This document shows positions 1-51,709 of a stretch of DNA of 51,709 bases, piece by piece. The notes beneath the pieces are model-generated. The model was not told the origin of the DNA, made no database searches, and saw nothing but the letters and a program-made list of their open reading frames with translations. The stretch spans positions 1-51,709 of the forward strand of contig CAKZNV010000134.1 in NCBI GenBank assembly GCA_937132085.1. The letters are read 5' to 3'. Origin of the DNA: an uncultured Rubritalea sp. Lineage in GTDB: Bacteria; Verrucomicrobiota; Verrucomicrobiia; Verrucomicrobiales; Akkermansiaceae. Numbering within the stretch: position 1 is the stretch's first letter; each line of letters starts with the position of its first letter. The translations under genes were made by a program, and so were the position numbers.

Positions 1-2121
1 TCCTACCCAGACTGCTGCTTTGCCATCGTCTGACTTGATGATGTGCTTGTTGTCAGTCTTAGCTGTATCTACTCCTGATAGGACAAGTAGGCCTCTGTAT
101 GAACAGAAGTCGTGGACGTAGCGATCATGGGTAGCGACAGCTCTGAGTTTAGCGATGCCGCCTGCATTACGTGCTGGTAGCTCATAAAATGTGCCGTAGG
201 CATTCAGGAAATCACGCTCAGTGGCTACTTCTCTAGCGATTCTAGATGATCCGAGTGGGTGCTTGGCTGAGAGCTTGCTTTTCGGCAGACGCCATTTCTT
301 GTTCTGCTCGTCGGTGTAGATCACAGAAGCTGCATCCATTGTGAGCGCTGCTGTCGCGATTGCTGCCTTTTCTTTTGTTACTTTATGAGCTGCTTTATCG
401 TCAGTGCGCTTGAGGTGGAGGTTGTCATCCATTTCATAGTAGCCGATGTCATTCCCAGCAGCATCGACTGCGGCGAATGAGAGAGTGCGCTTGTTCTTAT
501 CTCTCGCTCTGAGAATACCACCTGTGAGCTTAGATGTAGTGGCTAGACCATTAAAGATCGAATCTGCCTTTTCGTCACGTGAATCGACATTATGATTAGT
601 GAATGCAGCAGTTGCTTTCGCTATGTTCTTGTCACTCTTGATACGAATCCAAGTTCCCTTTTCGCTAGCAGAAAATGCTGTGAATTTGTAACCACTAGCT
701 GGCACAGTGACCTGCTTTAGGGTGCTCCAGTTGTTGTCACCTTTTACGTCTATTTCTAGAGTGAAAGTAACATCCTCTGCTGAGTCATGCTTTAGGTGGA
801 GAGCACGTTGGTCATAGCCACTGAAGAGGTAAGGATCTGAAAATGTATCGGCATTTACCGAGTCATTTTCCCAGACAGCACCACGTCCTATGACTGGGCC
901 AAAGGTGTCGAGTTGCTCCGGCTTTACGAACCAGAGATTAGACTGAGACTGAGGAGCTGCAATGTGTCCCTTGGCTCTACGCTTGTTGAGAAATTCGCTT
1001 TTAGCGGTATCATCACAACCCATGACGATGTGATTATTCCAGAGGGCGAAATCTCCGATCACTTTAAGATAGTTGCTTCTAGGTGTGATGCCAGCTGAGT
1101 TTTCAGGGGTGAACGTCTTAGGAAATTTCCAGAACGCACCGTGCATGGTCATGAGGTAATCTTTCTCACCAATCTCGCGGATACGTGGCCATTCTGTGTT
1201 CCAGCCGTGTGCTCCATCGTAGGAATGGGATGATTTAGGCAGACGGTAGAAGGTCCAGCCTTTTTCTGGCATACGCACTCCTAGAATAAGTGATCTGTAG
1301 TCCCAACCCATTGCCCATATAGGGTCAGTGGCAGGATTTTTAGAACCGTGAATGCCACCAGGACTAGTGATTTCGGTGAACTGATTTCGTCTAACGACTG
1401 TCCACTTATCAGCCTTGCCATCCCACTCTGCTAGCACTCCAGATGGAACCTCTGGTCTCTTCAGTGCGGCACTTCCGTGCTCACCATTATTAGAATACAC
1501 GTAAACGCCTTGGCCAGAGTAAAATCCCTTGCCGTGATAGCCTGGGAGATTCGCCTTGCGTGGTGATTTCTGAGTCTGCTCATCGCCCCAGATCTCTTTG
1601 ACCTCTAGGCTCTTCACATCTACTTCGTAAATCCCCTCTTCCATCGTCGCAAACATCATCTTCCCTGCTGGGTCAGTGAGGTGCCTAGCGTTTCCCGTGA
1701 GTCTACCAAACATTTGTTGGTGAGGAATAGTGCGGACGTTTCTTTTAGCATCGATCGCATAAGGTCCGATAAAGAGCTGATTAGACTCTGGGTGAATCAT
1801 GCGGTTTGCAGGGGTGCCACCGATAGATTCTGGGCGGACGATCTGCTTGAGATCTGGAGTGATCTCATAGAGTTTATCGCTAGAGCCTTGAGGCTTATGT
1901 GGAGCGTAGGTGATGACCCAGAGACGATTTGCCCATGGGACGACTGCACCAGTGCCACATTCGCCTTCGTTGTTGAACATGGTGAGACTAGGGTAAATGC
2001 CGGAGATACTAGGAATTTTAGTAGACTCTTGAGCGCTCAACGCAGAGCTCAGGATGAGTGATGTGCCTAGCACAGAGAGCACTTTGAGAGCCGGTTTGAT
2101 ACTTAATCGATGTCTTGTCAT
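1..2121 (-). CDS. Large secreted protein, probable beta-propeller-like, 3' end outside window
   Basis: The reading frame is open from an ATG at 2121 to the window edge (707 codons, no stop), so the C-terminus is missing. The N-terminus is a clear signal peptide: basic MTRHRLSIKPALK, a hydrophobic run, then SALSAQ as a likely cleavage site, so the protein is exported. The mature part has repeated short segments with Trp, Gly and Asp and phrases such as KLYEITPD and MFATMEEGIYEVDVKS, which read like beta-propeller blades, but I recognise no catalytic motif. It is divergent from the ECF sigma gene at 2202, with 80 bp between starts, so the two may share control. Function unknown; a surface or periplasmic sensor, or a polymer-binding protein, is possible. 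Confidence 0.8.
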   Translation of the reverse strand, partial: MTRHRLSIKPALKVLSVLGTSLILSSALSAQESTKIPSISGIYPSLTMFNNEGECGTGAVVPWANRLWVITYAPHKPQGSSDKLYEITPDLKQIVRPESIGGTPANRMIHPESNQLFIGPYAIDAKRNVRTIPHQQMFGRLTGNARHLTDPAGKMMFATMEEGIYEVDVKSLEVKEIWGDEQTQKSPRKANLPGYHGKGFYSGQGVYVYSNNGEHGSAALKRPEVPSGVLAEWDGKADKWTVVRRNQFTEITSPGGIHGSKNPATDPIWAMGWDYRSLILGVRMPEKGWTFYRLPKSSHSYDGAHGWNTEWPRIREIGEKDYLMTMHGAFWKFPKTFTPENSAGITPRSNYLKVIGDFALWNNHIVMGCDDTAKSEFLNKRRAKGHIAAPQSQSNLWFVKPEQLDTFGPVIGRGAVWENDSVNADTFSDPYLFSGYDQRALHLKHDSAEDVTFTLEIDVKGDNNWSTLKQVTVPASGYKFTAFSASEKGTWIRIKSDKNIAKATAAFTNHNVDSRDEKADSIFNGLATTSKLTGGILRARDKNKRTLSFAAVDAAGNDIGYYEMDDNLHLKRTDDKAAHKVTKEKAAIATAALTMDAASVIYTDEQNKKWRLPKSKLSAKHPLGSSRIAREVATERDFLNAYGTFYELPARNAGGIAKLRAVATHDRYVHDFCSYRGLLVLSGVDTAKTDNKHIIKSDDGKAAVWVG

Positions 2122-2148
2122 ACCATAAAGTGTGGTTAGTTCGCAGAG

Positions 2149-2168
2149 TAACACATTTTTTTGTGTTA
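2149..2168. promoter_or_regulatory. T-rich inverted repeat in divergent promoter region
   Basis: TAACACA (2149-2155) and TGTGTTA (2162-2168) form a perfect 7-bp inverted repeat around six T residues, between the start of the secreted-protein gene (2121) and the ECF sigma gene (2202). It could be an operator or a weak hairpin. A TATAGT box at 2191-2196 lies just before the sigma ATG and could act as a -10, which would give a nearly leaderless mRNA. No clear -35 box is seen. Confidence 0.35.
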
Positions 2169-2201
2169 TTATTTAATGCTCATGACACTCTATAGTATAA
2201 G

Positions 2202-2762
2202 ATGCAGAATGGGACTCCAGAAACACAAAAGCTAGAATGGATCAGACTCAGCCAAGCTGGTGATATCGATGCATTTGGTCAGCTCGTGCGAGAGAATCAA
2301 GGTTGGCTAAGAGGCTGGCTACGCGGGCAACTCAGAGACTGGACAGCCGCTGATGATCTCGCTCAAGATTCCTTTGTGACAGCCTTTAAGAAAATAAAGA
2401 AGTTTCGTGGTGACGGCAGTTTTGAAGCCTGGATTCGCTCCATAGCTCACAATCACTTCCGCAACTACATCCGCAAGCATCGTGAAGAATACATCGGTGG
2501 GACTGAAGAACTCCAGCATCTACTTATTAGCGATGATCATGAAGTAACTCATTCTTCTCATACCTCACTTGAAGCTCTGCGTGAATGCCTCAGCAAAGTC
2601 AAAGATCCCGCACAGAGACTACTCGAAGAACGCTACCTGCATGGAAAATCTGTGCGTGAAATAGCCGCTCAAGAAGACGCTGGATATTCCACCATGACGA
2701 TGAAACTACATCGCCTCCGTAAATCACTCGCTACTTGTATCGAGAAAAAAATCGCCACTTAA
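2202..2762 (+). CDS. ECF-type RNA polymerase sigma factor
   Basis: A 186-residue sigma-70 family protein of extracytoplasmic-function type. Region 2 is at about residues 20-90: the stretch ADDLAQDSFVTAFKKIKKF is typical of region 2.2-2.3, and FEAWIRSIAHNHFRNYIRK of 2.4. Region 4 is at about 125-180 (ERYLHGKSVREIAAQ, then a recognition helix with MTMKLHRLRKSL). The linker is short, as usual for ECF factors. It resembles the group with abundant paralogues in Planctomycetes and Verrucomicrobia. The next gene, an FecR-like protein, starts 5 bp after its stop, so they form an operon and FecR is the likely regulator of this sigma factor. Target genes cannot be read from this window; the divergent secreted-protein gene is one candidate. 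Confidence 0.93.
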   Translation: MQNGTPETQKLEWIRLSQAGDIDAFGQLVRENQGWLRGWLRGQLRDWTAADDLAQDSFVTAFKKIKKFRGDGSFEAWIRSIAHNHFRNYIRKHREEYIGGTEELQHLLISDDHEVTHSSHTSLEALRECLSKVKDPAQRLLEERYLHGKSVREIAAQEDAGYSTMTMKLHRLRKSLATCIEKKIAT

Positions 2763-2767
2763 ACCAC

Positions 2768-4354
2768 ATGAAACCTACTGAATTCGAACACCTCCTCGCT
2801 CTCATATTAGAGAATGAAGCCACTGCTGAGGAGAGTGCATTGCTACTAAAGGCTCTGGAAAATGATCCAGCTCTGTTAAAGGAAGCTAAGCTTCAAATGG
2901 AACTTCACGGACAACTCGGAGTAGCCTTAGAGAGCGAGTTTTCTACAGAGCAATTTATCTCTAACACTTCAGCTAAAATCGAAACTGATGATAAGAATCA
3001 ATTTAGTGATAAAGTGGTCAAAAAGATCAATACTCGAATCTGGCTGAAAAGATCCATGGCATTGGCGGCACTCGTCTTGGTAGGTTTTACCACTATCTTC
3101 ATGATGCAGAAGTTTTCATCTAACAATAACACCCCAGAGAACCAACTAGCAGTCGCTTCAGTCACCCGGTTAGACGGTGTGAAATGGAGCTCAGGATCGT
3201 GTATTGAAGGTGACCCCATCATAGCTGGACAAAGCATTAGCATTAGCTCTGGACTACTCGAGGTAGATCTGGAAGGTAGAGGCAAGCTCCTAATCGAAGG
3301 TCCTGCTCACCTAGATTTCACCTCCCCTATGGAGGCCGTGCTTCATAGAGGCAGTCTAGTCATGCGCGCTACAGAGAAAGGCCACGGCTACACAGTAAAG
3401 ACCTCACAAGGTAGCGTCGTAGATCTCGGCACTGAGTTTGCTGTATCTGTGGGTGAAAATGATGTGGTCGAAACTCATGTTATCGAGGGTTCTGTAGAGG
3501 CTATTTCAAACAATGGAAATTCAGTAACACTCAAAGCCAATGATGCTCGTCGATTTGATCATTCCGATGGCCAGTCGATAGCAGCCGATACAGGAAGATT
3601 TTACACAGCCATGCCTCCTATCCATCAACATACAAAATCTATTCATTGGAATTTCAATGAAAACAAGGGCTTATTAGCTAGATCTAGCGGACAACTAGGA
3701 GAAAATAGCACACAGAGTAACGACTTAGTCTTTAACGCGATTGAAGAAGGTGTGCCACCACGGTGGATCCAAGGAGTCAATAAATCTGGAGTGTATTTTG
3801 ATGGTAAAGGAGGCTTTGCTCAAAGTGAGTATAAAGGGATCGAAGGTGGCCAGGCTCGAAGCGTCTGTTGTTGGGTCAAAGTGCCTAAGGATTTCTCCAC
3901 TAAAGAGGGATTTGGAATCATTTCATGGGGAGACTCAAAGCAACTCGGTGGAACTTGGCAAATTTCCGTGAACCCTCTTCAATCCGATGGAAAATTGGGA
4001 AGACTACGTTTAGGACTCCATGGTGGTCAGATCATCGGCTCCACAGACCTCCGAGATGGCAAGTGGCATCACATCGCGGTGGTGCTCTACGGTGGCTCAA
4101 AGCCCAATGTAGGCACCCATGCCCTACTCTACGTAGATGGACAAAAAGAAATAGTTTCAAGAGCCGCACTACAAGAAGTAAAGACCAAGACAGCCAATAC
4201 TGATCATGGTGTATGGGTAGGAAGAAATGTTACATACAGAGATAACTCACAAGCACACGCTCACGGTAAATTCTTCCGCGGCGGCATCGATGAGCTTTAC
4301 ATTTTCGACTCAGCCCTTTCACAAAGTGAGGTGCAGGAATTGATGGAACAATAG
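2768..4354 (+). CDS. FecR-domain anti-sigma/regulator with LamG (concanavalin-like) sensor domain
   Basis: I place the start at ATG 2768 (528 residues, MKPTEFEHLL) because it follows the sigma stop closely; an upstream ATG at 2735 would overlap the sigma gene by 28 bp. The N-terminal ~95 residues are cytoplasmic, with an acidic helical segment like ZAS-type anti-sigma domains. One membrane segment follows (SMALAALVLVGFTTIFMM). Next comes a FecR domain (about residues 160-260, with LLEVDLEGRGKLLIEGPAH and VVDLGTEFAV). The C-terminal ~220 residues form a LamG/laminin-G-3 fold (VYFDGKGGFAQSEY, WHHIAVVLYG, LYVDGQKEIV, FRGGIDELYIFDSALS). This layout is common in Planctomycetes/Verrucomicrobia: the outer lectin-like domain probably senses a glycan and the inner part controls the ECF factor. 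Confidence 0.9.
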   Translation: MKPTEFEHLLALILENEATAEESALLLKALENDPALLKEAKLQMELHGQLGVALESEFSTEQFISNTSAKIETDDKNQFSDKVVKKINTRIWLKRSMALAALVLVGFTTIFMMQKFSSNNNTPENQLAVASVTRLDGVKWSSGSCIEGDPIIAGQSISISSGLLEVDLEGRGKLLIEGPAHLDFTSPMEAVLHRGSLVMRATEKGHGYTVKTSQGSVVDLGTEFAVSVGENDVVETHVIEGSVEAISNNGNSVTLKANDARRFDHSDGQSIAADTGRFYTAMPPIHQHTKSIHWNFNENKGLLARSSGQLGENSTQSNDLVFNAIEEGVPPRWIQGVNKSGVYFDGKGGFAQSEYKGIEGGQARSVCCWVKVPKDFSTKEGFGIISWGDSKQLGGTWQISVNPLQSDGKLGRLRLGLHGGQIIGSTDLRDGKWHHIAVVLYGGSKPNVGTHALLYVDGQKEIVSRAALQEVKTKTANTDHGVWVGRNVTYRDNSQAHAHGKFFRGGIDELYIFDSALSQSEVQELMEQ

Positions 4355-4432
4355 ATAAATTTTACCTCAACACGCTATATAACCTCCCCTACTGATACAG
4401 TCACGAAACTAGCTTGCTAGAAATTAATCATT

Positions 4433-4444
4433 ATGGAATTTTAG
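4433..4444 (+). other. Three-codon minigene duplicating the ppnP start
   Basis: ATG GAA TTT TAG (4433-4444) lies just upstream of ppnP, whose first codons are ATG GAA TTC. The 10-mer TTATGGAATT occurs at 4431-4440 and again at 4447-4456, so the start region looks like a short direct duplication. It could be a decoy start or a translational leader; no function is proven. Confidence 0.4.
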
Positions 4445-4448
4445 GGTT

Positions 4449-4760
4449 ATGGAATTCAACAATGTAACTGCACATGCTCTAGCCAATATTTATTTCGATG
4501 GCAAAGTCATCTCACACGCTATCACTACGGCAGAAGGCGAGAAAAAAAGCTATGGGGTCATCTTACCTGGGTCTTATCATTTTGGCACAGAGGCAGCTGA
4601 ACGCATGGATATTATCGCTGGGTCCTGCTCAGTGGAGCTAGACGGAAACTCACAGAAGCAGATTATCTCAACAGGATCACACTTTGATGTCCCAGCAAAC
4701 TCAGGTTTCACAATCGAAGTAGAAGAGACTGCGCAATACATTTGCACCTATATCAACTAG
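4449..4760 (+). CDS. ppnP: Pyrimidine/purine nucleoside phosphorylase PpnP
   Basis: A 103-residue single-domain cupin of the PpnP family (formerly DUF1255/YaiE), full length for the family. Typical segments are the opening FNNVTAHALANIYFDGKVISH, then GVILPGSYHFGTEAAERMDI with the small-residue beta turns, and GSHFDVPANSGFTIEV near the C-terminus. Characterised members phosphorolyse several nucleosides to base plus ribose-1-phosphate in the cytosol (nucleoside salvage). It stands alone, downstream of the FecR gene on the same strand and convergent with trxA. No Shine-Dalgarno is visible; a mini-ORF with the same start lies 16 bp upstream. Confidence 0.92.
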   Translation: MEFNNVTAHALANIYFDGKVISHAITTAEGEKKSYGVILPGSYHFGTEAAERMDIIAGSCSVELDGNSQKQIISTGSHFDVPANSGFTIEVEETAQYICTYIN

Positions 4761-4762
4761 AC

Positions 4763-4798
4763 AAAAAAATACCCAGCGAGGCGTTAACCAAGCTGGGT
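4763..4798 (-). terminator. Intrinsic terminator of trxA
   Basis: Read on the minus strand, a 7-bp stem ACCCAGC/GCTGGGT (4792-4798 and 4771-4777) with a 14-base loop is followed by a run of seven T (4763-4769). It lies 47 bp after the trxA stop. On the plus strand the hairpin follows ppnP closely but has no T run. Confidence 0.75.
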
Positions 4799-4845
4799 GT
4801 TAAATTGATAATTAATCAGCGTCTATAAACGCTAAAATGAGATGA

Positions 4846-5166
4846 TTAAGCTAGTTCAGTAAGCTTCGCCTTAAGAGAATCCTTAGTGACGTTTGCGCCT
4901 ACGATCTGGTCAACTACCTCTCCGTCTTTAAAGAAGAGAAGGAATGGGATAGAACGCACACCATACTTAGCAGCGAGTGCTTGAGCTGTGTCCACTTCTA
5001 CTTTACCTACGACTGCTGCATCACCCATCTCGTCAGCGACTTGATCGATGATCGGTGAGATCATTTTACATGGTCCACACCACTCTGCCCAGAAGTCAAC
5101 AAGAACTGGCTTGCCTGATTTTAGAACTTCTGCTTCAAAATTTGCTTCATTTAATACTAATGCCAT
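4846..5166 (-). CDS. trxA: Thioredoxin
   Basis: A 106-residue classical cytosolic thioredoxin, full length. The redox site WCGPC is at residues 29-33 within VLVDFWAEWCGPCK, and the cis-proline loop is SIPFLLFFKDG. The conserved buried Asp (VDFWA) and the C-terminal helix are present. It reduces disulfides in partners such as ribonucleotide reductase and peroxiredoxins, being itself recharged by thioredoxin reductase (not in the window). It is monocistronic, with its own terminator and a hairpin-rich upstream region (5183-5235). Confidence 0.97.
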   Translation of the reverse strand: MALVLNEANFEAEVLKSGKPVLVDFWAEWCGPCKMISPIIDQVADEMGDAAVVGKVEVDTAQALAAKYGVRSIPFLLFFKDGEVVDQIVGANVTKDSLKAKLTELA

Positions 5167-5182
5167 GTCGAGACTATGCCTC

Positions 5183-5196
5183 CGTTTCCAGAAACG
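5183..5196. promoter_or_regulatory. Near-perfect palindrome upstream of trxA
   Basis: CGTTTCCAGAAACG: CGTTTC and GAAACG are perfect inverted halves around CA, 17 bp before the trxA start codon. It could be an operator or a small 5'-UTR hairpin. No known regulator consensus is matched. Confidence 0.3.
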
Positions 5197-5197
5197 T

Positions 5198-5235
5198 CAA
5201 GAGCCGCAATGCAAAAATATGCATTACGGCTCTTG
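5198..5235. repeat. Long hairpin between trxA and the Pro/Ala-rich protein gene
   Basis: CAAGAGCCG-C-AATGCA (5198-5213) pairs with TGCATT-A-CGGCTCTTG (5220-5235): fifteen pairs, one C/A mismatch and a six-base loop. It lies in the trxA leader and downstream of the minus-strand gene ending at 5392. There is no T run on either side, so it is not a textbook terminator. It may be an RNA-stabilising or attenuating stem. Confidence 0.6.
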
Positions 5236-5391
5236 TTGAGTGACTTTATGTATTAGTAGTGTTTGCTACTTTGTATCTACATTGCTCGTCCATATAGCGA
5301 TCGCTATCACACCACCACCGAGTAGAATTAATAAAATTGGTAAGATCATAATTATTTTTTTGTGTCTAAATTTATGGTTAAATTTTAAGTT

Positions 5392-6210
5392 TTATTCGGC
5401 TGCTTCAAATAGTCTGGAGTAATCTCCAGATTCATTACCACCTTTACTAGGCTTCTCAACCCATACTGCTGCGTGCTTGAATGCAAAGAAACCAATAACT
5501 AAGGTAATGACGAAAGCAATGATTGAAAGTGGAAGCGCAGCTTTACTACCTCTGCGTGATTCTACGTCTTCTTCAACTACAGTCTGAATAGTAGCCGCCT
5601 GTGAAGGAGCTCCGAGTCCCTGAGTTAATTGCTGTGTCTGCTGTAGCTGAACAGTAGCTTTAGGCAGTGGCTGACTAGAGCCAGCTTTTTGCAATGGCTG
5701 CGTAAGAGCTACACCAGGTGTTGCTGCTCCGCCTCCTGAAAGTTTCACCGTAGGCTCTGCGGCCACTGGTCTAGGAGCTCCGCCTCCAAGTGGAATAGTA
5801 GGTGCTGGTGCTGGTCTAGCAGGTGGCGCACCTCCTCCGAGTGGAATAGTAGGTGCTGGCGCTGGCGCAGCAGGTGCTCCAGATCCATCTGCTTTAAGCG
5901 TAACTCTCATTGTCTCCTGTTTAAGAGGAACAGCAGAGGTTACGTCAGGTAAATCGACTTTCGTAGTAACGGCCTCTGTTGCCGGCGACATCGCTGATGC
6001 AGGTGTCATAGGCGCAGTAGGCTTAGGTGCTCCACCGCCTAACGGGATGGTAGGAGAAGCACTGGGAGCCACAGGGACACCAGGTCTTGCACCAGGTGCT
6101 TTTAACGTGACTCGAACAGTTTCTTTACGAAGAGGAACTGCTGAAGTTTTCTTGATCGGCTGTGTTTTCAGCGGACTTGTTTTTGGTGGTTGGCTATTAG
6201 CGTCACTCAT
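5392..6210 (-). CDS. Pro/Ala-rich repeat protein with one C-terminal membrane segment
   Basis: I choose ATG 6210 (MSDANSQPPK, 272 residues). An upstream in-frame ATG at 6291 would place a good promoter (6274-6303) inside the gene. Residues 1-200 are low-complexity Pro/Ala/Gly with internal repeats: TSAVPLRKETVRVTLKA recurs as TSAVPLKQETMRVTLKA, and PTIPLGGGAP occurs three times. A Gln-rich stretch follows, then one membrane helix (LPLSIIAFVITLVIGFFAF) and a short polar tail. The C-terminal anchor suggests a cytoplasmic disordered domain that displays short binding motifs. No enzyme domain is seen. I recall similar VPL-KETVRVTLK motifs in other verrucomicrobial proteins of unknown role, but cannot verify that here. 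Confidence 0.8.
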   Translation of the reverse strand: MSDANSQPPKTSPLKTQPIKKTSAVPLRKETVRVTLKAPGARPGVPVAPSASPTIPLGGGAPKPTAPMTPASAMSPATEAVTTKVDLPDVTSAVPLKQETMRVTLKADGSGAPAAPAPAPTIPLGGGAPPARPAPAPTIPLGGGAPRPVAAEPTVKLSGGGAATPGVALTQPLQKAGSSQPLPKATVQLQQTQQLTQGLGAPSQAATIQTVVEEDVESRRGSKAALPLSIIAFVITLVIGFFAFKHAAVWVEKPSKGGNESGDYSRLFEAAE

Positions 6211-6273
6211 GAGCAATAAATTATAGTAAGATGTGTAGGTGTGAATGTGCAGTGCTTCATACTGCTTTGATAT

Positions 6274-6303
6274 AGTTAACTCTTTTTTCACTGGTCATGT
6301 CAA
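6274..6303 (-). promoter_or_regulatory. Promoter for the Pro/Ala-rich membrane protein gene
   Basis: On the minus strand TTGACA (6303-6298) is followed after 18 bp by TTAACT (6279-6274), a plausible sigma-70 -35/-10 pair 64 bp before the chosen ATG at 6210. The same TTGACA...TTAAC arrangement precedes the tRNA-Cys gene at 51591. Confidence 0.5.
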
Positions 6304-6394
6304 ACCTCCAAACCAACTTTTTAACAATTTTTATTACTGGTGACAACTGATCGCATTGACAAAGCTCTATAAAAGAGTGATTGATACCCCCGTC

Positions 6395-7102
6395 ATGAGC
6401 GTAAGAACATCTCACCCTAGTCTCCCTTCAAGCCCTAAAACTGTAGCGTCCGTCGCTTCAGCCGAGTATATTAACGGACCATTTTCTAATGAAGAATCTG
6501 ACATCGTTGAATTTCGGTTAGATGGACTTTTACCACATCTAACAGATGTAAAAAACTCCTTACTTCAACTCAAAAACTCGCAATTGCAAACGCTAATCAC
6601 TGCACGATGCACATCTGAAGGTGGAATCAGTGAACTCACAGCAGAACAAAGAAGCCAACTTATTATGGGGCTTTCACCACTCGCTACTTTTGTCGACATC
6701 GAGTTAGCAAATTTCGAAACGATGCGTGAAGCTGTCGATTTCTCTCAGGATATGAATAGTCTGGTTATCGCATCATTTCACGATTTTAAGAAGACGCCTA
6801 GTCAGTCAACCCTACGAGATAAGATTCTCCATGCCGTTGATTCTGGTGCAGACATTGCCAAGCTAGCAGTTTACCATAATAGTCTCGATGACGTTTTCCA
6901 GTGTGCTCAACTACTTCAAGAAGGTCTACCAATCGCGGTCTCACTAATGGGAATGGGACCACTGGCTCCTACTTCTAGATTACTATACGCTCAGTTAGGA
7001 TCAGTTTTAAATTACGGATTCATCGGAGATAAGCCGACCGCTCCAGGTCAATGGCCAGCTAAGTTGCTACACCAAGCGATCTCTCAAACAACGCCATTCT
7101 AG
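6395..7102 (+). CDS. aroD: Type I 3-dehydroquinate dehydratase
   Basis: 235 residues from ATG 6395; an in-frame TTG at 6356 would add 13 residues but lies in a TTGACA box, so I prefer the ATG. The protein is a class I (Schiff-base) dehydroquinase, TIM barrel, converting 3-dehydroquinate to 3-dehydroshikimate in the shikimate pathway. Visible sites, numbered from this start: Glu39 in VEFRLDGL, His129 in VIASFHDF and the Schiff-base Lys156 in DIAKLAVYHN, plus a C-terminal LGSVLNYGFIGDKPTAPGQWP loop typical of the family. The gene ends 4 bp inside the convergent recG gene. No other shikimate gene is nearby. Confidence 0.93.
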   Translation: MSVRTSHPSLPSSPKTVASVASAEYINGPFSNEESDIVEFRLDGLLPHLTDVKNSLLQLKNSQLQTLITARCTSEGGISELTAEQRSQLIMGLSPLATFVDIELANFETMREAVDFSQDMNSLVIASFHDFKKTPSQSTLRDKILHAVDSGADIAKLAVYHNSLDDVFQCAQLLQEGLPIAVSLMGMGPLAPTSRLLYAQLGSVLNYGFIGDKPTAPGQWPAKLLHQAISQTTPF

Positions 7103-9114
7103 GCCTCGGAATCAAGTATTCTCTGAGCAATTTCTCTAGCCTCTCGGATCAACTCCATATCGGCTAGATATTCAATAAATCTCATATCAGCCAGTCCACT
7201 CTGCTCAGTCCCAAGCACATCACCTGGCCCCCGCATACGTAGATCAGCCTCGGATATTTTAAAGCCATCTCTAGTTTCAGCCAAGACCTGAAGCTTATCT
7301 ACAGCATCAGAATTCTGAGCACTCGTCATGAGAACACAGTAACTCTTGTGCTCACCTCTGCCGATTCGTCCTCTAAGCTGATGCAACTGTGACAAACCAA
7401 AGCGCTCTGCATTATAAATGAGCATGACACTTGCATTAGGCACATCCACCCCGACTTCGATTACAGATGTAGCAACGAGAACTTGCACCTCATTGGATCG
7501 AAAGCCAGTCATGATACGCTCCTTCTCATCAGATGAAAGCTTACCGTGGACTAGACCGACGTCAAATTTACTCAGGCGCTTTTGCCACTTTTCATATTCG
7601 ACCGTAGCGGCATCCGCCTTGAGGTTTTCACTTTCTTCCACCAGCGGATAAACGATGTAAGCTTGTCTCCCCTCTTCCAGCTTTTCTTTGAGAAACTTAG
7701 TCACATCGCTGACTTTAGGTTTCGATCTAACAGCTGTGATGATTTTCCCTCTACCTGCTGGAAACTCATCAATGATCGATACATCTAAATCACCATAAAT
7801 TGTTAGAGTGAGCGTTCTCGGAATAGGTGTCGCAGTCATCACAAGCACATCTGGCATCTTGCCTTTTTGCACGAGTCGGCCTCTCTGCTCCACTCCGAAT
7901 TTATGCTGTTCATCAATGATCACTAATCCCAGATTCTCGAATGCCTCGTCATCATAGAGCAGCGCATGAGTTCCAATAACGACCTGAGGAGAATCAGCAA
8001 AACTCGTATTACCTGGTTCATTTTTATCCGAAGTCTTTAGCCCCACTCTTACTTCTAGCGGATCTAGCCACTTCTTAAAAGTGAGGAAATGCTGTTCAGC
8101 GAGAATTTGCGTAGGAGCCATGAGAGCGACCTGTGCGCCACTATCTACAGCTAAAAGTGCTGCACAGAGCGCAACGAATGTCTTACCTGAACCCACATCA
8201 CCTTGCAGCATACGGTTCATAGGTAGAGACTTTCTCATATCACCAATAACCTCTCGCACACAGCGCTTTTGTGCACCTGTTAGATCAAATGGTAGACTCT
8301 TATAAAACTGAGTGAGCAAGTCCATTTTCTGCGCCTGGACTCTGCCATTCTGCTTTTGATACCGCTTGCGTCTGCGACCTACTTCTAATTGGAGTGCCAC
8401 AAACTCTTCTAAAGCAAAATATCTACGAGCAGCCTCAGTCTGTTCCATTTCCTCAGGGAAGTGCACCTCACGATAAGCATCGATACGAGGATAGCTCTCA
8501 TCCACAGAATACTCACCTCGGATCGATTCTGGATCCACACCAGTGAGAAATTGATACATGATCTCACGGAGCCTGCGTTGAGAAATTCCAGCGACATTCT
8601 TATAAACAGGAACAATCCGCTCAACATGAATACTCTCGTGGCTCTGACCTTGGTTTTCTTTGATCACCTCAAACTCCGGATGATTGATCACCAGCTTACC
8701 GCTCACATCCTTAGTCTCACCATAGAGAATGAGCTCCTGTCCTACTGCGATGATATTCCCTATATAGGGAGAGTTAAACCAGCGACAAGTAATGCTGTTT
8801 TCACCGAAGCCAACCTCATTGGAAGCCTGCACCACGATTTCATACATGCCACGGCTCCCACCCATAAATTTTCGCCCAGCATCAGTCACTAATCCTCTAA
8901 GACAGACTGGCTGTGAACTAGCCTGAGTAGGAAAGACATCAAATCTACGTCTATCTTCGTAACGTTTAGGGATTCGATCTAACAGATCCAGCACTGTCTC
9001 TAAACCAGCTGAGCTCAAAGCGATGACTTCCTTAGGAACTAAAACACCTAGCGTGGCAATGACTGCGTCACCCGTCCAGCCACTCTTATCAGTCCCATTG
9101 TTAGATTCTGACAT
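7099..9114 (-). CDS. recG: ATP-dependent DNA helicase RecG
   Basis: 671 residues, normal for RecG. It reverses stalled replication forks and processes Holliday junctions. The N-terminal wedge/OB domain (about 65-160) is followed by the SF2 helicase core: Walker A GDVGSGKT at 305-312, DEQH box at 401-404, MTATPIPRTLTLT (motif III) and HQLRGRIGRGEHKSYC (motif VI) near 590. The C-terminal DLRMRGPGDVLGTEQSG block is a RecG hallmark. It starts 8 bp after the recJ stop, so recJ and recG are co-transcribed, a sensible pairing of recombination and repair functions. Confidence 0.97.
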   Translation of the reverse strand: MSESNNGTDKSGWTGDAVIATLGVLVPKEVIALSSAGLETVLDLLDRIPKRYEDRRRFDVFPTQASSQPVCLRGLVTDAGRKFMGGSRGMYEIVVQASNEVGFGENSITCRWFNSPYIGNIIAVGQELILYGETKDVSGKLVINHPEFEVIKENQGQSHESIHVERIVPVYKNVAGISQRRLREIMYQFLTGVDPESIRGEYSVDESYPRIDAYREVHFPEEMEQTEAARRYFALEEFVALQLEVGRRRKRYQKQNGRVQAQKMDLLTQFYKSLPFDLTGAQKRCVREVIGDMRKSLPMNRMLQGDVGSGKTFVALCAALLAVDSGAQVALMAPTQILAEQHFLTFKKWLDPLEVRVGLKTSDKNEPGNTSFADSPQVVIGTHALLYDDEAFENLGLVIIDEQHKFGVEQRGRLVQKGKMPDVLVMTATPIPRTLTLTIYGDLDVSIIDEFPAGRGKIITAVRSKPKVSDVTKFLKEKLEEGRQAYIVYPLVEESENLKADAATVEYEKWQKRLSKFDVGLVHGKLSSDEKERIMTGFRSNEVQVLVATSVIEVGVDVPNASVMLIYNAERFGLSQLHQLRGRIGRGEHKSYCVLMTSAQNSDAVDKLQVLAETRDGFKISEADLRMRGPGDVLGTEQSGLADMRFIEYLADMELIREAREIAQRILDSEA

Positions 9115-9122
9115 TGATGAGC

Positions 9123-10832
9123 CTACCCTTCTAGATTACCTGACTCTGCAGCCCTAATATCCTGAATGACTACCTGTAGAGATGTCACTCCGCGGAACGT
9201 ATTGCGATCAATCGTGAATGCCACATCCCATGGAGGATCTGGTAAATCTCTATCGCCACCACCAAAGAAGATAGCATCATGCTCAACAACGCCTTGGCGC
9301 ATAAACAGCTTCAAGTGCTGATTCTTAAGTCTCCTAGGAGCCTCTGTTAGCCATACATCCGTAGCCATGAAGAGCGGCTGTGGATTCTTGCTACCAAACG
9401 GCTGAAGCAATTCGTAACTATCTAAAAATTCTAATGACAGCTCTGAAAAGTCGATCTCAGCATCCACGTAGATACGTGGCTTGCGATCATCTTCAGTCGT
9501 ATTTTCCAATACATAGCGGCTAAAGTTATCCCTGAATGTATCCAGCTTCCCTTCTTCCACACTGAGACCAGCTGCCATGTCATGACCACCACCAGTGATC
9601 AAGTCATCGTCACAAGCCTGAATCGCTCCTACGAGACTCACTCCCTCGACGCTTCGTCCACTACCTTTACCGACTCCATCACCATCGATCGCTATGACAA
9701 ATGTCGGTTTATAATAAAGACGCATCAGACGAGAAGCCACAATGCCTACAACTCCTGGGTGCCAATCACGAGAACCTAGCACAATCACAGGGTCAGTCGT
9801 TGGTTCAAATCTTTCTAACAGCATCGCCATCGCTTCATCGCGAATACGTTTTTCATGCTTCTGTCTTTCAATGTTAAATGTATTCAGCGACTCACTGAGC
9901 ACTCTGGCCTCTAGCTCGTCGTCACAGAGAAGCAGCTTAAGAGCTTCCTCTGGTTTATCCATTCTTCCAGCAGCATTGATGCGTGGTCCGATACGGAAAC
10001 CTACGTCCATACTACTCACTCTGCCTTTGATTTCAGCGATTCTTTGCAGAGCTTGTAAGCCTTTGTTATCAGTAGTCGGTAGTCTACTCAACCCATGTCG
10101 CACTAACAGACGGTTCTCATCTACTAGAGGAACGATGTCCGAAATAGTAGCAACAGCCACGATATCTAATAAACTTTTAAGATCAAACCCAGCGACCATA
10201 CGCTCTTTCATCAGAGCGTGTGCTAACTTAAAGACCACACCAGCTGCGCAGAGATATTGGAAATCATCGCCTAGCTTAGGATTCACCACTGCCACACATT
10301 CAGGACAACCCTGAGCACTCATCTCATGGTGATCGACCACAATGACATCGATCCCCTTTTCGTTTAAAATTTTAATCTCATCGATAGAAGCAGTGCCGCA
10401 ATCTACTGTAATCAATAGATCCATCACTCCGTGCTTAGCTACAAGATGCTCGATAGATGCCTCGCTCAGACCGTAGCCTTCCTCACCTCTACGAGGGATA
10501 AAGTAATCTGCATCTAAGCCGTATTCTCTCAGCACTTTAAGCATCAGAGTCACACTTGTGATACCATCCACATCATAGTCACCATAGATCAGCACTCGCT
10601 GACCTTCATCCACTGCTGCCAAGATACGAGTCACCGCAGCTTTCATATTAGGTAGTTCGAACGGATCTGAGAGATCTTTCAGCTTAGGATACAGGAAATT
10701 CTCTACCGCTTCTTCACCAGCCACACCTCTCTGAGCTAGTAAATGCAAAAGGATCTTTGGCAAGCTCCCGTGTGCCCCGATTTCGGACTCTGGTGCCTCT
10801 TTTAAGATCCATTTGATATTGTGCTCTGTCAT
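9123..10832 (-). CDS. recJ: Single-stranded-DNA-specific 5'-3' exonuclease RecJ
   Basis: 569 residues, full length. DHH-family nuclease: motif I DYDVDGITS at 85-93, TVDCGT at 143-147, motif III DHH at 167-169 and the DHHA1 part with GPRINAAGRMDKPE and TGGGHDMAAGLS. RecJ resects 5' ends during recombinational and mismatch repair using Mn2+/Mg2+. It is the upstream gene of a recJ-recG pair and is preceded by a 76-bp spacer and then a Fur-like palindrome (10909-10927). Confidence 0.97.
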   Translation of the reverse strand: MTEHNIKWILKEAPESEIGAHGSLPKILLHLLAQRGVAGEEAVENFLYPKLKDLSDPFELPNMKAAVTRILAAVDEGQRVLIYGDYDVDGITSVTLMLKVLREYGLDADYFIPRRGEEGYGLSEASIEHLVAKHGVMDLLITVDCGTASIDEIKILNEKGIDVIVVDHHEMSAQGCPECVAVVNPKLGDDFQYLCAAGVVFKLAHALMKERMVAGFDLKSLLDIVAVATISDIVPLVDENRLLVRHGLSRLPTTDNKGLQALQRIAEIKGRVSSMDVGFRIGPRINAAGRMDKPEEALKLLLCDDELEARVLSESLNTFNIERQKHEKRIRDEAMAMLLERFEPTTDPVIVLGSRDWHPGVVGIVASRLMRLYYKPTFVIAIDGDGVGKGSGRSVEGVSLVGAIQACDDDLITGGGHDMAAGLSVEEGKLDTFRDNFSRYVLENTTEDDRKPRIYVDAEIDFSELSLEFLDSYELLQPFGSKNPQPLFMATDVWLTEAPRRLKNQHLKLFMRQGVVEHDAIFFGGGDRDLPDPPWDVAFTIDRNTFRGVTSLQVVIQDIRAAESGNLEG

Positions 10833-10908
10833 ACTTATCCTGAGATAACTCTCTGTTAGGTGAAGCTAGACACCTTCTACCAAGCACTCAAGATACTTCT
10901 AAGATTTC

Positions 10909-10927
10909 TTTGATAATCATTATCAAA
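10909..10927. promoter_or_regulatory. 19-bp perfect palindrome resembling a Fur box
   Basis: TTTGATAATCATTATCAAA is a perfect dyad around a central C. Its core GATAAT-C-ATTATC matches the 6-1-6 description of the Fur box. It touches the stop codon of the minus-strand TrkA-C gene and lies 76 bp upstream of recJ. It may be an iron-responsive operator for recJ-recG, or a simple AT-rich hairpin after the upstream gene (no T run follows). Confidence 0.45.
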
Positions 10928-11665
10928 TCACTCCCCCGTATCCTCAATTTCCTCTACAGCGTCTTGCTCATCCCAGTCCTTGATGTGCAAATGAGCCACC
11001 CTATTCACCGCAGCAGTAGAACCATAGACCATCACTTCATCCCCAGCGAAGACGACATGATCTTTATTCGGAGCTCCTGTGAATTCGCCATCAGCATGCT
11101 GAATATTCAGAATCACCACCTCAGCGTCAGACGGTCTAGACTGATGCAGAGCAAGCCCAGCCCATGGATGACCAGATTCTATCAACACTTCAGAAACACA
11201 GTAACCTTCTTCTAGCTTCAGCAAGAGGTCGTAGTCGAGTGCTCGCACCACACCAGAGGATTGAAGAGCCTTTTTCATGATCGCATCCATCGGCTTAGTA
11301 ATAAGCTTAAGATTAAAAAACAAGCCTAGTGCTATAATCCCTAAGATAGCCACCCCTAGAATAACGAATTCATTCAAACCATCACCGTTTTCCGCCTTAG
11401 TAAATGTCACCACCAAGGTCGCCAGTGCAGATGTGAGGCCAATGTTTCCAGAGATAATAAGATGCCTAATGATCTTACGTCTCACCACACTGCCCATCAC
11501 CAGCTCCGCTTCAGCGGTAGTAAAACCTACCCCAAAAAATGCCGATATTGATTGAAATCTAGCCACTTTATAAGAAAGACCTGTCAGAACCAGAGCATTT
11601 GTCCCCACCCTCACGACCAAGAATGAAACAAGAATAATGATTAATAATGCTAATATGGAACCCAT
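10928..11665 (-). CDS. Membrane protein with TrkA-C (RCK-C) regulatory domain
   Basis: 245 residues. The N-terminal half has about four hydrophobic helices (residues 2-28, around 35-60, 70-90 and 100-122); the segment at 38-52 contains SAFFGVGFTTAE. Residues ~150-235 match a TrkA C-terminal domain: GYCVSEVLIESGHPWAGLALHQ, then VVILNIQHADG, then DHVVFAGDEVMVYGS. Such domains bind nucleotides and gate ion transporters. The tail is acidic (DWDEQDAVEEIEDTGE). There is no full transporter core here, so it may be an ion-transport accessory or sensor; the substrate is unknown. It is divergent from the acyltransferase gene at 11716, 50 bp away. Confidence 0.8.
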   Translation of the reverse strand: MGSILALLIIILVSFLVVRVGTNALVLTGLSYKVARFQSISAFFGVGFTTAEAELVMGSVVRRKIIRHLIISGNIGLTSALATLVVTFTKAENGDGLNEFVILGVAILGIIALGLFFNLKLITKPMDAIMKKALQSSGVVRALDYDLLLKLEEGYCVSEVLIESGHPWAGLALHQSRPSDAEVVILNIQHADGEFTGAPNKDHVVFAGDEVMVYGSTAAVNRVAHLHIKDWDEQDAVEEIEDTGE

Positions 11666-11715
11666 TGATGATAGACTAGCCCCTCCTATTATTTCATATC
11701 AAGCTAAGAATCGCA

Positions 11716-12690
11716 TTGAATCATTTCTTTTCCCCCCTCACTATCTCTACAGCATCACATCAGACCCAATCTAACAACAATTTGAAAAACCAACGATCCA
11801 TCGGCAACAGACTAGCCTATTATTTACTACTCATTCTTGAGAAACCCTTCGGACTCATGCCTACATCGTGGATGTGGCGAATTGGAGCCGGACTAGGCGG
11901 ACTAACTTATAAGCTAGCGAAGAAGCGTAGAGCTATTGTTGCTGCTAACTTAAAGATTGTGCACCCTGACTTGAATGAAGCTGAAATCGTTAAACTCACA
12001 AAAGAAGTCTTTCGATATTCATCCGCCAACCTTTTTAGCTCAGTGAACACAGGATTCATCTCCTCTAAGCGCCTCGCTAAAATTGTAGAGATCAAGGGCC
12101 AGGAGAATCTCTCTGGTCTAGATCCAGATAAAGGTTGTATTCTGCTCGGTTTTCACATGGGAAACTGGGAGGTGCTCAGCCGCGTCAGCCCTCTACTAAA
12201 CACGGACAAGCCTATGGGTGCAATGTTTCGGCCGCTCAACAACGCCTTTATCAGCGAACACGTAGAGGCTAGTCGCAAAAAAGAAGGCCTACGCCTTTTC
12301 TCTAGAAAACGTGGACTCATCGAAGCTCATAAATTTCTCCGAGATGGCGGAATGTTAGGAGTTTTAGGAGATCAACATGCTGGCAAAGCAGGCATCAAAC
12401 TCCCCCTCTTCGGTAAAGAAACCTCCATCAGCCCACTACCAGCTATCTTAGCTCAGAAATACGACTGCCCTATCATTCCGATAACACTTACGACTAAATC
12501 CCCAGGCAAATGGATCGCTGACTACCAAAAGCCATTTTATATCTCTAAAGAGCTTAGCAAGCAAGAAGCCACAGCACAGCTAGTCCCGACTCTAGAACGC
12601 ATCATGCTAGACAACTGTAAGGACATCTTTTGGCTACATGATCGTTGGAAAATGAAACAAGAGCTTAAAGCCGCCAAGGCAACAGGCTAA
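11716..12690 (+). CDS. LpxL/HtrB-family lysophospholipid/lipid A acyltransferase
   Basis: 324 residues from a TTG at 11716; a TTG at 11782 is an alternative, and the first ATG would remove the conserved N-terminal membrane-anchoring region. The catalytic HX4E motif is HMGNWE (His147-Glu152), followed by AMFRPLNNAFI, and GGMLGVLGDQHAGKAGIKLPLFGKETS, typical of LpxL/LpxM enzymes that add secondary acyl chains to lipid A from acyl-ACP at the inner membrane. C-terminal FWLHDRWKMK is also family-typical. It opens the plus-strand glycan locus, supporting a Gram-negative cell with lipid A-like glycolipids. The exact acceptor is not known. Confidence 0.88.
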   Translation: MNHFFSPLTISTASHQTQSNNNLKNQRSIGNRLAYYLLLILEKPFGLMPTSWMWRIGAGLGGLTYKLAKKRRAIVAANLKIVHPDLNEAEIVKLTKEVFRYSSANLFSSVNTGFISSKRLAKIVEIKGQENLSGLDPDKGCILLGFHMGNWEVLSRVSPLLNTDKPMGAMFRPLNNAFISEHVEASRKKEGLRLFSRKRGLIEAHKFLRDGGMLGVLGDQHAGKAGIKLPLFGKETSISPLPAILAQKYDCPIIPITLTTKSPGKWIADYQKPFYISKELSKQEATAQLVPTLERIMLDNCKDIFWLHDRWKMKQELKAAKATG

Positions 12691-12739
12691 AATACTCTTG
12701 CAGAAAACAGCCTCAAATTATACTAGTCTAGTAAGAATC

Positions 12740-13465
12740 ATGCTCAAAACTCTACTACCGCGACTTTATTACTCTACTTTTTTCAATAAGAGTTCAATCG
12801 GTCAATTATACATTGTCTCAGAAGACATCGACACCTACTTCTGCTTCAACAACCATAAAGGGTTCTTATTCCCTCAAGCTGACGAGCAATTAACGATCAA
12901 GCTTGATGTTCATTCTAGCTCAGGAAAGAAAATCCTTAGCAAAAATTTCAACCTGAATGCGCATGACTCCCTCTCAGTCTCGATACGAGATCTGCTGAAG
13001 GAAAAGCTAACAATAGGCAAAGAAGAAATTTTAGGTTCGATTGTCTGCACTACGCCAAAGACCACACTCCAAAACCATTTCTATACATACTATCGTGATG
13101 ATAAAACTGAGTCCGTAGCAATGATTCACCCACAGTCTACTGTTGGCAGAAAGACCACTGACAGGAGCTGGATATCGAACCAGATCATTCACACCAAAGA
13201 TCTAGAGAACATCACTCTCTACCAAATGAATCACAGCCGTGGCACTTCTTCTTGTCATTATTACTTACGTTCGGTGGCCGATGGCTCCATCTTCGCAGAA
13301 GCTGATGTCAGCGTAAAACAGCTAGGCGTCACCAAGGTAAAGTTCGATCTAACAGACAGCCCAGCTCAACTCTGCCTGAGCTTAGATAATTTACTATCAC
13401 CCAATGGCAAGCCATTGATCATGCGCAGATACAAAAACAACAAGTTCACAATCAACCATGGGTAA
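12740..13465 (+). CDS. Unknown protein, probable beta-sandwich with two internal repeats (first of a pair)
   Basis: I take ATG 12740 (241 residues); a TTG at 12698 would extend it by 14. There is no signal peptide or membrane segment. Two internal segments share a pattern of hydrophobic strand, small polar turn with Gly, hydrophobic strand, then a short amphipathic end: residues 53-90 (LDVHSSSGKKIL... LSVSIRDLL) and 173-205 (YYLRSVADGSIF... VTKVKFDL). The same pattern is found twice in the next gene, which overlaps it by 8 bp, so the two look like divergent paralogues. I do not recognise a family. Position between a lipid acyltransferase and KpsS-like transferases suggests a role in surface-glycan assembly. 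Confidence 0.7.
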   Translation: MLKTLLPRLYYSTFFNKSSIGQLYIVSEDIDTYFCFNNHKGFLFPQADEQLTIKLDVHSSSGKKILSKNFNLNAHDSLSVSIRDLLKEKLTIGKEEILGSIVCTTPKTTLQNHFYTYYRDDKTESVAMIHPQSTVGRKTTDRSWISNQIIHTKDLENITLYQMNHSRGTSSCHYYLRSVADGSIFAEADVSVKQLGVTKVKFDLTDSPAQLCLSLDNLLSPNGKPLIMRRYKNNKFTINHG

Positions 13466-14339
13466 ATCAATTTCCATCCAAGGTAAAAACATTATCATCT
13501 TTTACTGTTCCAGCCTTAAAACTCTCGGTTTAGAATCTCGTGTTAGTTTACCCAATAAGACGGGTGAGAATACCAATGCCTATGTCCAAGTATTCACGAC
13601 TAGTGGCGAATTCGTCCAAGAGAAGTCACTAGATGAAGTAGCGGATAAATCAATCATCGCCGTTGAGTTAAACGATCTCTACAGAGACTTCCAGCTAGAC
13701 TCTACATTTGACTACGTATTTCTATTCTCACTCATCCCAGCCAACTACACACCGAGTGACTTTCAAGACATCGAACTAGGTGAGGTTTCCAGACTGAATA
13801 GCACGCAAGATTTCTACATCGAGCATTACATAGAAAGCAGCATCTCTGCAGGAGTCCTCTATCAGGCATCCCCTGTCATGAATAATAAAAGTATCATTCC
13901 TCAATTTTACTTTTTCATGCAGGCTCCGAAGATTTTCCTCTCCGAGCACCAGGATACAATTTTCCAGTTCTTTAACCCAAACATCTCCAGAGAGCCTGAG
14001 AACTCCAAGCTCTACTTTTTCATCCGAGAATCCAATGGCGACATTCTCTGCAAAGGAGAACTGAATGTCTCAAGCAATGGAATGTCCATGCTCAGCGTTA
14101 AAGAGACTCTGCAAAACAATAATATCACTCCACCTAACGGCTTTCTACACTTCGAAGCATTTTCTGATGAAGCGATCTTCATCACTCTAACAATGCAATA
14201 TAACAAGAGTCTAGAAACCATGGACTTAGAGCACACATTGTCCCCACACTACTATTTGCAGAAAAATAAAATGGATAAAAAATCCACACATAGTTATTAT
14301 AGCGATCTCTATAACTCTCATGTTAACAAATCCGTTTAA
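13458..14339 (+). CDS. Unknown protein, probable beta-sandwich with two internal repeats (second of a pair)
   Basis: 293 residues from ATG 13458, overlapping the previous gene by 8 bp, so translation is probably coupled. No signal peptide or membrane segment. The repeat pattern is at residues 42-79 (YVQVFTTSGEFV... IIAVELNDLY) and 185-219 (LYFFIRESNGDILCKG... MSMLSVKETL). The second is preceded by a strand DTIFQFFNPN that matches ENITLYQMNHS in the partner. Few Cys, many aromatic residues. Unknown function; may bind a sugar polymer or form a complex with its partner and the adjacent glycosyltransferases. Confidence 0.7.
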   Translation: MGKSISIQGKNIIIFYCSSLKTLGLESRVSLPNKTGENTNAYVQVFTTSGEFVQEKSLDEVADKSIIAVELNDLYRDFQLDSTFDYVFLFSLIPANYTPSDFQDIELGEVSRLNSTQDFYIEHYIESSISAGVLYQASPVMNNKSIIPQFYFFMQAPKIFLSEHQDTIFQFFNPNISREPENSKLYFFIRESNGDILCKGELNVSSNGMSMLSVKETLQNNNITPPNGFLHFEAFSDEAIFITLTMQYNKSLETMDLEHTLSPHYYLQKNKMDKKSTHSYYSDLYNSHVNKSV

Positions 14340-14358
14340 CCATCATCCATAAACAACC

Positions 14359-15735
14359 TTGAAAGCCACAAGTTCACCATTAAGAATTCTTTTCTGCTGG
14401 TTCCATCAGCCGCACCTGCAAAAGGCTGTTTCTGAATTTATCGATGAAAACTCCATTGAGTATATTGGCTTAATGGGGCACTCCAATTATCTAGGTAATA
14501 CAGCGGACACTTTTTTGCATGCTAAGCTAGCACGCAAGAAGTGCCACTTCCCAGATCACGACCACAAATTTGTCCCATCAAGGCAGATCATAGAATCCAT
14601 GCGCAGCACCGAAGCTGAGGTGCTTAAAATGATGGATCGTATCTATAAAAGCCCTTTCAAGCCTCGTCAGTATGAGTTCCGCAAGCGCCTCTACTATTCA
14701 CAACTTTGTATGGCGTATGGCTTCCTCATGGAGCATAAATTCAACCGAGTCATCTTCTCTAACATCCCGCACAACAGCTTTGACTTCATCCTCTTCGGGC
14801 TCTGTAAAGCGATGGGAATAGAAACATCTTTCCTTTATCAGCTACAAGTCAAAGACTGCTTCCTCCACGCTTACACGCTGGAAGAACTCTACGGTCAGCT
14901 CGCCTTACCAGAACAGTATGATGAAGATCGTGAGTGGGAACTACCAGATTTCCTAGAAGAAGAAATTCAAGAACGCCTAGGAACGAAAGCGCCATTCTAC
15001 ATGAATGCGAATCGTTTCCCACTGAAAGCGAAACTTAAAGCACTGCGTAAAAAAGCATTCAGAGTCCAGACTTACACCTATCCCTTCTACACCTTCTCTA
15101 GTTGGTTTGCCTATAAACGTATCCCTAAATACAAACCTACTGCTGATAGTAAGTTCGTTTACTTTGCGCTGCACATGCAACCAGAAGCGACCACATCTCC
15201 AATGGGTGGCGTCTTTGTAGATCAGTATTACGTGATCCTCATGATCGCCAGAGCTCTACCCGAAGGCGTCAAAGTAGTCGTAAAAGAACACCCACATCAA
15301 GAAATGTGGCAACGCACACCTGATTTTTATAACATCCTGAAGGCTGAGCCAAATGTGGAATTCGTCTCGCTGAAGCAGAACAGCTTTGAACTCATCAAGC
15401 AATCCATCGCAGTCGCCACCATCACTGGCACCGTAGGCTGGGAAGCTCTTTTCTTGAAGAAGCCAGTCATCCTGTTTGGCCATATTTTCTACAAGCACCT
15501 TCCAGGAGTCATCAATGTCAACGACACTGAATCTCTCGCTGATGCCATGGCGCAAATCCAGAGTGGTGACTACAAACTCTGTGAGCTTTCAGACATCCGC
15601 AAGCTACTCCACTACACCAATGAGAAAGCTTATCACGGTGCTGTGGATAACGACTATTTCGAGATCTCTCACCTCTCAGCTGAAGAAAATAAAAATTCAG
15701 TCAAGCAAGCTCTAACAGATTTCATCATTCACTAA
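14359..15735 (+). CDS. KpsS-like capsule-type glycosyltransferase, copy 1
   Basis: 458 residues from TTG 14359, 19 bp after the previous stop; no ATG fits without losing the N-terminal beta strand RILFCWF. C-terminal features match capsule polysaccharide synthesis (KpsS/LipB-like) GT-B enzymes: LHMQPEATTSPMGG at 271-284, VKEHPHQ near 309-314 and TITGTVGWEAL, where the nucleotide sugar would sit. These families use CMP-activated ulosonic acids (for example Kdo). KpsS-type genes accompany pseudaminic acid genes in Acinetobacter capsule loci, so a CMP-pseudaminic acid donor is a reasonable inference here. It is paralogous along its whole length with the next gene. No membrane helix is seen. Confidence 0.82.
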   Translation: MKATSSPLRILFCWFHQPHLQKAVSEFIDENSIEYIGLMGHSNYLGNTADTFLHAKLARKKCHFPDHDHKFVPSRQIIESMRSTEAEVLKMMDRIYKSPFKPRQYEFRKRLYYSQLCMAYGFLMEHKFNRVIFSNIPHNSFDFILFGLCKAMGIETSFLYQLQVKDCFLHAYTLEELYGQLALPEQYDEDREWELPDFLEEEIQERLGTKAPFYMNANRFPLKAKLKALRKKAFRVQTYTYPFYTFSSWFAYKRIPKYKPTADSKFVYFALHMQPEATTSPMGGVFVDQYYVILMIARALPEGVKVVVKEHPHQEMWQRTPDFYNILKAEPNVEFVSLKQNSFELIKQSIAVATITGTVGWEALFLKKPVILFGHIFYKHLPGVINVNDTESLADAMAQIQSGDYKLCELSDIRKLLHYTNEKAYHGAVDNDYFEISHLSAEENKNSVKQALTDFIIH

Positions 15736-15736
15736 T

Positions 15737-17107
15737 ATGGCTGCGAAACACATCACCAAAAAAATCTTATTCTGTGGGTTTTGGCAAAGCCATCACAAGC
15801 TAGCACTGATGCAGCATTTAGATAAATTCAGCTACGATAGAGTCGGCCTAGTGAGCCACGATAACTATCTTGAGCAACACGACGCCGTCTTCATCTCTCA
15901 GCGAGAAATCTATAAGCACGATACATTTCTAGGCAATCCAGATCCAGATCTCCCCTCTAGAGAGATCATCGAGAAGATGCAGCCAATTGAGACGACCTGT
16001 CTCAAGATGATGGACAGAAACCATAAGAGCCCTATCAAATACCGTCGCTATGAATTCCGCAAACGCACCTATTTAGCTCAGCTAGCCAGTGCCTACGCTA
16101 TTCTCAAGCACTACCAGTTTGACCAGATCCTATTCTCCATCACTCCCCACAACACCTTTGATTACATCATTCATCACCTCGCTCAGCACTTAGGAATTAA
16201 ATCCTCATTTTTTGCTCAGATTCAGGTCAAAGATTCCTTTTTCCATGCAGATGACATTGAGAACATCTACGGTCAGATAAATGACACCGTGGATTATGAG
16301 AGCACCGAATGCGAGCTACCTGAGCACCTAGAAACAGAGCTTTCAGATAGACAAGGCCTCACCAAGCCTTTCTACATGAACTCCGCTGGACTCACGTGGA
16401 AACAGCGTCTCTACAGAAAGCAGAAGCAGATCTTTAGAATCCATAGTTACATTCAGCCTCTGTTCGCTGTTCCTAACTGGCTCTCCTATCAGAAGATATC
16501 TAAACTCACTGCTCCGCCGAAAAATAACTACATCTACTTCGCTCTGCATTTTCAACCAGAAGCGACGACTTGTCCGCTAGGTGGCATTTATGTAGATCAA
16601 TATTTCGCCATCCTCATGCTAGCTCGTTCGCTTCCTGATGACATTGACGTCATCGTGAAAGAGCACCCAAGACAACACTTTTGGCAGCGATTTCCAGAAT
16701 TCTACAAAGTGCTAGCTGCTGAGAAAAATGTGAAGTTTGCCCATATCAAAACCGATTCACTAGAACTCACTAACAATTCCCTAGCAGTAGCGACCATTAC
16801 CGGAACTGTCGGTTGGGAAGCGGTATTCAAGAAAAAGCCAGTCTTCCTCTTCGGAACCATTTTCTACGAAAATCTCCCTGGTATCGTGAAAGTCTCTGAC
16901 CAAGAATCTATCTCATCAGCTATCGAAGATATTCTAGCGGACAAATTCAAAACAGCAACCGACCTAGAAATCCGCCAGTATCTTAAAGCAATTGACGAAT
17001 CTGGCTACACTGGCGTCATCGATGAAGAATACTTCCGCAACTCCGCCTTTTCCAAAGAACACAGCATCGAAGTAATGGTCGATGCTATTGAGAAATTCAC
17101 CACCTGA
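15737..17107 (+). CDS. KpsS-like capsule-type glycosyltransferase, copy 2
   Basis: 456 residues, ATG one base after the previous stop. Same architecture as copy 1: shared KILFCGFWQS start, YEFRKRTYLAQL, QIQVKDSFFHAD, LHFQPEATTCPLGG, VKEHPRQHFWQRFPEFY and TITGTVGWEAVF. The pair therefore arose by tandem duplication and diverged, which suggests either two different acceptors or alternating linkages in one polymer. The operon seems to pause here: the next gene starts 63 bp on, after an AT-rich stretch with a seven-T run but no convincing stem. Confidence 0.82.
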   Translation: MAAKHITKKILFCGFWQSHHKLALMQHLDKFSYDRVGLVSHDNYLEQHDAVFISQREIYKHDTFLGNPDPDLPSREIIEKMQPIETTCLKMMDRNHKSPIKYRRYEFRKRTYLAQLASAYAILKHYQFDQILFSITPHNTFDYIIHHLAQHLGIKSSFFAQIQVKDSFFHADDIENIYGQINDTVDYESTECELPEHLETELSDRQGLTKPFYMNSAGLTWKQRLYRKQKQIFRIHSYIQPLFAVPNWLSYQKISKLTAPPKNNYIYFALHFQPEATTCPLGGIYVDQYFAILMLARSLPDDIDVIVKEHPRQHFWQRFPEFYKVLAAEKNVKFAHIKTDSLELTNNSLAVATITGTVGWEAVFKKKPVFLFGTIFYENLPGIVKVSDQESISSAIEDILADKFKTATDLEIRQYLKAIDESGYTGVIDEEYFRNSAFSKEHSIEVMVDAIEKFTT

Positions 17108-17170
17108 TCTTTTTTTACTAGTCAATTTTCATAGAAACTCCTACCACTAACAGATAACATTTTTAACAAC

Positions 17171-18322
17171 ATGATTTCCTACTGCACAAACTGCTTACTA
17201 CCTGACACAAAACCCGATCTTAGCTTTAATGAAGAGGGTGTGTGTAATGCATGCACTAATTTCGCAAACCGTAAAGAAGTCAACTGGGATGAGCGTCTCG
17301 TAGAGCTAGACGAAGTGCTAGACCGCTATCGTAACAAAGACGGTTCATACTGGGACTGCGTTGTTCCAGTAAGTGGAGGTAAAGACTCTACATTCCAAGT
17401 CATCAAGATGCTCGAACTAGGAATGACTCCCCTCTGTGTAACAGCTCACACTTGTGACCTCGCAGAAATCGGCAGAGCCAATATCGAAAACATCAAGTCA
17501 CTCGGTGTTGATTTACTAGAATTCTCACCAAACCCAAATGTCAGAGCGAAACTCAACAACATCGGCTTAAAGCAAGTCGGAGACATTGCATGGCCGGAAC
17601 ACGTAGGAATCTTCACGATCCCTGTCCGCGTAGCTACTCAGTATAAAATCCCGCTTATCGTGTGGGGCGAAAATTCACAAAACGAATACGGTGGCCCAGC
17701 AGCCAATGCGAACTCAAATTCTCTAGACCGCAGATGGTTAGAAGAATTCGGCGGACTACTAGGACTACGTGTGAGCGATTTAGAAGGTGTAGATGACATC
17801 AAACAAAAAGACCTCATTCCTTACATCTACCCTACTGATGAAGAACTTAAAGAAGCTAAAGTCACTGGACTTTTCCTCGGTCACTACATTCCTTGGGATG
17901 GTTACTCAAATGCTCTCCTAGCACAGGCATACGGCTTCCAGACACTTCCTCACACAGCGGAAGGATCTATCGTAAACTACGAGAACCTAGACAACCACCA
18001 ACACGGAATTCACGATTACTTCAAGTTCCTCAAGTTTGGCTTTGCCAGAGCGACTGACATCGCATCACTTCACATCAGAAGAGGACGTATCACTCGTGCG
18101 CAAGGTCTTGATCTCGTCAAGAGACACGATGGCAAGTTCCCACTCAGCTACCTCGGTAAGCCACTCGACCAGATCCTGGAAAAGATCGATATGACTGTCG
18201 AGGAGTTCACTAAAATTTGTGATAAGTTCACTAACAAAAAGATCTTCCAAAAAGACGCTCGTGGCAACTTATGTAAAGACCACAAGGGCAACCTCAGCAA
18301 AATCAACGACGACAACGACTAA
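17171..18322 (+). CDS. pseA: N-acetyl sugar amidotransferase (PseA/WbpG family)
   Basis: 383 residues. Two CxxC pairs (Cys5/Cys8 and Cys25/Cys28) form the N-terminal zinc site, and SGGKDS at 68-73 is the PP-loop that adenylates the N-acetyl group; later VIWGENSQNEYGGP is typical of the family (TIGR03573). WbpG of Pseudomonas and PseA of Campylobacter convert an acetamido to an acetamidino group, using ammonia from HisH/HisF-like partners in the WbpG case. Those two partners follow directly (the hisH-like ATG overlaps this stop by 1 bp), and the pseudaminic acid genes come next. The symbol is by analogy; the substrate (Pse5Ac7Ac or its precursor) is inferred. Confidence 0.88.
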   Translation: MISYCTNCLLPDTKPDLSFNEEGVCNACTNFANRKEVNWDERLVELDEVLDRYRNKDGSYWDCVVPVSGGKDSTFQVIKMLELGMTPLCVTAHTCDLAEIGRANIENIKSLGVDLLEFSPNPNVRAKLNNIGLKQVGDIAWPEHVGIFTIPVRVATQYKIPLIVWGENSQNEYGGPAANANSNSLDRRWLEEFGGLLGLRVSDLEGVDDIKQKDLIPYIYPTDEELKEAKVTGLFLGHYIPWDGYSNALLAQAYGFQTLPHTAEGSIVNYENLDNHQHGIHDYFKFLKFGFARATDIASLHIRRGRITRAQGLDLVKRHDGKFPLSYLGKPLDQILEKIDMTVEEFTKICDKFTNKKIFQKDARGNLCKDHKGNLSKINDDND

Positions 18323-18939
18323 TGAGTATCATGATCATAGATTACGGAATGGGTAACCTCACTTCCGTCCAGAGAGCACTCGAAGAAGCAGGTGCAGCTT
18401 GTTTCATATCGGATTTACCACATGATATCAAAGAAGCTAGTTCCATTGTTCTACCTGGTGTAGGCGCCTTTAAAGAAGGCATGGCAAATCTAAGATCATC
18501 AGGAATGGCGGATGCGATTCTAGAAGCAGCAAAAGACAATGTCCCTATCTTAGGCATCTGTCTAGGCATGCAACTGCTCGCTACAAATGGCGACGAAGGT
18601 GGTGGAGAATCTGGCTTAAATCTAATCCCTGGAACTATCCGTGAAATGAAGGCGCAGCCTGGTGAACGCATCCCACACATTGGCTGGAACGAAATCAACC
18701 AATGCGGAGAGCATCCGATGTATGAAGGCATTAAGGATCTGACTGATTTCTACTTCGTCCATAGCTTCCACTTTGATAATACTGGCGATCATACTGTCAC
18801 CAAGACTCCATATGCAGGCGGATTTAGTTCATCCGTAGCTCATGGCAATATCTGGGGCACTCAGTTTCACCCAGAGAAAAGCTCTAAAGCTGGACTCAAG
18901 CTGTTAGAAAACTTCATCAACATCCCATTCACCGTATAG
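18322..18939 (+). CDS. HisH-like glutamine amidotransferase subunit (amidino-sugar synthesis)
   Basis: 205 residues, class I glutaminase. Catalytic triad visible: Cys80 in GICLGMQLL, His183 and Glu185 in QFHPEKS; the oxyanion strand is PGVGAFKEGM. It hydrolyses glutamine and passes ammonia to a HisF-like barrel. In histidine synthesis the partner makes IGP, but here the neighbours are a sugar amidotransferase and a catalytically altered HisF, so it probably feeds sugar amidination (HisH2-type). Start overlaps the upstream stop as TAATG. No other his gene is in the window. Confidence 0.9.
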   Translation: MSIMIIDYGMGNLTSVQRALEEAGAACFISDLPHDIKEASSIVLPGVGAFKEGMANLRSSGMADAILEAAKDNVPILGICLGMQLLATNGDEGGGESGLNLIPGTIREMKAQPGERIPHIGWNEINQCGEHPMYEGIKDLTDFYFVHSFHFDNTGDHTVTKTPYAGGFSSSVAHGNIWGTQFHPEKSSKAGLKLLENFINIPFTV

Positions 18940-18943
18940 AGCC

Positions 18944-19708
18944 ATGTTAAAAACTCGTGTAATCCCCACTCTCCTCTGGAAACGTCCAGGTCTAGTCAAA
19001 GGTATCGGCTTCGACAGTTGGCGAAGAGTTGGCACAGTGCTGCCAGCCATTAAAGTTTATAACATGCGTGACGTCGATGAGCTGATTCTCGTGGACATCA
19101 ATGCCTACTCAGAAGGCATTGAGCCTGACTACGAAGAGATCGCTGAATTCACTCAAGAAAGCTTCGTCCCTATGACTGTAGGTGGTGGAGTCACGGAAGT
19201 AGATCACTTCAAAAAACTACTCCGAGTAGGTGCTGACAAAGTCGCTCTGAACTCCGTCATCTACGATAAACCGCAGCTCATCTCTGAAGCAGCGAACCGC
19301 TTCGGCAAACAATGTGTAGTCGCCAGTGTAGATTACACCAAAAACAGTAGCGGGATTTACCAATGCTGTAGTCACTCAGGCAGTAAACTCAAAGACCACC
19401 ACCCTGTCGAATGGGCCAAAGAACTAGAAGCTCTCGGAGCTGGAGAAATTTTACTCACCTCAGTAGATAAAGATGGAACAATGGAAGGATATGATTACGA
19501 TCTTACCAAACAAGTCACAGAAGCTGTATCAATTCCAGTAATCGCCTCCGGTGGTGCGGGAAGCTACGAACACATGGCAAAAGTGGTCAATGACTCAGGA
19601 GCTGCCGCAGTTGCCGCTGCCAGTATTTTCCACTTCACCGAACAAACACCTCTAAAGGCCAAAGAACACATGGCTCAACAGGGAATCCCTGTCAGACTCT
19701 TAAAATAA
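18944..19708 (+). CDS. HisF-like barrel lacking Asp11 (amidino-sugar synthesis)
   Basis: 254 residues, (beta/alpha)8 barrel with all HisF landmarks: DELILVDINAY, PMTVGGGV, ASVDYTKN, GAGEILLTSVDKDGTMEGYD, PVIASGGAGS. The N-terminal strand reads RVIPTLLWKRPGLVKG, so the position of catalytic Asp11 of HisF is Leu11, while Asp130 is kept exactly in register. Loss of Asp11 should disable the histidine cyclase reaction while leaving the ammonia channel. This is the pattern I expect for HisF2-type proteins that serve WbpG/PseA. It follows the hisH-like gene by 4 bp. Confidence 0.9.
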   Translation: MLKTRVIPTLLWKRPGLVKGIGFDSWRRVGTVLPAIKVYNMRDVDELILVDINAYSEGIEPDYEEIAEFTQESFVPMTVGGGVTEVDHFKKLLRVGADKVALNSVIYDKPQLISEAANRFGKQCVVASVDYTKNSSGIYQCCSHSGSKLKDHHPVEWAKELEALGAGEILLTSVDKDGTMEGYDYDLTKQVTEAVSIPVIASGGAGSYEHMAKVVNDSGAAAVAAASIFHFTEQTPLKAKEHMAQQGIPVRLLK

Positions 19709-19729
19709 TCACAAACTCAAATAAAATTT

Positions 19730-20728
19730 ATGCTTAACGGAAAATCAATACTCATCACTGGCGGAACTGGTTCACTAGGAAAAGAACTCACTAAAACTAT
19801 TCTCGCTAAATGGCCAGAAGTATCTCGCTTAGTCATCTTCTCACGTGATGAACAAAAGCAATTTGTCATGGCTCAGGAATACCCTGCTGACAAGTATCCA
19901 CAGATCCGCTTCTTCATCGGAGACGTGCGTGACATCGACCGTATGAACAGAGCGTTCCAAGGCATCGACGTCGTCATTCATGCTGCGGCGATGAAGCACG
20001 TTCACATCGCAGAATACAATCCAGATGAGTGTGTAAAAACTAACATCGATGGTGCTCAAAATGTCATCAAGGCGAGCCTCAACTGTGGAGTCCAAGATGT
20101 AGTAGCTCTCTCCACAGACAAAGCCTGTGCACCGATCAACCTCTACGGAGCTACTAAGCTAGCTTCAGACAAGCTCTTCGTAGCAGCGAATAACATCAGA
20201 GGTAACCAAGACATCAAGTTCTCAGTAGTCCGCTACGGAAATGTCATGGGATCAAACGGTTCAGTGATTCCTTTCTTCATGAAGAAAAAAGAAACTGGCG
20301 TCCTTCCTATCACAGATGAGAAAATGACTCGTTTCAATATCTCACTAGCTGACGGAGTTAAGATGGTTCTGCATGCGATCGATCATGCTTGGGGTGGAGA
20401 AATCTTTGTCCCTAAAATACCTTCCTACCGCATCACTGAGCTAGCTCAAGCTGTAGGTCCAGATTGTGAACATCCAGTCATTGGAATTCGCCCAGGTGAA
20501 AAAATCCATGAAGAGATGATCACAGCTTCCGACTCATTCACTACTTACGATCTCGGAACTTATTATGCTATCATTCCACAAACACCAATGTGGGATCTTG
20601 AGAAATTCAAAGCACACTTTAATGCTGAGATCGTTCCTCGTGGGTTCAACTACACGTCAGGTGACAACGAAGACTTCCTCTCAGTAAGCCAGCTCGAAGA
20701 GTTGATCGCCACTCACGTAGCAGAATAA
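19730..20728 (+). CDS. pseB: UDP-GlcNAc 4,6-dehydratase (inverting), PseB
   Basis: 332 residues, extended SDR. NADP site GGTGSLG at 11-17; catalytic Asp130, Lys131 and Tyr139 in the block STDKACAPINLYGATK characteristic of PseB/FlaA1. It converts UDP-GlcNAc to the 4-keto-6-deoxy-L-arabino (idose-configured) sugar, the first step of pseudaminic acid synthesis. FVVRYGNVMGSNGSVIPFF-type segment and the GVLPITDEKMTRF motif also match the family. It starts 21 bp after the hisF-like gene and is followed by pseC after 14 bp. Confidence 0.95.
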   Translation: MLNGKSILITGGTGSLGKELTKTILAKWPEVSRLVIFSRDEQKQFVMAQEYPADKYPQIRFFIGDVRDIDRMNRAFQGIDVVIHAAAMKHVHIAEYNPDECVKTNIDGAQNVIKASLNCGVQDVVALSTDKACAPINLYGATKLASDKLFVAANNIRGNQDIKFSVVRYGNVMGSNGSVIPFFMKKKETGVLPITDEKMTRFNISLADGVKMVLHAIDHAWGGEIFVPKIPSYRITELAQAVGPDCEHPVIGIRPGEKIHEEMITASDSFTTYDLGTYYAIIPQTPMWDLEKFKAHFNAEIVPRGFNYTSGDNEDFLSVSQLEELIATHVAE

Positions 20729-20742
20729 TTTATTAACAAATT

Positions 20743-21948
20743 ATGTCTCAAGAACCATTCATTCCATACGGCAAACAGAATATCTCAGATGATGATATTG
20801 CAGCCGTAGTCTCAGCCTTAAAATCAGACTATCTGACCTGTGGTCCCCGTGTGGATGAATTTGAGAATAAGTTTGCTCAATTTGTAGGCGCCAAGCATGC
20901 AATCGTAGTTTGTAACGCTACAGCAGCCCTCGATCTAACGATGAGAGCTGCCGGACTCGGTCCAGGTGATCGAGTCATCACCTCCCCTAACACCTTTCTC
21001 TCCTCAGCGAATTGCGCTGCCTTCGTAGGAGCCACACCAGATTTCTGCGACATCGACCCTGCCACTTATAATTTGTGCGCAGATTCTTTAGAGAAGATGT
21101 GGACTGATGATATCAAAGCTGTCGTCGCTGTTTCCTTTGCTGGACAGTCATGCGACATGCCGCGTATTCACGAAATAGCGAATAGCCGTGGAGCTGTCGT
21201 TATCGAAGATGCTAGTCACGGAACTGGCGGAGGATTTGAAATCGATGGCACAGCCTATAAACAAGGTGGCCATCCATGGGCAGACATGACAGTCTTCTCA
21301 TTTCACCCAGTGAAAACTCTCACTACTGGTGAAGGCGGAATCGTCATCACTGATAATGATCAATACGCAAAAAGCCTGAGACAGCTCAGAACACACGGCA
21401 TGACTCGTGACGCTGAGGAATTTCAAGGCCTAGGATCAGATGCTCCAGCACTGGCTGAGAAAGGTCCATGGTATTACGAGATGACTGAGCTTGGTCATAA
21501 CTTCCGCATCACCGATATCCAGTGTGCACTAGGTCTAAGCCAGCTCGCACGACTCGATCAGATCACTCAGAGACGTAGAGATATCGTAGCCAAGTATAAC
21601 GCTGCATTTGCTGGTCTTGATTTCCTAGAAACACCTAAGACACTCAGACCACAGGATGCTAACCACGTATCATGGCATCTCTATTCAGTGCAAATCGACT
21701 TCGAAAAACTCAGTAAGTCACGCACAGCAGTAATGGGTGAACTAAGAGGTAAAAACGTCGGTTCACAAGTTCTCTATATCCCTGTTTACTTACAGCCATA
21801 CTATAGAAACACCTACGGTTACGCTGCTGGAAAATGCCCAAATTCAGAGACCTATTACTCTAAAGCTCTCAGTTTACCACTCTTCCCGAGCATGACCGAC
21901 GCAGACGTTCAGAGAGTCATAGAAGCAGTCAAAAACTTAAACCAATAA
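20743..21948 (+). CDS. pseC: UDP-4-amino-4,6-dideoxy-L-AltNAc transaminase, PseC
   Basis: 401 residues, DegT/DnrJ/EryC1 aminotransferase. The PLP lysine is Lys191 in FSFHPVKTLTTGEGG, the hallmark of PseC, with EDASHGTGG and the substrate loop GHNFRITDIQCALG. It transfers an amino group from glutamate to C4 of the PseB product. Typical opening FIPYGKQNISDDDI. It lies between pseB and the cytidylyltransferase gene with short spacers (14 and 8 bp). Confidence 0.95.
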   Translation: MSQEPFIPYGKQNISDDDIAAVVSALKSDYLTCGPRVDEFENKFAQFVGAKHAIVVCNATAALDLTMRAAGLGPGDRVITSPNTFLSSANCAAFVGATPDFCDIDPATYNLCADSLEKMWTDDIKAVVAVSFAGQSCDMPRIHEIANSRGAVVIEDASHGTGGGFEIDGTAYKQGGHPWADMTVFSFHPVKTLTTGEGGIVITDNDQYAKSLRQLRTHGMTRDAEEFQGLGSDAPALAEKGPWYYEMTELGHNFRITDIQCALGLSQLARLDQITQRRRDIVAKYNAAFAGLDFLETPKTLRPQDANHVSWHLYSVQIDFEKLSKSRTAVMGELRGKNVGSQVLYIPVYLQPYYRNTYGYAAGKCPNSETYYSKALSLPLFPSMTDADVQRVIEAVKNLNQ

Positions 21949-21956
21949 ATCACCCT

Positions 21957-22685
21957 ATGCCTTCAGTAACAGCAATCATGCAAGCTCGCTTGGGCAGCAC
22001 TAGACTCCCAGGCAAGGTGCTTATGGAGGTAAATGGTAAAACATTTCTAGAGCATGCATTTCAGAGACTACAGCTTGCTGAGTCTATAGACACAGCAGTG
22101 ATTGCCACGACTACTGAACCAGCTGATGAAGCCATTGCTAGCTTTTGTGAGAGCAAAGGCTGGGCTCACAACCGAGGTTCTGAGGCAGATGTGTTAGATA
22201 GATACTATCAGACCGCTTGCCTATTTCCCGCTGACATCATTGTCAGGGTCACCTCAGATTGCCCACTTCTAGATCCTACGATCATCGATGAAGTCGTGAA
22301 CGCAGTTAAAGCTGATGTCCCAAATACGTCCTACGCCGCAAACGTCTTAGTCCCTAGACATTTTCCTCGTGGTCTAGATGTAGAAGCCTTTACATTTTCT
22401 GCTCTAGAGAAGGCTTGGACAGAGGCCTCTGAGATATCGGATCGTGAGCATGTGACTCCATTTATCAATACTCAGCCAAACATCTTCCCACAAAAAAGCA
22501 TCTCCTACCCAACAGACCTATCACGTCACCGTTGGACACTGGACACGAGCGAAGACCACGAGTTACTGTATAAAATTCTAGATGCTAAGCCAGCTCCAAC
22601 AAGCTGGCTAGACATCCTAGAACTAGTAGAAAGTAACGCTGGTTGGGAAACGATCAACGCAGCCGTCGAGCAAAAGAAAATCTAA
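21957..22685 (+). CDS. SpsF-type cytidylyltransferase (probable CMP-pseudaminic acid synthetase)
   Basis: 242 residues. The nucleotide-binding opening MQARLGSTRLPGKVL and later VTSDCPLLDPTIID and RWTLDTSEDHELL place it in the SpsF family (COG1861), not the NeuA-type family of Campylobacter PseF. Bacillus spore-coat sps loci combine SpsC, SpsE, SpsF and SpsG homologues in a comparable way. From position it is the only CTP-dependent activating enzyme in the cluster, so it should make CMP-Pse. No CMP-sugar synthetase of the usual kind is in the window. Confidence 0.82.
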   Translation: MPSVTAIMQARLGSTRLPGKVLMEVNGKTFLEHAFQRLQLAESIDTAVIATTTEPADEAIASFCESKGWAHNRGSEADVLDRYYQTACLFPADIIVRVTSDCPLLDPTIIDEVVNAVKADVPNTSYAANVLVPRHFPRGLDVEAFTFSALEKAWTEASEISDREHVTPFINTQPNIFPQKSISYPTDLSRHRWTLDTSEDHELLYKILDAKPAPTSWLDILELVESNAGWETINAAVEQKKI

Positions 22686-22686
22686 T

Positions 22687-24177
22687 ATGAACGGCCCAAT
22701 TCTAGCGATTCGTGCTGACGCCTCACACCAAGGTGGAACTGGCCATATCATGCGCACACTAGCAATCGCACAAGAATGGATCAGTCGAGGAGGAAACTGC
22801 ACCTACATCTGCGCCACACTCCCAGACGCTATACGCCAGCGCCTAGAAACTGAAAATTGTAGCATTCATATGCTAAAAAACGCTCCAGCGACAGCGGAGG
22901 AGATTAAAGAGACTTCAGCTGTTCTGGAAGAGCTTAAACCTCGTTGGTTACTCATTGATGGCTACTTATTCACTCCGGCCTATCAAGAAGCTTTAGAGCT
23001 TCCTAACCGAACTAAATTAGCCGTTGTATCTGATTACGGCTGCCAAGACTTCCACGATCCAGACTTAGTCATTCACTCTAACATCGAAGCAGTAGCTGAC
23101 TACACCGAAGCTTCTGACAAAGCGACTATCTTGACAGGCGCTGACTATATCCTGCTTAGAAAAGAAATTCTAAACACACAGACAAAGCCAACTACTCCCA
23201 CGGCGAAGAACCTACTCATCACCATGGGTGGATCTGACCCACAGGAAGCAAGTTTTCTAGTCTGCCAAGAAATCCTCAAACTCAGAGACTCTGAGAATCT
23301 CAATATCAAAGTCATTTTAGGCGCAGCCTATCCAGCCAATGGGAAAATGCATTCCATCAATGCATCAAACCTAGAGCTAGTATGCTCTCCCCCGTCCATG
23401 GGAGACATCTACGAGTGGGCTGACACTGCGATTAGTTCACCCAGCACCACCGCTCTAGAATTGGCATACTGTGGCCTGCCTATTGGCCTAATCATCACAG
23501 CAGACAATCAAGAGAAAATCTTGAGTGCTATGATCGATAAGAACCTAGCATTTCAACTATCTGACGCCAGAGGTGAAGAAGCTACATTCAACTACCTCAA
23601 TGATCTACTAAACTCAGAGATGCGTCTCGAAACATCTAGGAGATCTTCTGAACTCATCGACGGCAAAGGCACCAAACGCATTTGTGATGAGATGAATCTA
23701 CCTACCATCAGTCTCAGATCAGGCACACTAGAAGATGCAAAAGCACTCCATGACTGGACCAATGATCCAGCAACACGTGCTGCATCATTTAGCTCAGATC
23801 CTATCCCATGGGAGGGTCATTTAAAATGGTATAAGGCACAGCTTAACTCCACAGAAGTCACCCTCCTCATCATAGAATCTTGCTCTAACAAACTAGGAGT
23901 AGTAAGATTTAATAAGAACGTAGAAGCCGACGGAGAATCAGTTATATCGATCAGCCTTGCCCCCGAATGCCGTAGTTTAGGCCTCGCTCCACTTATTCTT
24001 CGTAAAGCGGCTGACTATTTCTTTGAAATCTATCCTCAACAAGCTATCACAGCATGGATAAAGCCAGAGAACATCGCTTCAGTAAAAACCTTCATTCGAG
24101 CAAATTACTCAGATTATCCTTCACCTCAGCAGCCTGACAAGGTCAGAATGCGTCTAACAAACACACCGTCATCATGA
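22687..24177 (+). CDS. PseG-PseH fusion: UDP-sugar hydrolase plus GNAT N-acetyltransferase
   Basis: 496 residues. Residues 1-330 are PseG, a GT-B-like UDP-2,4-diacetamido-2,4,6-trideoxy-altropyranose hydrolase: AIRADASHQGGTGHIMRTLAIA with catalytic His20, NLLITMGGSDPQ, and ISSPSTTALELAYCGLP. Residues ~335-496 are a GNAT domain (ISLRSGTLEDAKALHDWTND, acetyl-CoA loop SLAPECRSLGLAPLILR), matching PseH, which N-acetylates C4. Fusion explains why no separate pseH gene exists. It starts 1 bp after the spsF-type gene and its TGA overlaps pseI (ATGA). Confidence 0.9.
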   Translation: MNGPILAIRADASHQGGTGHIMRTLAIAQEWISRGGNCTYICATLPDAIRQRLETENCSIHMLKNAPATAEEIKETSAVLEELKPRWLLIDGYLFTPAYQEALELPNRTKLAVVSDYGCQDFHDPDLVIHSNIEAVADYTEASDKATILTGADYILLRKEILNTQTKPTTPTAKNLLITMGGSDPQEASFLVCQEILKLRDSENLNIKVILGAAYPANGKMHSINASNLELVCSPPSMGDIYEWADTAISSPSTTALELAYCGLPIGLIITADNQEKILSAMIDKNLAFQLSDARGEEATFNYLNDLLNSEMRLETSRRSSELIDGKGTKRICDEMNLPTISLRSGTLEDAKALHDWTNDPATRAASFSSDPIPWEGHLKWYKAQLNSTEVTLLIIESCSNKLGVVRFNKNVEADGESVISISLAPECRSLGLAPLILRKAADYFFEIYPQQAITAWIKPENIASVKTFIRANYSDYPSPQQPDKVRMRLTNTPSS

Positions 24178-25223
24178 ACACATTTGAAATCGCTGGTAGA
24201 AAAATCGGCCCAGGTCAACCATGCTACATCATCGCTGAACTGTCAGCCAACCATGGCCAAAACATCGACAACGCTCTCGCTCTCGTAAAGGTAGCCAAAG
24301 ACGCTGGAGCAGATGCCATCAAGCTTCAGACCTACCGTGCAGACACCATCACGATCGATTGTGACAACGAATACTTCACCATCAAAAAAGGCACAGCCTG
24401 GGAAGGCCAAAGACTATACGATCTCTACGAAGAAGCTCACACTCCATGGGAATGGCATCAAGCAATCTTTGACGAAGCTACCAAATACGGACTCCAATGT
24501 TTCTCATCACCATTCGATGACACCGCTGTAGATTTCTTAGAAAGCATCAATGCGCCAGCCTACAAGATTGCATCCTTTGAGATCGTCGATCATGGACTCA
24601 TCGCAAAAGTCGCTCAGACAGGGAAACCAATGATTATGTCTACCGGCATGGCTTCAAAAGAAGAAGTGGCAGAAGCAGTCCAAGTAGCTCGTGACAATGG
24701 CTGCACCCAGCTAGCTCTCCTCAAATGCGTCAGCGCCTACCCTGCTCCGGCAGACGAAATGCACCTTTCGACTATTCAAGATCTCAGCCAAAGCTTCGAT
24801 TGCCCAGCCGGTCTCTCAGACCACACGCTCGGTATCACTATCCCAGTAGCAGCAGCTAGCATTGGTGCTACTATCATCGAGAAACACTTCACCCTCAGAA
24901 GATCCGACGGTGGCCCAGACTCACACTTCTCACTAGAACCACATGAGTTCAATGAAATGGTGACAGCCGTTAGAGATGCTCAGTCAGCAGTGAGCACTCC
25001 ATCCTATGATCTTACTAAATCACAAGTAGCCTCTCGTATGTTCCGTCGCTCACTCTTCGTAGTAAAAGACATCAAGGCTGGCGAAAAGCTAACAGCAGAA
25101 AATGTCCGCTCAATTCGCCCAGGCCACGGCCTCGCACCAAAGCACTTAAACGATGTCCTCACTAAGACAGCAGTCAACGACATCCTACGAGGAACTCCTC
25201 TAAACTGGGATCTGATTAATTAG
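24174..25223 (+). CDS. pseI: Pseudaminic acid synthase, PseI
   Basis: 349 residues, NeuB-family aldolase-like barrel plus C-terminal SAF (antifreeze-like) domain (about 290-349, SLFVVKDIKAGEKLTAENVRSIRPGHGL). It condenses the freed 6-deoxy-AltdiNAc with PEP to give pseudaminic acid. Family landmarks are IAELSANHGQ, DAIKLQTYRADTITID, YKIASFEIVDHGLI (PseI-type rather than sialate synthase), GLSDHTLG and EKHFTLRRSDGGPDSHFSLEP. Overlaps the pseG-pseH stop by 4 bp; its end overlaps the convergent rmlA end by 8 bp. Confidence 0.95.
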   Translation: MNTFEIAGRKIGPGQPCYIIAELSANHGQNIDNALALVKVAKDAGADAIKLQTYRADTITIDCDNEYFTIKKGTAWEGQRLYDLYEEAHTPWEWHQAIFDEATKYGLQCFSSPFDDTAVDFLESINAPAYKIASFEIVDHGLIAKVAQTGKPMIMSTGMASKEEVAEAVQVARDNGCTQLALLKCVSAYPAPADEMHLSTIQDLSQSFDCPAGLSDHTLGITIPVAAASIGATIIEKHFTLRRSDGGPDSHFSLEPHEFNEMVTAVRDAQSAVSTPSYDLTKSQVASRMFRRSLFVVKDIKAGEKLTAENVRSIRPGHGLAPKHLNDVLTKTAVNDILRGTPLNWDLIN

Positions 25224-26100
25224 GCTGAGAGGATACTAACTCCTCAAGATAAAGTCCATATTGCGACCGACCGTGACTAGCGGCATGCTCTAGAAGTGTG
25301 CCGTCGTCTATCCATCCGTTCGCCCAGGCGATCTCTTCAACACAGGCAATTCTTTGCCCAGTTCTCTTCTCAACAGCTTTAACAAACTCTGCTGCTTCTA
25401 ACATAGAATCATGAGTCCCTGTATCAAACCATGCCATACCTCGACTCATTGTATTCACCTTCAAAGCATCGTCTTTCAGGTAAAAATCAATGACATCAGT
25501 GATTTCTAATTCACCACGCTTCGAAGGTTTCACTTGCTTAGCCACTTCTGAGACTCTCGGATCAAAGAAATAAATTCCAGTCACCGCCATGTTAGATTTC
25601 GGACTCACAGGCTTTTCTTCAATACTAAGCACTTCATTATTACCACCTAGCTCTACAATACCGTAGCGTTCAGGGTCATTCACTCTCAGTGTAAATATAG
25701 ACGCGTTCTCTTCACTACTGGCCTCGCCCAGCATTTTAGTAAGTCCGTGACCATAGTAAATGTTGTCACCCAGTATCAGACATACTGGACTCCCGTTTAA
25801 AAATTCTTCACCGATAATAAAAGCCTCAGCCAGCCCATTCGGTTCATCTTGCACAGCATAGCTGATTTTCATTCCCAACTGGCTACCATCCCCCAGAAGC
25901 AATTTAAAAGCATCAAGGTGCTGAGGCGTAGTGATAATTAAAACCTCACGAATTTCAGCTAGCATCAGCACAGAAAGTGGATAGTAAATCATCGGCTTAT
26001 CATAAATCGGCAGCAGTTGTTTACTCACTGCGATAGTCAACGGATACATCCGTTTCCCTGCTCCTCCAGCTAAGATAATGCCTTTCCTAGTCTCGCTCAT
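25216..26100 (-). CDS. rmlA: Glucose-1-phosphate thymidylyltransferase
   Basis: 294 residues from ATG 26100, which overlaps the rmlB stop as ATGA; longer in-frame starts would sit inside rmlB. The nucleotidyl-transfer loop is AGGAGKRMYPLT (the common form is GGSGTRL.PLT), followed by KQLLPIYDKPMIYYPLS, ILGDNIYYGHG, and the EKPxxPKS and AWFDTGTHDSMLEA motifs. It makes dTDP-glucose. Last gene of the rmlC-rmlB-rmlA operon; tail-to-tail with pseI. Confidence 0.96.
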   Translation of the reverse strand: MSETRKGIILAGGAGKRMYPLTIAVSKQLLPIYDKPMIYYPLSVLMLAEIREVLIITTPQHLDAFKLLLGDGSQLGMKISYAVQDEPNGLAEAFIIGEEFLNGSPVCLILGDNIYYGHGLTKMLGEASSEENASIFTLRVNDPERYGIVELGGNNEVLSIEEKPVSPKSNMAVTGIYFFDPRVSEVAKQVKPSKRGELEITDVIDFYLKDDALKVNTMSRGMAWFDTGTHDSMLEAAEFVKAVEKRTGQRIACVEEIAWANGWIDDGTLLEHAASHGRSQYGLYLEELVSSQPN

Positions 26101-27155
26101 AAGCCTAACCTTTCTCCTGAATACTTGTCTTCTATAATGGGTTTCCACCATGATTCATTCGCTAAATACCAAGACACAGTCGATCGGATTCCTGATTCAA
26201 AATTCTCTTCTGCCTCCCAACCAAGCTCGAATTCCAGCTTACTAGCATCAATTGCGTAACGTGAATCATGACCTGGACGATCAATCACAAACTCGATCAA
26301 ACTCTTATATCCTCCTTCTGGAGCACTATCAGTCAGTTCATCCAGCACGCTACAGATTTTTAAAACGACCTCGTGATTTGTTCGCTCATTACCACCACCC
26401 ACATTATATTTTTCACCTATCCTAGCTTCATCCCAGATCATCCATAACGCTTTCACATGGTCATCCACATGAAGCCAGTCTCTCACATTAGAGCCGTCGC
26501 CATAGATTGGCAGCTTCTTGTGATGTAGAGCATTCAGCATGATCAGAGGAATCAACTTCTCGGGAAACTGATATGGGCCATAATTATTAGAGCAATTAGA
26601 GATAACAACAGGAAATCCATAGGTTCGATACCAAGCCATCGCCAAATGGTCAGCCGCCGCTTTAGAGGCAGAATATGGTGATGACGGGTCATACGCAGTC
26701 TCCTCACTAAATAAACCTTCCGCACCCAGCGATCCATAGACTTCATCAGTCGAAACTAGATGAAATTTAAATCGCTCACTTTTTTCTTCATCTAACTTTT
26801 TCCAATACTCTAGTGATCTATCTAACAATATCGATGTCCCTACTATATTAGTCTGAACAAATGTCTGAGCACCAGAAATAGAACGGTCGACATGTGATTC
26901 CGCAGCCAGATGGATTACCCCATCAGGCTTATATTTTTCTAGTAATTCATCTACTTTCTCGGCGTCACAGACATTACCTTCTTCAAAAAAATAGTCGTCA
27001 CATCCATCCAGCACGCTCAACGATGACAAATTGGCAGCATAAGTAAGTGCGTCTAAATTAACGACTCTAGCCAATGAATTCTGCACCAAATATCGACACA
27101 AAGCACTGCCTATAAAGCCAGCTCCACCAGTAATGAGTATAGTCGGTTTATCCAT
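26097..27155 (-). CDS. rmlB: dTDP-glucose 4,6-dehydratase
   Basis: 352 residues from ATG 27155 (MDKPTILITGG); this start overlaps the rmlC stop by 8 bp. NAD site GGAGFIG, catalytic STDEVYG and YSASKAAADHL, and NNYGPYQFPEKLIP typical of RmlB. It converts dTDP-glucose to dTDP-4-keto-6-deoxyglucose. Translationally linked on both sides. Confidence 0.96.
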   Translation of the reverse strand: MDKPTILITGGAGFIGSALCRYLVQNSLARVVNLDALTYAANLSSLSVLDGCDDYFFEEGNVCDAEKVDELLEKYKPDGVIHLAAESHVDRSISGAQTFVQTNIVGTSILLDRSLEYWKKLDEEKSERFKFHLVSTDEVYGSLGAEGLFSEETAYDPSSPYSASKAAADHLAMAWYRTYGFPVVISNCSNNYGPYQFPEKLIPLIMLNALHHKKLPIYGDGSNVRDWLHVDDHVKALWMIWDEARIGEKYNVGGGNERTNHEVVLKICSVLDELTDSAPEGGYKSLIEFVIDRPGHDSRYAIDASKLEFELGWEAEENFESGIRSTVSWYLANESWWKPIIEDKYSGERLGL

Positions 27156-27708
27156 AATGAAATTCTGATTTAAATTCACTGAATGATTGATTCACCAAGT
27201 CTTTCTCAGACATAACAGGCGTTATGCCACCTAGATTCCAATCTATAGCTAGGTCCTCATCATCCCAAGCTAATCCACTATCAGCCTCTGGGTGGTAACA
27301 TTCACTAACCTTATACTCGACGTCTGTATCTTCTTCTAAAGTCACATAACCATGAGCAAAACCTGCTGGAATATACAGTTGCTTCCAGTTCTCTGCAGAA
27401 AGCTCCACTCCCAGCCAATTCCCATAGCTTTTAGAGCCTAATCTTAGATCCACCGCTACATCATAAATCGCACCTCGAATGACTCGCACCAATTTAGCCT
27501 GAGCAAATGGTGGCTTCTGGAAATGTAATCCACGTAGAACCCCTTTCCCCTTCGAATAAACGTGATTTGTTTGAACGAAATTGTCCTCTACTCCCTCTAA
27601 CCTTAGTGAGTCTTCTCGATACACTTCAGAGAAAAACCCTCTCTCATCTGAGAACTTTTTAGCTTGGATGATCAAGACTCCTTCTAATTCTGTAGCACTT
27701 ATATTCAT
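27148..27708 (-). CDS. rmlC: dTDP-4-dehydrorhamnose 3,5-epimerase
   Basis: 186 residues, cupin fold. Substrate/catalytic parts: RGLHFQKPPFAQAKLVRV (His), AIYDVAVDLR (Asp) and YIPAGFAHGYVTLEEDTDVEYKVSE. It is the promoter-proximal gene of the rml operon; the 125-bp spacer to the divergent glycosyltransferase gene (27834-27882) should hold both promoters. The usual fourth gene, rmlD (reductase), is absent from this window, so dTDP-rhamnose synthesis needs a distant gene or the operon serves a different dTDP sugar. Confidence 0.96.
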   Translation of the reverse strand: MNISATELEGVLIIQAKKFSDERGFFSEVYREDSLRLEGVEDNFVQTNHVYSKGKGVLRGLHFQKPPFAQAKLVRVIRGAIYDVAVDLRLGSKSYGNWLGVELSAENWKQLYIPAGFAHGYVTLEEDTDVEYKVSECYHPEADSGLAWDDEDLAIDWNLGGITPVMSEKDLVNQSFSEFKSEFHYG

Positions 27709-27881
27709 AGACTTTCACATTAAGATTTATCCATCTAACTACGGTCAAACTTAACAACAAAATCATAAGGAGCAGTAAGGGTTTAGCAAGTCTCTATTAA
27801 AATGAATACACATTCTAAAGCCATCAAGAAAGTTTGGTGTTGAATATAGTAATGGCTGCCAGTATTTATCGATCATCATTC

Positions 27882-28865
27882 ATGAGTAAGCACATAAACA
27901 TCATCGCAAGGACAAACGGAGTAGGACTAGATAGCGACGCAAGTCTTCTGCAAACCGCACTAGAGGCAGCTGGACACAAAGTCACATTCAGCCATTGCCG
28001 CAGCAAATCATTAGCATCCTCTCTATTTGGAAAACTAACGAAGAAGAAACCTGAATTCGATGCTAACATTTTCCTAGAGCGCACATTCCCAGCATGGTTT
28101 GACTCAGCAGCGATTAATATACTCATTCCAAATCAAGAACGCTATCCAGAGCGCCAGCTCTCTAGACTCAGCAAAATCGATCACGTGTTCTGCAAATCTA
28201 AGCATGCTCTAGAGATCTTCTCCAAACATAGCGAAAAGTATAAGTTCGGCTGTCACCTCACCAGCTTCACCTCAAAGGATGTCCATCTTAATGACGAAAT
28301 ACCTGATTATAACAAATTCTTCCACCTCGCTGGCCGCTCTACTCTGAAAGGCACTGATATCATTCTAAAGCTATGGGGTGATAATCCACACTGGCCTACT
28401 CTTACCATCGTTCAAAATAAGGACAATGCTCCTGAAAGCGTCCCTTCTAACGTCACACTCATCGCAGAGCACCTCCCTTATGCTGAACTCATCAAGCTCT
28501 CTAACAAAAACGGCGTCCACCTCTGCACATCTCTCTCAGAAGGCTGGGGGCACTACATCGTAGAAGCCATGAGCGCCAAGGCGGTAGTCGTCACCACCGA
28601 CGCTCCACCGATGAATGAACTCATCACTCCGGACAGAGGAATACTCGTTCCCTACTCCAGATCAGAGCCTAGGCATTTAGGAACTAACTTCTACGTAGGT
28701 GAAGCTAAGCTAGAGGACTCGATCAAGTCCCTTATTAGCCTAAATGCAGCAGAAAAAGAAGCCCTCGGTCTAGCAGGCAGAGCATGGTTCCTCCGCAATC
28801 ATCAGCAATTCCTGAAAAATATTGAATCCACATTCAACTCTATTTTTGCTACCACTGCACCATGA
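27882..28865 (+). CDS. GT-B glycosyltransferase (first of a pair)
   Basis: 327 residues from ATG 27882 (MSKHINIIARTNG); an upstream TTG at 27834 would add 16. The C-terminal half has the GT-B donor region: LSEGWGHYIVEAMSAKAVVVTTDAPPMNELI with Glu near the EX7E position, and RGILVPY. The N-terminal half has no clear donor clues. The stop overlaps the next glycosyltransferase (ATGA). Likely cytoplasmic, acting in the surface glycan assembled by this locus; donor and acceptor unknown. Divergent from rmlC. Confidence 0.85.
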   Translation: MSKHINIIARTNGVGLDSDASLLQTALEAAGHKVTFSHCRSKSLASSLFGKLTKKKPEFDANIFLERTFPAWFDSAAINILIPNQERYPERQLSRLSKIDHVFCKSKHALEIFSKHSEKYKFGCHLTSFTSKDVHLNDEIPDYNKFFHLAGRSTLKGTDIILKLWGDNPHWPTLTIVQNKDNAPESVPSNVTLIAEHLPYAELIKLSNKNGVHLCTSLSEGWGHYIVEAMSAKAVVVTTDAPPMNELITPDRGILVPYSRSEPRHLGTNFYVGEAKLEDSIKSLISLNAAEKEALGLAGRAWFLRNHQQFLKNIESTFNSIFATTAP

Positions 28866-29902
28866 GTCTAGACGCATCCATCTCCGAAACTGAACTCATC
28901 CTAGGCAACTCTAATAAACGGTTCTCTGGTGTCACGTCCACCATGCTGCAAGCACTCCCCTATCAGCAAAAGATCATGCCCCTAGCAGTCCTCGGTAAGC
29001 ACCACCTACCAGCGGATGTCCCTCACCTCAGTTTTAGAGAGCTCCTCAAGCTCTGTAAATCTCCCCTACCCAGCGGCAAAACTCGTGTCTTTCATGCTCG
29101 TAGAAACGACGAAATGATTCAGGCTCTCATCGCTAAAAAACTCTTTGGGGCAAAACTAAAGGTAGTCTTCACCTCCACCGCTCAGCGACACCACTCACGC
29201 TTCACCAGATGGCTCATGAGTAAAATGGATGCCATCATCACCACCTGCTCAGCAGCTGCATTCTATCTTAAAAAGCCAGCCGACATCGTTATCCCACACG
29301 GCATCGACATCTCCACCTTCACTCCGTCATCAGCTCCCAAGGAGACTTTACGCATCGGAGTATTCGGACGCATCCGCCCCTCTAAAGGCATCGACCTCCT
29401 GATTGACGCTGCCCTTCCTGTTCTAAAAGATTTCCCTAATGCAAAACTTCTAGTCTGTGGCGAAACCACACCAAAATTTCAGCCATACCTTAACGAACAA
29501 AAGCAAAAGATCAAAGACGCTGGAGTCAGTGACCAAGTTGAGTTCCTTGGCAAAGTAGAATTCAACACACTCCCCGGCCTTTATCGGTCAATGAGTGTAG
29601 TCTGCGCCGTTAGTCGTAATGAAGGCTTCGGCCTCACTCCACTAGAAGCAATGGCATCAGGTGTTCCTGTCCTCACTTCTGAAGCAGGAGCATGGAAAGA
29701 CATCGTAGAAAATGGAGTCCACGGCTACTGTGTCCCTACAGGCGATTCACCAGCCATCGAAGAAAAACTCCGCCTCATGCTCAGCAACCCTGACAAACTA
29801 ACAGAGATGGGTGCAGCAGGCAGAACTCATGTAGAAAAACACTACACCAACCAACGCGAAGCCCAGCAACTCTGTGAGTTCTTCAAACAATTGAATGAGT
29901 AA
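28862..29902 (+). CDS. GT4-type glycosyltransferase (second of a pair)
   Basis: 346 residues. Typical GT4 features: IPHGIDISTFTP, FGRIRPSKGIDLLIDA, the EX7E motif in NEGFGLTPLEAMASGVPVLTSEAG, and NGVHGYCVPTGD near the C-terminus. Such enzymes retain the anomeric configuration and use nucleotide sugars such as UDP- or GDP-linked donors; members elsewhere work on lipopolysaccharide cores. It overlaps the previous gene by 4 bp and the kinase gene by 8 bp. Confidence 0.92.
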   Translation: MSLDASISETELILGNSNKRFSGVTSTMLQALPYQQKIMPLAVLGKHHLPADVPHLSFRELLKLCKSPLPSGKTRVFHARRNDEMIQALIAKKLFGAKLKVVFTSTAQRHHSRFTRWLMSKMDAIITTCSAAAFYLKKPADIVIPHGIDISTFTPSSAPKETLRIGVFGRIRPSKGIDLLIDAALPVLKDFPNAKLLVCGETTPKFQPYLNEQKQKIKDAGVSDQVEFLGKVEFNTLPGLYRSMSVVCAVSRNEGFGLTPLEAMASGVPVLTSEAGAWKDIVENGVHGYCVPTGDSPAIEEKLRLMLSNPDKLTEMGAAGRTHVEKHYTNQREAQQLCEFFKQLNE

Positions 29903-30458
29903 AAATCAACAACCTACCTTATTGCTAATTACCGGTCCAAACGGAGCGGGTAAAACCACGTTTGCGGCTGAAATTCTTACTAAAGAACTAAAAGGCTATC
30001 GCTTTCTCAATGCAGACGAAATAGCAAGAGGGCTTTCTCCATTTGACCCAGTATCCGTTGCGTTTAAAGCAGGAAGAACTTTGATAAATGAAGCTAATGA
30101 ACTTATTGAAAAGAGAGAAAACTTTGCTCTAGAATCCACTATTAGCGGCATTGGACACAGTCGCCTCATAAAAAGAGCTAAAGAGAATGGATACAACATA
30201 GTCCTACATTTCCTATGGCTCCCCCACCCATCTGAATCTATCAGACGAGTCAGACAACGAGTAAAAAAAGGTGGCCATCATGTCCCAAGTGTAGACATTC
30301 ATCGCAGATATCCCCGAACATTCTATAATTTAGTAGCTTACTACCTACCACTATCTGATCAATGGGCTATATGGAACGCTACATCGCCTAAATTTATCCC
30401 CTTGGCTAACAACGACACCCATGCTATACATGATATAGCAGAACACCTAAAAGTCTGA
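29895..30458 (+). CDS. Zeta-toxin-type P-loop kinase
   Basis: 187 residues, P-loop protein with Walker A GPNGAGKTTF at residues 14-23, NADEIARGLSPFDP and LESTISG (the zeta-toxin substrate region) and HPSESIRRVRQRVKKGGHHVP. Similar proteins (COG4185) are annotated as zeta toxins or UDP-N-acetylglucosamine kinases. It overlaps the GT4 gene by 8 bp and its stop overlaps a 59-residue gene (TGATG). UDP-GlcNAc is the starting substrate of PseB in the same locus, but a link is only inferred. Confidence 0.85.
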   Translation: MSKNQQPTLLLITGPNGAGKTTFAAEILTKELKGYRFLNADEIARGLSPFDPVSVAFKAGRTLINEANELIEKRENFALESTISGIGHSRLIKRAKENGYNIVLHFLWLPHPSESIRRVRQRVKKGGHHVPSVDIHRRYPRTFYNLVAYYLPLSDQWAIWNATSPKFIPLANNDTHAIHDIAEHLKV

Positions 30459-30637
30459 TGATCAAACCACAATATAAGAAACTAGAGCCAATACCGACTA
30501 AGGATCTACCTGAGTTTGCTCGTATTGCGCTCAGAGCTCAACACCGTGCTGCACGTAAGCTACGTGCAGAGCACAAGCGTCTTGGTATGCCTCTTATCGG
30601 CTGGAAAGATGGTAAAGTCATCGAAATCCAGCCCTAG
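30458..30637 (+). CDS. Small basic protein, probable partner of the zeta-type kinase
   Basis: 59 residues, ATG overlapping the kinase stop as TGATG. Contains AQHRAARKLRAEHKRLGMPL followed by IGWKDGKVIEIQP: a basic helix and a short WKDGKV hairpin. I recall comparable small proteins ending in WRDGKV next to zeta-family kinases elsewhere, so an antitoxin or cofactor role is plausible. It is too short for easy domain matching. Confidence 0.75.
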   Translation: MIKPQYKKLEPIPTKDLPEFARIALRAQHRAARKLRAEHKRLGMPLIGWKDGKVIEIQP

Positions 30638-30660
30638 AAAGAGAGTGCCCCTCTTAATAA

Positions 30661-31791
30661 TTAATGAGGAGCCTTAGCTACCTTCATTACGAATCCCTGC
30701 ATCGCTTCTTCTTGCTCTTCGATACATTCGACGAGTCTAAGCTGTGTGCGAGATCGGTCTAAATTATGCCCTTCACGGTCAGTCTTGAAATACACATCAC
30801 CTTCAAGGTGATCTGTTAGGAAACGGATACCCACTTCCAAAGTCATTAACTTACCACCAGTGACTAAATTTTCGATCTCCAGAGGAGTCAAACAATCACA
30901 GCCATCAAGATAACCTTCAGCCAGTGCTTCAAACATAGGCATACGCATCTCCACTTTAGAGAGATCCGTCTCATCTTCCTCTGCAGGACTAGTTGCAGTC
31001 CTCACCAAATCACCAAAATCATACAATGAAAGACCAGGCATCACGGTATCGAGGTCAATCACACAGACAGCCTCGTCACTCTCAGAGTCCATCATCACAT
31101 TATTGAGCTTGGTATCGTTATGAGTCACTCTGACAGGTAGCTCACCAGCCTCAGCCAGCTTCACCAGCTTATTACATAGGTGCTCTCTAGCCACGATGAA
31201 ATCCACCTCAGCTTGCACATCCTTCAGTCGACCCACTGGATCTGCTGCCACTACTTCCATCAGCCTATTATAGCGCTTAGGAGTATTATGGAAATCAGGA
31301 ATCGTCTCTTCAATATCTTCCAATGGCATATCGCTCACTAAGTCCTGGAATGAACCAAAAGCCTTTGCCGCCTGATACGCCTGACGTGTGTTTTCCACCA
31401 CATCGTAGGTATGACAGTTTTCGATAAAATTATAACATCTCCAGATTCCACCATTTGGACCTTCAGCATACGATCTGCCACCACGTGCTGGATAAATATT
31501 CAGAGTCTGACCACTCGCGTCTTTTTTCACACGGAGAACCTTCCAGTTAATATGCCTAGTGACAGCTTCAACATTACGCATGACAGATAACGGATCTTTA
31601 AATACATGTTCATTAATACGCTGTAAAATATAGCGGCGAACATCTCCATTGGCTCTCTGGTAATTTGCCACATAAGTATTATTAATATGACCACTATCGA
31701 TCTCTATCCCATCTACGAATTCACCTGCTATCGCAAATTCATGACTAGTTCTTTTAATAATATTGAGGGTGTTTTCGGTAGTCGTTGACAT
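30661..31791 (-). CDS. N-acetylhexosamine 1-kinase-like phosphotransferase (NahK-type)
   Basis: 376 residues, APH-fold kinase. Early GHINNTYVANYQ and YILQRINEHVFKDP, the catalytic loop THNDTKLNNVMMD and the metal site CVIDLDTVMPGLSLYDFGDLVR match NahK-like enzymes, which make GlcNAc/GalNAc 1-phosphate in the cytoplasm. A salvage route to UDP-GlcNAc, the precursor of pseudaminic acid, is a reasonable inference. It is convergent with the kinase/small-protein pair (23 bp) and divergent from the methyltransferase. Substrate range cannot be deduced from sequence alone. Confidence 0.85.
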   Translation of the reverse strand: MSTTTENTLNIIKRTSHEFAIAGEFVDGIEIDSGHINNTYVANYQRANGDVRRYILQRINEHVFKDPLSVMRNVEAVTRHINWKVLRVKKDASGQTLNIYPARGGRSYAEGPNGGIWRCYNFIENCHTYDVVENTRQAYQAAKAFGSFQDLVSDMPLEDIEETIPDFHNTPKRYNRLMEVVAADPVGRLKDVQAEVDFIVAREHLCNKLVKLAEAGELPVRVTHNDTKLNNVMMDSESDEAVCVIDLDTVMPGLSLYDFGDLVRTATSPAEEDETDLSKVEMRMPMFEALAEGYLDGCDCLTPLEIENLVTGGKLMTLEVGIRFLTDHLEGDVYFKTDREGHNLDRSRTQLRLVECIEEQEEAMQGFVMKVAKAPH

Positions 31792-31874
31792 AATTAAAAT
31801 TGAGTATCCACCGTCTTAGCATACCATCACTTCGACACAAGCCAGTTTATTAAGAAAACTTATTTAATATCGTC

Positions 31875-32480
31875 ATGAATTTCAGCAGAACGAACCTAGA
31901 AATAGAAACCCTCCAAGAGGACCTATCTCAATTGCAGTCTCTGTTGACTCCCCTCATCTCCCAGAATCTTCTGAACAGAGAAAATGAACACATCCGTATT
32001 CTCAATTTAGCTTGTGGAAGAGCTGACGAATCAGGCATTCTTAAAAAGATTCTACAACCTTACACTCAGCACCTACATATCACCGGAGTAGATATCCGTG
32101 ATAGAGAGCTCGACACAGCCAGATCCATTTGGCGTTCAGACGACTCAACTCAGTTTGATTTCCTCCACCAAGACGCCACTAAGCTGGATGAAATCGCCCA
32201 GCTTAGCGCCCCTTTCGACATCGCCTTCATGCGCCATCAAAACTACTGGAATGGCGACCTCACTTGGAAACGTATCTATGACTCCGCTCTTCATCGTTTA
32301 AAATCACAGGGACTACTCATCATCACTAGCTACTTTGACCGTGAGCACATCCTTGCTCTCACCGCCATCCAGCAGCTTGGAGCCACGCTCGTCACCACCA
32401 TCAGAAATCCATCCTCACGCACTATTAACGACGCTCCTGACAAATCCGTAGACCGTCACATCGCCGTTTTCAAAATTTAA
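31875..32480 (+). CDS. Class I SAM-dependent methyltransferase
   Basis: 201 residues, Rossmann-like. Motif I is ILNLACGRAD and motif II is ITGVDIRDREL, followed by FLHQDATKLDE (acidic loop) and SQGLLIITSYFDREH. Methylates an unknown small molecule or macromolecule. It lies between the NahK-like gene and ftsY on the plus strand, 83 bp from the former and 50 bp from the latter. Role not inferable. Confidence 0.82.
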   Translation: MNFSRTNLEIETLQEDLSQLQSLLTPLISQNLLNRENEHIRILNLACGRADESGILKKILQPYTQHLHITGVDIRDRELDTARSIWRSDDSTQFDFLHQDATKLDEIAQLSAPFDIAFMRHQNYWNGDLTWKRIYDSALHRLKSQGLLIITSYFDREHILALTAIQQLGATLVTTIRNPSSRTINDAPDKSVDRHIAVFKI

Positions 32481-32530
32481 AAAACCACATAATCACTTTA
32501 CATCACCGTAAAATAACCTAATCAAAAGCC

Positions 32531-33382
32531 ATGGCAGGATTTTTCAAGAAACTCATAAACAAGATCACCAACAAAGCGGAAATCGACTGGGACGAGCTAG
32601 AAGCTGATCTCATCTCCGCTGACCTAGGTGCACGTCTCACCATGACTATTGTGGACGAGCTCCAGTCACTTGGTAGAAAAGTCAACTCTGACGACATCGT
32701 AGACACTGCCAAGAAACACATTTCTCAGATCCTCCCTGCTGATCTTCCAGAGCTCCAGCCACGCACCGATGGCAAGCCTCACGTCCTCCTCATGGTAGGC
32801 GTCAACGGCACAGGCAAAACTACCTCTACTGCCAAGCTAGCTACCTATCTTAAAAGCCAAGGCCACAGCGTCATGGTCGCAGCTGCTGACACCTTCCGTG
32901 CAGCCGCTGTAGAGCAGCTCCAAGTCTGGGCTGAGCGTCTCGACATCCCTATCACCGCGGGAGCCCCAAATGCTGATCCTTCATCAGTCTGCTACACAGC
33001 TCACCAGAGATGTATCGCTGAAGGCATCGATTTCCTCATCTGCGACACAGCAGGACGTCTCCACACCAGGCACAACCTCATGGAAGAGCTCTCCAAGATA
33101 GAGCGAACCATCGCCAAGCAAGACGAGACAGCTCCACACACCAAGCTCATCGTAGTCGATGCCACAACAGGCTCCAATGCTCTCCAACAAGCTCTACAGT
33201 TCAACAAAGCCATCACACTCGACGGCCTAGTAGTCACCAAACTCGACGGATCAGGCAAAGGCGGCATCATCGTCTCTATCTACCAAGAACTCGGCATCCC
33301 AGCCCGCTTCATCGGCCTAGGAGAAGAAGCTAAACAGTTCAAGATCTTCAGAAAAGACGAGTTCACTCAAGAAATTATGTAG
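32531..33382 (+). CDS. ftsY: Signal recognition particle receptor FtsY
   Basis: 283 residues: the N and G domains of FtsY without the long acidic A domain seen in Escherichia coli. G1 GVNGTGKT at 90-97, DTFRAAAVEQLQVWAERL, G3 DTAGRLHTRHNLM, G4 TKLDGSGKGG and the closing GLGEEAKQFKIFRKDEF. It docks SRP-ribosome complexes at the membrane by GTP-dependent pairing with Ffh. The gene ends 7 bp before the convergent end of the 33390 gene. Confidence 0.96.
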   Translation: MAGFFKKLINKITNKAEIDWDELEADLISADLGARLTMTIVDELQSLGRKVNSDDIVDTAKKHISQILPADLPELQPRTDGKPHVLLMVGVNGTGKTTSTAKLATYLKSQGHSVMVAAADTFRAAAVEQLQVWAERLDIPITAGAPNADPSSVCYTAHQRCIAEGIDFLICDTAGRLHTRHNLMEELSKIERTIAKQDETAPHTKLIVVDATTGSNALQQALQFNKAITLDGLVVTKLDGSGKGGIIVSIYQELGIPARFIGLGEEAKQFKIFRKDEFTQEIM

Positions 33383-33389
33383 ACAAATA

Positions 33390-34115
33390 CTACTCAACAA
33401 CCTCAGTAAAAGTGATCCCGTGATAGCTGACTCTGTTGAATTTTTTGTTCCAGCCAAACACACAGATTTCTCTTCTAGTAGGTCGTAGAACAACCGTTGA
33501 GGCGCTGAGCAACTTCCATTGTTTGCTACCCTTATCTAGATACCCATAACTAGTTGCTACATTAACCGCTTTTTTCAGATTCTTGGCATCATAAATCTTA
33601 GACGACCTTGGTTTCACACGTAACTTCTTGTCTCCTAATTTCACCACAATCTCAGTCGGTGATAAATTAATGTAGAGGTAGTCACCACCTTTAAACTTCG
33701 TAAGGTCTTGCACAGAGGTCGAATAAACCTGCGTTGAACCTGTCTTCTTCGCTTCAGCTGGACTGAGAATGATCAGCGAATCTTTTGAAGTCGTTTTCAC
33801 TACTGCTTTTGCAATTACCTGATAGGGATCTTCTCCTTCAGCTGGATTTTCTTTTAACTCCACTACTTCTACGATCCCAGATGCTGTGAGTTTTATCGGA
33901 TCACTTGCTGAGCGCTTTGACAACTCTACCTGCTGAATTTTTTTCCCGGTGCGCACCGTAATCGGATTCTTAAACCCTTTGGGAAAACTAGTGCAGACAA
34001 AGTAGGCTTTCTTGCCTCTCGGCTGACGTGGATTCTCGCTATCATCAGCTTGGGCAGCGAGGAATTGGCTACCTGCTAGAAGGTATAAAAATGCCAGTAG
34101 TATGTTCTTAATCAT
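33390..34115 (-). CDS. Small secreted protein of the prepilin cassette, copy 1
   Basis: 241 residues with a signal peptide (MIKNILLAFLYLLAGSQFLAAQA). The mature region is basic and beta-rich. Its C-terminal half (FKGGDYLYINLSPTEIVVKL, KKLRVKPRSSKI, WKLLSASTVVLRPTRREICVF, VSYHGI) aligns with the copy 2 protein at 38193 (FKAGQRKVFNLSRVPIKIKY, VVLIKPREQKNL, WRKFLSSRWV, LIYHGL). It starts 18 bp after the giant prepilin-like gene at 34134, so the two form an operon. No known domain is recognised. Likely exported and partnered with the giant protein. Confidence 0.8.
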   Translation of the reverse strand: MIKNILLAFLYLLAGSQFLAAQADDSENPRQPRGKKAYFVCTSFPKGFKNPITVRTGKKIQQVELSKRSASDPIKLTASGIVEVVELKENPAEGEDPYQVIAKAVVKTTSKDSLIILSPAEAKKTGSTQVYSTSVQDLTKFKGGDYLYINLSPTEIVVKLGDKKLRVKPRSSKIYDAKNLKKAVNVATSYGYLDKGSKQWKLLSASTVVLRPTRREICVFGWNKKFNRVSYHGITFTEVVE

Positions 34116-34133
34116 AATAAAATGGTGCAGTGA

Positions 34134-37100
34134 TTAGACTTCATTCGGTGATAGCCAATGGAAACTTTGGATTCTGAATCTACGGCCAAATCTTCGGTTT
34201 AGCTCAGTCAGTTCTGCATTATCTTTAAATAGACCATTCTTATCGATGAGACGAGCTGGAACAGAAGCGTCGTTAGCTGGATCACAGTAATCAGGGTAAC
34301 GCTGAACGATCGCCTCGCACCATGCACGTGCTACTACTTTGCCGTTAGCATCAAGCGATTCTCCATAAGCACGGATACGGAAAGTATCATCGCGGACAGT
34401 AAGCGTATTCCCTATTGGCTTGAGCAGATCTGACTGAATAATATACCCAGGAATAGCAGTAAACCTAGAACCGACAGCCGCCTCCGGAGTTTTATAGTCA
34501 TGGTCACCCAGCTGCTTGTTCGTGATCATGTAGTCAGGACCATTTTTGAATTTATAGTTAATGGACTTAGAATCTGGTGATTTATCATCGTAATCAATGG
34601 CACTCTGAAGCGCACCCATCGTTCCTAATTTGTCATCAGAGAGTCTACGATTAATAAACTCTGAGTAGTTCAGGAATGGTCCACGAAGCTTGACTTGTTT
34701 AACACATTCTTCAGCGAGCTTTAGAAGTTGTTCATCAGTGAGGTAACGAACTCCAGTCCATGAGATAGTGTCGTCAGTGAGAGTCACACCGTGCTCTGGA
34801 GATCCCATTTCTTGCTCAGAAATCTCTGTATTGAATCGTGATAAAGCAATTTTACTATCCGATGGCACCTTTATCTTTTTAAGCTCACCATTATCACGGT
34901 AGACCAGTTCACGAGATCGAATACCTGTGAACAGAGCATACCACGCATCGACTGAGGTGCTGTTTACATTGAACATACCTTCGACCATCAGATACTTTGC
35001 AGACTTGAGGTAACCATCTTGCGCCTTGAGTTCGGCCTTAATTGTCTCTGCTACACCCTCGTTCCTGATAAAATGTAATCGGTTATTGGCTCCTACTTTC
35101 CCTTTTGAAAACATTTGGTCAATATTCTCATCCAAACTGAGTGCGGCATCAGCTCCCGTGCGGACTTGATCAGCCAGAGAGGAAACGTAGTAGTCATCCC
35201 AGAGGGCATCGTTGAGTAAGAAAGTGTGATCCCAGTAATCGTTGTAAACTTTGTTGTCTCGCTCAGTCGTGTTATTTGACCAGCTTGAGACATCTTGGCT
35301 TTTAGAGTTATCCACATACCGATAGACATCCGTGCGTGGAAGCATTGGGTGAATGAACGAGTTTCCTAATCCTCCACCAGTGACACCACTCTGATAATTC
35401 ATTTCCTTCATTACTGCACCGCTAAATGAGCTCCAAGCTCCACCTCCTCCAACAGCAATCTGATTTTGATGCGTCCAGCCTGGATTAGTTCTCATGTTAG
35501 AAAATCCTGCTATGCTAGAAATCGGTGCAGTCGGTAACTCCAGCATGACTGCTGCTGTCACTTTCTCATGGGGTGAAGAGCCAGATCCAAGAAAGGCATT
35601 ATCACCAAGGTGAGGCACTACTTTTGGCATATCAGCCCCAGACATAGCACCAAAATGCATTGTGTATGGATTATCGAGACGCTGAGTATGAGCTGTTTTT
35701 TTATCTTGGGAAATATACTGAGCACTGCCGAAGTAGTATGGAGGCGCTTGGAGCCAATTCTTGGAACGCCAGTCTTGCTCCCAATCAATACTCTCATATT
35801 CTAATTCTGATGAAGTCTTTACCGCAAATTGGTTAAAGGCAAACGGCAAAGGGTCATTATCAGCAAACTGCCACTTCCCAATCTCCGTTGAGCCTTTAGG
35901 GTTAATCGGTGTGTTGACTTGGTCTTTCTGAAACCAATCGTGAGCATACATGGTAGGTAGCCAGCTACCATACCCACCAAAGAAAAACGGTGTATTGAGC
36001 GCACCTGGTGTGTTACCGAACCAAACATTTCCTGATTGATTCGCAGGATTAGCAAAGGTCAGAGCGATCCCAGGTTTCTGAGTAGAAGAGACATTTTTGT
36101 GAATAAGCATCTTATCTCCGCCGATGGCTTGAGGGTCAAAACCCGGTAAGAATAATGTCTGCTTACCTGTGCCATTACCATTGCTTCTATAGGAAAACAT
36201 TCTTAGCTCACCTGGTTTAAAAACAATTTGGCTAGAGCTGTCATCACTAAAAAATGAACCGTAATCAGATTTGAGATCAATGCTAACTGGATTTAAACCA
36301 CCATTTGGGACTCCGTTGAGGTAACGATAGAATCCTAAAGGTAGAATTTTATACGGTAGAGAAAGCGCTCCAAGATCGCGGTTATTCATTCTAAGCTCTA
36401 CATTATACGGATTCCAAAACGTATAAACGGGAGTGTATACGAGATAGCAATTATATTTCTTGGGATTCGAATCAGGCACCGCAATACTCTGTAGGCTATA
36501 TATAAAGGTAAGCTTAGCCATAATTGGTAATCTCGCATAGGTGTTTGATCCTTTCCAACTATCTCTATACTTTGATGAAACTACATTGGTGTAAGGTTTA
36601 TAATTATCCCATTTTAAATTACCACCACCTTGAGTTCCTTCATTAGTAGCATCACTGTTTTTACGATACATGCGGTAGAAGTGGCGCAAGCGAGTCCATG
36701 AGGCAAAGTGTCTGCCAGGTCTCGTAGGATTTTTCCCAGCTAAATCCTGACTCATAGGCCGTATAGATGGTTCTCTAATATCGTTGAGTTTAAATTTATA
36801 AGAAGAGGGCAAATTATCTCCATCTAGCAAGAGGCTAAGATCTTTTTTAAGAGCTCCTGTTCTGGTGCTAGTCATAAGGCCTTTGCCATGTGCAGTAAGA
36901 TCATAAAAGTGATTATTTACAGTCTCACTCGCCACCATCGCTGGGCGAAGTGACTGGAGAGTGATGAGCTTTTCAGAAATATTTTCATTCGTGATTACAC
37001 CATCGAAACCTTCCAGACTGCTTACACCTACTTCAGAGGAAGTGCCTTGTGATGTTTCAAGTGAGCTTGCTGATGCTACAACCGCGTCCTTAAAAGTATT

Positions 37101-37760
37101 AATTTTAGCCTTATGGTTTTCTGGCCCTATCCACCATGCGTAACGACCATTTTTGTCAGCCTTTTTTAGGTAAGCACGCGTAATTTTATGTTGCTCAGTA
37201 TCTGCCTGCTTGCCGAGCGATCCCTCACCCACCACGACAATAGAGTTATCACTACTCAGAGCTGTAAACGGAGCGTTGATATCCTGAATCTGATCATCAG
37301 GAAGAGAGACTAGCCATCTACGGAACATTGGTGAACGTCGATCCACATAAGTGTCAGAAATATCCAAGGACAATGGACTACCATGATCATCTATAATTTC
37401 GTATTCATTATTTAGCCAACCACCCCAAGCATTGTAGCTAGCCATCCAGTGTGATTGCTCTAACCCATCAATCTCTGCAGTGTCTGTATCAGTATCAAAA
37501 AGAGCAGACTCAGCACTGACTCTCATATCTGGTCCCATCTCTTTCTGAAGTTCACCTATTGCGATCATCAGAGCTAATCTAGCATTGGCATTTGCTTCAA
37601 GCTGCGCCTGACTGGAGTAGGCTGAGCGAGTGCTAACACTGCTAATACTGAGCATCGCTAGAGCCACTAGCATCAACAAGCTCATTACTAAAATACTTGA
37701 AATTAACGCAAACCCTGAAGGTCTCTTCGTTGAACGATTTTTATGTGTTTTAAACTTCAT
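34134..37760 (-). CDS. Giant prepilin-like protein (Verru_Chthon cassette A type), copy 1
   Basis: 1208 residues. The N-terminus is basic with RPSGFALISSILVMSLLMLV: a type IV prepilin signal with cleavage after Gly and no Glu at +5, as in PilX/GspK. Then SSVSTRSAYSSQAQLEANANARLAL, shared with the copy at 38907. Near residue 920 is FNVNSTSVDAWYALFTG, like the NVNTA helix-hairpin of GspK proteins; LRGPFLNYSEFINRRL and the C-terminus LNRRFGRRFRIQSFHWL are also shared by both copies. The size and N-terminus match Verru_Chthon cassette protein A; cassette members B-D are not here. It may be exported through a pilus or type II system tip, or act as a large surface protein. Confidence 0.88.
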   Translation of the reverse strand: MKFKTHKNRSTKRPSGFALISSILVMSLLMLVALAMLSISSVSTRSAYSSQAQLEANANARLALMIAIGELQKEMGPDMRVSAESALFDTDTDTAEIDGLEQSHWMASYNAWGGWLNNEYEIIDDHGSPLSLDISDTYVDRRSPMFRRWLVSLPDDQIQDINAPFTALSSDNSIVVVGEGSLGKQADTEQHKITRAYLKKADKNGRYAWWIGPENHKAKINTFKDAVVASASSLETSQGTSSEVGVSSLEGFDGVITNENISEKLITLQSLRPAMVASETVNNHFYDLTAHGKGLMTSTRTGALKKDLSLLLDGDNLPSSYKFKLNDIREPSIRPMSQDLAGKNPTRPGRHFASWTRLRHFYRMYRKNSDATNEGTQGGGNLKWDNYKPYTNVVSSKYRDSWKGSNTYARLPIMAKLTFIYSLQSIAVPDSNPKKYNCYLVYTPVYTFWNPYNVELRMNNRDLGALSLPYKILPLGFYRYLNGVPNGGLNPVSIDLKSDYGSFFSDDSSSQIVFKPGELRMFSYRSNGNGTGKQTLFLPGFDPQAIGGDKMLIHKNVSSTQKPGIALTFANPANQSGNVWFGNTPGALNTPFFFGGYGSWLPTMYAHDWFQKDQVNTPINPKGSTEIGKWQFADNDPLPFAFNQFAVKTSSELEYESIDWEQDWRSKNWLQAPPYYFGSAQYISQDKKTAHTQRLDNPYTMHFGAMSGADMPKVVPHLGDNAFLGSGSSPHEKVTAAVMLELPTAPISSIAGFSNMRTNPGWTHQNQIAVGGGGAWSSFSGAVMKEMNYQSGVTGGGLGNSFIHPMLPRTDVYRYVDNSKSQDVSSWSNNTTERDNKVYNDYWDHTFLLNDALWDDYYVSSLADQVRTGADAALSLDENIDQMFSKGKVGANNRLHFIRNEGVAETIKAELKAQDGYLKSAKYLMVEGMFNVNSTSVDAWYALFTGIRSRELVYRDNGELKKIKVPSDSKIALSRFNTEISEQEMGSPEHGVTLTDDTISWTGVRYLTDEQLLKLAEECVKQVKLRGPFLNYSEFINRRLSDDKLGTMGALQSAIDYDDKSPDSKSINYKFKNGPDYMITNKQLGDHDYKTPEAAVGSRFTAIPGYIIQSDLLKPIGNTLTVRDDTFRIRAYGESLDANGKVVARAWCEAIVQRYPDYCDPANDASVPARLIDKNGLFKDNAELTELNRRFGRRFRIQSFHWLSPNEV

Positions 37761-37790
37761 ATAACAGCTTGTTGGTTTTCAAAAAGCACG

Positions 37791-38010
37791 CATTTGTATA
37801 AAACGCCTAAATACAGTATATACTTTGTATACACCAAATCAAGTTAGTAATCGTATGACAAACTCCGTGAGATTTCCCCTTATTCTATACTTAAAGACCA
37901 TACTGGCTTAAAAAACGTTACATTTTTTCTCAGTATGACCTTATTTTTTCTCAGTATGACCTTATTAATAGTGAGGGTTTCCCCGTCAAAAGTTAACATC
38001 TTTTATTCAA
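37791..38010 (-). promoter_or_regulatory. Conserved upstream region of prepilin cassette 1
   Basis: The 432-bp gap between the giant gene (37760) and the 38193 gene contains blocks shared with the gap upstream of copy 2: CATTTGTAT at 37791 (31 bp from the start; 42396 in copy 2), AACGCCT at 37802 and 42414, the block ACCATACTGGCTTAAAAAACG near 37897 (related sequence near 42503) and TCAAAAGTTAACATCTTTTATT near 37987 (42577). On the minus strand TATACAAATG could be the -10. The rest of the gap holds a 21-bp tandem repeat and a hairpin; no gene is seen. Confidence 0.55.
37922..37963. repeat. 21-bp tandem duplication
   Basis: ATTTTTTCTCAGTATGACCTT at 37922-37942 is repeated exactly at 37943-37963, then a partial ATT. 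It lies upstream of the giant prepilin-like gene. CATACTG (near 37902) and CAGTATG in each copy are inverted to each other, so the unit may be a regulatory site or a product of slippage. Confidence 0.75.
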
Positions 38011-38127
38011 TGAGTTTGATTAACCAATTGCAGCAGATCAAAAAGTGTGGGGGCACAGTTGATCACAACTATGGGGCAAAAGCTGACAAAGCAGCATGAT
38101 ATGATACTTCGCAGAACTTTAGAGTAA

Positions 38128-38158
38128 GAAAAAGGAGAACCTGAATATCAAGTCCCCC
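38128..38158 (-). terminator. Probable terminator after prepilin cassette 2
   Basis: On the minus strand GGGGGACTTG (38158-38149) pairs with CAGGTTCTCC (38143-38134) around a five-base loop, with three wobble pairs, and is followed by five T (38133-38129). It is 35 bp downstream of the 38193 gene stop. Confidence 0.5.
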
Positions 38159-38192
38159 TCTATTTTATAAATCGACTCTCCAATCGACCAAC

Positions 38193-38897
38193 CTAATTAG
38201 CGCTCCCAGTCGCTATGTTCGTCTCAGGTTCAATACTATCCTCTAGTCCATGATAGATCAAAGATTTGGTGGAGGGTTCGGCATACACAAACATAATCGA
38301 GCGAGTGTGTTTATTAGCAACCCATCGAGATGATAAAAACTTTCTCCACTTTTTCTTTTCCTTGTTTGCGAGAAACACTCCTACAACTGGGATATATTCA
38401 CCTTTGAGAGATTTGGGAATGGCCAGATTCTTTTGCTCTCGAGGCTTTATTAGCACTACTTTACCAGCGTATTTGATTTTTATAGGCACTCTGGAAAGAT
38501 TGAAAACTTTGCGTTGTCCAGCTTTGAAATTCGCAGCGCTAGCATCAAGCTGTTGGATACGCCATGGCGCAGAGCCTGATTTCTTTTGCTTGAATAATAG
38601 TCCTATGACTTTTTTAGTTCCACCAGATAGCTTGAATGAACTCATAGGAGTCTGATCTGTAATACTAGAGACAAGTCGGTATCTTTTACCTGCTTTGACC
38701 GTATACTTTGGTGACAGTTGCCAAGACGATAGAGTTACAGAAATAGGCTCCTCCTCCTTCGCTATGAGAAAAAACTCTGTCTGCTTTAGCTTACTTACGC
38801 TAGCAAGCTGGAGTTGAACGTTAACTTCTTTTTTATCATGTTGAGCACTGAGAGTCAGTGGCATCATCATCATTATTGCGGCTAATAAAATTTTCAT
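38193..38897 (-). CDS. Small secreted protein of the prepilin cassette, copy 2
   Basis: 234 residues with a signal peptide (MKILLAAIMMMMPLTLSAQ). Paralogue of the 33390 gene: the C-terminal halves align over about 100 residues (FKAGQRKVFNLSRVPIKIKY, VVLIKPREQKNL, IMFVYAEPSTKSLIYHGL). Basic and probably beta-rich. It follows the giant gene by 9 bp. Divergence at the N-terminal half suggests different partners for the two copies. Function unknown. Confidence 0.8.
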   Translation of the reverse strand: MKILLAAIMMMMPLTLSAQHDKKEVNVQLQLASVSKLKQTEFFLIAKEEEPISVTLSSWQLSPKYTVKAGKRYRLVSSITDQTPMSSFKLSGGTKKVIGLLFKQKKSGSAPWRIQQLDASAANFKAGQRKVFNLSRVPIKIKYAGKVVLIKPREQKNLAIPKSLKGEYIPVVGVFLANKEKKKWRKFLSSRWVANKHTRSIMFVYAEPSTKSLIYHGLEDSIEPETNIATGSAN

Positions 38898-38906
38898 AGG
38901 TTTTGG

Positions 38907-41900
38907 CTATTTGAGGTTAAGGTTTAGCTTCGGAAGCCAATGGAATGAGCTTATTCTGAATTTTCTTCCGAACATTTTATTAAGTTCCGTAATACTCTCA
39001 ATGGCAGTATCACTGGAGTCAGTGGGATCTACAAACTTTGCTGTCCTCTGAACGACTGCTTTACATCTAGCAGTTGCTACAATTTTCCCTCTAGCATCCT
39101 TACTCTCACCATAAGCATAGATGGTAAATGTATCTCCACGTGCTGTGATAATAGGAGCGAGAGGCGTAAGTATGTCTGCTTGGCTCACGTAACCTGGAAT
39201 TCCTCTAGCTCGTGGCATCCCATCTCCATCAGGTCCGTCCACTGCTGCTTTGTTAGTAAATTTAGCATCTGGGAAATCGGCTGACTTAAATAATTCAGAT
39301 CGATACTCTTCGTTAATACTGACTGATTTATATTCAAGCGCGGCCTGCAGTGCTCCATAAACAGATTTGCCATCTCCAGTGTCTACACGTTGACGATTCA
39401 CAAACTCTGAGAGAGATCTAAATGGACCACGTAGCTTGATTTCTTTTACGATGGCCTCAGCTAGTTCGTCTATTTGATCTTTGCTGAGTTCACGATAGCC
39501 ATTGAATCCATCAGTATATGCATCTCCAGCCTCATCGATTGACACTCCATTTGGCATAGTGAAACGAGACACAAAGTATTTATCAGTAGTTTTGATCTTC
39601 ATCTGAGAACCAGCAAGTGGGCTTTGTGTTGGTATTTTTACTTTCAATGTCGACGCTAACAGAAGTTTCCAAACCTCAGGTGAGGTATTATTAATGTTCA
39701 CTCCTCCCAACAGACCAAGATGAGCAGGAAGTATTTTGTGCGCATCGACCGTTGGCTTATCCACATCTATCAGTAGTTCTTCTAGTGTATCTTTTTCTAA
39801 ATCAGTATTAGGAATAATGCGGTCATTGGGTAGCGAGCGTTTGTGATCAAAAAAGTCTGTGTATACTTCTTTCAGGCTACGAGCAGTTCCAGCTGACTTA
39901 AACCAAGGAGTATCTTGAGGTGCTAGCGTGGTGAATGTGTATGAATCCCAGATCAGAGAATTGGCAGCCCAAAGACGATCAGTCATCGGCTTATAACCTG
40001 ATATCAAACCACTCGAATCCCCTTTTGCCACCAAGGCATACTCTCTGTTTTCAGTGAGGACCGTTGATGATAACCAAGGGTGAGCCCAAGAATTGCCAAT
40101 ACCAAATGTCCAAGTAGGAGTATGAGGGTGAATAGAATCATGCTTCCAACCGATGTCCTGTAAAGGCAAATGCTGTAACTGCCCCAGTGAGTGTAACGGT
40201 GTGAAAGGAAGCTCACAAAGTGTCAGATAAGATGAGCCTCGTGCCGGATTCTTACTGTAGCCCATCACATCGTGCATTCCGTCAGCATCATCAGTAACAT
40301 GGAGATGTTTACTGAGATCTGTTTCTCCTCGTAGCGGAGTAAAGCTATACTGCATAGGAGATGCTTGTCTCCCGCTCTTTAAATCCTCACCAGTAGCCGC
40401 GTAGTGAGGAGTCACATTCATGCGGTGTGGGTAGTCAAATGCCCAGAGCAAACCCGGCTGCTCAGTGTGATCAGCAGACTTGGTCCCTAACTCAACAATA
40501 GCTAACGGCCAAGGTGAGTCTTTCAATGAGCCGAGTGTCTTTCCCTTCATGATGCCTTCACCACCTGTAAGAATATCTCTATATCGGTCTAGCTTGAATG
40601 CCCAATTATGAAACTTAGTCGATCTATAGTTACCTATGTCATCTAACCAACCATCAAAATGCTGACTACTTTTCCAATTATTATTGAAAAAGTTATCACT
40701 GGCAAACAAGCTGATATCTACTGTGGTGCCTACACCACCTTCTATCCCTGTATCTCCTGTTGAGAAGTTTGCGAGTTGAGCTGTATTTTGAAACCATTCA
40801 TTAATGAAGTTCATATTGCCATAGTTTGAGTTCGATGGATCAGGAAACAGCACCTTGGTCTCACCTGGCCTGAACTTCAAAGAACCTTTACCAGTCGCTT
40901 CACCAAATCTATAGGTAGAGTTCCCCCCTAGTCTTTTTTCTATAGTCGCCCCACCTACTGTCACCTTGTAGTCAATCGCATGTCCCCGACTACGGCACCA
41001 GGCTCTTGGTAGCTCTACATCCACATTGTAAGGATTCCAAAACGTCAGCACCGGGTATGAGATAAACTCCAATTTTAAAACATTCGCATCACCAGGTTTA
41101 GCAACAGCTCTCACGTAAATTATATCTCTCGCTCGGGTGATCACCGGAACTAAGCGTAGTGAGTGACCATAGCCAGCCCAATATCGGTCTGTCACATCAT
41201 CCTCGTTGTTAGTTTTTACACGATGTGTGGTTCTTCCTGTTTGGAGAGACACATTCGTAGAATCATTGACTAGTGGAGTCTTCGTCTTCGTCCCCATGTG
41301 GCTTGACTGATAATAGCGATGAATAAGTGACATTGGGAGGGTGTCATGGTTTACAGATTCAGCAGTAGTCGAGAGTTCTATATCACTAAATTTTCGTTGA
41401 TTCACAGACAAGCGCCCCCCCCATCTAGATGGTAAATCCTGCATCATCTTGTAGTCTGCTGGTAACTCTTTCTCATCTAGCTCTAGCAGCATATTTAGAC
41501 AATGCTTCCAGCCCCCCTTTTTTACATCAGTCAGTAGAGACATTGAATGAGGTGTTAGGTAGCTATCTAGATCTTCCTTTTTGCCTGTAATTTTCTCAAT
41601 CAAGTGCAGTTGCTCACTTGTAACATACTTATCTAGGGCTGTCCCAGCAGCATCAAGATTTTTCAAACTATCTAGAGTCTCATGACTATGGAGACCTGAC
41701 AACCCAGAGCGGACCAAAGCATCTGCCACTTTCCCACCAACAACCTCTGTTACCTGGTGAGTATTTGCTAAACGATATTTCATACTCTCATCAGCAATCC
41801 CCCAGGCATAGGCTCCATTAGCAACTGGTATTCTATCAGCCTTTAGTCTTTGGTTCACATCGGAGTGAGCAGTAAGAGCTATCTCATCAAGAAATACTCC

Positions 41901-42362
41901 ACTCTGAGCAAAATCAGAGTTTTTCTTTTCCTCCGCCTTTTGGTGAGACACTAGCCATGTTAGAAAGTTCTTGGAGCGTGCATAATAATCAGAATCTAGG
42001 CTATTCTTCATTTCGTCCTCAGCTGTCCTAGCCTGATAGATAGCGACAAGCTTCTGATGTGATACACCATTGACCTCCGTCGAGTCAGGATCAGCATCCC
42101 ATTGTGTCGCTGGCACTGAAATCCGCTGATCAGGGCCAGCAGCTTTCTGCAGTTCACCAATCGCTATTATAAGAGCCATTCTGGCATTCGCATTCGCTTC
42201 TATCTGAGCCTTACTCGTATAGGTGGAGCGAGTGCTCACACTACTGATACTAAGCATCGCCAGAGCCACTAACATCAACAAGCTCATTACTAGAATACTT
42301 GAGATTAGCGCAAAGCCTGAAGCTGACTTAGAAGATTTCTCTTTATTGGGTTTAATTTTCAT
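38907..42362 (-). CDS. Giant prepilin-like protein (Verru_Chthon cassette A type), copy 2
   Basis: 1151 residues. It opens with ASGFALISSILVMSLLMLVA, the same prepilin-type signal as copy 1, again without Glu at +5. Shared blocks: STRSTYTSKAQIEANANARMAL, YPVLTFWNPYNVDVELP (copy 1: YTPVYTFWNPYNVELRM), VNINNTSPEVWKLLLAS, LRGPFRSLSEFVNRQR, YVSQADILTPLAPIITARGDTF and LNKMFGRKFRISSFHWL. The middle is strongly diverged, so the duplication is old. It is the first gene of a two-gene operon with 38193. Role as in copy 1; an export or adhesion function is inferred, not shown. Confidence 0.88.
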   Translation of the reverse strand: MKIKPNKEKSSKSASGFALISSILVMSLLMLVALAMLSISSVSTRSTYTSKAQIEANANARMALIIAIGELQKAAGPDQRISVPATQWDADPDSTEVNGVSHQKLVAIYQARTAEDEMKNSLDSDYYARSKNFLTWLVSHQKAEEKKNSDFAQSGVFLDEIALTAHSDVNQRLKADRIPVANGAYAWGIADESMKYRLANTHQVTEVVGGKVADALVRSGLSGLHSHETLDSLKNLDAAGTALDKYVTSEQLHLIEKITGKKEDLDSYLTPHSMSLLTDVKKGGWKHCLNMLLELDEKELPADYKMMQDLPSRWGGRLSVNQRKFSDIELSTTAESVNHDTLPMSLIHRYYQSSHMGTKTKTPLVNDSTNVSLQTGRTTHRVKTNNEDDVTDRYWAGYGHSLRLVPVITRARDIIYVRAVAKPGDANVLKLEFISYPVLTFWNPYNVDVELPRAWCRSRGHAIDYKVTVGGATIEKRLGGNSTYRFGEATGKGSLKFRPGETKVLFPDPSNSNYGNMNFINEWFQNTAQLANFSTGDTGIEGGVGTTVDISLFASDNFFNNNWKSSQHFDGWLDDIGNYRSTKFHNWAFKLDRYRDILTGGEGIMKGKTLGSLKDSPWPLAIVELGTKSADHTEQPGLLWAFDYPHRMNVTPHYAATGEDLKSGRQASPMQYSFTPLRGETDLSKHLHVTDDADGMHDVMGYSKNPARGSSYLTLCELPFTPLHSLGQLQHLPLQDIGWKHDSIHPHTPTWTFGIGNSWAHPWLSSTVLTENREYALVAKGDSSGLISGYKPMTDRLWAANSLIWDSYTFTTLAPQDTPWFKSAGTARSLKEVYTDFFDHKRSLPNDRIIPNTDLEKDTLEELLIDVDKPTVDAHKILPAHLGLLGGVNINNTSPEVWKLLLASTLKVKIPTQSPLAGSQMKIKTTDKYFVSRFTMPNGVSIDEAGDAYTDGFNGYRELSKDQIDELAEAIVKEIKLRGPFRSLSEFVNRQRVDTGDGKSVYGALQAALEYKSVSINEEYRSELFKSADFPDAKFTNKAAVDGPDGDGMPRARGIPGYVSQADILTPLAPIITARGDTFTIYAYGESKDARGKIVATARCKAVVQRTAKFVDPTDSSDTAIESITELNKMFGRKFRISSFHWLPKLNLNLK

Positions 42363-42395
42363 ATTAAAACTATATTTCTGTCTTACATATTACTA

Positions 42396-42600
42396 CATTT
42401 GTATTACCAATGCAACGCCTTTGTAGATACACTATGTTATTTAACAAGGAAATAATCGTCTTATTAAGAATTTTAGAATTTTCCTTACACTCTATATCTA
42501 ACCACCTTACATGCTTGAAAAATCTTAAACCCCACTAAGAGACTACTCTCCTTCCTATAATACAGCCTTCTAGCTCTCAAAGGTTAACGCTTTTATTGAA
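42396..42600 (-). promoter_or_regulatory. Conserved upstream region of prepilin cassette 2
   Basis: The 349-bp gap between the giant gene (42362) and the sulfatase stop (42712) shares blocks with the region at 37791-38010: CATTTGTAT at 42396, AACGCCT at 42414, a related block near 42503 and TCAAAGGTTAACGCTTTTAT near 42577, in the same order and at similar distance from the start. The remainder is AT-rich with a weak 5-bp hairpin (42671-42690) after the sulfatase gene. Confidence 0.55.
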
Positions 42601-42711
42601 AAACAATTAAACCAACCAAAAACAAAACAACAAACAATTAAGGATAAGATATATACGTAAAATAATATACTCACGATAAAAACACCGTGACTAATTTGTA
42701 ATCCAGAACAA

Positions 42712-44220
42712 CTACAGCTGAGCCTTTTTCCAGCCTTTACCTTGATTCAGGTATTCAGATAGCTCTTCTACTACCTTTGCTTGCGCAGGATCTTTCGCGA
42801 TGTTCTTTGTCTCCTTAGGATCATTCTGATGATCATAGAGTTCACGATCCACGACAGCATTGCCATTCTTCGTATCAAGCCACTCTACATATCTATAGCG
42901 ATCTGTCTTCATCGCATAGCCTCTACGCTTACCTCTACCGAACTGTGAAAATGCAGCATGTTTCCACTTCATGTCAGGGTCAGCCAACAATGGCTTAATG
43001 CTACTTCCCTCTAATTTCTTAGTAACAGGAATCCCAGCTAGATCAGCTAATGAAGGAAAAACATCAACCAGCTCAACAAGTGCCTTACTTTGTTTACCAA
43101 CAGCCTCAGCTTTCATGCCTGGAGCTCTACAAATAAATGCCACATTGGTATCTAACTCATAATTAGTAGTCTTGCCCCAAAGCCCCTTCTCACCAAGATG
43201 ATAACCGTGATCACTCCAGAGTATAACGATAGTATTTTCAGCTAAACCATTTTTATCTAAAGCATCTAGAACTAGGCCGATCTGAGCATCGATGTAACTA
43301 ATACAAGCGTAGTATGCCTGCTTAGTGCGTTGTTGATCTTTCGTAGAAAAGGCACCTCTCTTAGCTTGATCTGTGTATCTGCGCTTCTCACCGGAGCTAT
43401 GTCCAGCATAGCGAGGAGCATCAGTAGGGAAATCTGGATTCTCTGCGAGAGCTATTTTTTCAGGATCATAGAGATTAAAGTATTTTTCAGGAGCTATATA
43501 AGGTGAATGTGGCTTGATGAATCCTACAGCTAGGAAAAATGGTTGGTCTTTCTTTTTACCAAATTCATCGAGATATTCCACAGCACGCTTAGCAACCTGA
43601 CCATCATAGAGCACATCATCTTCTACTGGCGAAGCCTCAGTGAGTGGACCGAATACTAAATGTTCAGTCCACTTCTCGATTGGCTTCTTAGGATATATTC
43701 TCTTGAAGATTCCCTGCGCAGCCTTAATCCCCTCTTCCGTATAGTAATATCTAGGCCCTGGACGAAATGCAGGAGTGCTCCAACTCTCGGCATCTCCCAT
43801 CACATCCCATCTAGGAGCCATTCCTTTAGGGAAAACGCCATGGTTGATCTTTCCACAAGCTGCGGAAAAATAACCATTGTTCTTAAAATGCTGAGGCAAT
43901 GTGACGATATCAGGATTCTTATCTCTATAGTGAGCATGGTTTCCATGAACCCCAGATGAATCAGGACGCAGCCCAGTCAACAAACTCGCTCTAGTAGGTC
44001 CACAAATCGCCTGCTGACAATACGCTCGCTTAAATAACAGTCCACTAGCAGCTAATTTATCAATATTAGGGCTCTTCACATGAGAAGCACCATAACATCC
44101 CAGCTCAGGACGCATGTCATCCACCGCTATCATCAGCACATTGAGTTTCTTCTCTTCAGCCTGAAGCACACCTATTGCTAAGCTCGCAGCTGTTATTGCG
44201 TAAGTAAATTTCTTAATCAT
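42712..44220 (-). CDS. Secreted formylglycine-dependent sulfatase (iduronate-2-sulfatase type)
   Basis: 502 residues with a signal peptide (ITAASLAIGVLQA). The alkaline-phosphatase-like core has metal ligands VDDMRPELGCYG (Asp34, Asp35) and the activation motif CGPTR at 73-77, where Cys73 becomes formylglycine through an FGE enzyme (not in the window). ASLLTGLRPD, FLAVGFIKPHSPY, VILWSDHGYHLGEKGLWGKTTN are typical of iduronate-2-sulfatase/choline-sulfatase relatives. Verrucomicrobia use many such enzymes on sulfated algal or host polysaccharides. It appears monocistronic; the substrate cannot be read from sequence. Confidence 0.93.
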   Translation of the reverse strand: MIKKFTYAITAASLAIGVLQAEEKKLNVLMIAVDDMRPELGCYGASHVKSPNIDKLAASGLLFKRAYCQQAICGPTRASLLTGLRPDSSGVHGNHAHYRDKNPDIVTLPQHFKNNGYFSAACGKINHGVFPKGMAPRWDVMGDAESWSTPAFRPGPRYYYTEEGIKAAQGIFKRIYPKKPIEKWTEHLVFGPLTEASPVEDDVLYDGQVAKRAVEYLDEFGKKKDQPFFLAVGFIKPHSPYIAPEKYFNLYDPEKIALAENPDFPTDAPRYAGHSSGEKRRYTDQAKRGAFSTKDQQRTKQAYYACISYIDAQIGLVLDALDKNGLAENTIVILWSDHGYHLGEKGLWGKTTNYELDTNVAFICRAPGMKAEAVGKQSKALVELVDVFPSLADLAGIPVTKKLEGSSIKPLLADPDMKWKHAAFSQFGRGKRRGYAMKTDRYRYVEWLDTKNGNAVVDRELYDHQNDPKETKNIAKDPAQAKVVEELSEYLNQGKGWKKAQL

Positions 44221-44425
44221 GCTATAAATTTAAAGTGTATCCAATATTACTGCAACCTAGCATTGTCTGGTCGCCAATCTAAACCAGTATGTATAACAGA
44301 TCTAAGCTAAGATCATTTATCCCTCTTAATTTAGTCACCGACAGTAATATAGACCTACAAAACTCAGCAAAAAATCGATTATTGAAAGATTCTACAGAAA
44401 ATGAAGCTGTTTTTCGAAAAAACAG

Positions 44426-44454
44426 TTGCATTTAAAGGACTAATCCCCTTAATT
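44426..44454 (+). promoter_or_regulatory. Possible rpoA promoter
   Basis: TTGCAT at 44426-44431 and TTAATT at 44449-44454 with a 17-bp spacer are a weak -35/-10 match. The 343-bp gap upstream (44221-44563) separates rpoA from a divergent sulfatase gene, so rpoA must have its own promoter somewhere here. Confidence 0.25.
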
Positions 44455-44479
44455 CACCGCCCTGCGAGATCGTCAATCC

Positions 44480-44548
44480 AGTCGTAGGTCCTCTGAGCAA
44501 TGCTATGGTAGCGGCGCTAATTATCCTCGCCAGAGCGGAAACCCGACT
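44480..44548 (+). promoter_or_regulatory. Structured leader of rpoA
   Basis: Nested complementary segments occur in order: AGTCG (44480-44484) with CGACT (44544-44548); GGT (44487-44489) with ACC (44541-44543); CTCT (44491-44494) with AGAG (44532-44535); GGCG (44513-44516) with CGCC (44528-44531). Together they would make one long imperfect hairpin that ends 15 bp before the rpoA start. The region is richer in G+C than its surroundings. It may be an autoregulatory leader; the regulator is unknown. Confidence 0.4.
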
Positions 44549-44563
44549 AACTACATAGACACC

Positions 44564-45700
44564 ATGTCAGAAGACACAACAAACGAAGAAGCAACTAACG
44601 AAGAAGTAGAAGAGACCAAGCCAATTCATCTTGATCGCTTTGAAATTCCTAACCGTCTCGTCAAAGACGAAGACACTGAGACTGATACATACTCCCACTT
44701 CACCGCCGAGCCTTTCGAGCGTGGATTTGGTCACACTATCGGTAACTCACTCCGCCGCGTTCTCCTCTCATCACTTGAAGGAGCAGCTATTACATCAGTA
44801 AGAATCGCAGGCGTTCAACACGAATTTTCCTCACTCGCTGGAGTTGTAGAAGATGTTACAGACATCATCCTCAACCTCAAGAAAGTCAAATTCAAGCACC
44901 ACGACAAAGAGCCACGCGTCCTTACCCTCAAGGTAGACAAAGAAGGCCCTGTTACTGCTGGTGACATCACTGACGACAACATTTACGAAGTAGTCAACAA
45001 AGACCAACTCATCTGCACACTCGATCGCAAGACTAAGTTCGACTGTGAATTTGAAATCAAAGTAGGTCGTGGATTCAACACTGGAGACGAAAACAAGCGT
45101 CCTGACATGCCTATCGGCGTCATCGCTATCGACTCTATCTTCTCACCAGTTACTCGTGTGAAGTATGGCGTAGGCCAGACACGTGTTGGTCAAATGACTG
45201 ACTTCGACAAGCTAGAGCTAGACATCTGGACAGACGGACGTCTCGACCCAGCTGAAGCACTTCTACAAGCATCATCCATCATGCGCCATCACCTCGATGT
45301 GTTCGTGAACTACGATGACGACGCAGTAGAATTCGAAAACGCAGCTCCTGAGCAATCAGAAGAGAATGCAGCACTCAAGAAGCTCCTCAACATGAGCGTC
45401 AACGAGATCGAACTCTCTGTCCGTGCAGCAAACTGCCTCAACAACGCAAACATTACAAGCGTAGGTCAGCTTGCGCTTAAATCAGAAGCAGAGATGCTCA
45501 AATACCGTAACTTCGGTAAGAAATCTCTCAACGAGATCAAAGACAAACTCCAAGAGCTCGGACTCGGACTCGGTATGTCACTTGATCCATCACTACTTAC
45601 AGGACCAATGCCTTCACTTGCGGCACCACGTCTCAGCGTAGAAGAAGAAGCACCGGTAGGTCTTGCAGACCTTATCGCACAAAACCTCAACGACGAGTAG
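44564..45700 (+). CDS. rpoA: DNA-directed RNA polymerase subunit alpha
   Basis: 378 residues. The N-terminal domain has FTAEPFERGFGHTIGNSLRRVLLSSLEGAAITSVRI, required for assembly with beta and beta-prime; the C-terminal domain (about 290-345) has LELSVRAANCLNNANITSVGQLAL-type and RNFGKKSLNEIKDKLQELGL blocks for DNA and activator contact. It is longer than the usual ~330 residues because of an acidic N-terminal extension and a ~40-residue tail. It is followed by rplQ after 48 bp. The ribosomal genes that usually precede it (rpsM, rpsK, rpsD) are missing; a sulfatase lies there instead. Confidence 0.97.
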   Translation: MSEDTTNEEATNEEVEETKPIHLDRFEIPNRLVKDEDTETDTYSHFTAEPFERGFGHTIGNSLRRVLLSSLEGAAITSVRIAGVQHEFSSLAGVVEDVTDIILNLKKVKFKHHDKEPRVLTLKVDKEGPVTAGDITDDNIYEVVNKDQLICTLDRKTKFDCEFEIKVGRGFNTGDENKRPDMPIGVIAIDSIFSPVTRVKYGVGQTRVGQMTDFDKLELDIWTDGRLDPAEALLQASSIMRHHLDVFVNYDDDAVEFENAAPEQSEENAALKKLLNMSVNEIELSVRAANCLNNANITSVGQLALKSEAEMLKYRNFGKKSLNEIKDKLQELGLGLGMSLDPSLLTGPMPSLAAPRLSVEEEAPVGLADLIAQNLNDE

Positions 45701-45748
45701 TCACAAGACTAACGTTAAATAACAACTTAATTAGAAAGAACAATCACG

Positions 45749-46153
45749 ATGAGAAATCGCAAAAAGACAGTAAAACTCGGAAGAGACACAGCGCACCGCC
45801 GCTCACTCCTCGCTAACCTCACATGCAGCCTTATCCAACACGGTAAGATTCGCACAACACTCGGCAAAGCTAAAGCTCTTCGCCCAGTTGCAGAGAAAAT
45901 GGTAACACTTGGTAAGCGCGGAGACCTCCACGCTCGCAGACAAGCAGTAGCATTCCTACGCCACAAAGACATCGTAAAGACACTCTTTGAAGACGTAGCT
46001 CCAGCTGCAGCAGACCGCCAAGGTGGATACTGCCGTATCACTAAGCTAGGCGCTCGTCAGAGTGACTCAGCTCCTATGGCACTCATCGAGTGGGTAGACG
46101 CTCCTGCATCATCTGCTGAAGAAGTAGACGTTGAAGTAGTTACTGAAGCATAA
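45749..46153 (+). CDS. rplQ: 50S ribosomal protein L17
   Basis: 134 residues. Typical L17 start [63 protein letters not shown]-like block and the C-terminal [26 protein letters not shown]. An acidic tail follows. It lies near the peptide exit tunnel in the 50S subunit. Co-transcribed with rpoA and followed by an efficient terminator. Confidence 0.97.
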
Positions 46154-46186
46154 TTCCCCTAACAGGAATTATCCTAAAGATCATAG

Positions 46187-46218
46187 AAACGCACTCTCTC
46201 CGGAGAGTGCGTTTTTTT
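46187..46218 (+). terminator. Intrinsic terminator of rpoA-rplQ
   Basis: A 12-bp perfect stem AAACGCACTCTC/GAGAGTGCGTTT (46187-46198 and 46203-46214) with a TCCG loop is followed by further T (run of seven from 46212). A second small stem, ATAATTCC/GGAATTAT (46150-46157 and 46165-46172), spans the rplQ stop codon. Confidence 0.9.
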
Positions 46219-46243
46219 GTGCTCTCATTTAGTCTGTAAATTA

Positions 46244-46978
46244 CTACTTCCCTACATTCCTACCAGAAATCAACCTACGTGTGATCAATAAATGACTGAC
46301 CACAGCAATCACTACGAGCACAGTTGGCAACCAAATGTAGGGGAAGTAAAGCACCCATGAATTCACCTTCTCTGGCTCATCTCCCCAAGCTCTCAACACT
46401 GGAGAACTCGATACTGCTATAAAAAAGATCATGGCTAAACATGCCAAACCAAAAACATTCCAAATCCAGATCAAAGCCTTGGACACCTCACCTCTCACCA
46501 TCCAGATCAGTAACAGAACTATCGCTCCTATCCCCGTGATAATATCGAAGTTTAAGCCTCTGTAAGATAAAACCTGCGGCATAATCCCCCGCTCTGACGC
46601 TTCATGCATATACATTTCTAGAGGCAATCTAAATGCCTGTAACCCGACAATAGCCATCAAGCTAACCCGCTCATTCACCTTCTTACCAAGTCTAGAAAAA
46701 GCAAAACCTCCTGATATAAATAGTATATAAATCGGCACCATCAAAAATGGCGGAGGAGTGGCATCTAACAAAGTAAGAACTCCGCTCCATGTTAGAACTA
46801 CAGGAACAGACAGAATAAGTATAGCGCCTAAAGCCAACAGCCGTCTATGGTTTGGAAATAGAGCCCTTAGCTTACCAAAAACTACTGAACTAGTGACAAA
46901 CACAAACAGAATCATCCCCCAATACGTAAAGACATCGTAGTGAGGAGCTATCAGCTCAAATTCACACAACATGACCAT
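46244..46978 (-). CDS. Multi-pass membrane protein of unknown function
   Basis: 244 residues with about seven hydrophobic helices (around residues 17-35, 47-65, 75-93, 105-120, 140-160, 168-188 and 210-230) and few charged residues. One interhelical segment, QAFRLPLEMYMHEASERGIMPQVLSYRG, is conserved-looking and polar, and may form a site. Start at ATG 46978 overlaps the DinB-like gene by 17 bp (ATG 46972 by 11), so the two are translated together. No family recognised. Confidence 0.75.
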   Translation of the reverse strand: MVMLCEFELIAPHYDVFTYWGMILFVFVTSSVVFGKLRALFPNHRRLLALGAILILSVPVVLTWSGVLTLLDATPPPFLMVPIYILFISGGFAFSRLGKKVNERVSLMAIVGLQAFRLPLEMYMHEASERGIMPQVLSYRGLNFDIITGIGAIVLLLIWMVRGEVSKALIWIWNVFGLACLAMIFFIAVSSSPVLRAWGDEPEKVNSWVLYFPYIWLPTVLVVIAVVSHLLITRRLISGRNVGK

Positions 46979-47564
46979 CTATTTTTTGTATAATTCTTTC
47001 AATTTGTTTTCTATGAATCCCCATATGTAGAGCTATTAGAGCAGACCATTGAAATGCATTTAACTCACCAAACCATGGATGCTTATGACTATTTTTGGAG
47101 TTGAGATTTTTGAGTTTTTTCAGATTTCTAGGAACTAGTTTTATAACCTTCTGAAACTCCTCCCAACTAGCTTCTCCTGAATCACAAGATGGCTTAACAT
47201 TCTCTATTCTTACTTCATTTAATTCATCTTCATCATTCACAAGACTCTTGATCAGCTGAAACACACCAGTGTTAACTATATTCAAATGCTCTAGAGTCAT
47301 ATAACATGACCAATCTCGTGAACTATCTTCCATTCCAACAACACGGTCTACAACCACACGAGACTCTAAAGAATCAGTCCCCTTGCTCTCAACTAAATCA
47401 CAAATCAAGTTTGCCTCCTTTGTAAACAGAGTCTCAAAATATCGGCGACTTCTTAGCCGCACTAAAAGCTTAAAGAAAAAATTCATAAGCACTTGCTCAA
47501 CCCAAGGTAACCCCTCTCCAGGCTTCCCTAAATCCTTGTTTTCACTATTCAACTTCACTTGCAT
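46962..47564 (-). CDS. DinB-like (DUF1569-type) protein
   Basis: 200 residues from ATG 47564; an earlier ATG at 47645 would run into the divergent regulator gene. The end reads HPWFGELNAFQWSALIALHMGIHRKQIERI, the classic C-terminal part of the DinB/YfiT four-helix superfamily, including a His in HMGIH that usually binds metal. Members include thiol transferases and stress proteins. It is divergent from the HxlR regulator with 57 bp between starts, so it is probably its target, together with the membrane protein downstream. Confidence 0.8.
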   Translation of the reverse strand: MQVKLNSENKDLGKPGEGLPWVEQVLMNFFFKLLVRLRSRRYFETLFTKEANLICDLVESKGTDSLESRVVVDRVVGMEDSSRDWSCYMTLEHLNIVNTGVFQLIKSLVNDEDELNEVRIENVKPSCDSGEASWEEFQKVIKLVPRNLKKLKNLNSKNSHKHPWFGELNAFQWSALIALHMGIHRKQIERIIQKIDGHVV

Positions 47565-47596
47565 AATGCAATCATTAAACCATCTACTTGCAAAAC

Positions 47597-47609
47597 ACAA
47601 GTAACTTGT
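47597..47609. promoter_or_regulatory. Overlapping palindromes in divergent DinB/HxlR promoter
   Basis: ACAAGTAACTTGT (47597-47609) has perfect halves ACAAG/CTTGT, and the overlapping GTAACTTGTTAC (47601-47612) has halves GTAAC/GTTAC. Both sit between the two divergent starts (47564 and 47622). This is a good candidate for the HxlR-family operator. Confidence 0.5.
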
Positions 47610-47621
47610 TACCTTTTTCTC

Positions 47622-48065
47622 ATGTCCACTAAGAAATATCATCAAGACTGCTCTCCTTGCCCTTTAGCTGGAGCACTAGACGTAATTGGAGATCATTGGA
47701 CTCTACTCATCATCCGCGACCTCATGCTCATGAACCGCCATGAATACAAGGACATGTTAGAAGCTTGGGAAGGAATCTCTACGAACATCCTATCTAACCG
47801 TCTCGCTAAACTCACTGATTCAAATCTCATCGCTAGTATTGCACACCCTGAGTCAAAACGACGTAAACTCTACTACCTCACCGAGGAAGGGAAATCGCTA
47901 TTCCCAGTCATAGCCGAGATGACAATCTGGGGATTTAAACGAAAAGAAAATGACTTCATTCCACCTCACCTAAAAGAACTACTCACCGGAAGCAGAACCA
48001 AAGTAGAGAAAGCTATTTTAAAATCACTCAAGGACTGGGAAGAAAAACATCTAGCTGTTAGTTAG
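47622..48065 (+). CDS. HxlR-family transcriptional regulator
   Basis: 147 residues from ATG 47622; a longer start at 47559 would overlap the divergent gene. Typical HxlR features: Cys pair in DCSPCPLAGALDVIGDHWTLLIIRDLM (a redox-type Cys as in YodB/HypR), winged helix EGISTNILSNRLAKLTDSNLI with wing RRKLYYLTEEGKSLFPVI. Such proteins bind DNA as dimers and often sense electrophiles or oxidants through the N-terminal Cys. It likely controls itself and the DinB-like/membrane-protein pair through the dyad at 47597. Confidence 0.9.
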   Translation: MSTKKYHQDCSPCPLAGALDVIGDHWTLLIIRDLMLMNRHEYKDMLEAWEGISTNILSNRLAKLTDSNLIASIAHPESKRRKLYYLTEEGKSLFPVIAEMTIWGFKRKENDFIPPHLKELLTGSRTKVEKAILKSLKDWEEKHLAVS

Positions 48066-48152
48066 CTTTAAAGGGAATTCACACTAGAGAGATTTTACTG
48101 CACTCTCCAAGTCATTTATGATGCTGAAGAAAGTTGAAAGAGGCTCCCCCAA

Positions 48153-48470
48153 CTAAGTCACTACTAATTGCTGCACCTCTTTGTTGATAAGAGCAGATTT
48201 CTCATGATAAGCCTTCTGGTATTCATATTTAGATTGAAGACGCATTAGCCACTCAGCTCGCACACCAAAACATCGCTCGAAACGTAGCGCACTATCAGCA
48301 CTCACCCCTTTCCTGCCAGCGATAATATCAGTAAGCCTGCTTCGAGGTATATTCATAGCACGAGCAGCTTCAGCCTTTGACACCCCACTATGTTGTAAAG
48401 TATCCTCGATCAGTGAAGCCGCAGGATTAAGAATCCGCTTTGGCACTTTAGTTGTATCTCGTTTAATCAT
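48153..48470 (-). CDS. higA: Antitoxin HigA
   Basis: 105 residues from ATG 48470; a TTG at 48494 would overlap the higB stop by 4 bp and is an alternative. Helix-turn-helix GVSKAEAARAMNIPRSRLTDIIAGRKGVSADSALRFERCFG followed by AEWLMRLQSKYEYQKAY is diagnostic of HigA. It neutralises HigB and represses the operon. Toxin gene lies upstream, as in other higBA loci. Confidence 0.9.
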   Translation of the reverse strand: MIKRDTTKVPKRILNPAASLIEDTLQHSGVSKAEAARAMNIPRSRLTDIIAGRKGVSADSALRFERCFGVRAEWLMRLQSKYEYQKAYHEKSALINKEVQQLVVT

Positions 48471-48490
48471 GTTTTTATCAGTTTTGAATC

Positions 48491-48799
48491 TCAATGTGTG
48501 TCTTCGATTAGCACTAAAAGAACATTCGTCATTTCCTCATTCTCCCACTCGAAAGCAATTCGCCAAGGAGACTTCCGAGAGTCTGCGTCTATTGAATATC
48601 GCTTAGTTCCCTTGAGTTTGTGGTAGTATAAATGAGGAGCCAACAGCAGATCTTTCTCATCAGCCGTGTCTAGTTGATCTAGGCGAGACTCCGCCCTCTC
48701 CACAACCAGAGACCCTATCTTCTTACGCTCTTTCTTGTTCAGATCATCTCCAGAGAATATTTTCTCAGTTAATTTATCTCCGAAGCTCTTGATCACCAC
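48491..48799 (-). CDS. higB: Toxin HigB (RelE superfamily)
   Basis: 102 residues. The C-terminal half LYYHKLKGTKRYSIDADSRKSPWRIAFEWENEEMTNVLLVLIEDTH matches HigB/RelE mRNA interferases (ribosome-dependent cleavage), including the Arg in PWRI. First gene of the higBA operon; no obvious operator dyad was found in the 130-bp gap to ribBA. Confidence 0.9.
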   Translation of the reverse strand: MVIKSFGDKLTEKIFSGDDLNKKERKKIGSLVVERAESRLDQLDTADEKDLLLAPHLYYHKLKGTKRYSIDADSRKSPWRIAFEWENEEMTNVLLVLIEDTH

Positions 48800-48929
48800 T
48801 CACTGTAACCCTAAAGGAGAACATGTCAATATGTTTCAACTTTACTGGATCGAGAACAAACACTCACTTTAAGAAGAAACCTTTCTCATTGATTTTTCAC
48901 AAAACTAGACCACCATACCCCCACAAGTC

Positions 48930-50129
48930 ATGAGCCAAATTATTTTTAGTCCTACCGAGGAAATTATCGCTGATATCGCTGCTGGAAAAATCGTCATTGT
49001 CGCCGATGACCCAAGCAGAGAAAACGAAGCGGATCTAGTCTGTGCTGCCAGCAAGGCAACACCTGAAATCATCGCATTCATGGCAAACAATGGACGTGGT
49101 CTCATCTGCACCCCCATCACTGCGGAGCAAGCTAACAATCTTGAGCTACCTCAGATGAGCCATAGAAATACGGAATCTCTGAAAACAGCATTCACCGTAT
49201 CAGTAGACGCGGCAGAAGGCATCACCACTGGTATCTCAGCCGCTGACCGAGCTCGCACTTGCCAGCTACTTGCCAATCCTAAGACCGAACCAGAAGAACT
49301 CGTTAAGCCTGGTCACATTTTCCCACTACAGTCAGCTGAAGGCGGCGTCCTGCGTAGAGCTGGACACACTGAGGCAGCTACTGACCTAGCCACCCTAGCT
49401 GGACTAGAGCCAGCTGGTGTCATCTGTGAAATCATGCACGAAGACGGAACCATGGCCACTGTCGGTGACCTCGGTGAGTATCAGGCTCAGCACGGCCTCA
49501 AAGCCTGCACCATCGCTCAGATCATCACGCACAGACGCAACACAGAGAAGCTCGTTCACAAAACAGAAATCATCGAGCTACCAACTGACTTCGGAAATTT
49601 CGAATGCCACCTCTACGAGAACGACGTCGATGACTCACACCACCTAGCTCTAACAAAAGGCGACATTTCATCTGACAAAGCAGTCACCGTCCGAGTCCAC
49701 TCTGAGTGCCTCACTGGCGATGTCTTCATGTCTCGTCGCTGCGACTGCGGCGGCCAGCTTCACCAAGCTCTCAAAAGAATCTCAGAAGAAGGCGGCGTCC
49801 TACTCTACCTCCGCCAAGAAGGCCGAGGCATAGGACTCCCTGCTAAGATCAAAGCTTACAAGCTGCAACAAGGTGGACTCGACACAGTCGAAGCCAACGA
49901 GAAGCTAGGCTACGGTGCTGACCTCCGAGACTACGGTGTAGGTGCTCAGATCCTTCACGACCTCGGCGTCAGAAAGATCCGTCTCCTCACTAACAATCCT
50001 AAGAAAATGGTCGGACTAGAAGGCTACGGACTAGAAATCGTCGAGCAGCTCCCTATCATCGAGAAGCCAAACTCAGACAACGAGAAATACCTCCAGACCA
50101 AGAAAGACAGAATGGGTCACAGACTCTAG
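48930..50129 (+). CDS. ribBA: Bifunctional DHBP synthase / GTP cyclohydrolase II
   Basis: 399 residues. The N-terminal RibB domain (1-200) has VADDPSRENEADLVCAA at 25-40 and HTEAATDLATLAG; it makes 3,4-dihydroxy-2-butanone-4-phosphate from ribulose-5-phosphate. The C-terminal RibA domain (205-399) has zinc ligands Cys260, Cys271 and Cys273 in HSECLTGDVFMSRRCDCGG, and LRQEGRGIGLPAKI; it opens GTP. Both active sites look complete. The enzyme provides both precursors of riboflavin. Monocistronic, with its own terminator. Confidence 0.96.
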   Translation: MSQIIFSPTEEIIADIAAGKIVIVADDPSRENEADLVCAASKATPEIIAFMANNGRGLICTPITAEQANNLELPQMSHRNTESLKTAFTVSVDAAEGITTGISAADRARTCQLLANPKTEPEELVKPGHIFPLQSAEGGVLRRAGHTEAATDLATLAGLEPAGVICEIMHEDGTMATVGDLGEYQAQHGLKACTIAQIITHRRNTEKLVHKTEIIELPTDFGNFECHLYENDVDDSHHLALTKGDISSDKAVTVRVHSECLTGDVFMSRRCDCGGQLHQALKRISEEGGVLLYLRQEGRGIGLPAKIKAYKLQQGGLDTVEANEKLGYGADLRDYGVGAQILHDLGVRKIRLLTNNPKKMVGLEGYGLEIVEQLPIIEKPNSDNEKYLQTKKDRMGHRL

Positions 50130-50159
50130 TAACTCACATCAGCGAATCACCTTTTTCAT

Positions 50160-50192
50160 AATGCATCGTCGTTAAGATGCATCGATTTTTTT
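50160..50192 (+). terminator. Intrinsic terminator of ribBA
   Basis: ATGCATC (50161-50167) and GATGCAT (50176-50182) form a 7-bp stem with an 8-base loop; three bases later comes a run of seven T (50186-50192). It lies 31 bp after the ribBA stop. Confidence 0.7.
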
Positions 50193-50256
50193 CACCACTG
50201 ATCACACTAGAGAACATTGGAAAAAATAGGATTTAATGTCTTTGCTTTTGCGTTTT

Positions 50257-50304
50257 CTGCGCCTCTTTGTGGCAAATAAAGAAATCTAGCCGCAAAAAGC
50301 ACAG
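50257..50304. repeat. Imperfect inverted repeat, possible dispersed intergenic element
   Basis: CTGCGCCTCTTTGTGGC (50257-50273) is nearly the reverse complement of GCCGCAAAAAGCACAG (50289-50304), so the RNA would fold into a long hairpin with an AT-rich loop. The preceding TTTGCTTTTGCG (50240-50251) extends the T/G-rich character. It fills the gap between the ribBA terminator and the end of the convergent thioredoxin-like gene. It resembles the TTTGCG-rich intergenic repeats I associate with other bacteria, but no copies can be counted here. Confidence 0.5.
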
Positions 50305-50343
50305 AATTCTCAAAAACAGCATGAGATTCAGCTATAGGCGGGA

Positions 50344-51531
50344 CTACTTCAGCCCTTCGATACCTTTCACAATCGCTTTACGAAGCTCCACAACGTCAAC
50401 CTGACCGTTGTGGCGGAATAAGATCTTGCCCTCGGCATCGATCACTAAAGTGTGAGGAATAGGCCCCTGCCACTCTGTATCCAGCGCTTCGGCTAGCGCA
50501 TCGAGATCTTCGCTTTGGTAATGATAGTTATTAGTTTTTCTCCCCTCTTTCTCCATCGCCTTTTTACCTCGTGGTGATGTCGGCAAATGCTGCTTCACTA
50601 GAAAATTCTCCACCTTGTCAGCATCATCTTTCGGATCGATAGAAATAGTGATCATATCAAATGGACGCTGCTGGTAGCGACGGTAAGTATCGATCAGCTC
50701 AGGGAACTCAGCGATACACGGTCCACAGCTTGTAGACCAAACATTAATCACACGGATCTTACCAGTCTTGTTAGTAACCAGCTCCTTCACCTGATCCACC
50801 GTCACAGGCTCCACGCTCACAGGCAGCGCATCCCATTCCTTCTGCTTCTTCACCACCCAGTCTTGCTTATAAGCCCACTTGGTAGAACAACCGAAAATTC
50901 TAGTCTTCGTCTTCTCCACAGGTTTTCCAGCCAGTAAATTATCGACAGCATCCTTCACCGTATTCTTCTTCGCAGGCCCAGGATTTCGCTGACCATTATC
51001 AAACTGACCTTGATACAGAAGCTTTCTCTCAGGGCCAAAGATAAATGTATGCGGCGTAGCCATCGCACCATAAGCCAATGCCACCTCCTGGGTATCTCCA
51101 TCGTAGAGATATGGGAAAGTCAGCTTTCGCTCTGCCGCCAGCTCTTTCATCTCAGGAAAACTATCGCCAAAAACCGAATAACCATTCTCCCACAGCATAA
51201 GCGCTTTAGGTGAATTACTGGAAATAGCCACCACCTGCACACCCTTCTCAGCATAGTCTTTGGTAAATTGATTAATACGCCCCCAAGAAGCTCTCGCATC
51301 AGGACAGTGATTACAGGTGAAGATTACCACCAAATACTTAGCCTCTTTAAATGACTGCAGTGAGTATTCCTTATCATCCACCCCTTTCAGCTTAAATGCA
51401 GGCGCCGCAGTGCCGATATCGATCGTTTTAACAACTGGAGCCTTCTCAGCAGCATACAAATAACTAGAACTAGCTGTCACTGAGAGGACAACACCAGCGA
51501 CAAAAGAGAAAAATGAAGAATTTGGTTTCAT
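50344..51531 (-). CDS. Secreted two-domain thioredoxin-like protein
   Basis: 395 residues with a signal peptide (FVAGVVLSVTASSSYLYAA). Domain 1 (about 40-200) is an AhpC/TSA-redoxin fold with Cys73-x-x-Cys76 (TCNHCPDARASW). Domain 2 (about 245-395) is TlpA/ResA-like with WSTSCGPCIAEFPEL (Cys269 and Cys272) and later IPHTLVIDAEGKILFRH with the cis-Pro. Two redox modules in tandem suggest periplasmic disulfide reduction or repair. No cytochrome-c maturation gene is next to it. It ends near the repeat at 50257. Confidence 0.87.
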   Translation of the reverse strand: MKPNSSFFSFVAGVVLSVTASSSYLYAAEKAPVVKTIDIGTAAPAFKLKGVDDKEYSLQSFKEAKYLVVIFTCNHCPDARASWGRINQFTKDYAEKGVQVVAISSNSPKALMLWENGYSVFGDSFPEMKELAAERKLTFPYLYDGDTQEVALAYGAMATPHTFIFGPERKLLYQGQFDNGQRNPGPAKKNTVKDAVDNLLAGKPVEKTKTRIFGCSTKWAYKQDWVVKKQKEWDALPVSVEPVTVDQVKELVTNKTGKIRVINVWSTSCGPCIAEFPELIDTYRRYQQRPFDMITISIDPKDDADKVENFLVKQHLPTSPRGKKAMEKEGRKTNNYHYQSEDLDALAEALDTEWQGPIPHTLVIDAEGKILFRHNGQVDVVELRKAIVKGIEGLK

Positions 51532-51590
51532 GGCTTCAACCTAGCAAGCGTGAATAATTCTGCAAACTGAAAAAATAACTAACAGAGAGA

Positions 51591-51619
51591 TTGACACTCA
51601 TCCCCTCAGAGGTTAACAA
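51591..51619 (+). promoter_or_regulatory. Promoter of tRNA-Cys
   Basis: TTGACA at 51591-51596, 16-17 bp spacer and TTAACA/TAACAA at 51613-51619, ending 19 bp before the tRNA. The -35 is perfect; the -10 is weak but matches the TTAAC box seen at 6274. Confidence 0.5.
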
Positions 51620-51638
51620 ATGCCCGCACCAACTCCAA

Positions 51639-51709
51639 GGCGGAGTAGCCAAGTGGCCTAAGGCATCAGTTTGCAAAACTGACATTCGTGGGTTCGAATC
51701 CCACCTCCG
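51639..51709 (+). tRNA. tRNA-Cys (GCA), 3' end cut by the window
   Basis: Cloverleaf visible: acceptor GGCGGAG pairs with CTCCG(cc) at the end; D arm GCC...GGC; anticodon stem TCAGT/ACTGA with loop TTGCAAA, giving anticodon GCA (Cys); T arm GTGGG/CCCAC with TTCGAAT. The last two acceptor bases and the discriminator lie beyond position 51709. Confidence 0.97.

Follow-up and report, generated by a model that had tools for sequence, protein, structure and literature searches.

The window (the whole stretch of DNA analysed, 51,709 nucleotides) belongs to a marine Rubritalea-like (Verrucomicrobium-type) genome of 4.46 Mb (completeness 98.71). Positions 17171-25223 carry eight collinear genes on the + strand. 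Each is open over its full coordinates, and the spacers between them are, in order, -1, 4, 21, 14, 8, 1 and -4 bp. This bears out the gene order and the spacers of at most 21 bp given in an earlier note on this DNA. The eight genes and two further genes located upstream are:

14359..15735, + strand: PF05159 protein GT1, candidate CMP-pseudaminate transferase (PF05159)
15737..17107, + strand: PF05159 protein GT2, candidate CMP-pseudaminate transferase (PF05159, AlphaFold model)
17171..18322, + strand: pseA, WbuX-family N-acetyl-sugar amidotransferase (TIGR03573, 8wex_A, motifs)
18322..18939, + strand: hisH-like glutaminase subunit (TIGR01855, Cys80/His183/Glu185)
18944..19708, + strand: hisF-like gene of the WbuZ/HisF2/AglZ type, presumed ammonia channel (WbuZ is the best model; Leu at the cyclase Asp11 position)
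19730..20728, + strand: pseB, inverting UDP-GlcNAc 4,6-dehydratase (TIGR03589)
20743..21948, + strand: pseC, aminotransferase (TIGR03588)
21957..22685, + strand: spsF-type cytidylyltransferase, candidate CMP-pseudaminate synthetase replacing PseF (PF02348)
22687..24177, + strand: pseG joined to a pseH-like GNAT domain in one gene (PseG model, PF13302)
24174..25223, + strand: pseI, pseudaminic acid synthase (TIGR03586, 8h2c)

A promoter scan performed no better than on shuffled sequences (15 found, shuffled mean 20.4) and a terminator scan gave about as many hits as the shuffles (14 found, shuffled mean 12.4), so neither scan is used to place the start or end of a transcript.

Four enzymes exceed the cut-offs of the models specific for pseudaminic acid (Pse) synthesis: PseB (TIGR03589, 500 bits, cut-off 407.75), PseC (TIGR03588, 450.6 bits, cut-off 423.5), the PseG part of the fusion (TIGR03590, 165.6 bits, cut-off 153.55) and PseI (TIGR03586, 506.6 bits, cut-off 340.25). 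PseI falls below the cut-off of the NeuB model (304.2 bits, cut-off 399.65) and its best solved chain is a pseudaminic acid synthase (8h2c, E 1.2e-91). The pathway had been described as complete. This holds for these four members and is less certain for the other two, since the PseH-like GNAT domain lies below its cut-off and no PseF model was matched. The GNAT domain reaches 34.9 bits against the PseH model (cut-off 93.1) and 45.5 bits against PF13302. Its matches to solved structures are weak, the best being an uncharacterized protein (E 0.013), with PseH at E 0.9. It is also the least conserved part in comparison with the related locus L002 (44%, against 92% for PseI). The SpsF-type cytidylyltransferase matches CTP_transf_3 (PF02348, 100.7 bits), and KdsB models score far below their cut-offs. 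Judging from their translations, the genome's two remaining PF02348 places look KdsB-like and IspD-like, which leaves the SpsF-type gene as the only one of the three places with no other assignment. An SpsF-like cytidylyltransferase has been proposed in the nonulosonic acid pathways of B. subtilis and of a Vibrio Pse cluster, in the latter in place of NeuA (passages of PMC7439481 and PMC7371886). However, the B. subtilis product is legionaminic acid, and the Vibrio protein is bifunctional, with an aldo-keto reductase domain.

The three genes preceding pseB encode PseA, HisH-like and HisF-like proteins. PseA exceeds the cut-off of the WbuX model (TIGR03573, 336.5 bits, cut-off 203.2) and matches the solved chain 8wex_A (phmmer, E 1.2e-46). 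It carries a tetracysteine motif (C5/C8/C25/C28) and the PP-loop SGGKDS at 68-73. These residues are invariant across 87 aligned rows (L001-L081; PseA rows of 300-450 aa) save K71, which is kept in 82 of them. The tetracysteine and SGGXDS motifs are those of the family that includes LpNASAT (8WEX, the member compared here in sequence) and the WbpG/WbuX O-antigen systems, all of which act on other sugar substrates (passages of PMC10607449). HisH scores 222.7 bits against TIGR01855 (cut-off 105.4) with an intact Cys-His-Glu triad (C80, H183, E185); among 81 rows (150-260 aa) the Cys is always kept and the His and Glu are kept in 80, with one gap. HisH2/HisF2 and WbuZ are partners of WbpG/WbuX-type amidotransferases, as the model names also indicate. 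The best model of the HisF-like protein is WbuZ (TIGR03572, 280.9 bits, below the cut-off of 299.7), and the scores against NF038364 (266.2 bits, cut-off 310) and hisF (246.5 bits, cut-off 294.55) are also below their cut-offs. At the position of the cyclase aspartate, which we take to be D11 of T. maritima HisF, this protein has Leu, as do all 81 aligned HisF rows (L001-L081, 200-330 aa), while D130 is retained in 81/81. The host's own histidine-pathway HisF has Asp at the D11 position. Because the cluster HisF and all of its aligned relatives are devoid of the cyclase Asp, the PseA-HisH-HisF trio probably constitutes a dedicated ammonia-delivering amidotransferase. Checking this position for Leu in place of Asp is an easy way to read a HisF sequence, and may tell copies that serve sugar amidation apart from those of histidine synthesis.

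Out of 240 confirmed relatives, the 80 best were taken as the homologous loci considered here, selected for likeness to this PseA (66-98% identical across the set); neighbour matches below 50 bits were dropped, as were those below 60 bits for synthase counts. In the gene-neighbourhood search, a check suggested in the earlier note, pseA, hisH and hisF are strictly adjacent in 71 of these best 80 loci. A synthase match of at least 60 bits occurs in 65/80, and 62 of those synthases share 45% identity or more with this PseI. The claim that combining all three amidotransferase parts with a Pse pathway would be notable is not supported, since most of the best 80 loci (of 240) are arranged in this way. 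It is countered as well by C. jejuni, where PseA (Cj1316c), HisH (Cj1315c), HisF (Cj1314c) and PseH (Cj1313) bear consecutive tags (in a passage of PMC12102941). The cluster is a well-made but ordinary example of a gene set found across many bacterial groups. With it, acetamidino-nonulosonic acid biosynthesis gains a representative from the Verrucomicrobiota, and the related loci show how widespread the association of pseA-hisH-hisF with pse genes is.

Across 288 sampled genomes from this phylum, PseI is found over cut-off in 27, WbuX in 23 and both in 14. PseI and WbuX thus occur together more often than by chance (Fisher p 4.8e-11, a value in which related genomes are not independent). The survey contains 28 WbuX places over cut-off, one of them being the window and the other 27 falling within 25 stretches (L119-L143); the PseA of two of these stretches (L127 and L128) are identical to those of loci L053 and L054. 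Divergent WbuX genes of other genomes (24-36% identical) adjoin synthases that are 31-35% identical to this PseI, or none, so that membership of the WbuX family does not by itself name the substrate. In the tree, restricted to rows of 300-520 aa, the Pse-neighbour label shows only weak clustering (26 changes, where shuffled labels average 29.9; 22/500 shuffles as low). Plasmid records gave 16 matches, all below 60% identity (22.4-38.1%), and the annotation of 13 of them includes the name "N-acetyl sugar amidotransferase"; phage records gave none.

Two characterized or predicted systems resemble the cluster at the gene level. C. jejuni has the same PseA, HisH and HisF set, a likeness taken from passages of the papers rather than from aligned sequences, and the trio adjoins PseH in the flagellin glycosylation locus. 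There PseA places the Am group on Pse5Ac7Ac and the organism makes Pse5Ac7Am (passages of PMC7099621, citing Guerry 2006). C. jejuni is not named among the best 80 of 240 loci. However, the C. jejuni target is flagellar, served by the PseD/PseE transferases and by PseF (same source), while the present cluster has SpsF in place of PseF. The Clostridium drakei locus (L041) is closer in content, with a 70% identical PseA, HisH, HisF, an SpsF-type enzyme, PseI, PseB, PseG and a GNAT protein. It differs in that PseG and GNAT are separate genes and in its flanks, which hold a PF01973 gene and two genes of the flagellin family. The PF01973 model does detect this neighbor of the C. drakei flagellins (129.7 bits). 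Within the 4.46 Mb of the host genome (completeness 98.71), neither flagellin (PF00669, a model positive in 4/14 control genomes) nor Maf-type transferase (PF01973, positive in 4/14 control genomes, all archaea) was matched. This genome-wide result fits the earlier suggestion, made when no flagellar gene was visible, of a capsule or LPS target, and argues for a surface glycan as the destination of the product.

On this gene content the operon quite probably makes CMP-pseudaminic acid in which one N-acetyl group is converted to an acetamidino group. Pseudaminic acid would be built from UDP-GlcNAc by the successive action of PseB, PseC, the PseH-like GNAT domain, PseG and PseI, and the SpsF-type enzyme may activate it with CTP. 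Glutamine would be hydrolysed by HisH, and the HisF-like barrel would hand on the ammonia without taking part in histidine chemistry. PseA, with its PP-loop, ATP and zinc, would insert this ammonia into an N-acetyl group of the sugar. GT1 and GT2 would probably then attach the sugar to LPS or to a polysaccharide of the cell surface. The most likely product is an acetamidino pseudaminic acid (Pse5Ac7Am or the 5-Am isomer) destined for a surface glycan. The amidinated Pse proposed earlier, with Pse5Ac7Am as the example, thus remains the best reading, given the Pse-specific PseB, PseC, PseG and PseI, the PseA and HisH motifs, the separate histidine pathway and the lack of a flagellin or Maf match in the genome; the 7-Am and 5-Am forms are indistinguishable from these data. 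By mass, an acetamidino-acetamido form would lie about 1 Da below the diacetamido form, as do the DMB-derived quinoxalines of LegAmAc (m/z 450.199) and PseAc2 (m/z 451.182; passages of PMC7371886).

The position of the amidine is the first point on which other readings diverge. An acetamidino group on N5 rather than N7 appears rather unlikely. Both positions exist in nature, T. forsythia making Pse5Am7Gra (passages of PMC6120980 and PMC6388019) and C. jejuni the 7-Am form (PMC7099621), and no computed result here fixes the position; against N5, the 7-Am form, Pse5Ac7Am, is predicted for C. drakei, whose PseA is the close homolog mentioned above (a passage of PMC13317340). We also consider it improbable that the GNAT domain takes a different acyl donor, in which case the N-acyl group of the Pse would differ and the substrate of PseA would be a variant one. 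The low PseH score, the E value of 0.9 for solved PseH and the poor conservation of the domain relative to L002 would agree with such a change. However, an acetamidino group arises from an N-acetyl precursor, which is therefore required on one of the two nitrogens, and PseG reading frames of fusion length (at least 430 aa, by length criterion only) are found in 32/54 loci with a PseG match.

The amidotransferase might instead modify another sugar of the same surface polymer, Pse itself remaining diacetamido. WbpG and WbuX give the acetamidino groups of ManNAc3NAmA and FucNAm respectively (passages of PMC10607449), and the divergent WbuX genes of the phylum are often located apart from Pse-type synthases. 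This is nevertheless quite unlikely here: none of the eight genes that run from pseA to pseI belongs to another amino-sugar route, and of the 65 loci that combine a 66-98% identical PseA with a synthase match, 62 have a synthase of Pse type. Finally, the cluster HisH and HisF could be ordinary histidine-biosynthesis enzymes present in the operon by chance. HisH exceeds the histidine HisH cut-off and outscores the other hisH of the genome (222.2 against 201 bits), and Cj1315c and Cj1314c are read as histidine genes in a passage of a C. coli paper (PMC12102941), so that the two kinds of HisF seem to have been confused in at least one genome paper. Such a role is very improbable in view of the Leu at the Asp11 position in 81/81 rows, the recurrence of the strictly adjacent triad (71 of the best 80 of 240 loci) and the existence elsewhere in the genome of a second hisH, behind a gene reading as hisB, and of a histidine-pathway hisF (283.8 bits to PF00977, against 201.4 for the cluster HisF).

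Two tandem transferase-like genes (14359-17107), absent from the earlier note, end 63 bp upstream of pseA. Their products, GT1 and GT2, are 45% identical and match PF05159 (37 and 38.5 bits respectively, cut-off 20). GT1 also weakly matches the glycosyltransferase family BFO_1060 of NCBIfam (22.4 bits, cut-off 200; E 5.7e-5). Transferases of T. forsythia are described as the first Pse transferases with experimental proof in a passage of a 2019 review (PMC6388019); the portions of the literature searched gave no text supporting a link between BFO_1060 and the T. forsythia transferase GtfS, and none is claimed. The AlphaFold model of GT2 (pLDDT 79.7, pTM 0.78) was compared with solved structures using VIA-align, in which KpsC and WbbB occupy the top 12 rows (Z 12.6-14.1), led by KpsC 6mgd_A (Z 14.1, rmsd 4.8, 255 aligned) and including WbbB 8csf_A (Z 13.3, rmsd 6.0, 295 aligned). 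The next rows are the trehalose synthase TreT (Z 11.9) and the first epimerase (11.8); as Z differences below 1 are ties, only the upper KpsC/WbbB rows clearly lead. Foldseek placed UDP-GlcNAc 2-epimerases first and WbbB from rank 9, with query TM-scores of 0.20-0.36 among the 50 matches listed. Two results speak against reading GT2 as a UDP-GlcNAc 2-epimerase, and that reading was dropped: the lead of KpsC and WbbB in VIA-align, where they take the first 12 rows, and the match to PF05159.

The GT2 model therefore fits best the KpsC/WbbB CMP-Kdo transferases, making GT1 and GT2 candidate Pse transferases. Like these beta-Kdo transferases, GT2 has a modelled GT-B fold and matches PF05159, and its model aligns with their structures over most of its length. 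GT2 differs from them in sequence (9-14% identity in the structural alignments), and its donor would be CMP-Pse instead of CMP-Kdo. A more specific proposal, which we regard as doubtful, is that the two are little-described CMP-pseudaminate transferases of KpsC/WbbB fold, one for the amidinated and one for the plain sugar, and that together they build a surface polymer of Pse, positively charged through its amidines, in non-flagellate Verrucomicrobiota. If true, they would form the polysaccharide counterpart of the flagellar PseD/PseE pair. As candidates, GT1 and GT2 give a means of testing for pseudaminic acid transferases that work outside flagella.

The window is contig C134 of a 254-contig genome with a total length of 4,456,563 bases (98.71 complete, contamination 2.58). 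The genes considered here are:

11716-12690, slightly upstream of GT1 and GT2, lipid A acyltransferase-family gene
12698-14339, pair of ORFs (255 aa, 293 aa) immediately preceding GT1 and GT2, without Pfam match
14359-15735, + strand, GT1, a PF05159 protein
15737-17107, + strand, GT2, a PF05159 protein
17171-25223, + strand, cluster of eight ORFs (spacer lengths -4 to 21 bp)
21957-22685, + strand, SpsF-type cytidylyltransferase of the cluster

Family scans of the eight ORFs identify PseA (WbuX-family N-acetyl-sugar amidotransferase), HisH, a HisF-like protein, PseB, PseC, a CTP_transf_3 (PF02348) enzyme of SpsF type, a PseG-GNAT fusion and PseI. The eight-gene reading of the earlier note and its maximum spacer of 21 bp are confirmed. 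Four of the proteins (PseB, PseC, PseG, PseI) score above curated cut-offs that are specific to Pse enzymes. Scores below cut-off were obtained for the HisF-like protein and for the PseH-like domain, and the cytidylyltransferase matches none of the PseF models scanned. The proposed product, an acetamidino pseudaminic acid, stands as the best inference available and is quite likely that of this operon.

To judge from the sequences, the pseA-hisH-hisF trio is probably a dedicated amidotransferase rather than a set of histidine genes. A second hisF is found on contig C133 (283.8 bits to PF00977 versus 201.4 for the cluster copy) and a second hisH on C152, immediately after a gene that we read as hisB. 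As reference position we used Asp11, a catalytic residue of T. maritima HisF. In the alignment this position is Asp in the histidine HisF of the genome and Leu in the cluster HisF. Leu also occupies it in 81/81 rows of the window-type PseA loci (L001-L081, second copies counted) and in 15/18 rows of the phylum survey stretches (L119-L143), and Asp130 is conserved in 81/81 and 15/18 rows, respectively. In L001-L081, HisH retains Cys in 81/81 rows and His and Glu in 80/81 (one gap). PseA, second copies counted, has four cysteines in 87/87 rows and a PP-loop, SGGKDS, conserved at every position except Lys71 (82/87, Val in the remaining five). Cysteine and PP-loop motifs are described for LpNASAT (PMC10607449), which window PseA matches at E 1.2e-46; that paper mentions neither HisH nor HisF. 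Together, these residues make it plausible that glutaminase, ammonia channel and ATP-using synthetase all function, and the cluster HisF has probably lost its histidine chemistry.

According to the available text of PMC7099621, C. jejuni PseA equips Pse5Ac7Ac with the Am group, and the two forms are transferred by PseD and PseE. PseA, HisH, HisF and PseH of C. jejuni carry the consecutive tags Cj1316c, Cj1315c, Cj1314c and Cj1313 in the accessible part of PMC12102941, a C. coli paper that takes Cj1315c and Cj1314c as histidine biosynthesis genes; they may well serve PseA instead. In the C. drakei locus L041, a pair of flagellin-family genes and one PF01973 gene are followed by PseA (70% identical), HisH, HisF, an SpsF-type gene, PseI, PseB and PseG, with a GNAT among them. 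In all likelihood this is the flagellar variable region for which Pse5Ac7Am genes were predicted (PMC13317340, available text).

Window PseA has 240 confirmed relatives in GTDB genomes, of which we read the best 80 with flanks up to 10 kb; in 76 of these loci PseA has both HisH and HisF nearby. Strict adjacency of the three genes on one strand is found in 71/80. Nine loci depart from it: L003, L015, L018 and L074, plus L005, L011, L045, L053 and L076, where both partners are near but spaced. A PseI-like match of at least 60 bits occurs in 65/80 (seven of the other 15 are contigs below 10 kb), at least 45% identical to window PseI in 62/65 (exceptions L013, L033 and L034). PseB, PseC and PseI occur together in 43/80, SpsF in 30/80, and PseG ORFs of at least 430 aa, the length of the PseG-GNAT fusion, in 32 of the 54 loci with a PseG match. 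PseB is the next recognised gene past the triad (same strand, less than 3 kb) in only four (L002, L026, L049 and L064). Each window trait is thus ordinary, the exact gene order excepted. The arrangement is of a known, widespread kind, not the notable combination that the earlier note proposed, and the PF05159 neighbours are a modest extra to it. Locus labels cover 17 phylum-level names, among them Pseudomonadota, Bacillota and, for one MAG, Lokiarchaeota; many of the loci come from MAGs, which may be mis-binned. The closest of these loci, L002 (titled uncultured Rubritalea sp.; PseA 98% identical), points to a Verrucomicrobiota genome for the window; it is alone among the 80 in having relatives of the two ORFs at 12698-14339.

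In an Akkermansiaceae MAG (L003:1240-3869), pseA (85% identical) and hisH are directly followed by a different SpsF-type gene; its 4.5 kb contig has no hisF match, a possible two-part version. In L036, L056, L057, L063 and L066, a further WbuX-family gene of divergent sequence (27-31% identical) lies 8-9 kb from the PseA-type gene and is accompanied by HisH and HisF matches of its own, which suggests separate amidation of two sugars within one cluster.

In a less biased sample of 288 genomes of the same phylum, WbuX exceeds its cut-off in 23, PseI in 27 and both in 14 (Fisher p 4.8e-11, related genomes being non-independent). Around the 27 PseI genes, some on short contigs, 11 have a WbuX-family gene within about 10 kb: it is of the ~70% type in G000, G048 and G056, 44% in G213 and 28-34% in G197, G181, G254, G038, G225, G147 (below the WbuX cut-off) and G162. 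In a tree of 112 amidotransferases the window protein falls in an 83-row group (SH-aLRT 99) comprising 64 rows with a Pse-type neighbour, 3 with another synthase, 15 with none seen, and the window. The Pse association is not confined to this group, because 13 of the 29 outside rows adjoin Pse-type synthases; the label is weakly clustered (26 changes versus a shuffled mean of 29.9). In L126 (8637-11259 onward) and L132 (8155-10689 onward), two WbuX-family genes flank a single HisH-HisF pair, as though both amidotransferases drew on a common supply of ammonia.

By elimination, the SpsF-type enzyme (compare B. subtilis SpsF; PMC7439481, available text) is the candidate CMP-Pse synthetase, because the two further PF02348 places in the genome look KdsB-like and IspD-like in our reading of translations. 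Profile searches of the genome found neither flagellin nor PF01973 (Maf-type) matches; the PF01973 model recovers the C. drakei gene that neighbours the flagellins and is therefore capable of detecting Maf-type proteins. Other contigs (C49, C203) carry polysaccharide flippase and Wzy/ligase families. GT1 and GT2 lie in tandem, end 63 bp upstream of pseA and are 45% identical to each other; the genome has no other PF05159 match. By VIA-align, the AlphaFold model of GT2 (12 aligned sequences, pLDDT 79.7) is closest to two Kdo transferases, KpsC (highest Z 14.1) and WbbB (highest Z 13.3); Foldseek ranks UDP-GlcNAc 2-epimerases top, with low TM-scores throughout. Matches like GT1 or GT2 occur in L002 and six other PseA loci (L026, L035, L038, L049, L059 and L065). 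We infer that GT1 and GT2 are candidate Pse transferases, with LPS or a capsule-like polymer as acceptor.

Elsewhere in the window, a zeta-toxin-family kinase (29895-30458; PF06414, 44.1 bits) has a glycosyltransferase pair on one side and an APH-family gene on the other. Two very large ORFs (34134-37760 and 38907-42362) share a prepilin-like N-terminus in our reading, and each is closely followed by a smaller ORF of the same orientation.

Follow-up and report, generated by a model that had tools for sequence, protein, structure and literature searches.

Two tandem cassettes of giant and small exported proteins

The analyzed window is a 51,709-nucleotide stretch of DNA from an uncultured Rubritalea sp. 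of the phylum Verrucomicrobiota. Its minus strand carries two tandem cassettes, each with a giant prepilin-like gene followed by a gene for a small exported protein, and their open reading frame coordinates, strand and order are exactly those given in an earlier note made from the sequence alone. The first giant (1151 aa, 38907..42362) has a class III signal peptide (SG/FALIS, the slash marking the putative cleavage site) and no Glu5. Its N-module (about residues 1-300, 41463..42362) contains the pilin helix (residues 17-75) and the first part of the K head, followed by a variable, largely β grafted insert (about residues 301-850, 39813..41462) and a C-module (about residues 851-1151, 38910..39812) with an NINNTS segment, a helical part and the final strands. 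The insert boundary is approximate, as is that of the N-module, which was set from model m106699a530c7 and alignments with short K proteins. The small partner of this giant (234 aa, 38193..38897) is strongly basic and has a Sec-type signal peptide and no lipobox.

The second cassette encodes a giant of 1208 aa (34134..37760, PSG/FALIS) and a small exported partner of 241 aa (33390..34115). The giant and small genes are separated by 9 nt in the first cassette and 18 nt in the second, whereas an A+T-rich gap of 432 nt (37761..38192) probably splits the two cassettes into two transcription units. Both giants share the N-terminus SG/FALISSILVMSLLMLVALAML, in which residue 5 is Ser, and none of the 81 giants with a recognisable motif has Glu5, in agreement with the earlier description of prepilin-type proteins lacking this residue. 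The GspK-like NVN-type segment is also present (NINNTS and NVNSTS in the window giants) and conserved across the family. The shared terminal blocks and divergent middle noticed in the window proved to be general features, with mean pairwise identities among 84 giants of 0.36 for the N-block, 0.42 for the C-block and 0.25 for the middle; the C-module is the best conserved block and the insert the least conserved.

A recent duplication of the cassette, as might be read from the earlier note, was not supported. The two window giants share about 30% identity, and a gene from another species (L026:5965-9597, 1799 bits) is far closer to the 34134 giant than is its best paralogue in the Rubritalea genome (540 bits), so the cassettes are not recent duplicates. 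The 241-aa small protein and its counterpart beside the L026 giant share 57% identity.

Predicted fold of the giant proteins

The combination of a class III signal peptide and a long hydrophobic pilin helix (G/FALIS..., residues 17-75) fits a K subunit. The predicted structure of the 38907 giant had GspK from the T2SS HIJK tip (3ci0_K) as its sole strong match in VIA-align (Z 11.3, rmsd 2.9, 235/280 residues; next match 5.1), and the alignment extended through the C-module to model residue 1148. Foldseek alone placed 3ci0_K at rank 36 (E 0.52), and the GspK assignment rests on VIA-align together with gene order. Short K proteins of 435-446 aa, encoded at L117 and L121, align with the giant N-module and stop after the VL..GG segment; compared with them, the giant has one internal insertion of ~550 aa. 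The giants are thus predicted to be a GspK fold with an internal insert of about 500-550 residues, that is, a pilin module plus a grafted module as in modular pilins. Many segments of the insert in the 38907 model have a pLDDT below 50.

At the sequence level, the giants reached 19.0 and 19.8 bits against the T2SS GspK equivalog model NF037980 (cut-off 130), the 19.8 bits being those of the 38907 giant and confined to its N-terminus, and were not filed as T2SS GspK because these scores are far below the curated cut-off. A sequence profile of the C-module found no GspK in the PDB and gave no alignment signal with the genome's own GspK, an ordinary 315-aa protein of a complete T2SS. PDB sequence searches with the giant and with the small protein returned nothing convincing.

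Pairing, co-occurrence and gene order

The small protein of 33390..34115 is predicted to form two tandem β-sandwich domains (mean pLDDT 91) without an enzyme-like fold. Sec-like N-termini with a hydrophobic segment are present in 80 of 84 small proteins, which have no membrane anchor or lipobox. The family diverges rapidly (mean identity 0.21); no NCBIfam or Pfam model matched it above cut-off, and no PDB sequence matched it. Pfam Cupredoxin_1 (E 0.0036) fell below cut-off and was not used. Structural matches of the model to the PepT2 ectodomain, AlgF and domain 4 of cholesterol-dependent cytolysins reflect a common β-sandwich arrangement, and no toxin function is proposed despite the cytolysin match.

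The small paralogues belong with the giants, as the earlier note had it. In the Rubritalea genome the 3' end is readable for 13 giants, and each of these adjoins a small paralogue. A survey of gene neighbourhoods over all loci found a small gene directly downstream on the same strand for 86 of 104 giants, and about ten further pairs emerged after correction for over-long start choices; these proportions show that the pairing is not due to chance. The loci with giants include those of two cultured relatives, Haloferula luteola and Roseibacillus persicicus. In a sample of 145 genomes from the phylum, the lack of co-occurrence that would have refuted the earlier note clearly does not hold: small genes are present in 20 genomes, all of them giant-bearing (p = 2e-15), and the copy numbers of the two families correlate (rho 0.97). 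Across 84 pairs, giant and small distances gave a Mantel r of 0.92, which alone is no proof of binding since linked genes share their history; the small protein also tracks the variable middle of the giant when the C-block is controlled for (partial r 0.59). A scan of 86 neighbouring genes for functional class revealed no dominant family (at most 5/86).

A J-like prepilin gene was detected in 30 of 35 giant-bearing genomes and in 6 of the 110 others (p = 5e-20). The match was missing at the threshold used in giant-bearing G060, G091, G116, G119 and G134, but the gene nonetheless lies beside a giant at L118 (G091) and L119 (G060). Expanded genomes carry 9-19 giants and mostly a single J-like gene. 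In a sister genus, the giants carry the insert without a recognisable small partner, and the partner is therefore not always needed; a divergent exported protein encoded nearby, considered as a candidate for the absent partner, aligns with the small family over its full length with an indecisive score.

The giant-small pair terminates a pilin operon in four other genomes, in the order H/D-, I/B- and J/C-like prepilins, giant and small protein at L115, L116 and L118, and I/B, J/C, giant and small at L119. At L117 and L121, a short K occupies the same operon position and the small gene is absent. The operon K proteins and the Rubritalea giants form one family (hhalign E 1e-100). The earlier statement that the B, C and D companions are missing is correct for the neighbourhood of the giants, with no prepilin beside them in the window or at L001-L012, but not for the whole genome, which has one D/B/C-like trio unlinked to the giants (G000:C71, L094:6198-8709). 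On C19, the Rubritalea genome has a second set of genes, for two assembly ATPases, a platform protein and a GspG-like pilin.

Giant-small pairs as proposed alternative filament tips

These results suggest, with a probability of roughly 0.6, that a type 4 filament, either a pilus or a pseudopilus, has alternative tips and that each pair forms one of them. This reading draws on the model fold, the absence of Glu5, the pairing and co-occurrence, the operon context in other genomes, the mostly single-copy J-like gene and the association of insert and partner; cleavage, tip position, docking, ligand binding and exchange are proposed as follows. The giant would enter the inner membrane via its class III signal peptide and be cut by prepilin peptidase after Gly. 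The K subunit capping HIJK is the one without Glu5 (PMC10628169; PMC10191384), and the giant may lack this residue because no subunit stands above K. Its split GspK-like head would cap the H-I-J minor pilins and carry the insert of ~500-550 residues outward at the filament tip, where the small protein, exported by Sec, would dock on the insert of its own giant. Together they would form a tip head that probably binds a ligand, for example a polysaccharide or another surface. With one H-I-J-like set kept alongside many K-small modules, we propose that the tip could be exchanged by expressing another module.

Each known system shares part of this arrangement. Like the giant, GspK has the predicted fold, no Glu5, an NVN-type segment and, as for relatives of the giant, a gene adjoining H-, I- and J-like genes, whereas the giant differs in its insert of about 500-550 residues, its private small exported partner, its up to 19 copies per genome and its score far below the curated GspK model. 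PilB and PilC of the Streptococcus sanguinis T4P are likewise pilins that carry a bulky graft, expected to sit at the tip (PMC8179133, PMC10628169), but there the extra module comes after the pilin module in proteins other than K, whereas in the giant the graft lies inside the K head and a second protein accompanies it. In the T4bP of enterotoxigenic E. coli, the large tip minor pilin CofB contacts the secreted protein CofJ (PMC10191384); this is a single pair, and the likeness is drawn without sequence or gene-order comparison.

The CofB-CofJ contact, and the direct contact of T2SS HIJK with secreted effectors (PMC10191384), would also fit an alternative in which a T2SS-like pseudopilus has the giant as its K-type tip and pushes out the small protein as cargo that is not part of the tip, as would the Sec-like small proteins lacking anchor and lipobox. 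We consider this unlikely, since it would be unusual to dedicate one giant to each small cargo, the genome's T2SS already has its own GspK, and the small-protein model lacks an enzyme-like fold. It is quite improbable that the small protein folds the insert in the periplasm, as a chaperone or assembly factor, and stays outside the tip. The near-obligate pairing, the small-protein distances tracking the insert and the absence of a small gene beside short K all fit such a role, but rapid divergence matching the variable insert suits a specific interface, a private copy per giant speaks for such an interface over a general chaperone, and the sister-genus giants manage without a recognisable partner.

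Huge heads might be hard to fit in a filament body, as expected if the giants used their class III signal peptide to become membrane-anchored at the surface or in the periplasm and never entered a filament. The operons of other genomes that combine giants with H-, I- and J-like prepilins, the predicted GspK fold and the co-occurrence with the J-like gene make this very unlikely, and bulky modules are compatible with a tip (PMC10628169). The Verru_Chthon cassette (TIGR02596, 02598, 02599, 02600), with which the earlier note had compared the locus, likewise combines a giant prepilin without Glu5 with three smaller prepilins, and the Rubritalea D and C proteins match its models weakly (27.7 and 39 bits). 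Descent of the giants from Verru_Chthon cassettes that degenerated through loss of B, C and D would explain their size, their N-terminus and a weak TIGR02600 match, but it is hardly credible: the giants score 20-29 bits against a cut-off of 332.3 (28.7 for the 38907 giant, over the N-terminal 60 residues only), and the C-end of true Verru_Chthon_A gives no meaningful profile match. Verru_Chthon_A is unmatched over its length, and membership of the giants in this cassette was rejected. The giants also have a small partner, which was not seen beside A at L112-L114, and the trio of the Rubritalea genome is unlinked and single copy; no arrangement of A beside B, C and D was found in the window or at L001-L012. 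The two proteins occur in different genomes: of the 145 sampled, the 2 with a bona fide Verru_Chthon_A showed neither giant nor small family nor J-like protein at the applied thresholds.

If the pairs are alternative tips, a further and more tentative possibility is an interchangeable-tip filament, in which one H-I-J set serves up to 19 giant K subunits with their own docking partners. The choice among them would be made by expression in this lineage and, in the sister genus (probably Akkermansia), by programmed intragenic DNA inversion; in that genus the N-module of the giant lies within an invertible DNA segment. Thirteen expressed copies could also serve thirteen filaments. No interchangeable-tip filament was found described in the literature searched, and no paper on these proteins was found in the literature on Verru_Chthon, Verrucomicrobia with GspK and Akkermansia minor pilins.

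Thus, the observation of the earlier note is confirmed and its interpretation is partly supported. Where it called the function of the family unknown, a specific and testable hypothesis can now stand, that of a K-type tip subunit with a cognate partner. A large unnamed Verrucomicrobiota protein family, with up to 19 copies per genome, thereby acquires a concrete hypothesis, as does a new family of small exported β proteins. The results suggest that a bacterium can diversify a single filament by multiplying K while the other tip subunits stay single copy. Should the sister genus be Akkermansia, the surface filament tip of a much-studied gut genus would be under the control of DNA inversion.

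Giant prepilins and exported partners in the window and genome

ORF calling confirmed the positions, strand and order that the earlier note had given for two minus-strand cassettes, each composed of a giant K-like prepilin gene (38907-42362 and 34134-37760) and, after gaps of 9 and 18 nt, respectively, a gene for a small exported partner (38193-38897 and 33390-34115). Both giants open with the prepilin-type signal G|FALIS, in which Glu5 is replaced by Ser. They cannot be regarded as recent duplicates, because the 34134 giant matches a locus of another species (L026) at 1799 bits versus 540 bits for its best paralogue in this genome. A sulfatase gene (42712-44220) adjoins the first giant, and sulfatases and sugar-related genes also lie near other giant-small pairs, without clear enrichment. 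The FtsY encoded at 32531-33382 has just 283 aa and little N-terminal extension.

The structure of the 1151-aa giant was predicted from 50 sequences (mean pLDDT 75, pTM 0.84). When about 1000 chains were re-aligned with VIA-align, GspK of the ETEC T2SS was the sole standout (Z 11.3, 235/280 residues, rmsd 2.9, spanning model residues 45-1148; next-best chain Z 5.1). Foldseek alone ranks GspK 36th, which may be expected because the large insert splits the domain. The model of the small protein (mean pLDDT 91) shows two beta-sandwiches in tandem and matches the PepT2 ectodomain (Z 12.7), an AlgF domain (Z 10.0) and others, a widespread arrangement that, as modelled, is uninformative on function.

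The window corresponds to contig C134 of an assembly (4.46 Mb, 254 contigs) that encodes 13 giants with a readable C-terminus, and several further N-terminal pieces run into contig ends. A small paralogue adjoins all 13, being located directly downstream on the same strand in 12 cases and convergent in one (L010:7692-8420 on contig C119, opposite strand to its giant). These paralogues share just 13-27% identity with the 38193 protein, and therefore a single-sequence search catches only seven, with all found by a profile search. The small proteins are strongly basic (pI 9.4-10.3 in all ten tested, from the window and loci L001-L012) and may bind anionic polymers; the median pI of the giants over all pairs is 6.4. 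Contigs C238, C178 and C10 (loci L007, L012 and L013) end at one common point in the giant N-module, whose sequence is near-identical between L007 and L012, suggesting recent copying or gene conversion at this breakpoint.

The giants are not the sole K of this genome, since a T2SS gene cluster on contig C236 (L093) encodes ordinary G-, H-, I- and J-like pseudopilins together with its own 315-aa GspK (69.9 bits). A second set on contig C19 (L098) comprises two assembly ATPases, a platform protein and a GspG-like pilin, and shorter, PilT-sized ATPases are present on C8 and C230.

Pilin operons and co-occurrence across the phylum

In other Verrucomicrobiota the giant closes a pilin operon, with prepilins assigned by NCBIfam and phmmer, mostly below cut-off. 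At L115, L116 and L118 the order is one or two G-like prepilins, D/H-, B/I- and C/J-like prepilins, a giant of 962-1094 aa and the small gene; at L119 it is a prepilin, B/I, C/J, a 1032-aa giant and the small gene. Operon K proteins and giants represent one family (hhalign E 1e-100). Equivalent operons at L117 and L121 encode a short K (446 and 435 aa) that no small gene accompanies. Short and giant K align at both ends and are set apart by one insertion of ~550 residues, placed after the 'VL..GG' and before the 'NLNT' segment. Within this sample, the insert and the small gene thus go together. Genomes with an expanded set of giants (this one, L094; L125, L126, L127) keep a solitary H-I-J operon without K, and their K-small pairs are scattered. 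The J-like protein is found in 36 genomes, usually as a single copy, 30 of which bear giants (p 5e-20); double matches per sister-genus genome are two halves of one gene.

Giants are encoded in 79 loci of named genomes, nearly all from Akkermansiaceae and other Verrucomicrobiota. Across all loci, a small gene lies directly downstream on the same strand for 86 of 104 giants, one is convergent and three leave no room. Of the 14 scored as lacking a small gene, most do have one, predicted with a start so far upstream that it overlaps the giant; four count as genuine exceptions (L043, L089 and the first giant at each of L028 and L067). L028 and L067 carry two tandem giants followed by a single small gene, and L055:2836-9753 is one 2305-aa ORF including a giant C-module, either a fusion or a start artefact.

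The small proteins also co-occur with giants elsewhere, as the earlier note had asked to be checked: of 145 genomes of the phylum surveyed, 35 carry the giant C-module, and the 20 that encode the small family all belong to these 35 (Fisher p 2e-15). Copy numbers of the two families match (18/19, 19/19, 18/16, 14/13, 10/9, 11/10; rho 0.97, 17 genomes), and across 84 pairs the sequence distances of giant and small protein correlate with r 0.92, compared with a mean of 0.00 (s.d. 0.03) after permutation. The closest fit of small-protein distances is to the variable middle of the giant (0.90, and 0.59 as a partial correlation controlling for the C-block); this is only suggestive of tracking beyond linkage, as linkage alone can yield such a correlation.

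An invertible N-module in a sister genus

The analysis covered six genomes from another genus of the same family, probably Akkermansia judging from family and repeat motif (loci L100-L108). Their giant N-module (about 320 aa) sits in a ~1.16-kb segment (for example, L101:8800-9989 and L106:8533-9723) flanked by inverted repeats, ACGGATTCTAAATYCG. The repeats include CGGATT, which is the half-site of an inverton motif known from Akkermansia, CGGATT..AATCCG (PMC13343947). At one locus, L103 and L106 have an intact N-module, whereas in L101 and L108 it points away; in silico inversion of the L101 segment yields a single 1305-aa ORF. At a second locus the N-module is placed between two C-modules that face each other head to head: L107 has it joined to one of them, and L100, L102, L104 and L105 have it joined to the opposite one. 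Flipping restores or splits the giant ORF, with the variation in orientation seen between genomes. No small partner was recognised beside the giants in these six genomes (L100-L108). A conserved exported protein of 270-310 aa is encoded close to them (L106:3319-4131, L100:14441-15319, L102:4379-5308) and is possibly a diverged small partner.

A proposed role at the pilus tip

In published systems, K lacks Glu5 and caps the HIJK complex of minor pilins at the tip, where assembly begins; HIJK of the T2SS touches effectors, and large modules grafted onto pilins are expected at the tip, GspK itself being a modular pilin (PMC10628169, PMC10191384, PMC8179133). By analogy, the giant would be processed as a prepilin and act as K, displaying its insert at the tip, and the small protein would dock onto this insert, perhaps contributing to ligand binding. 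The analysis itself established the fold of the model, the lack of Glu5, the giant-small pairing, the operon context and the co-occurrence; cleavage of the prepilin, location at the tip, docking, a ligand and tip exchange are inferred. In the main rival explanation, the small protein would be cargo. On the tip reading, each giant-small pair would constitute one alternative tip, and tips may be exchanged. On this reading the giants are a variant of the known K-type minor pilins, bearing a large insert and multiplied in units that each include an exported protein of their own.
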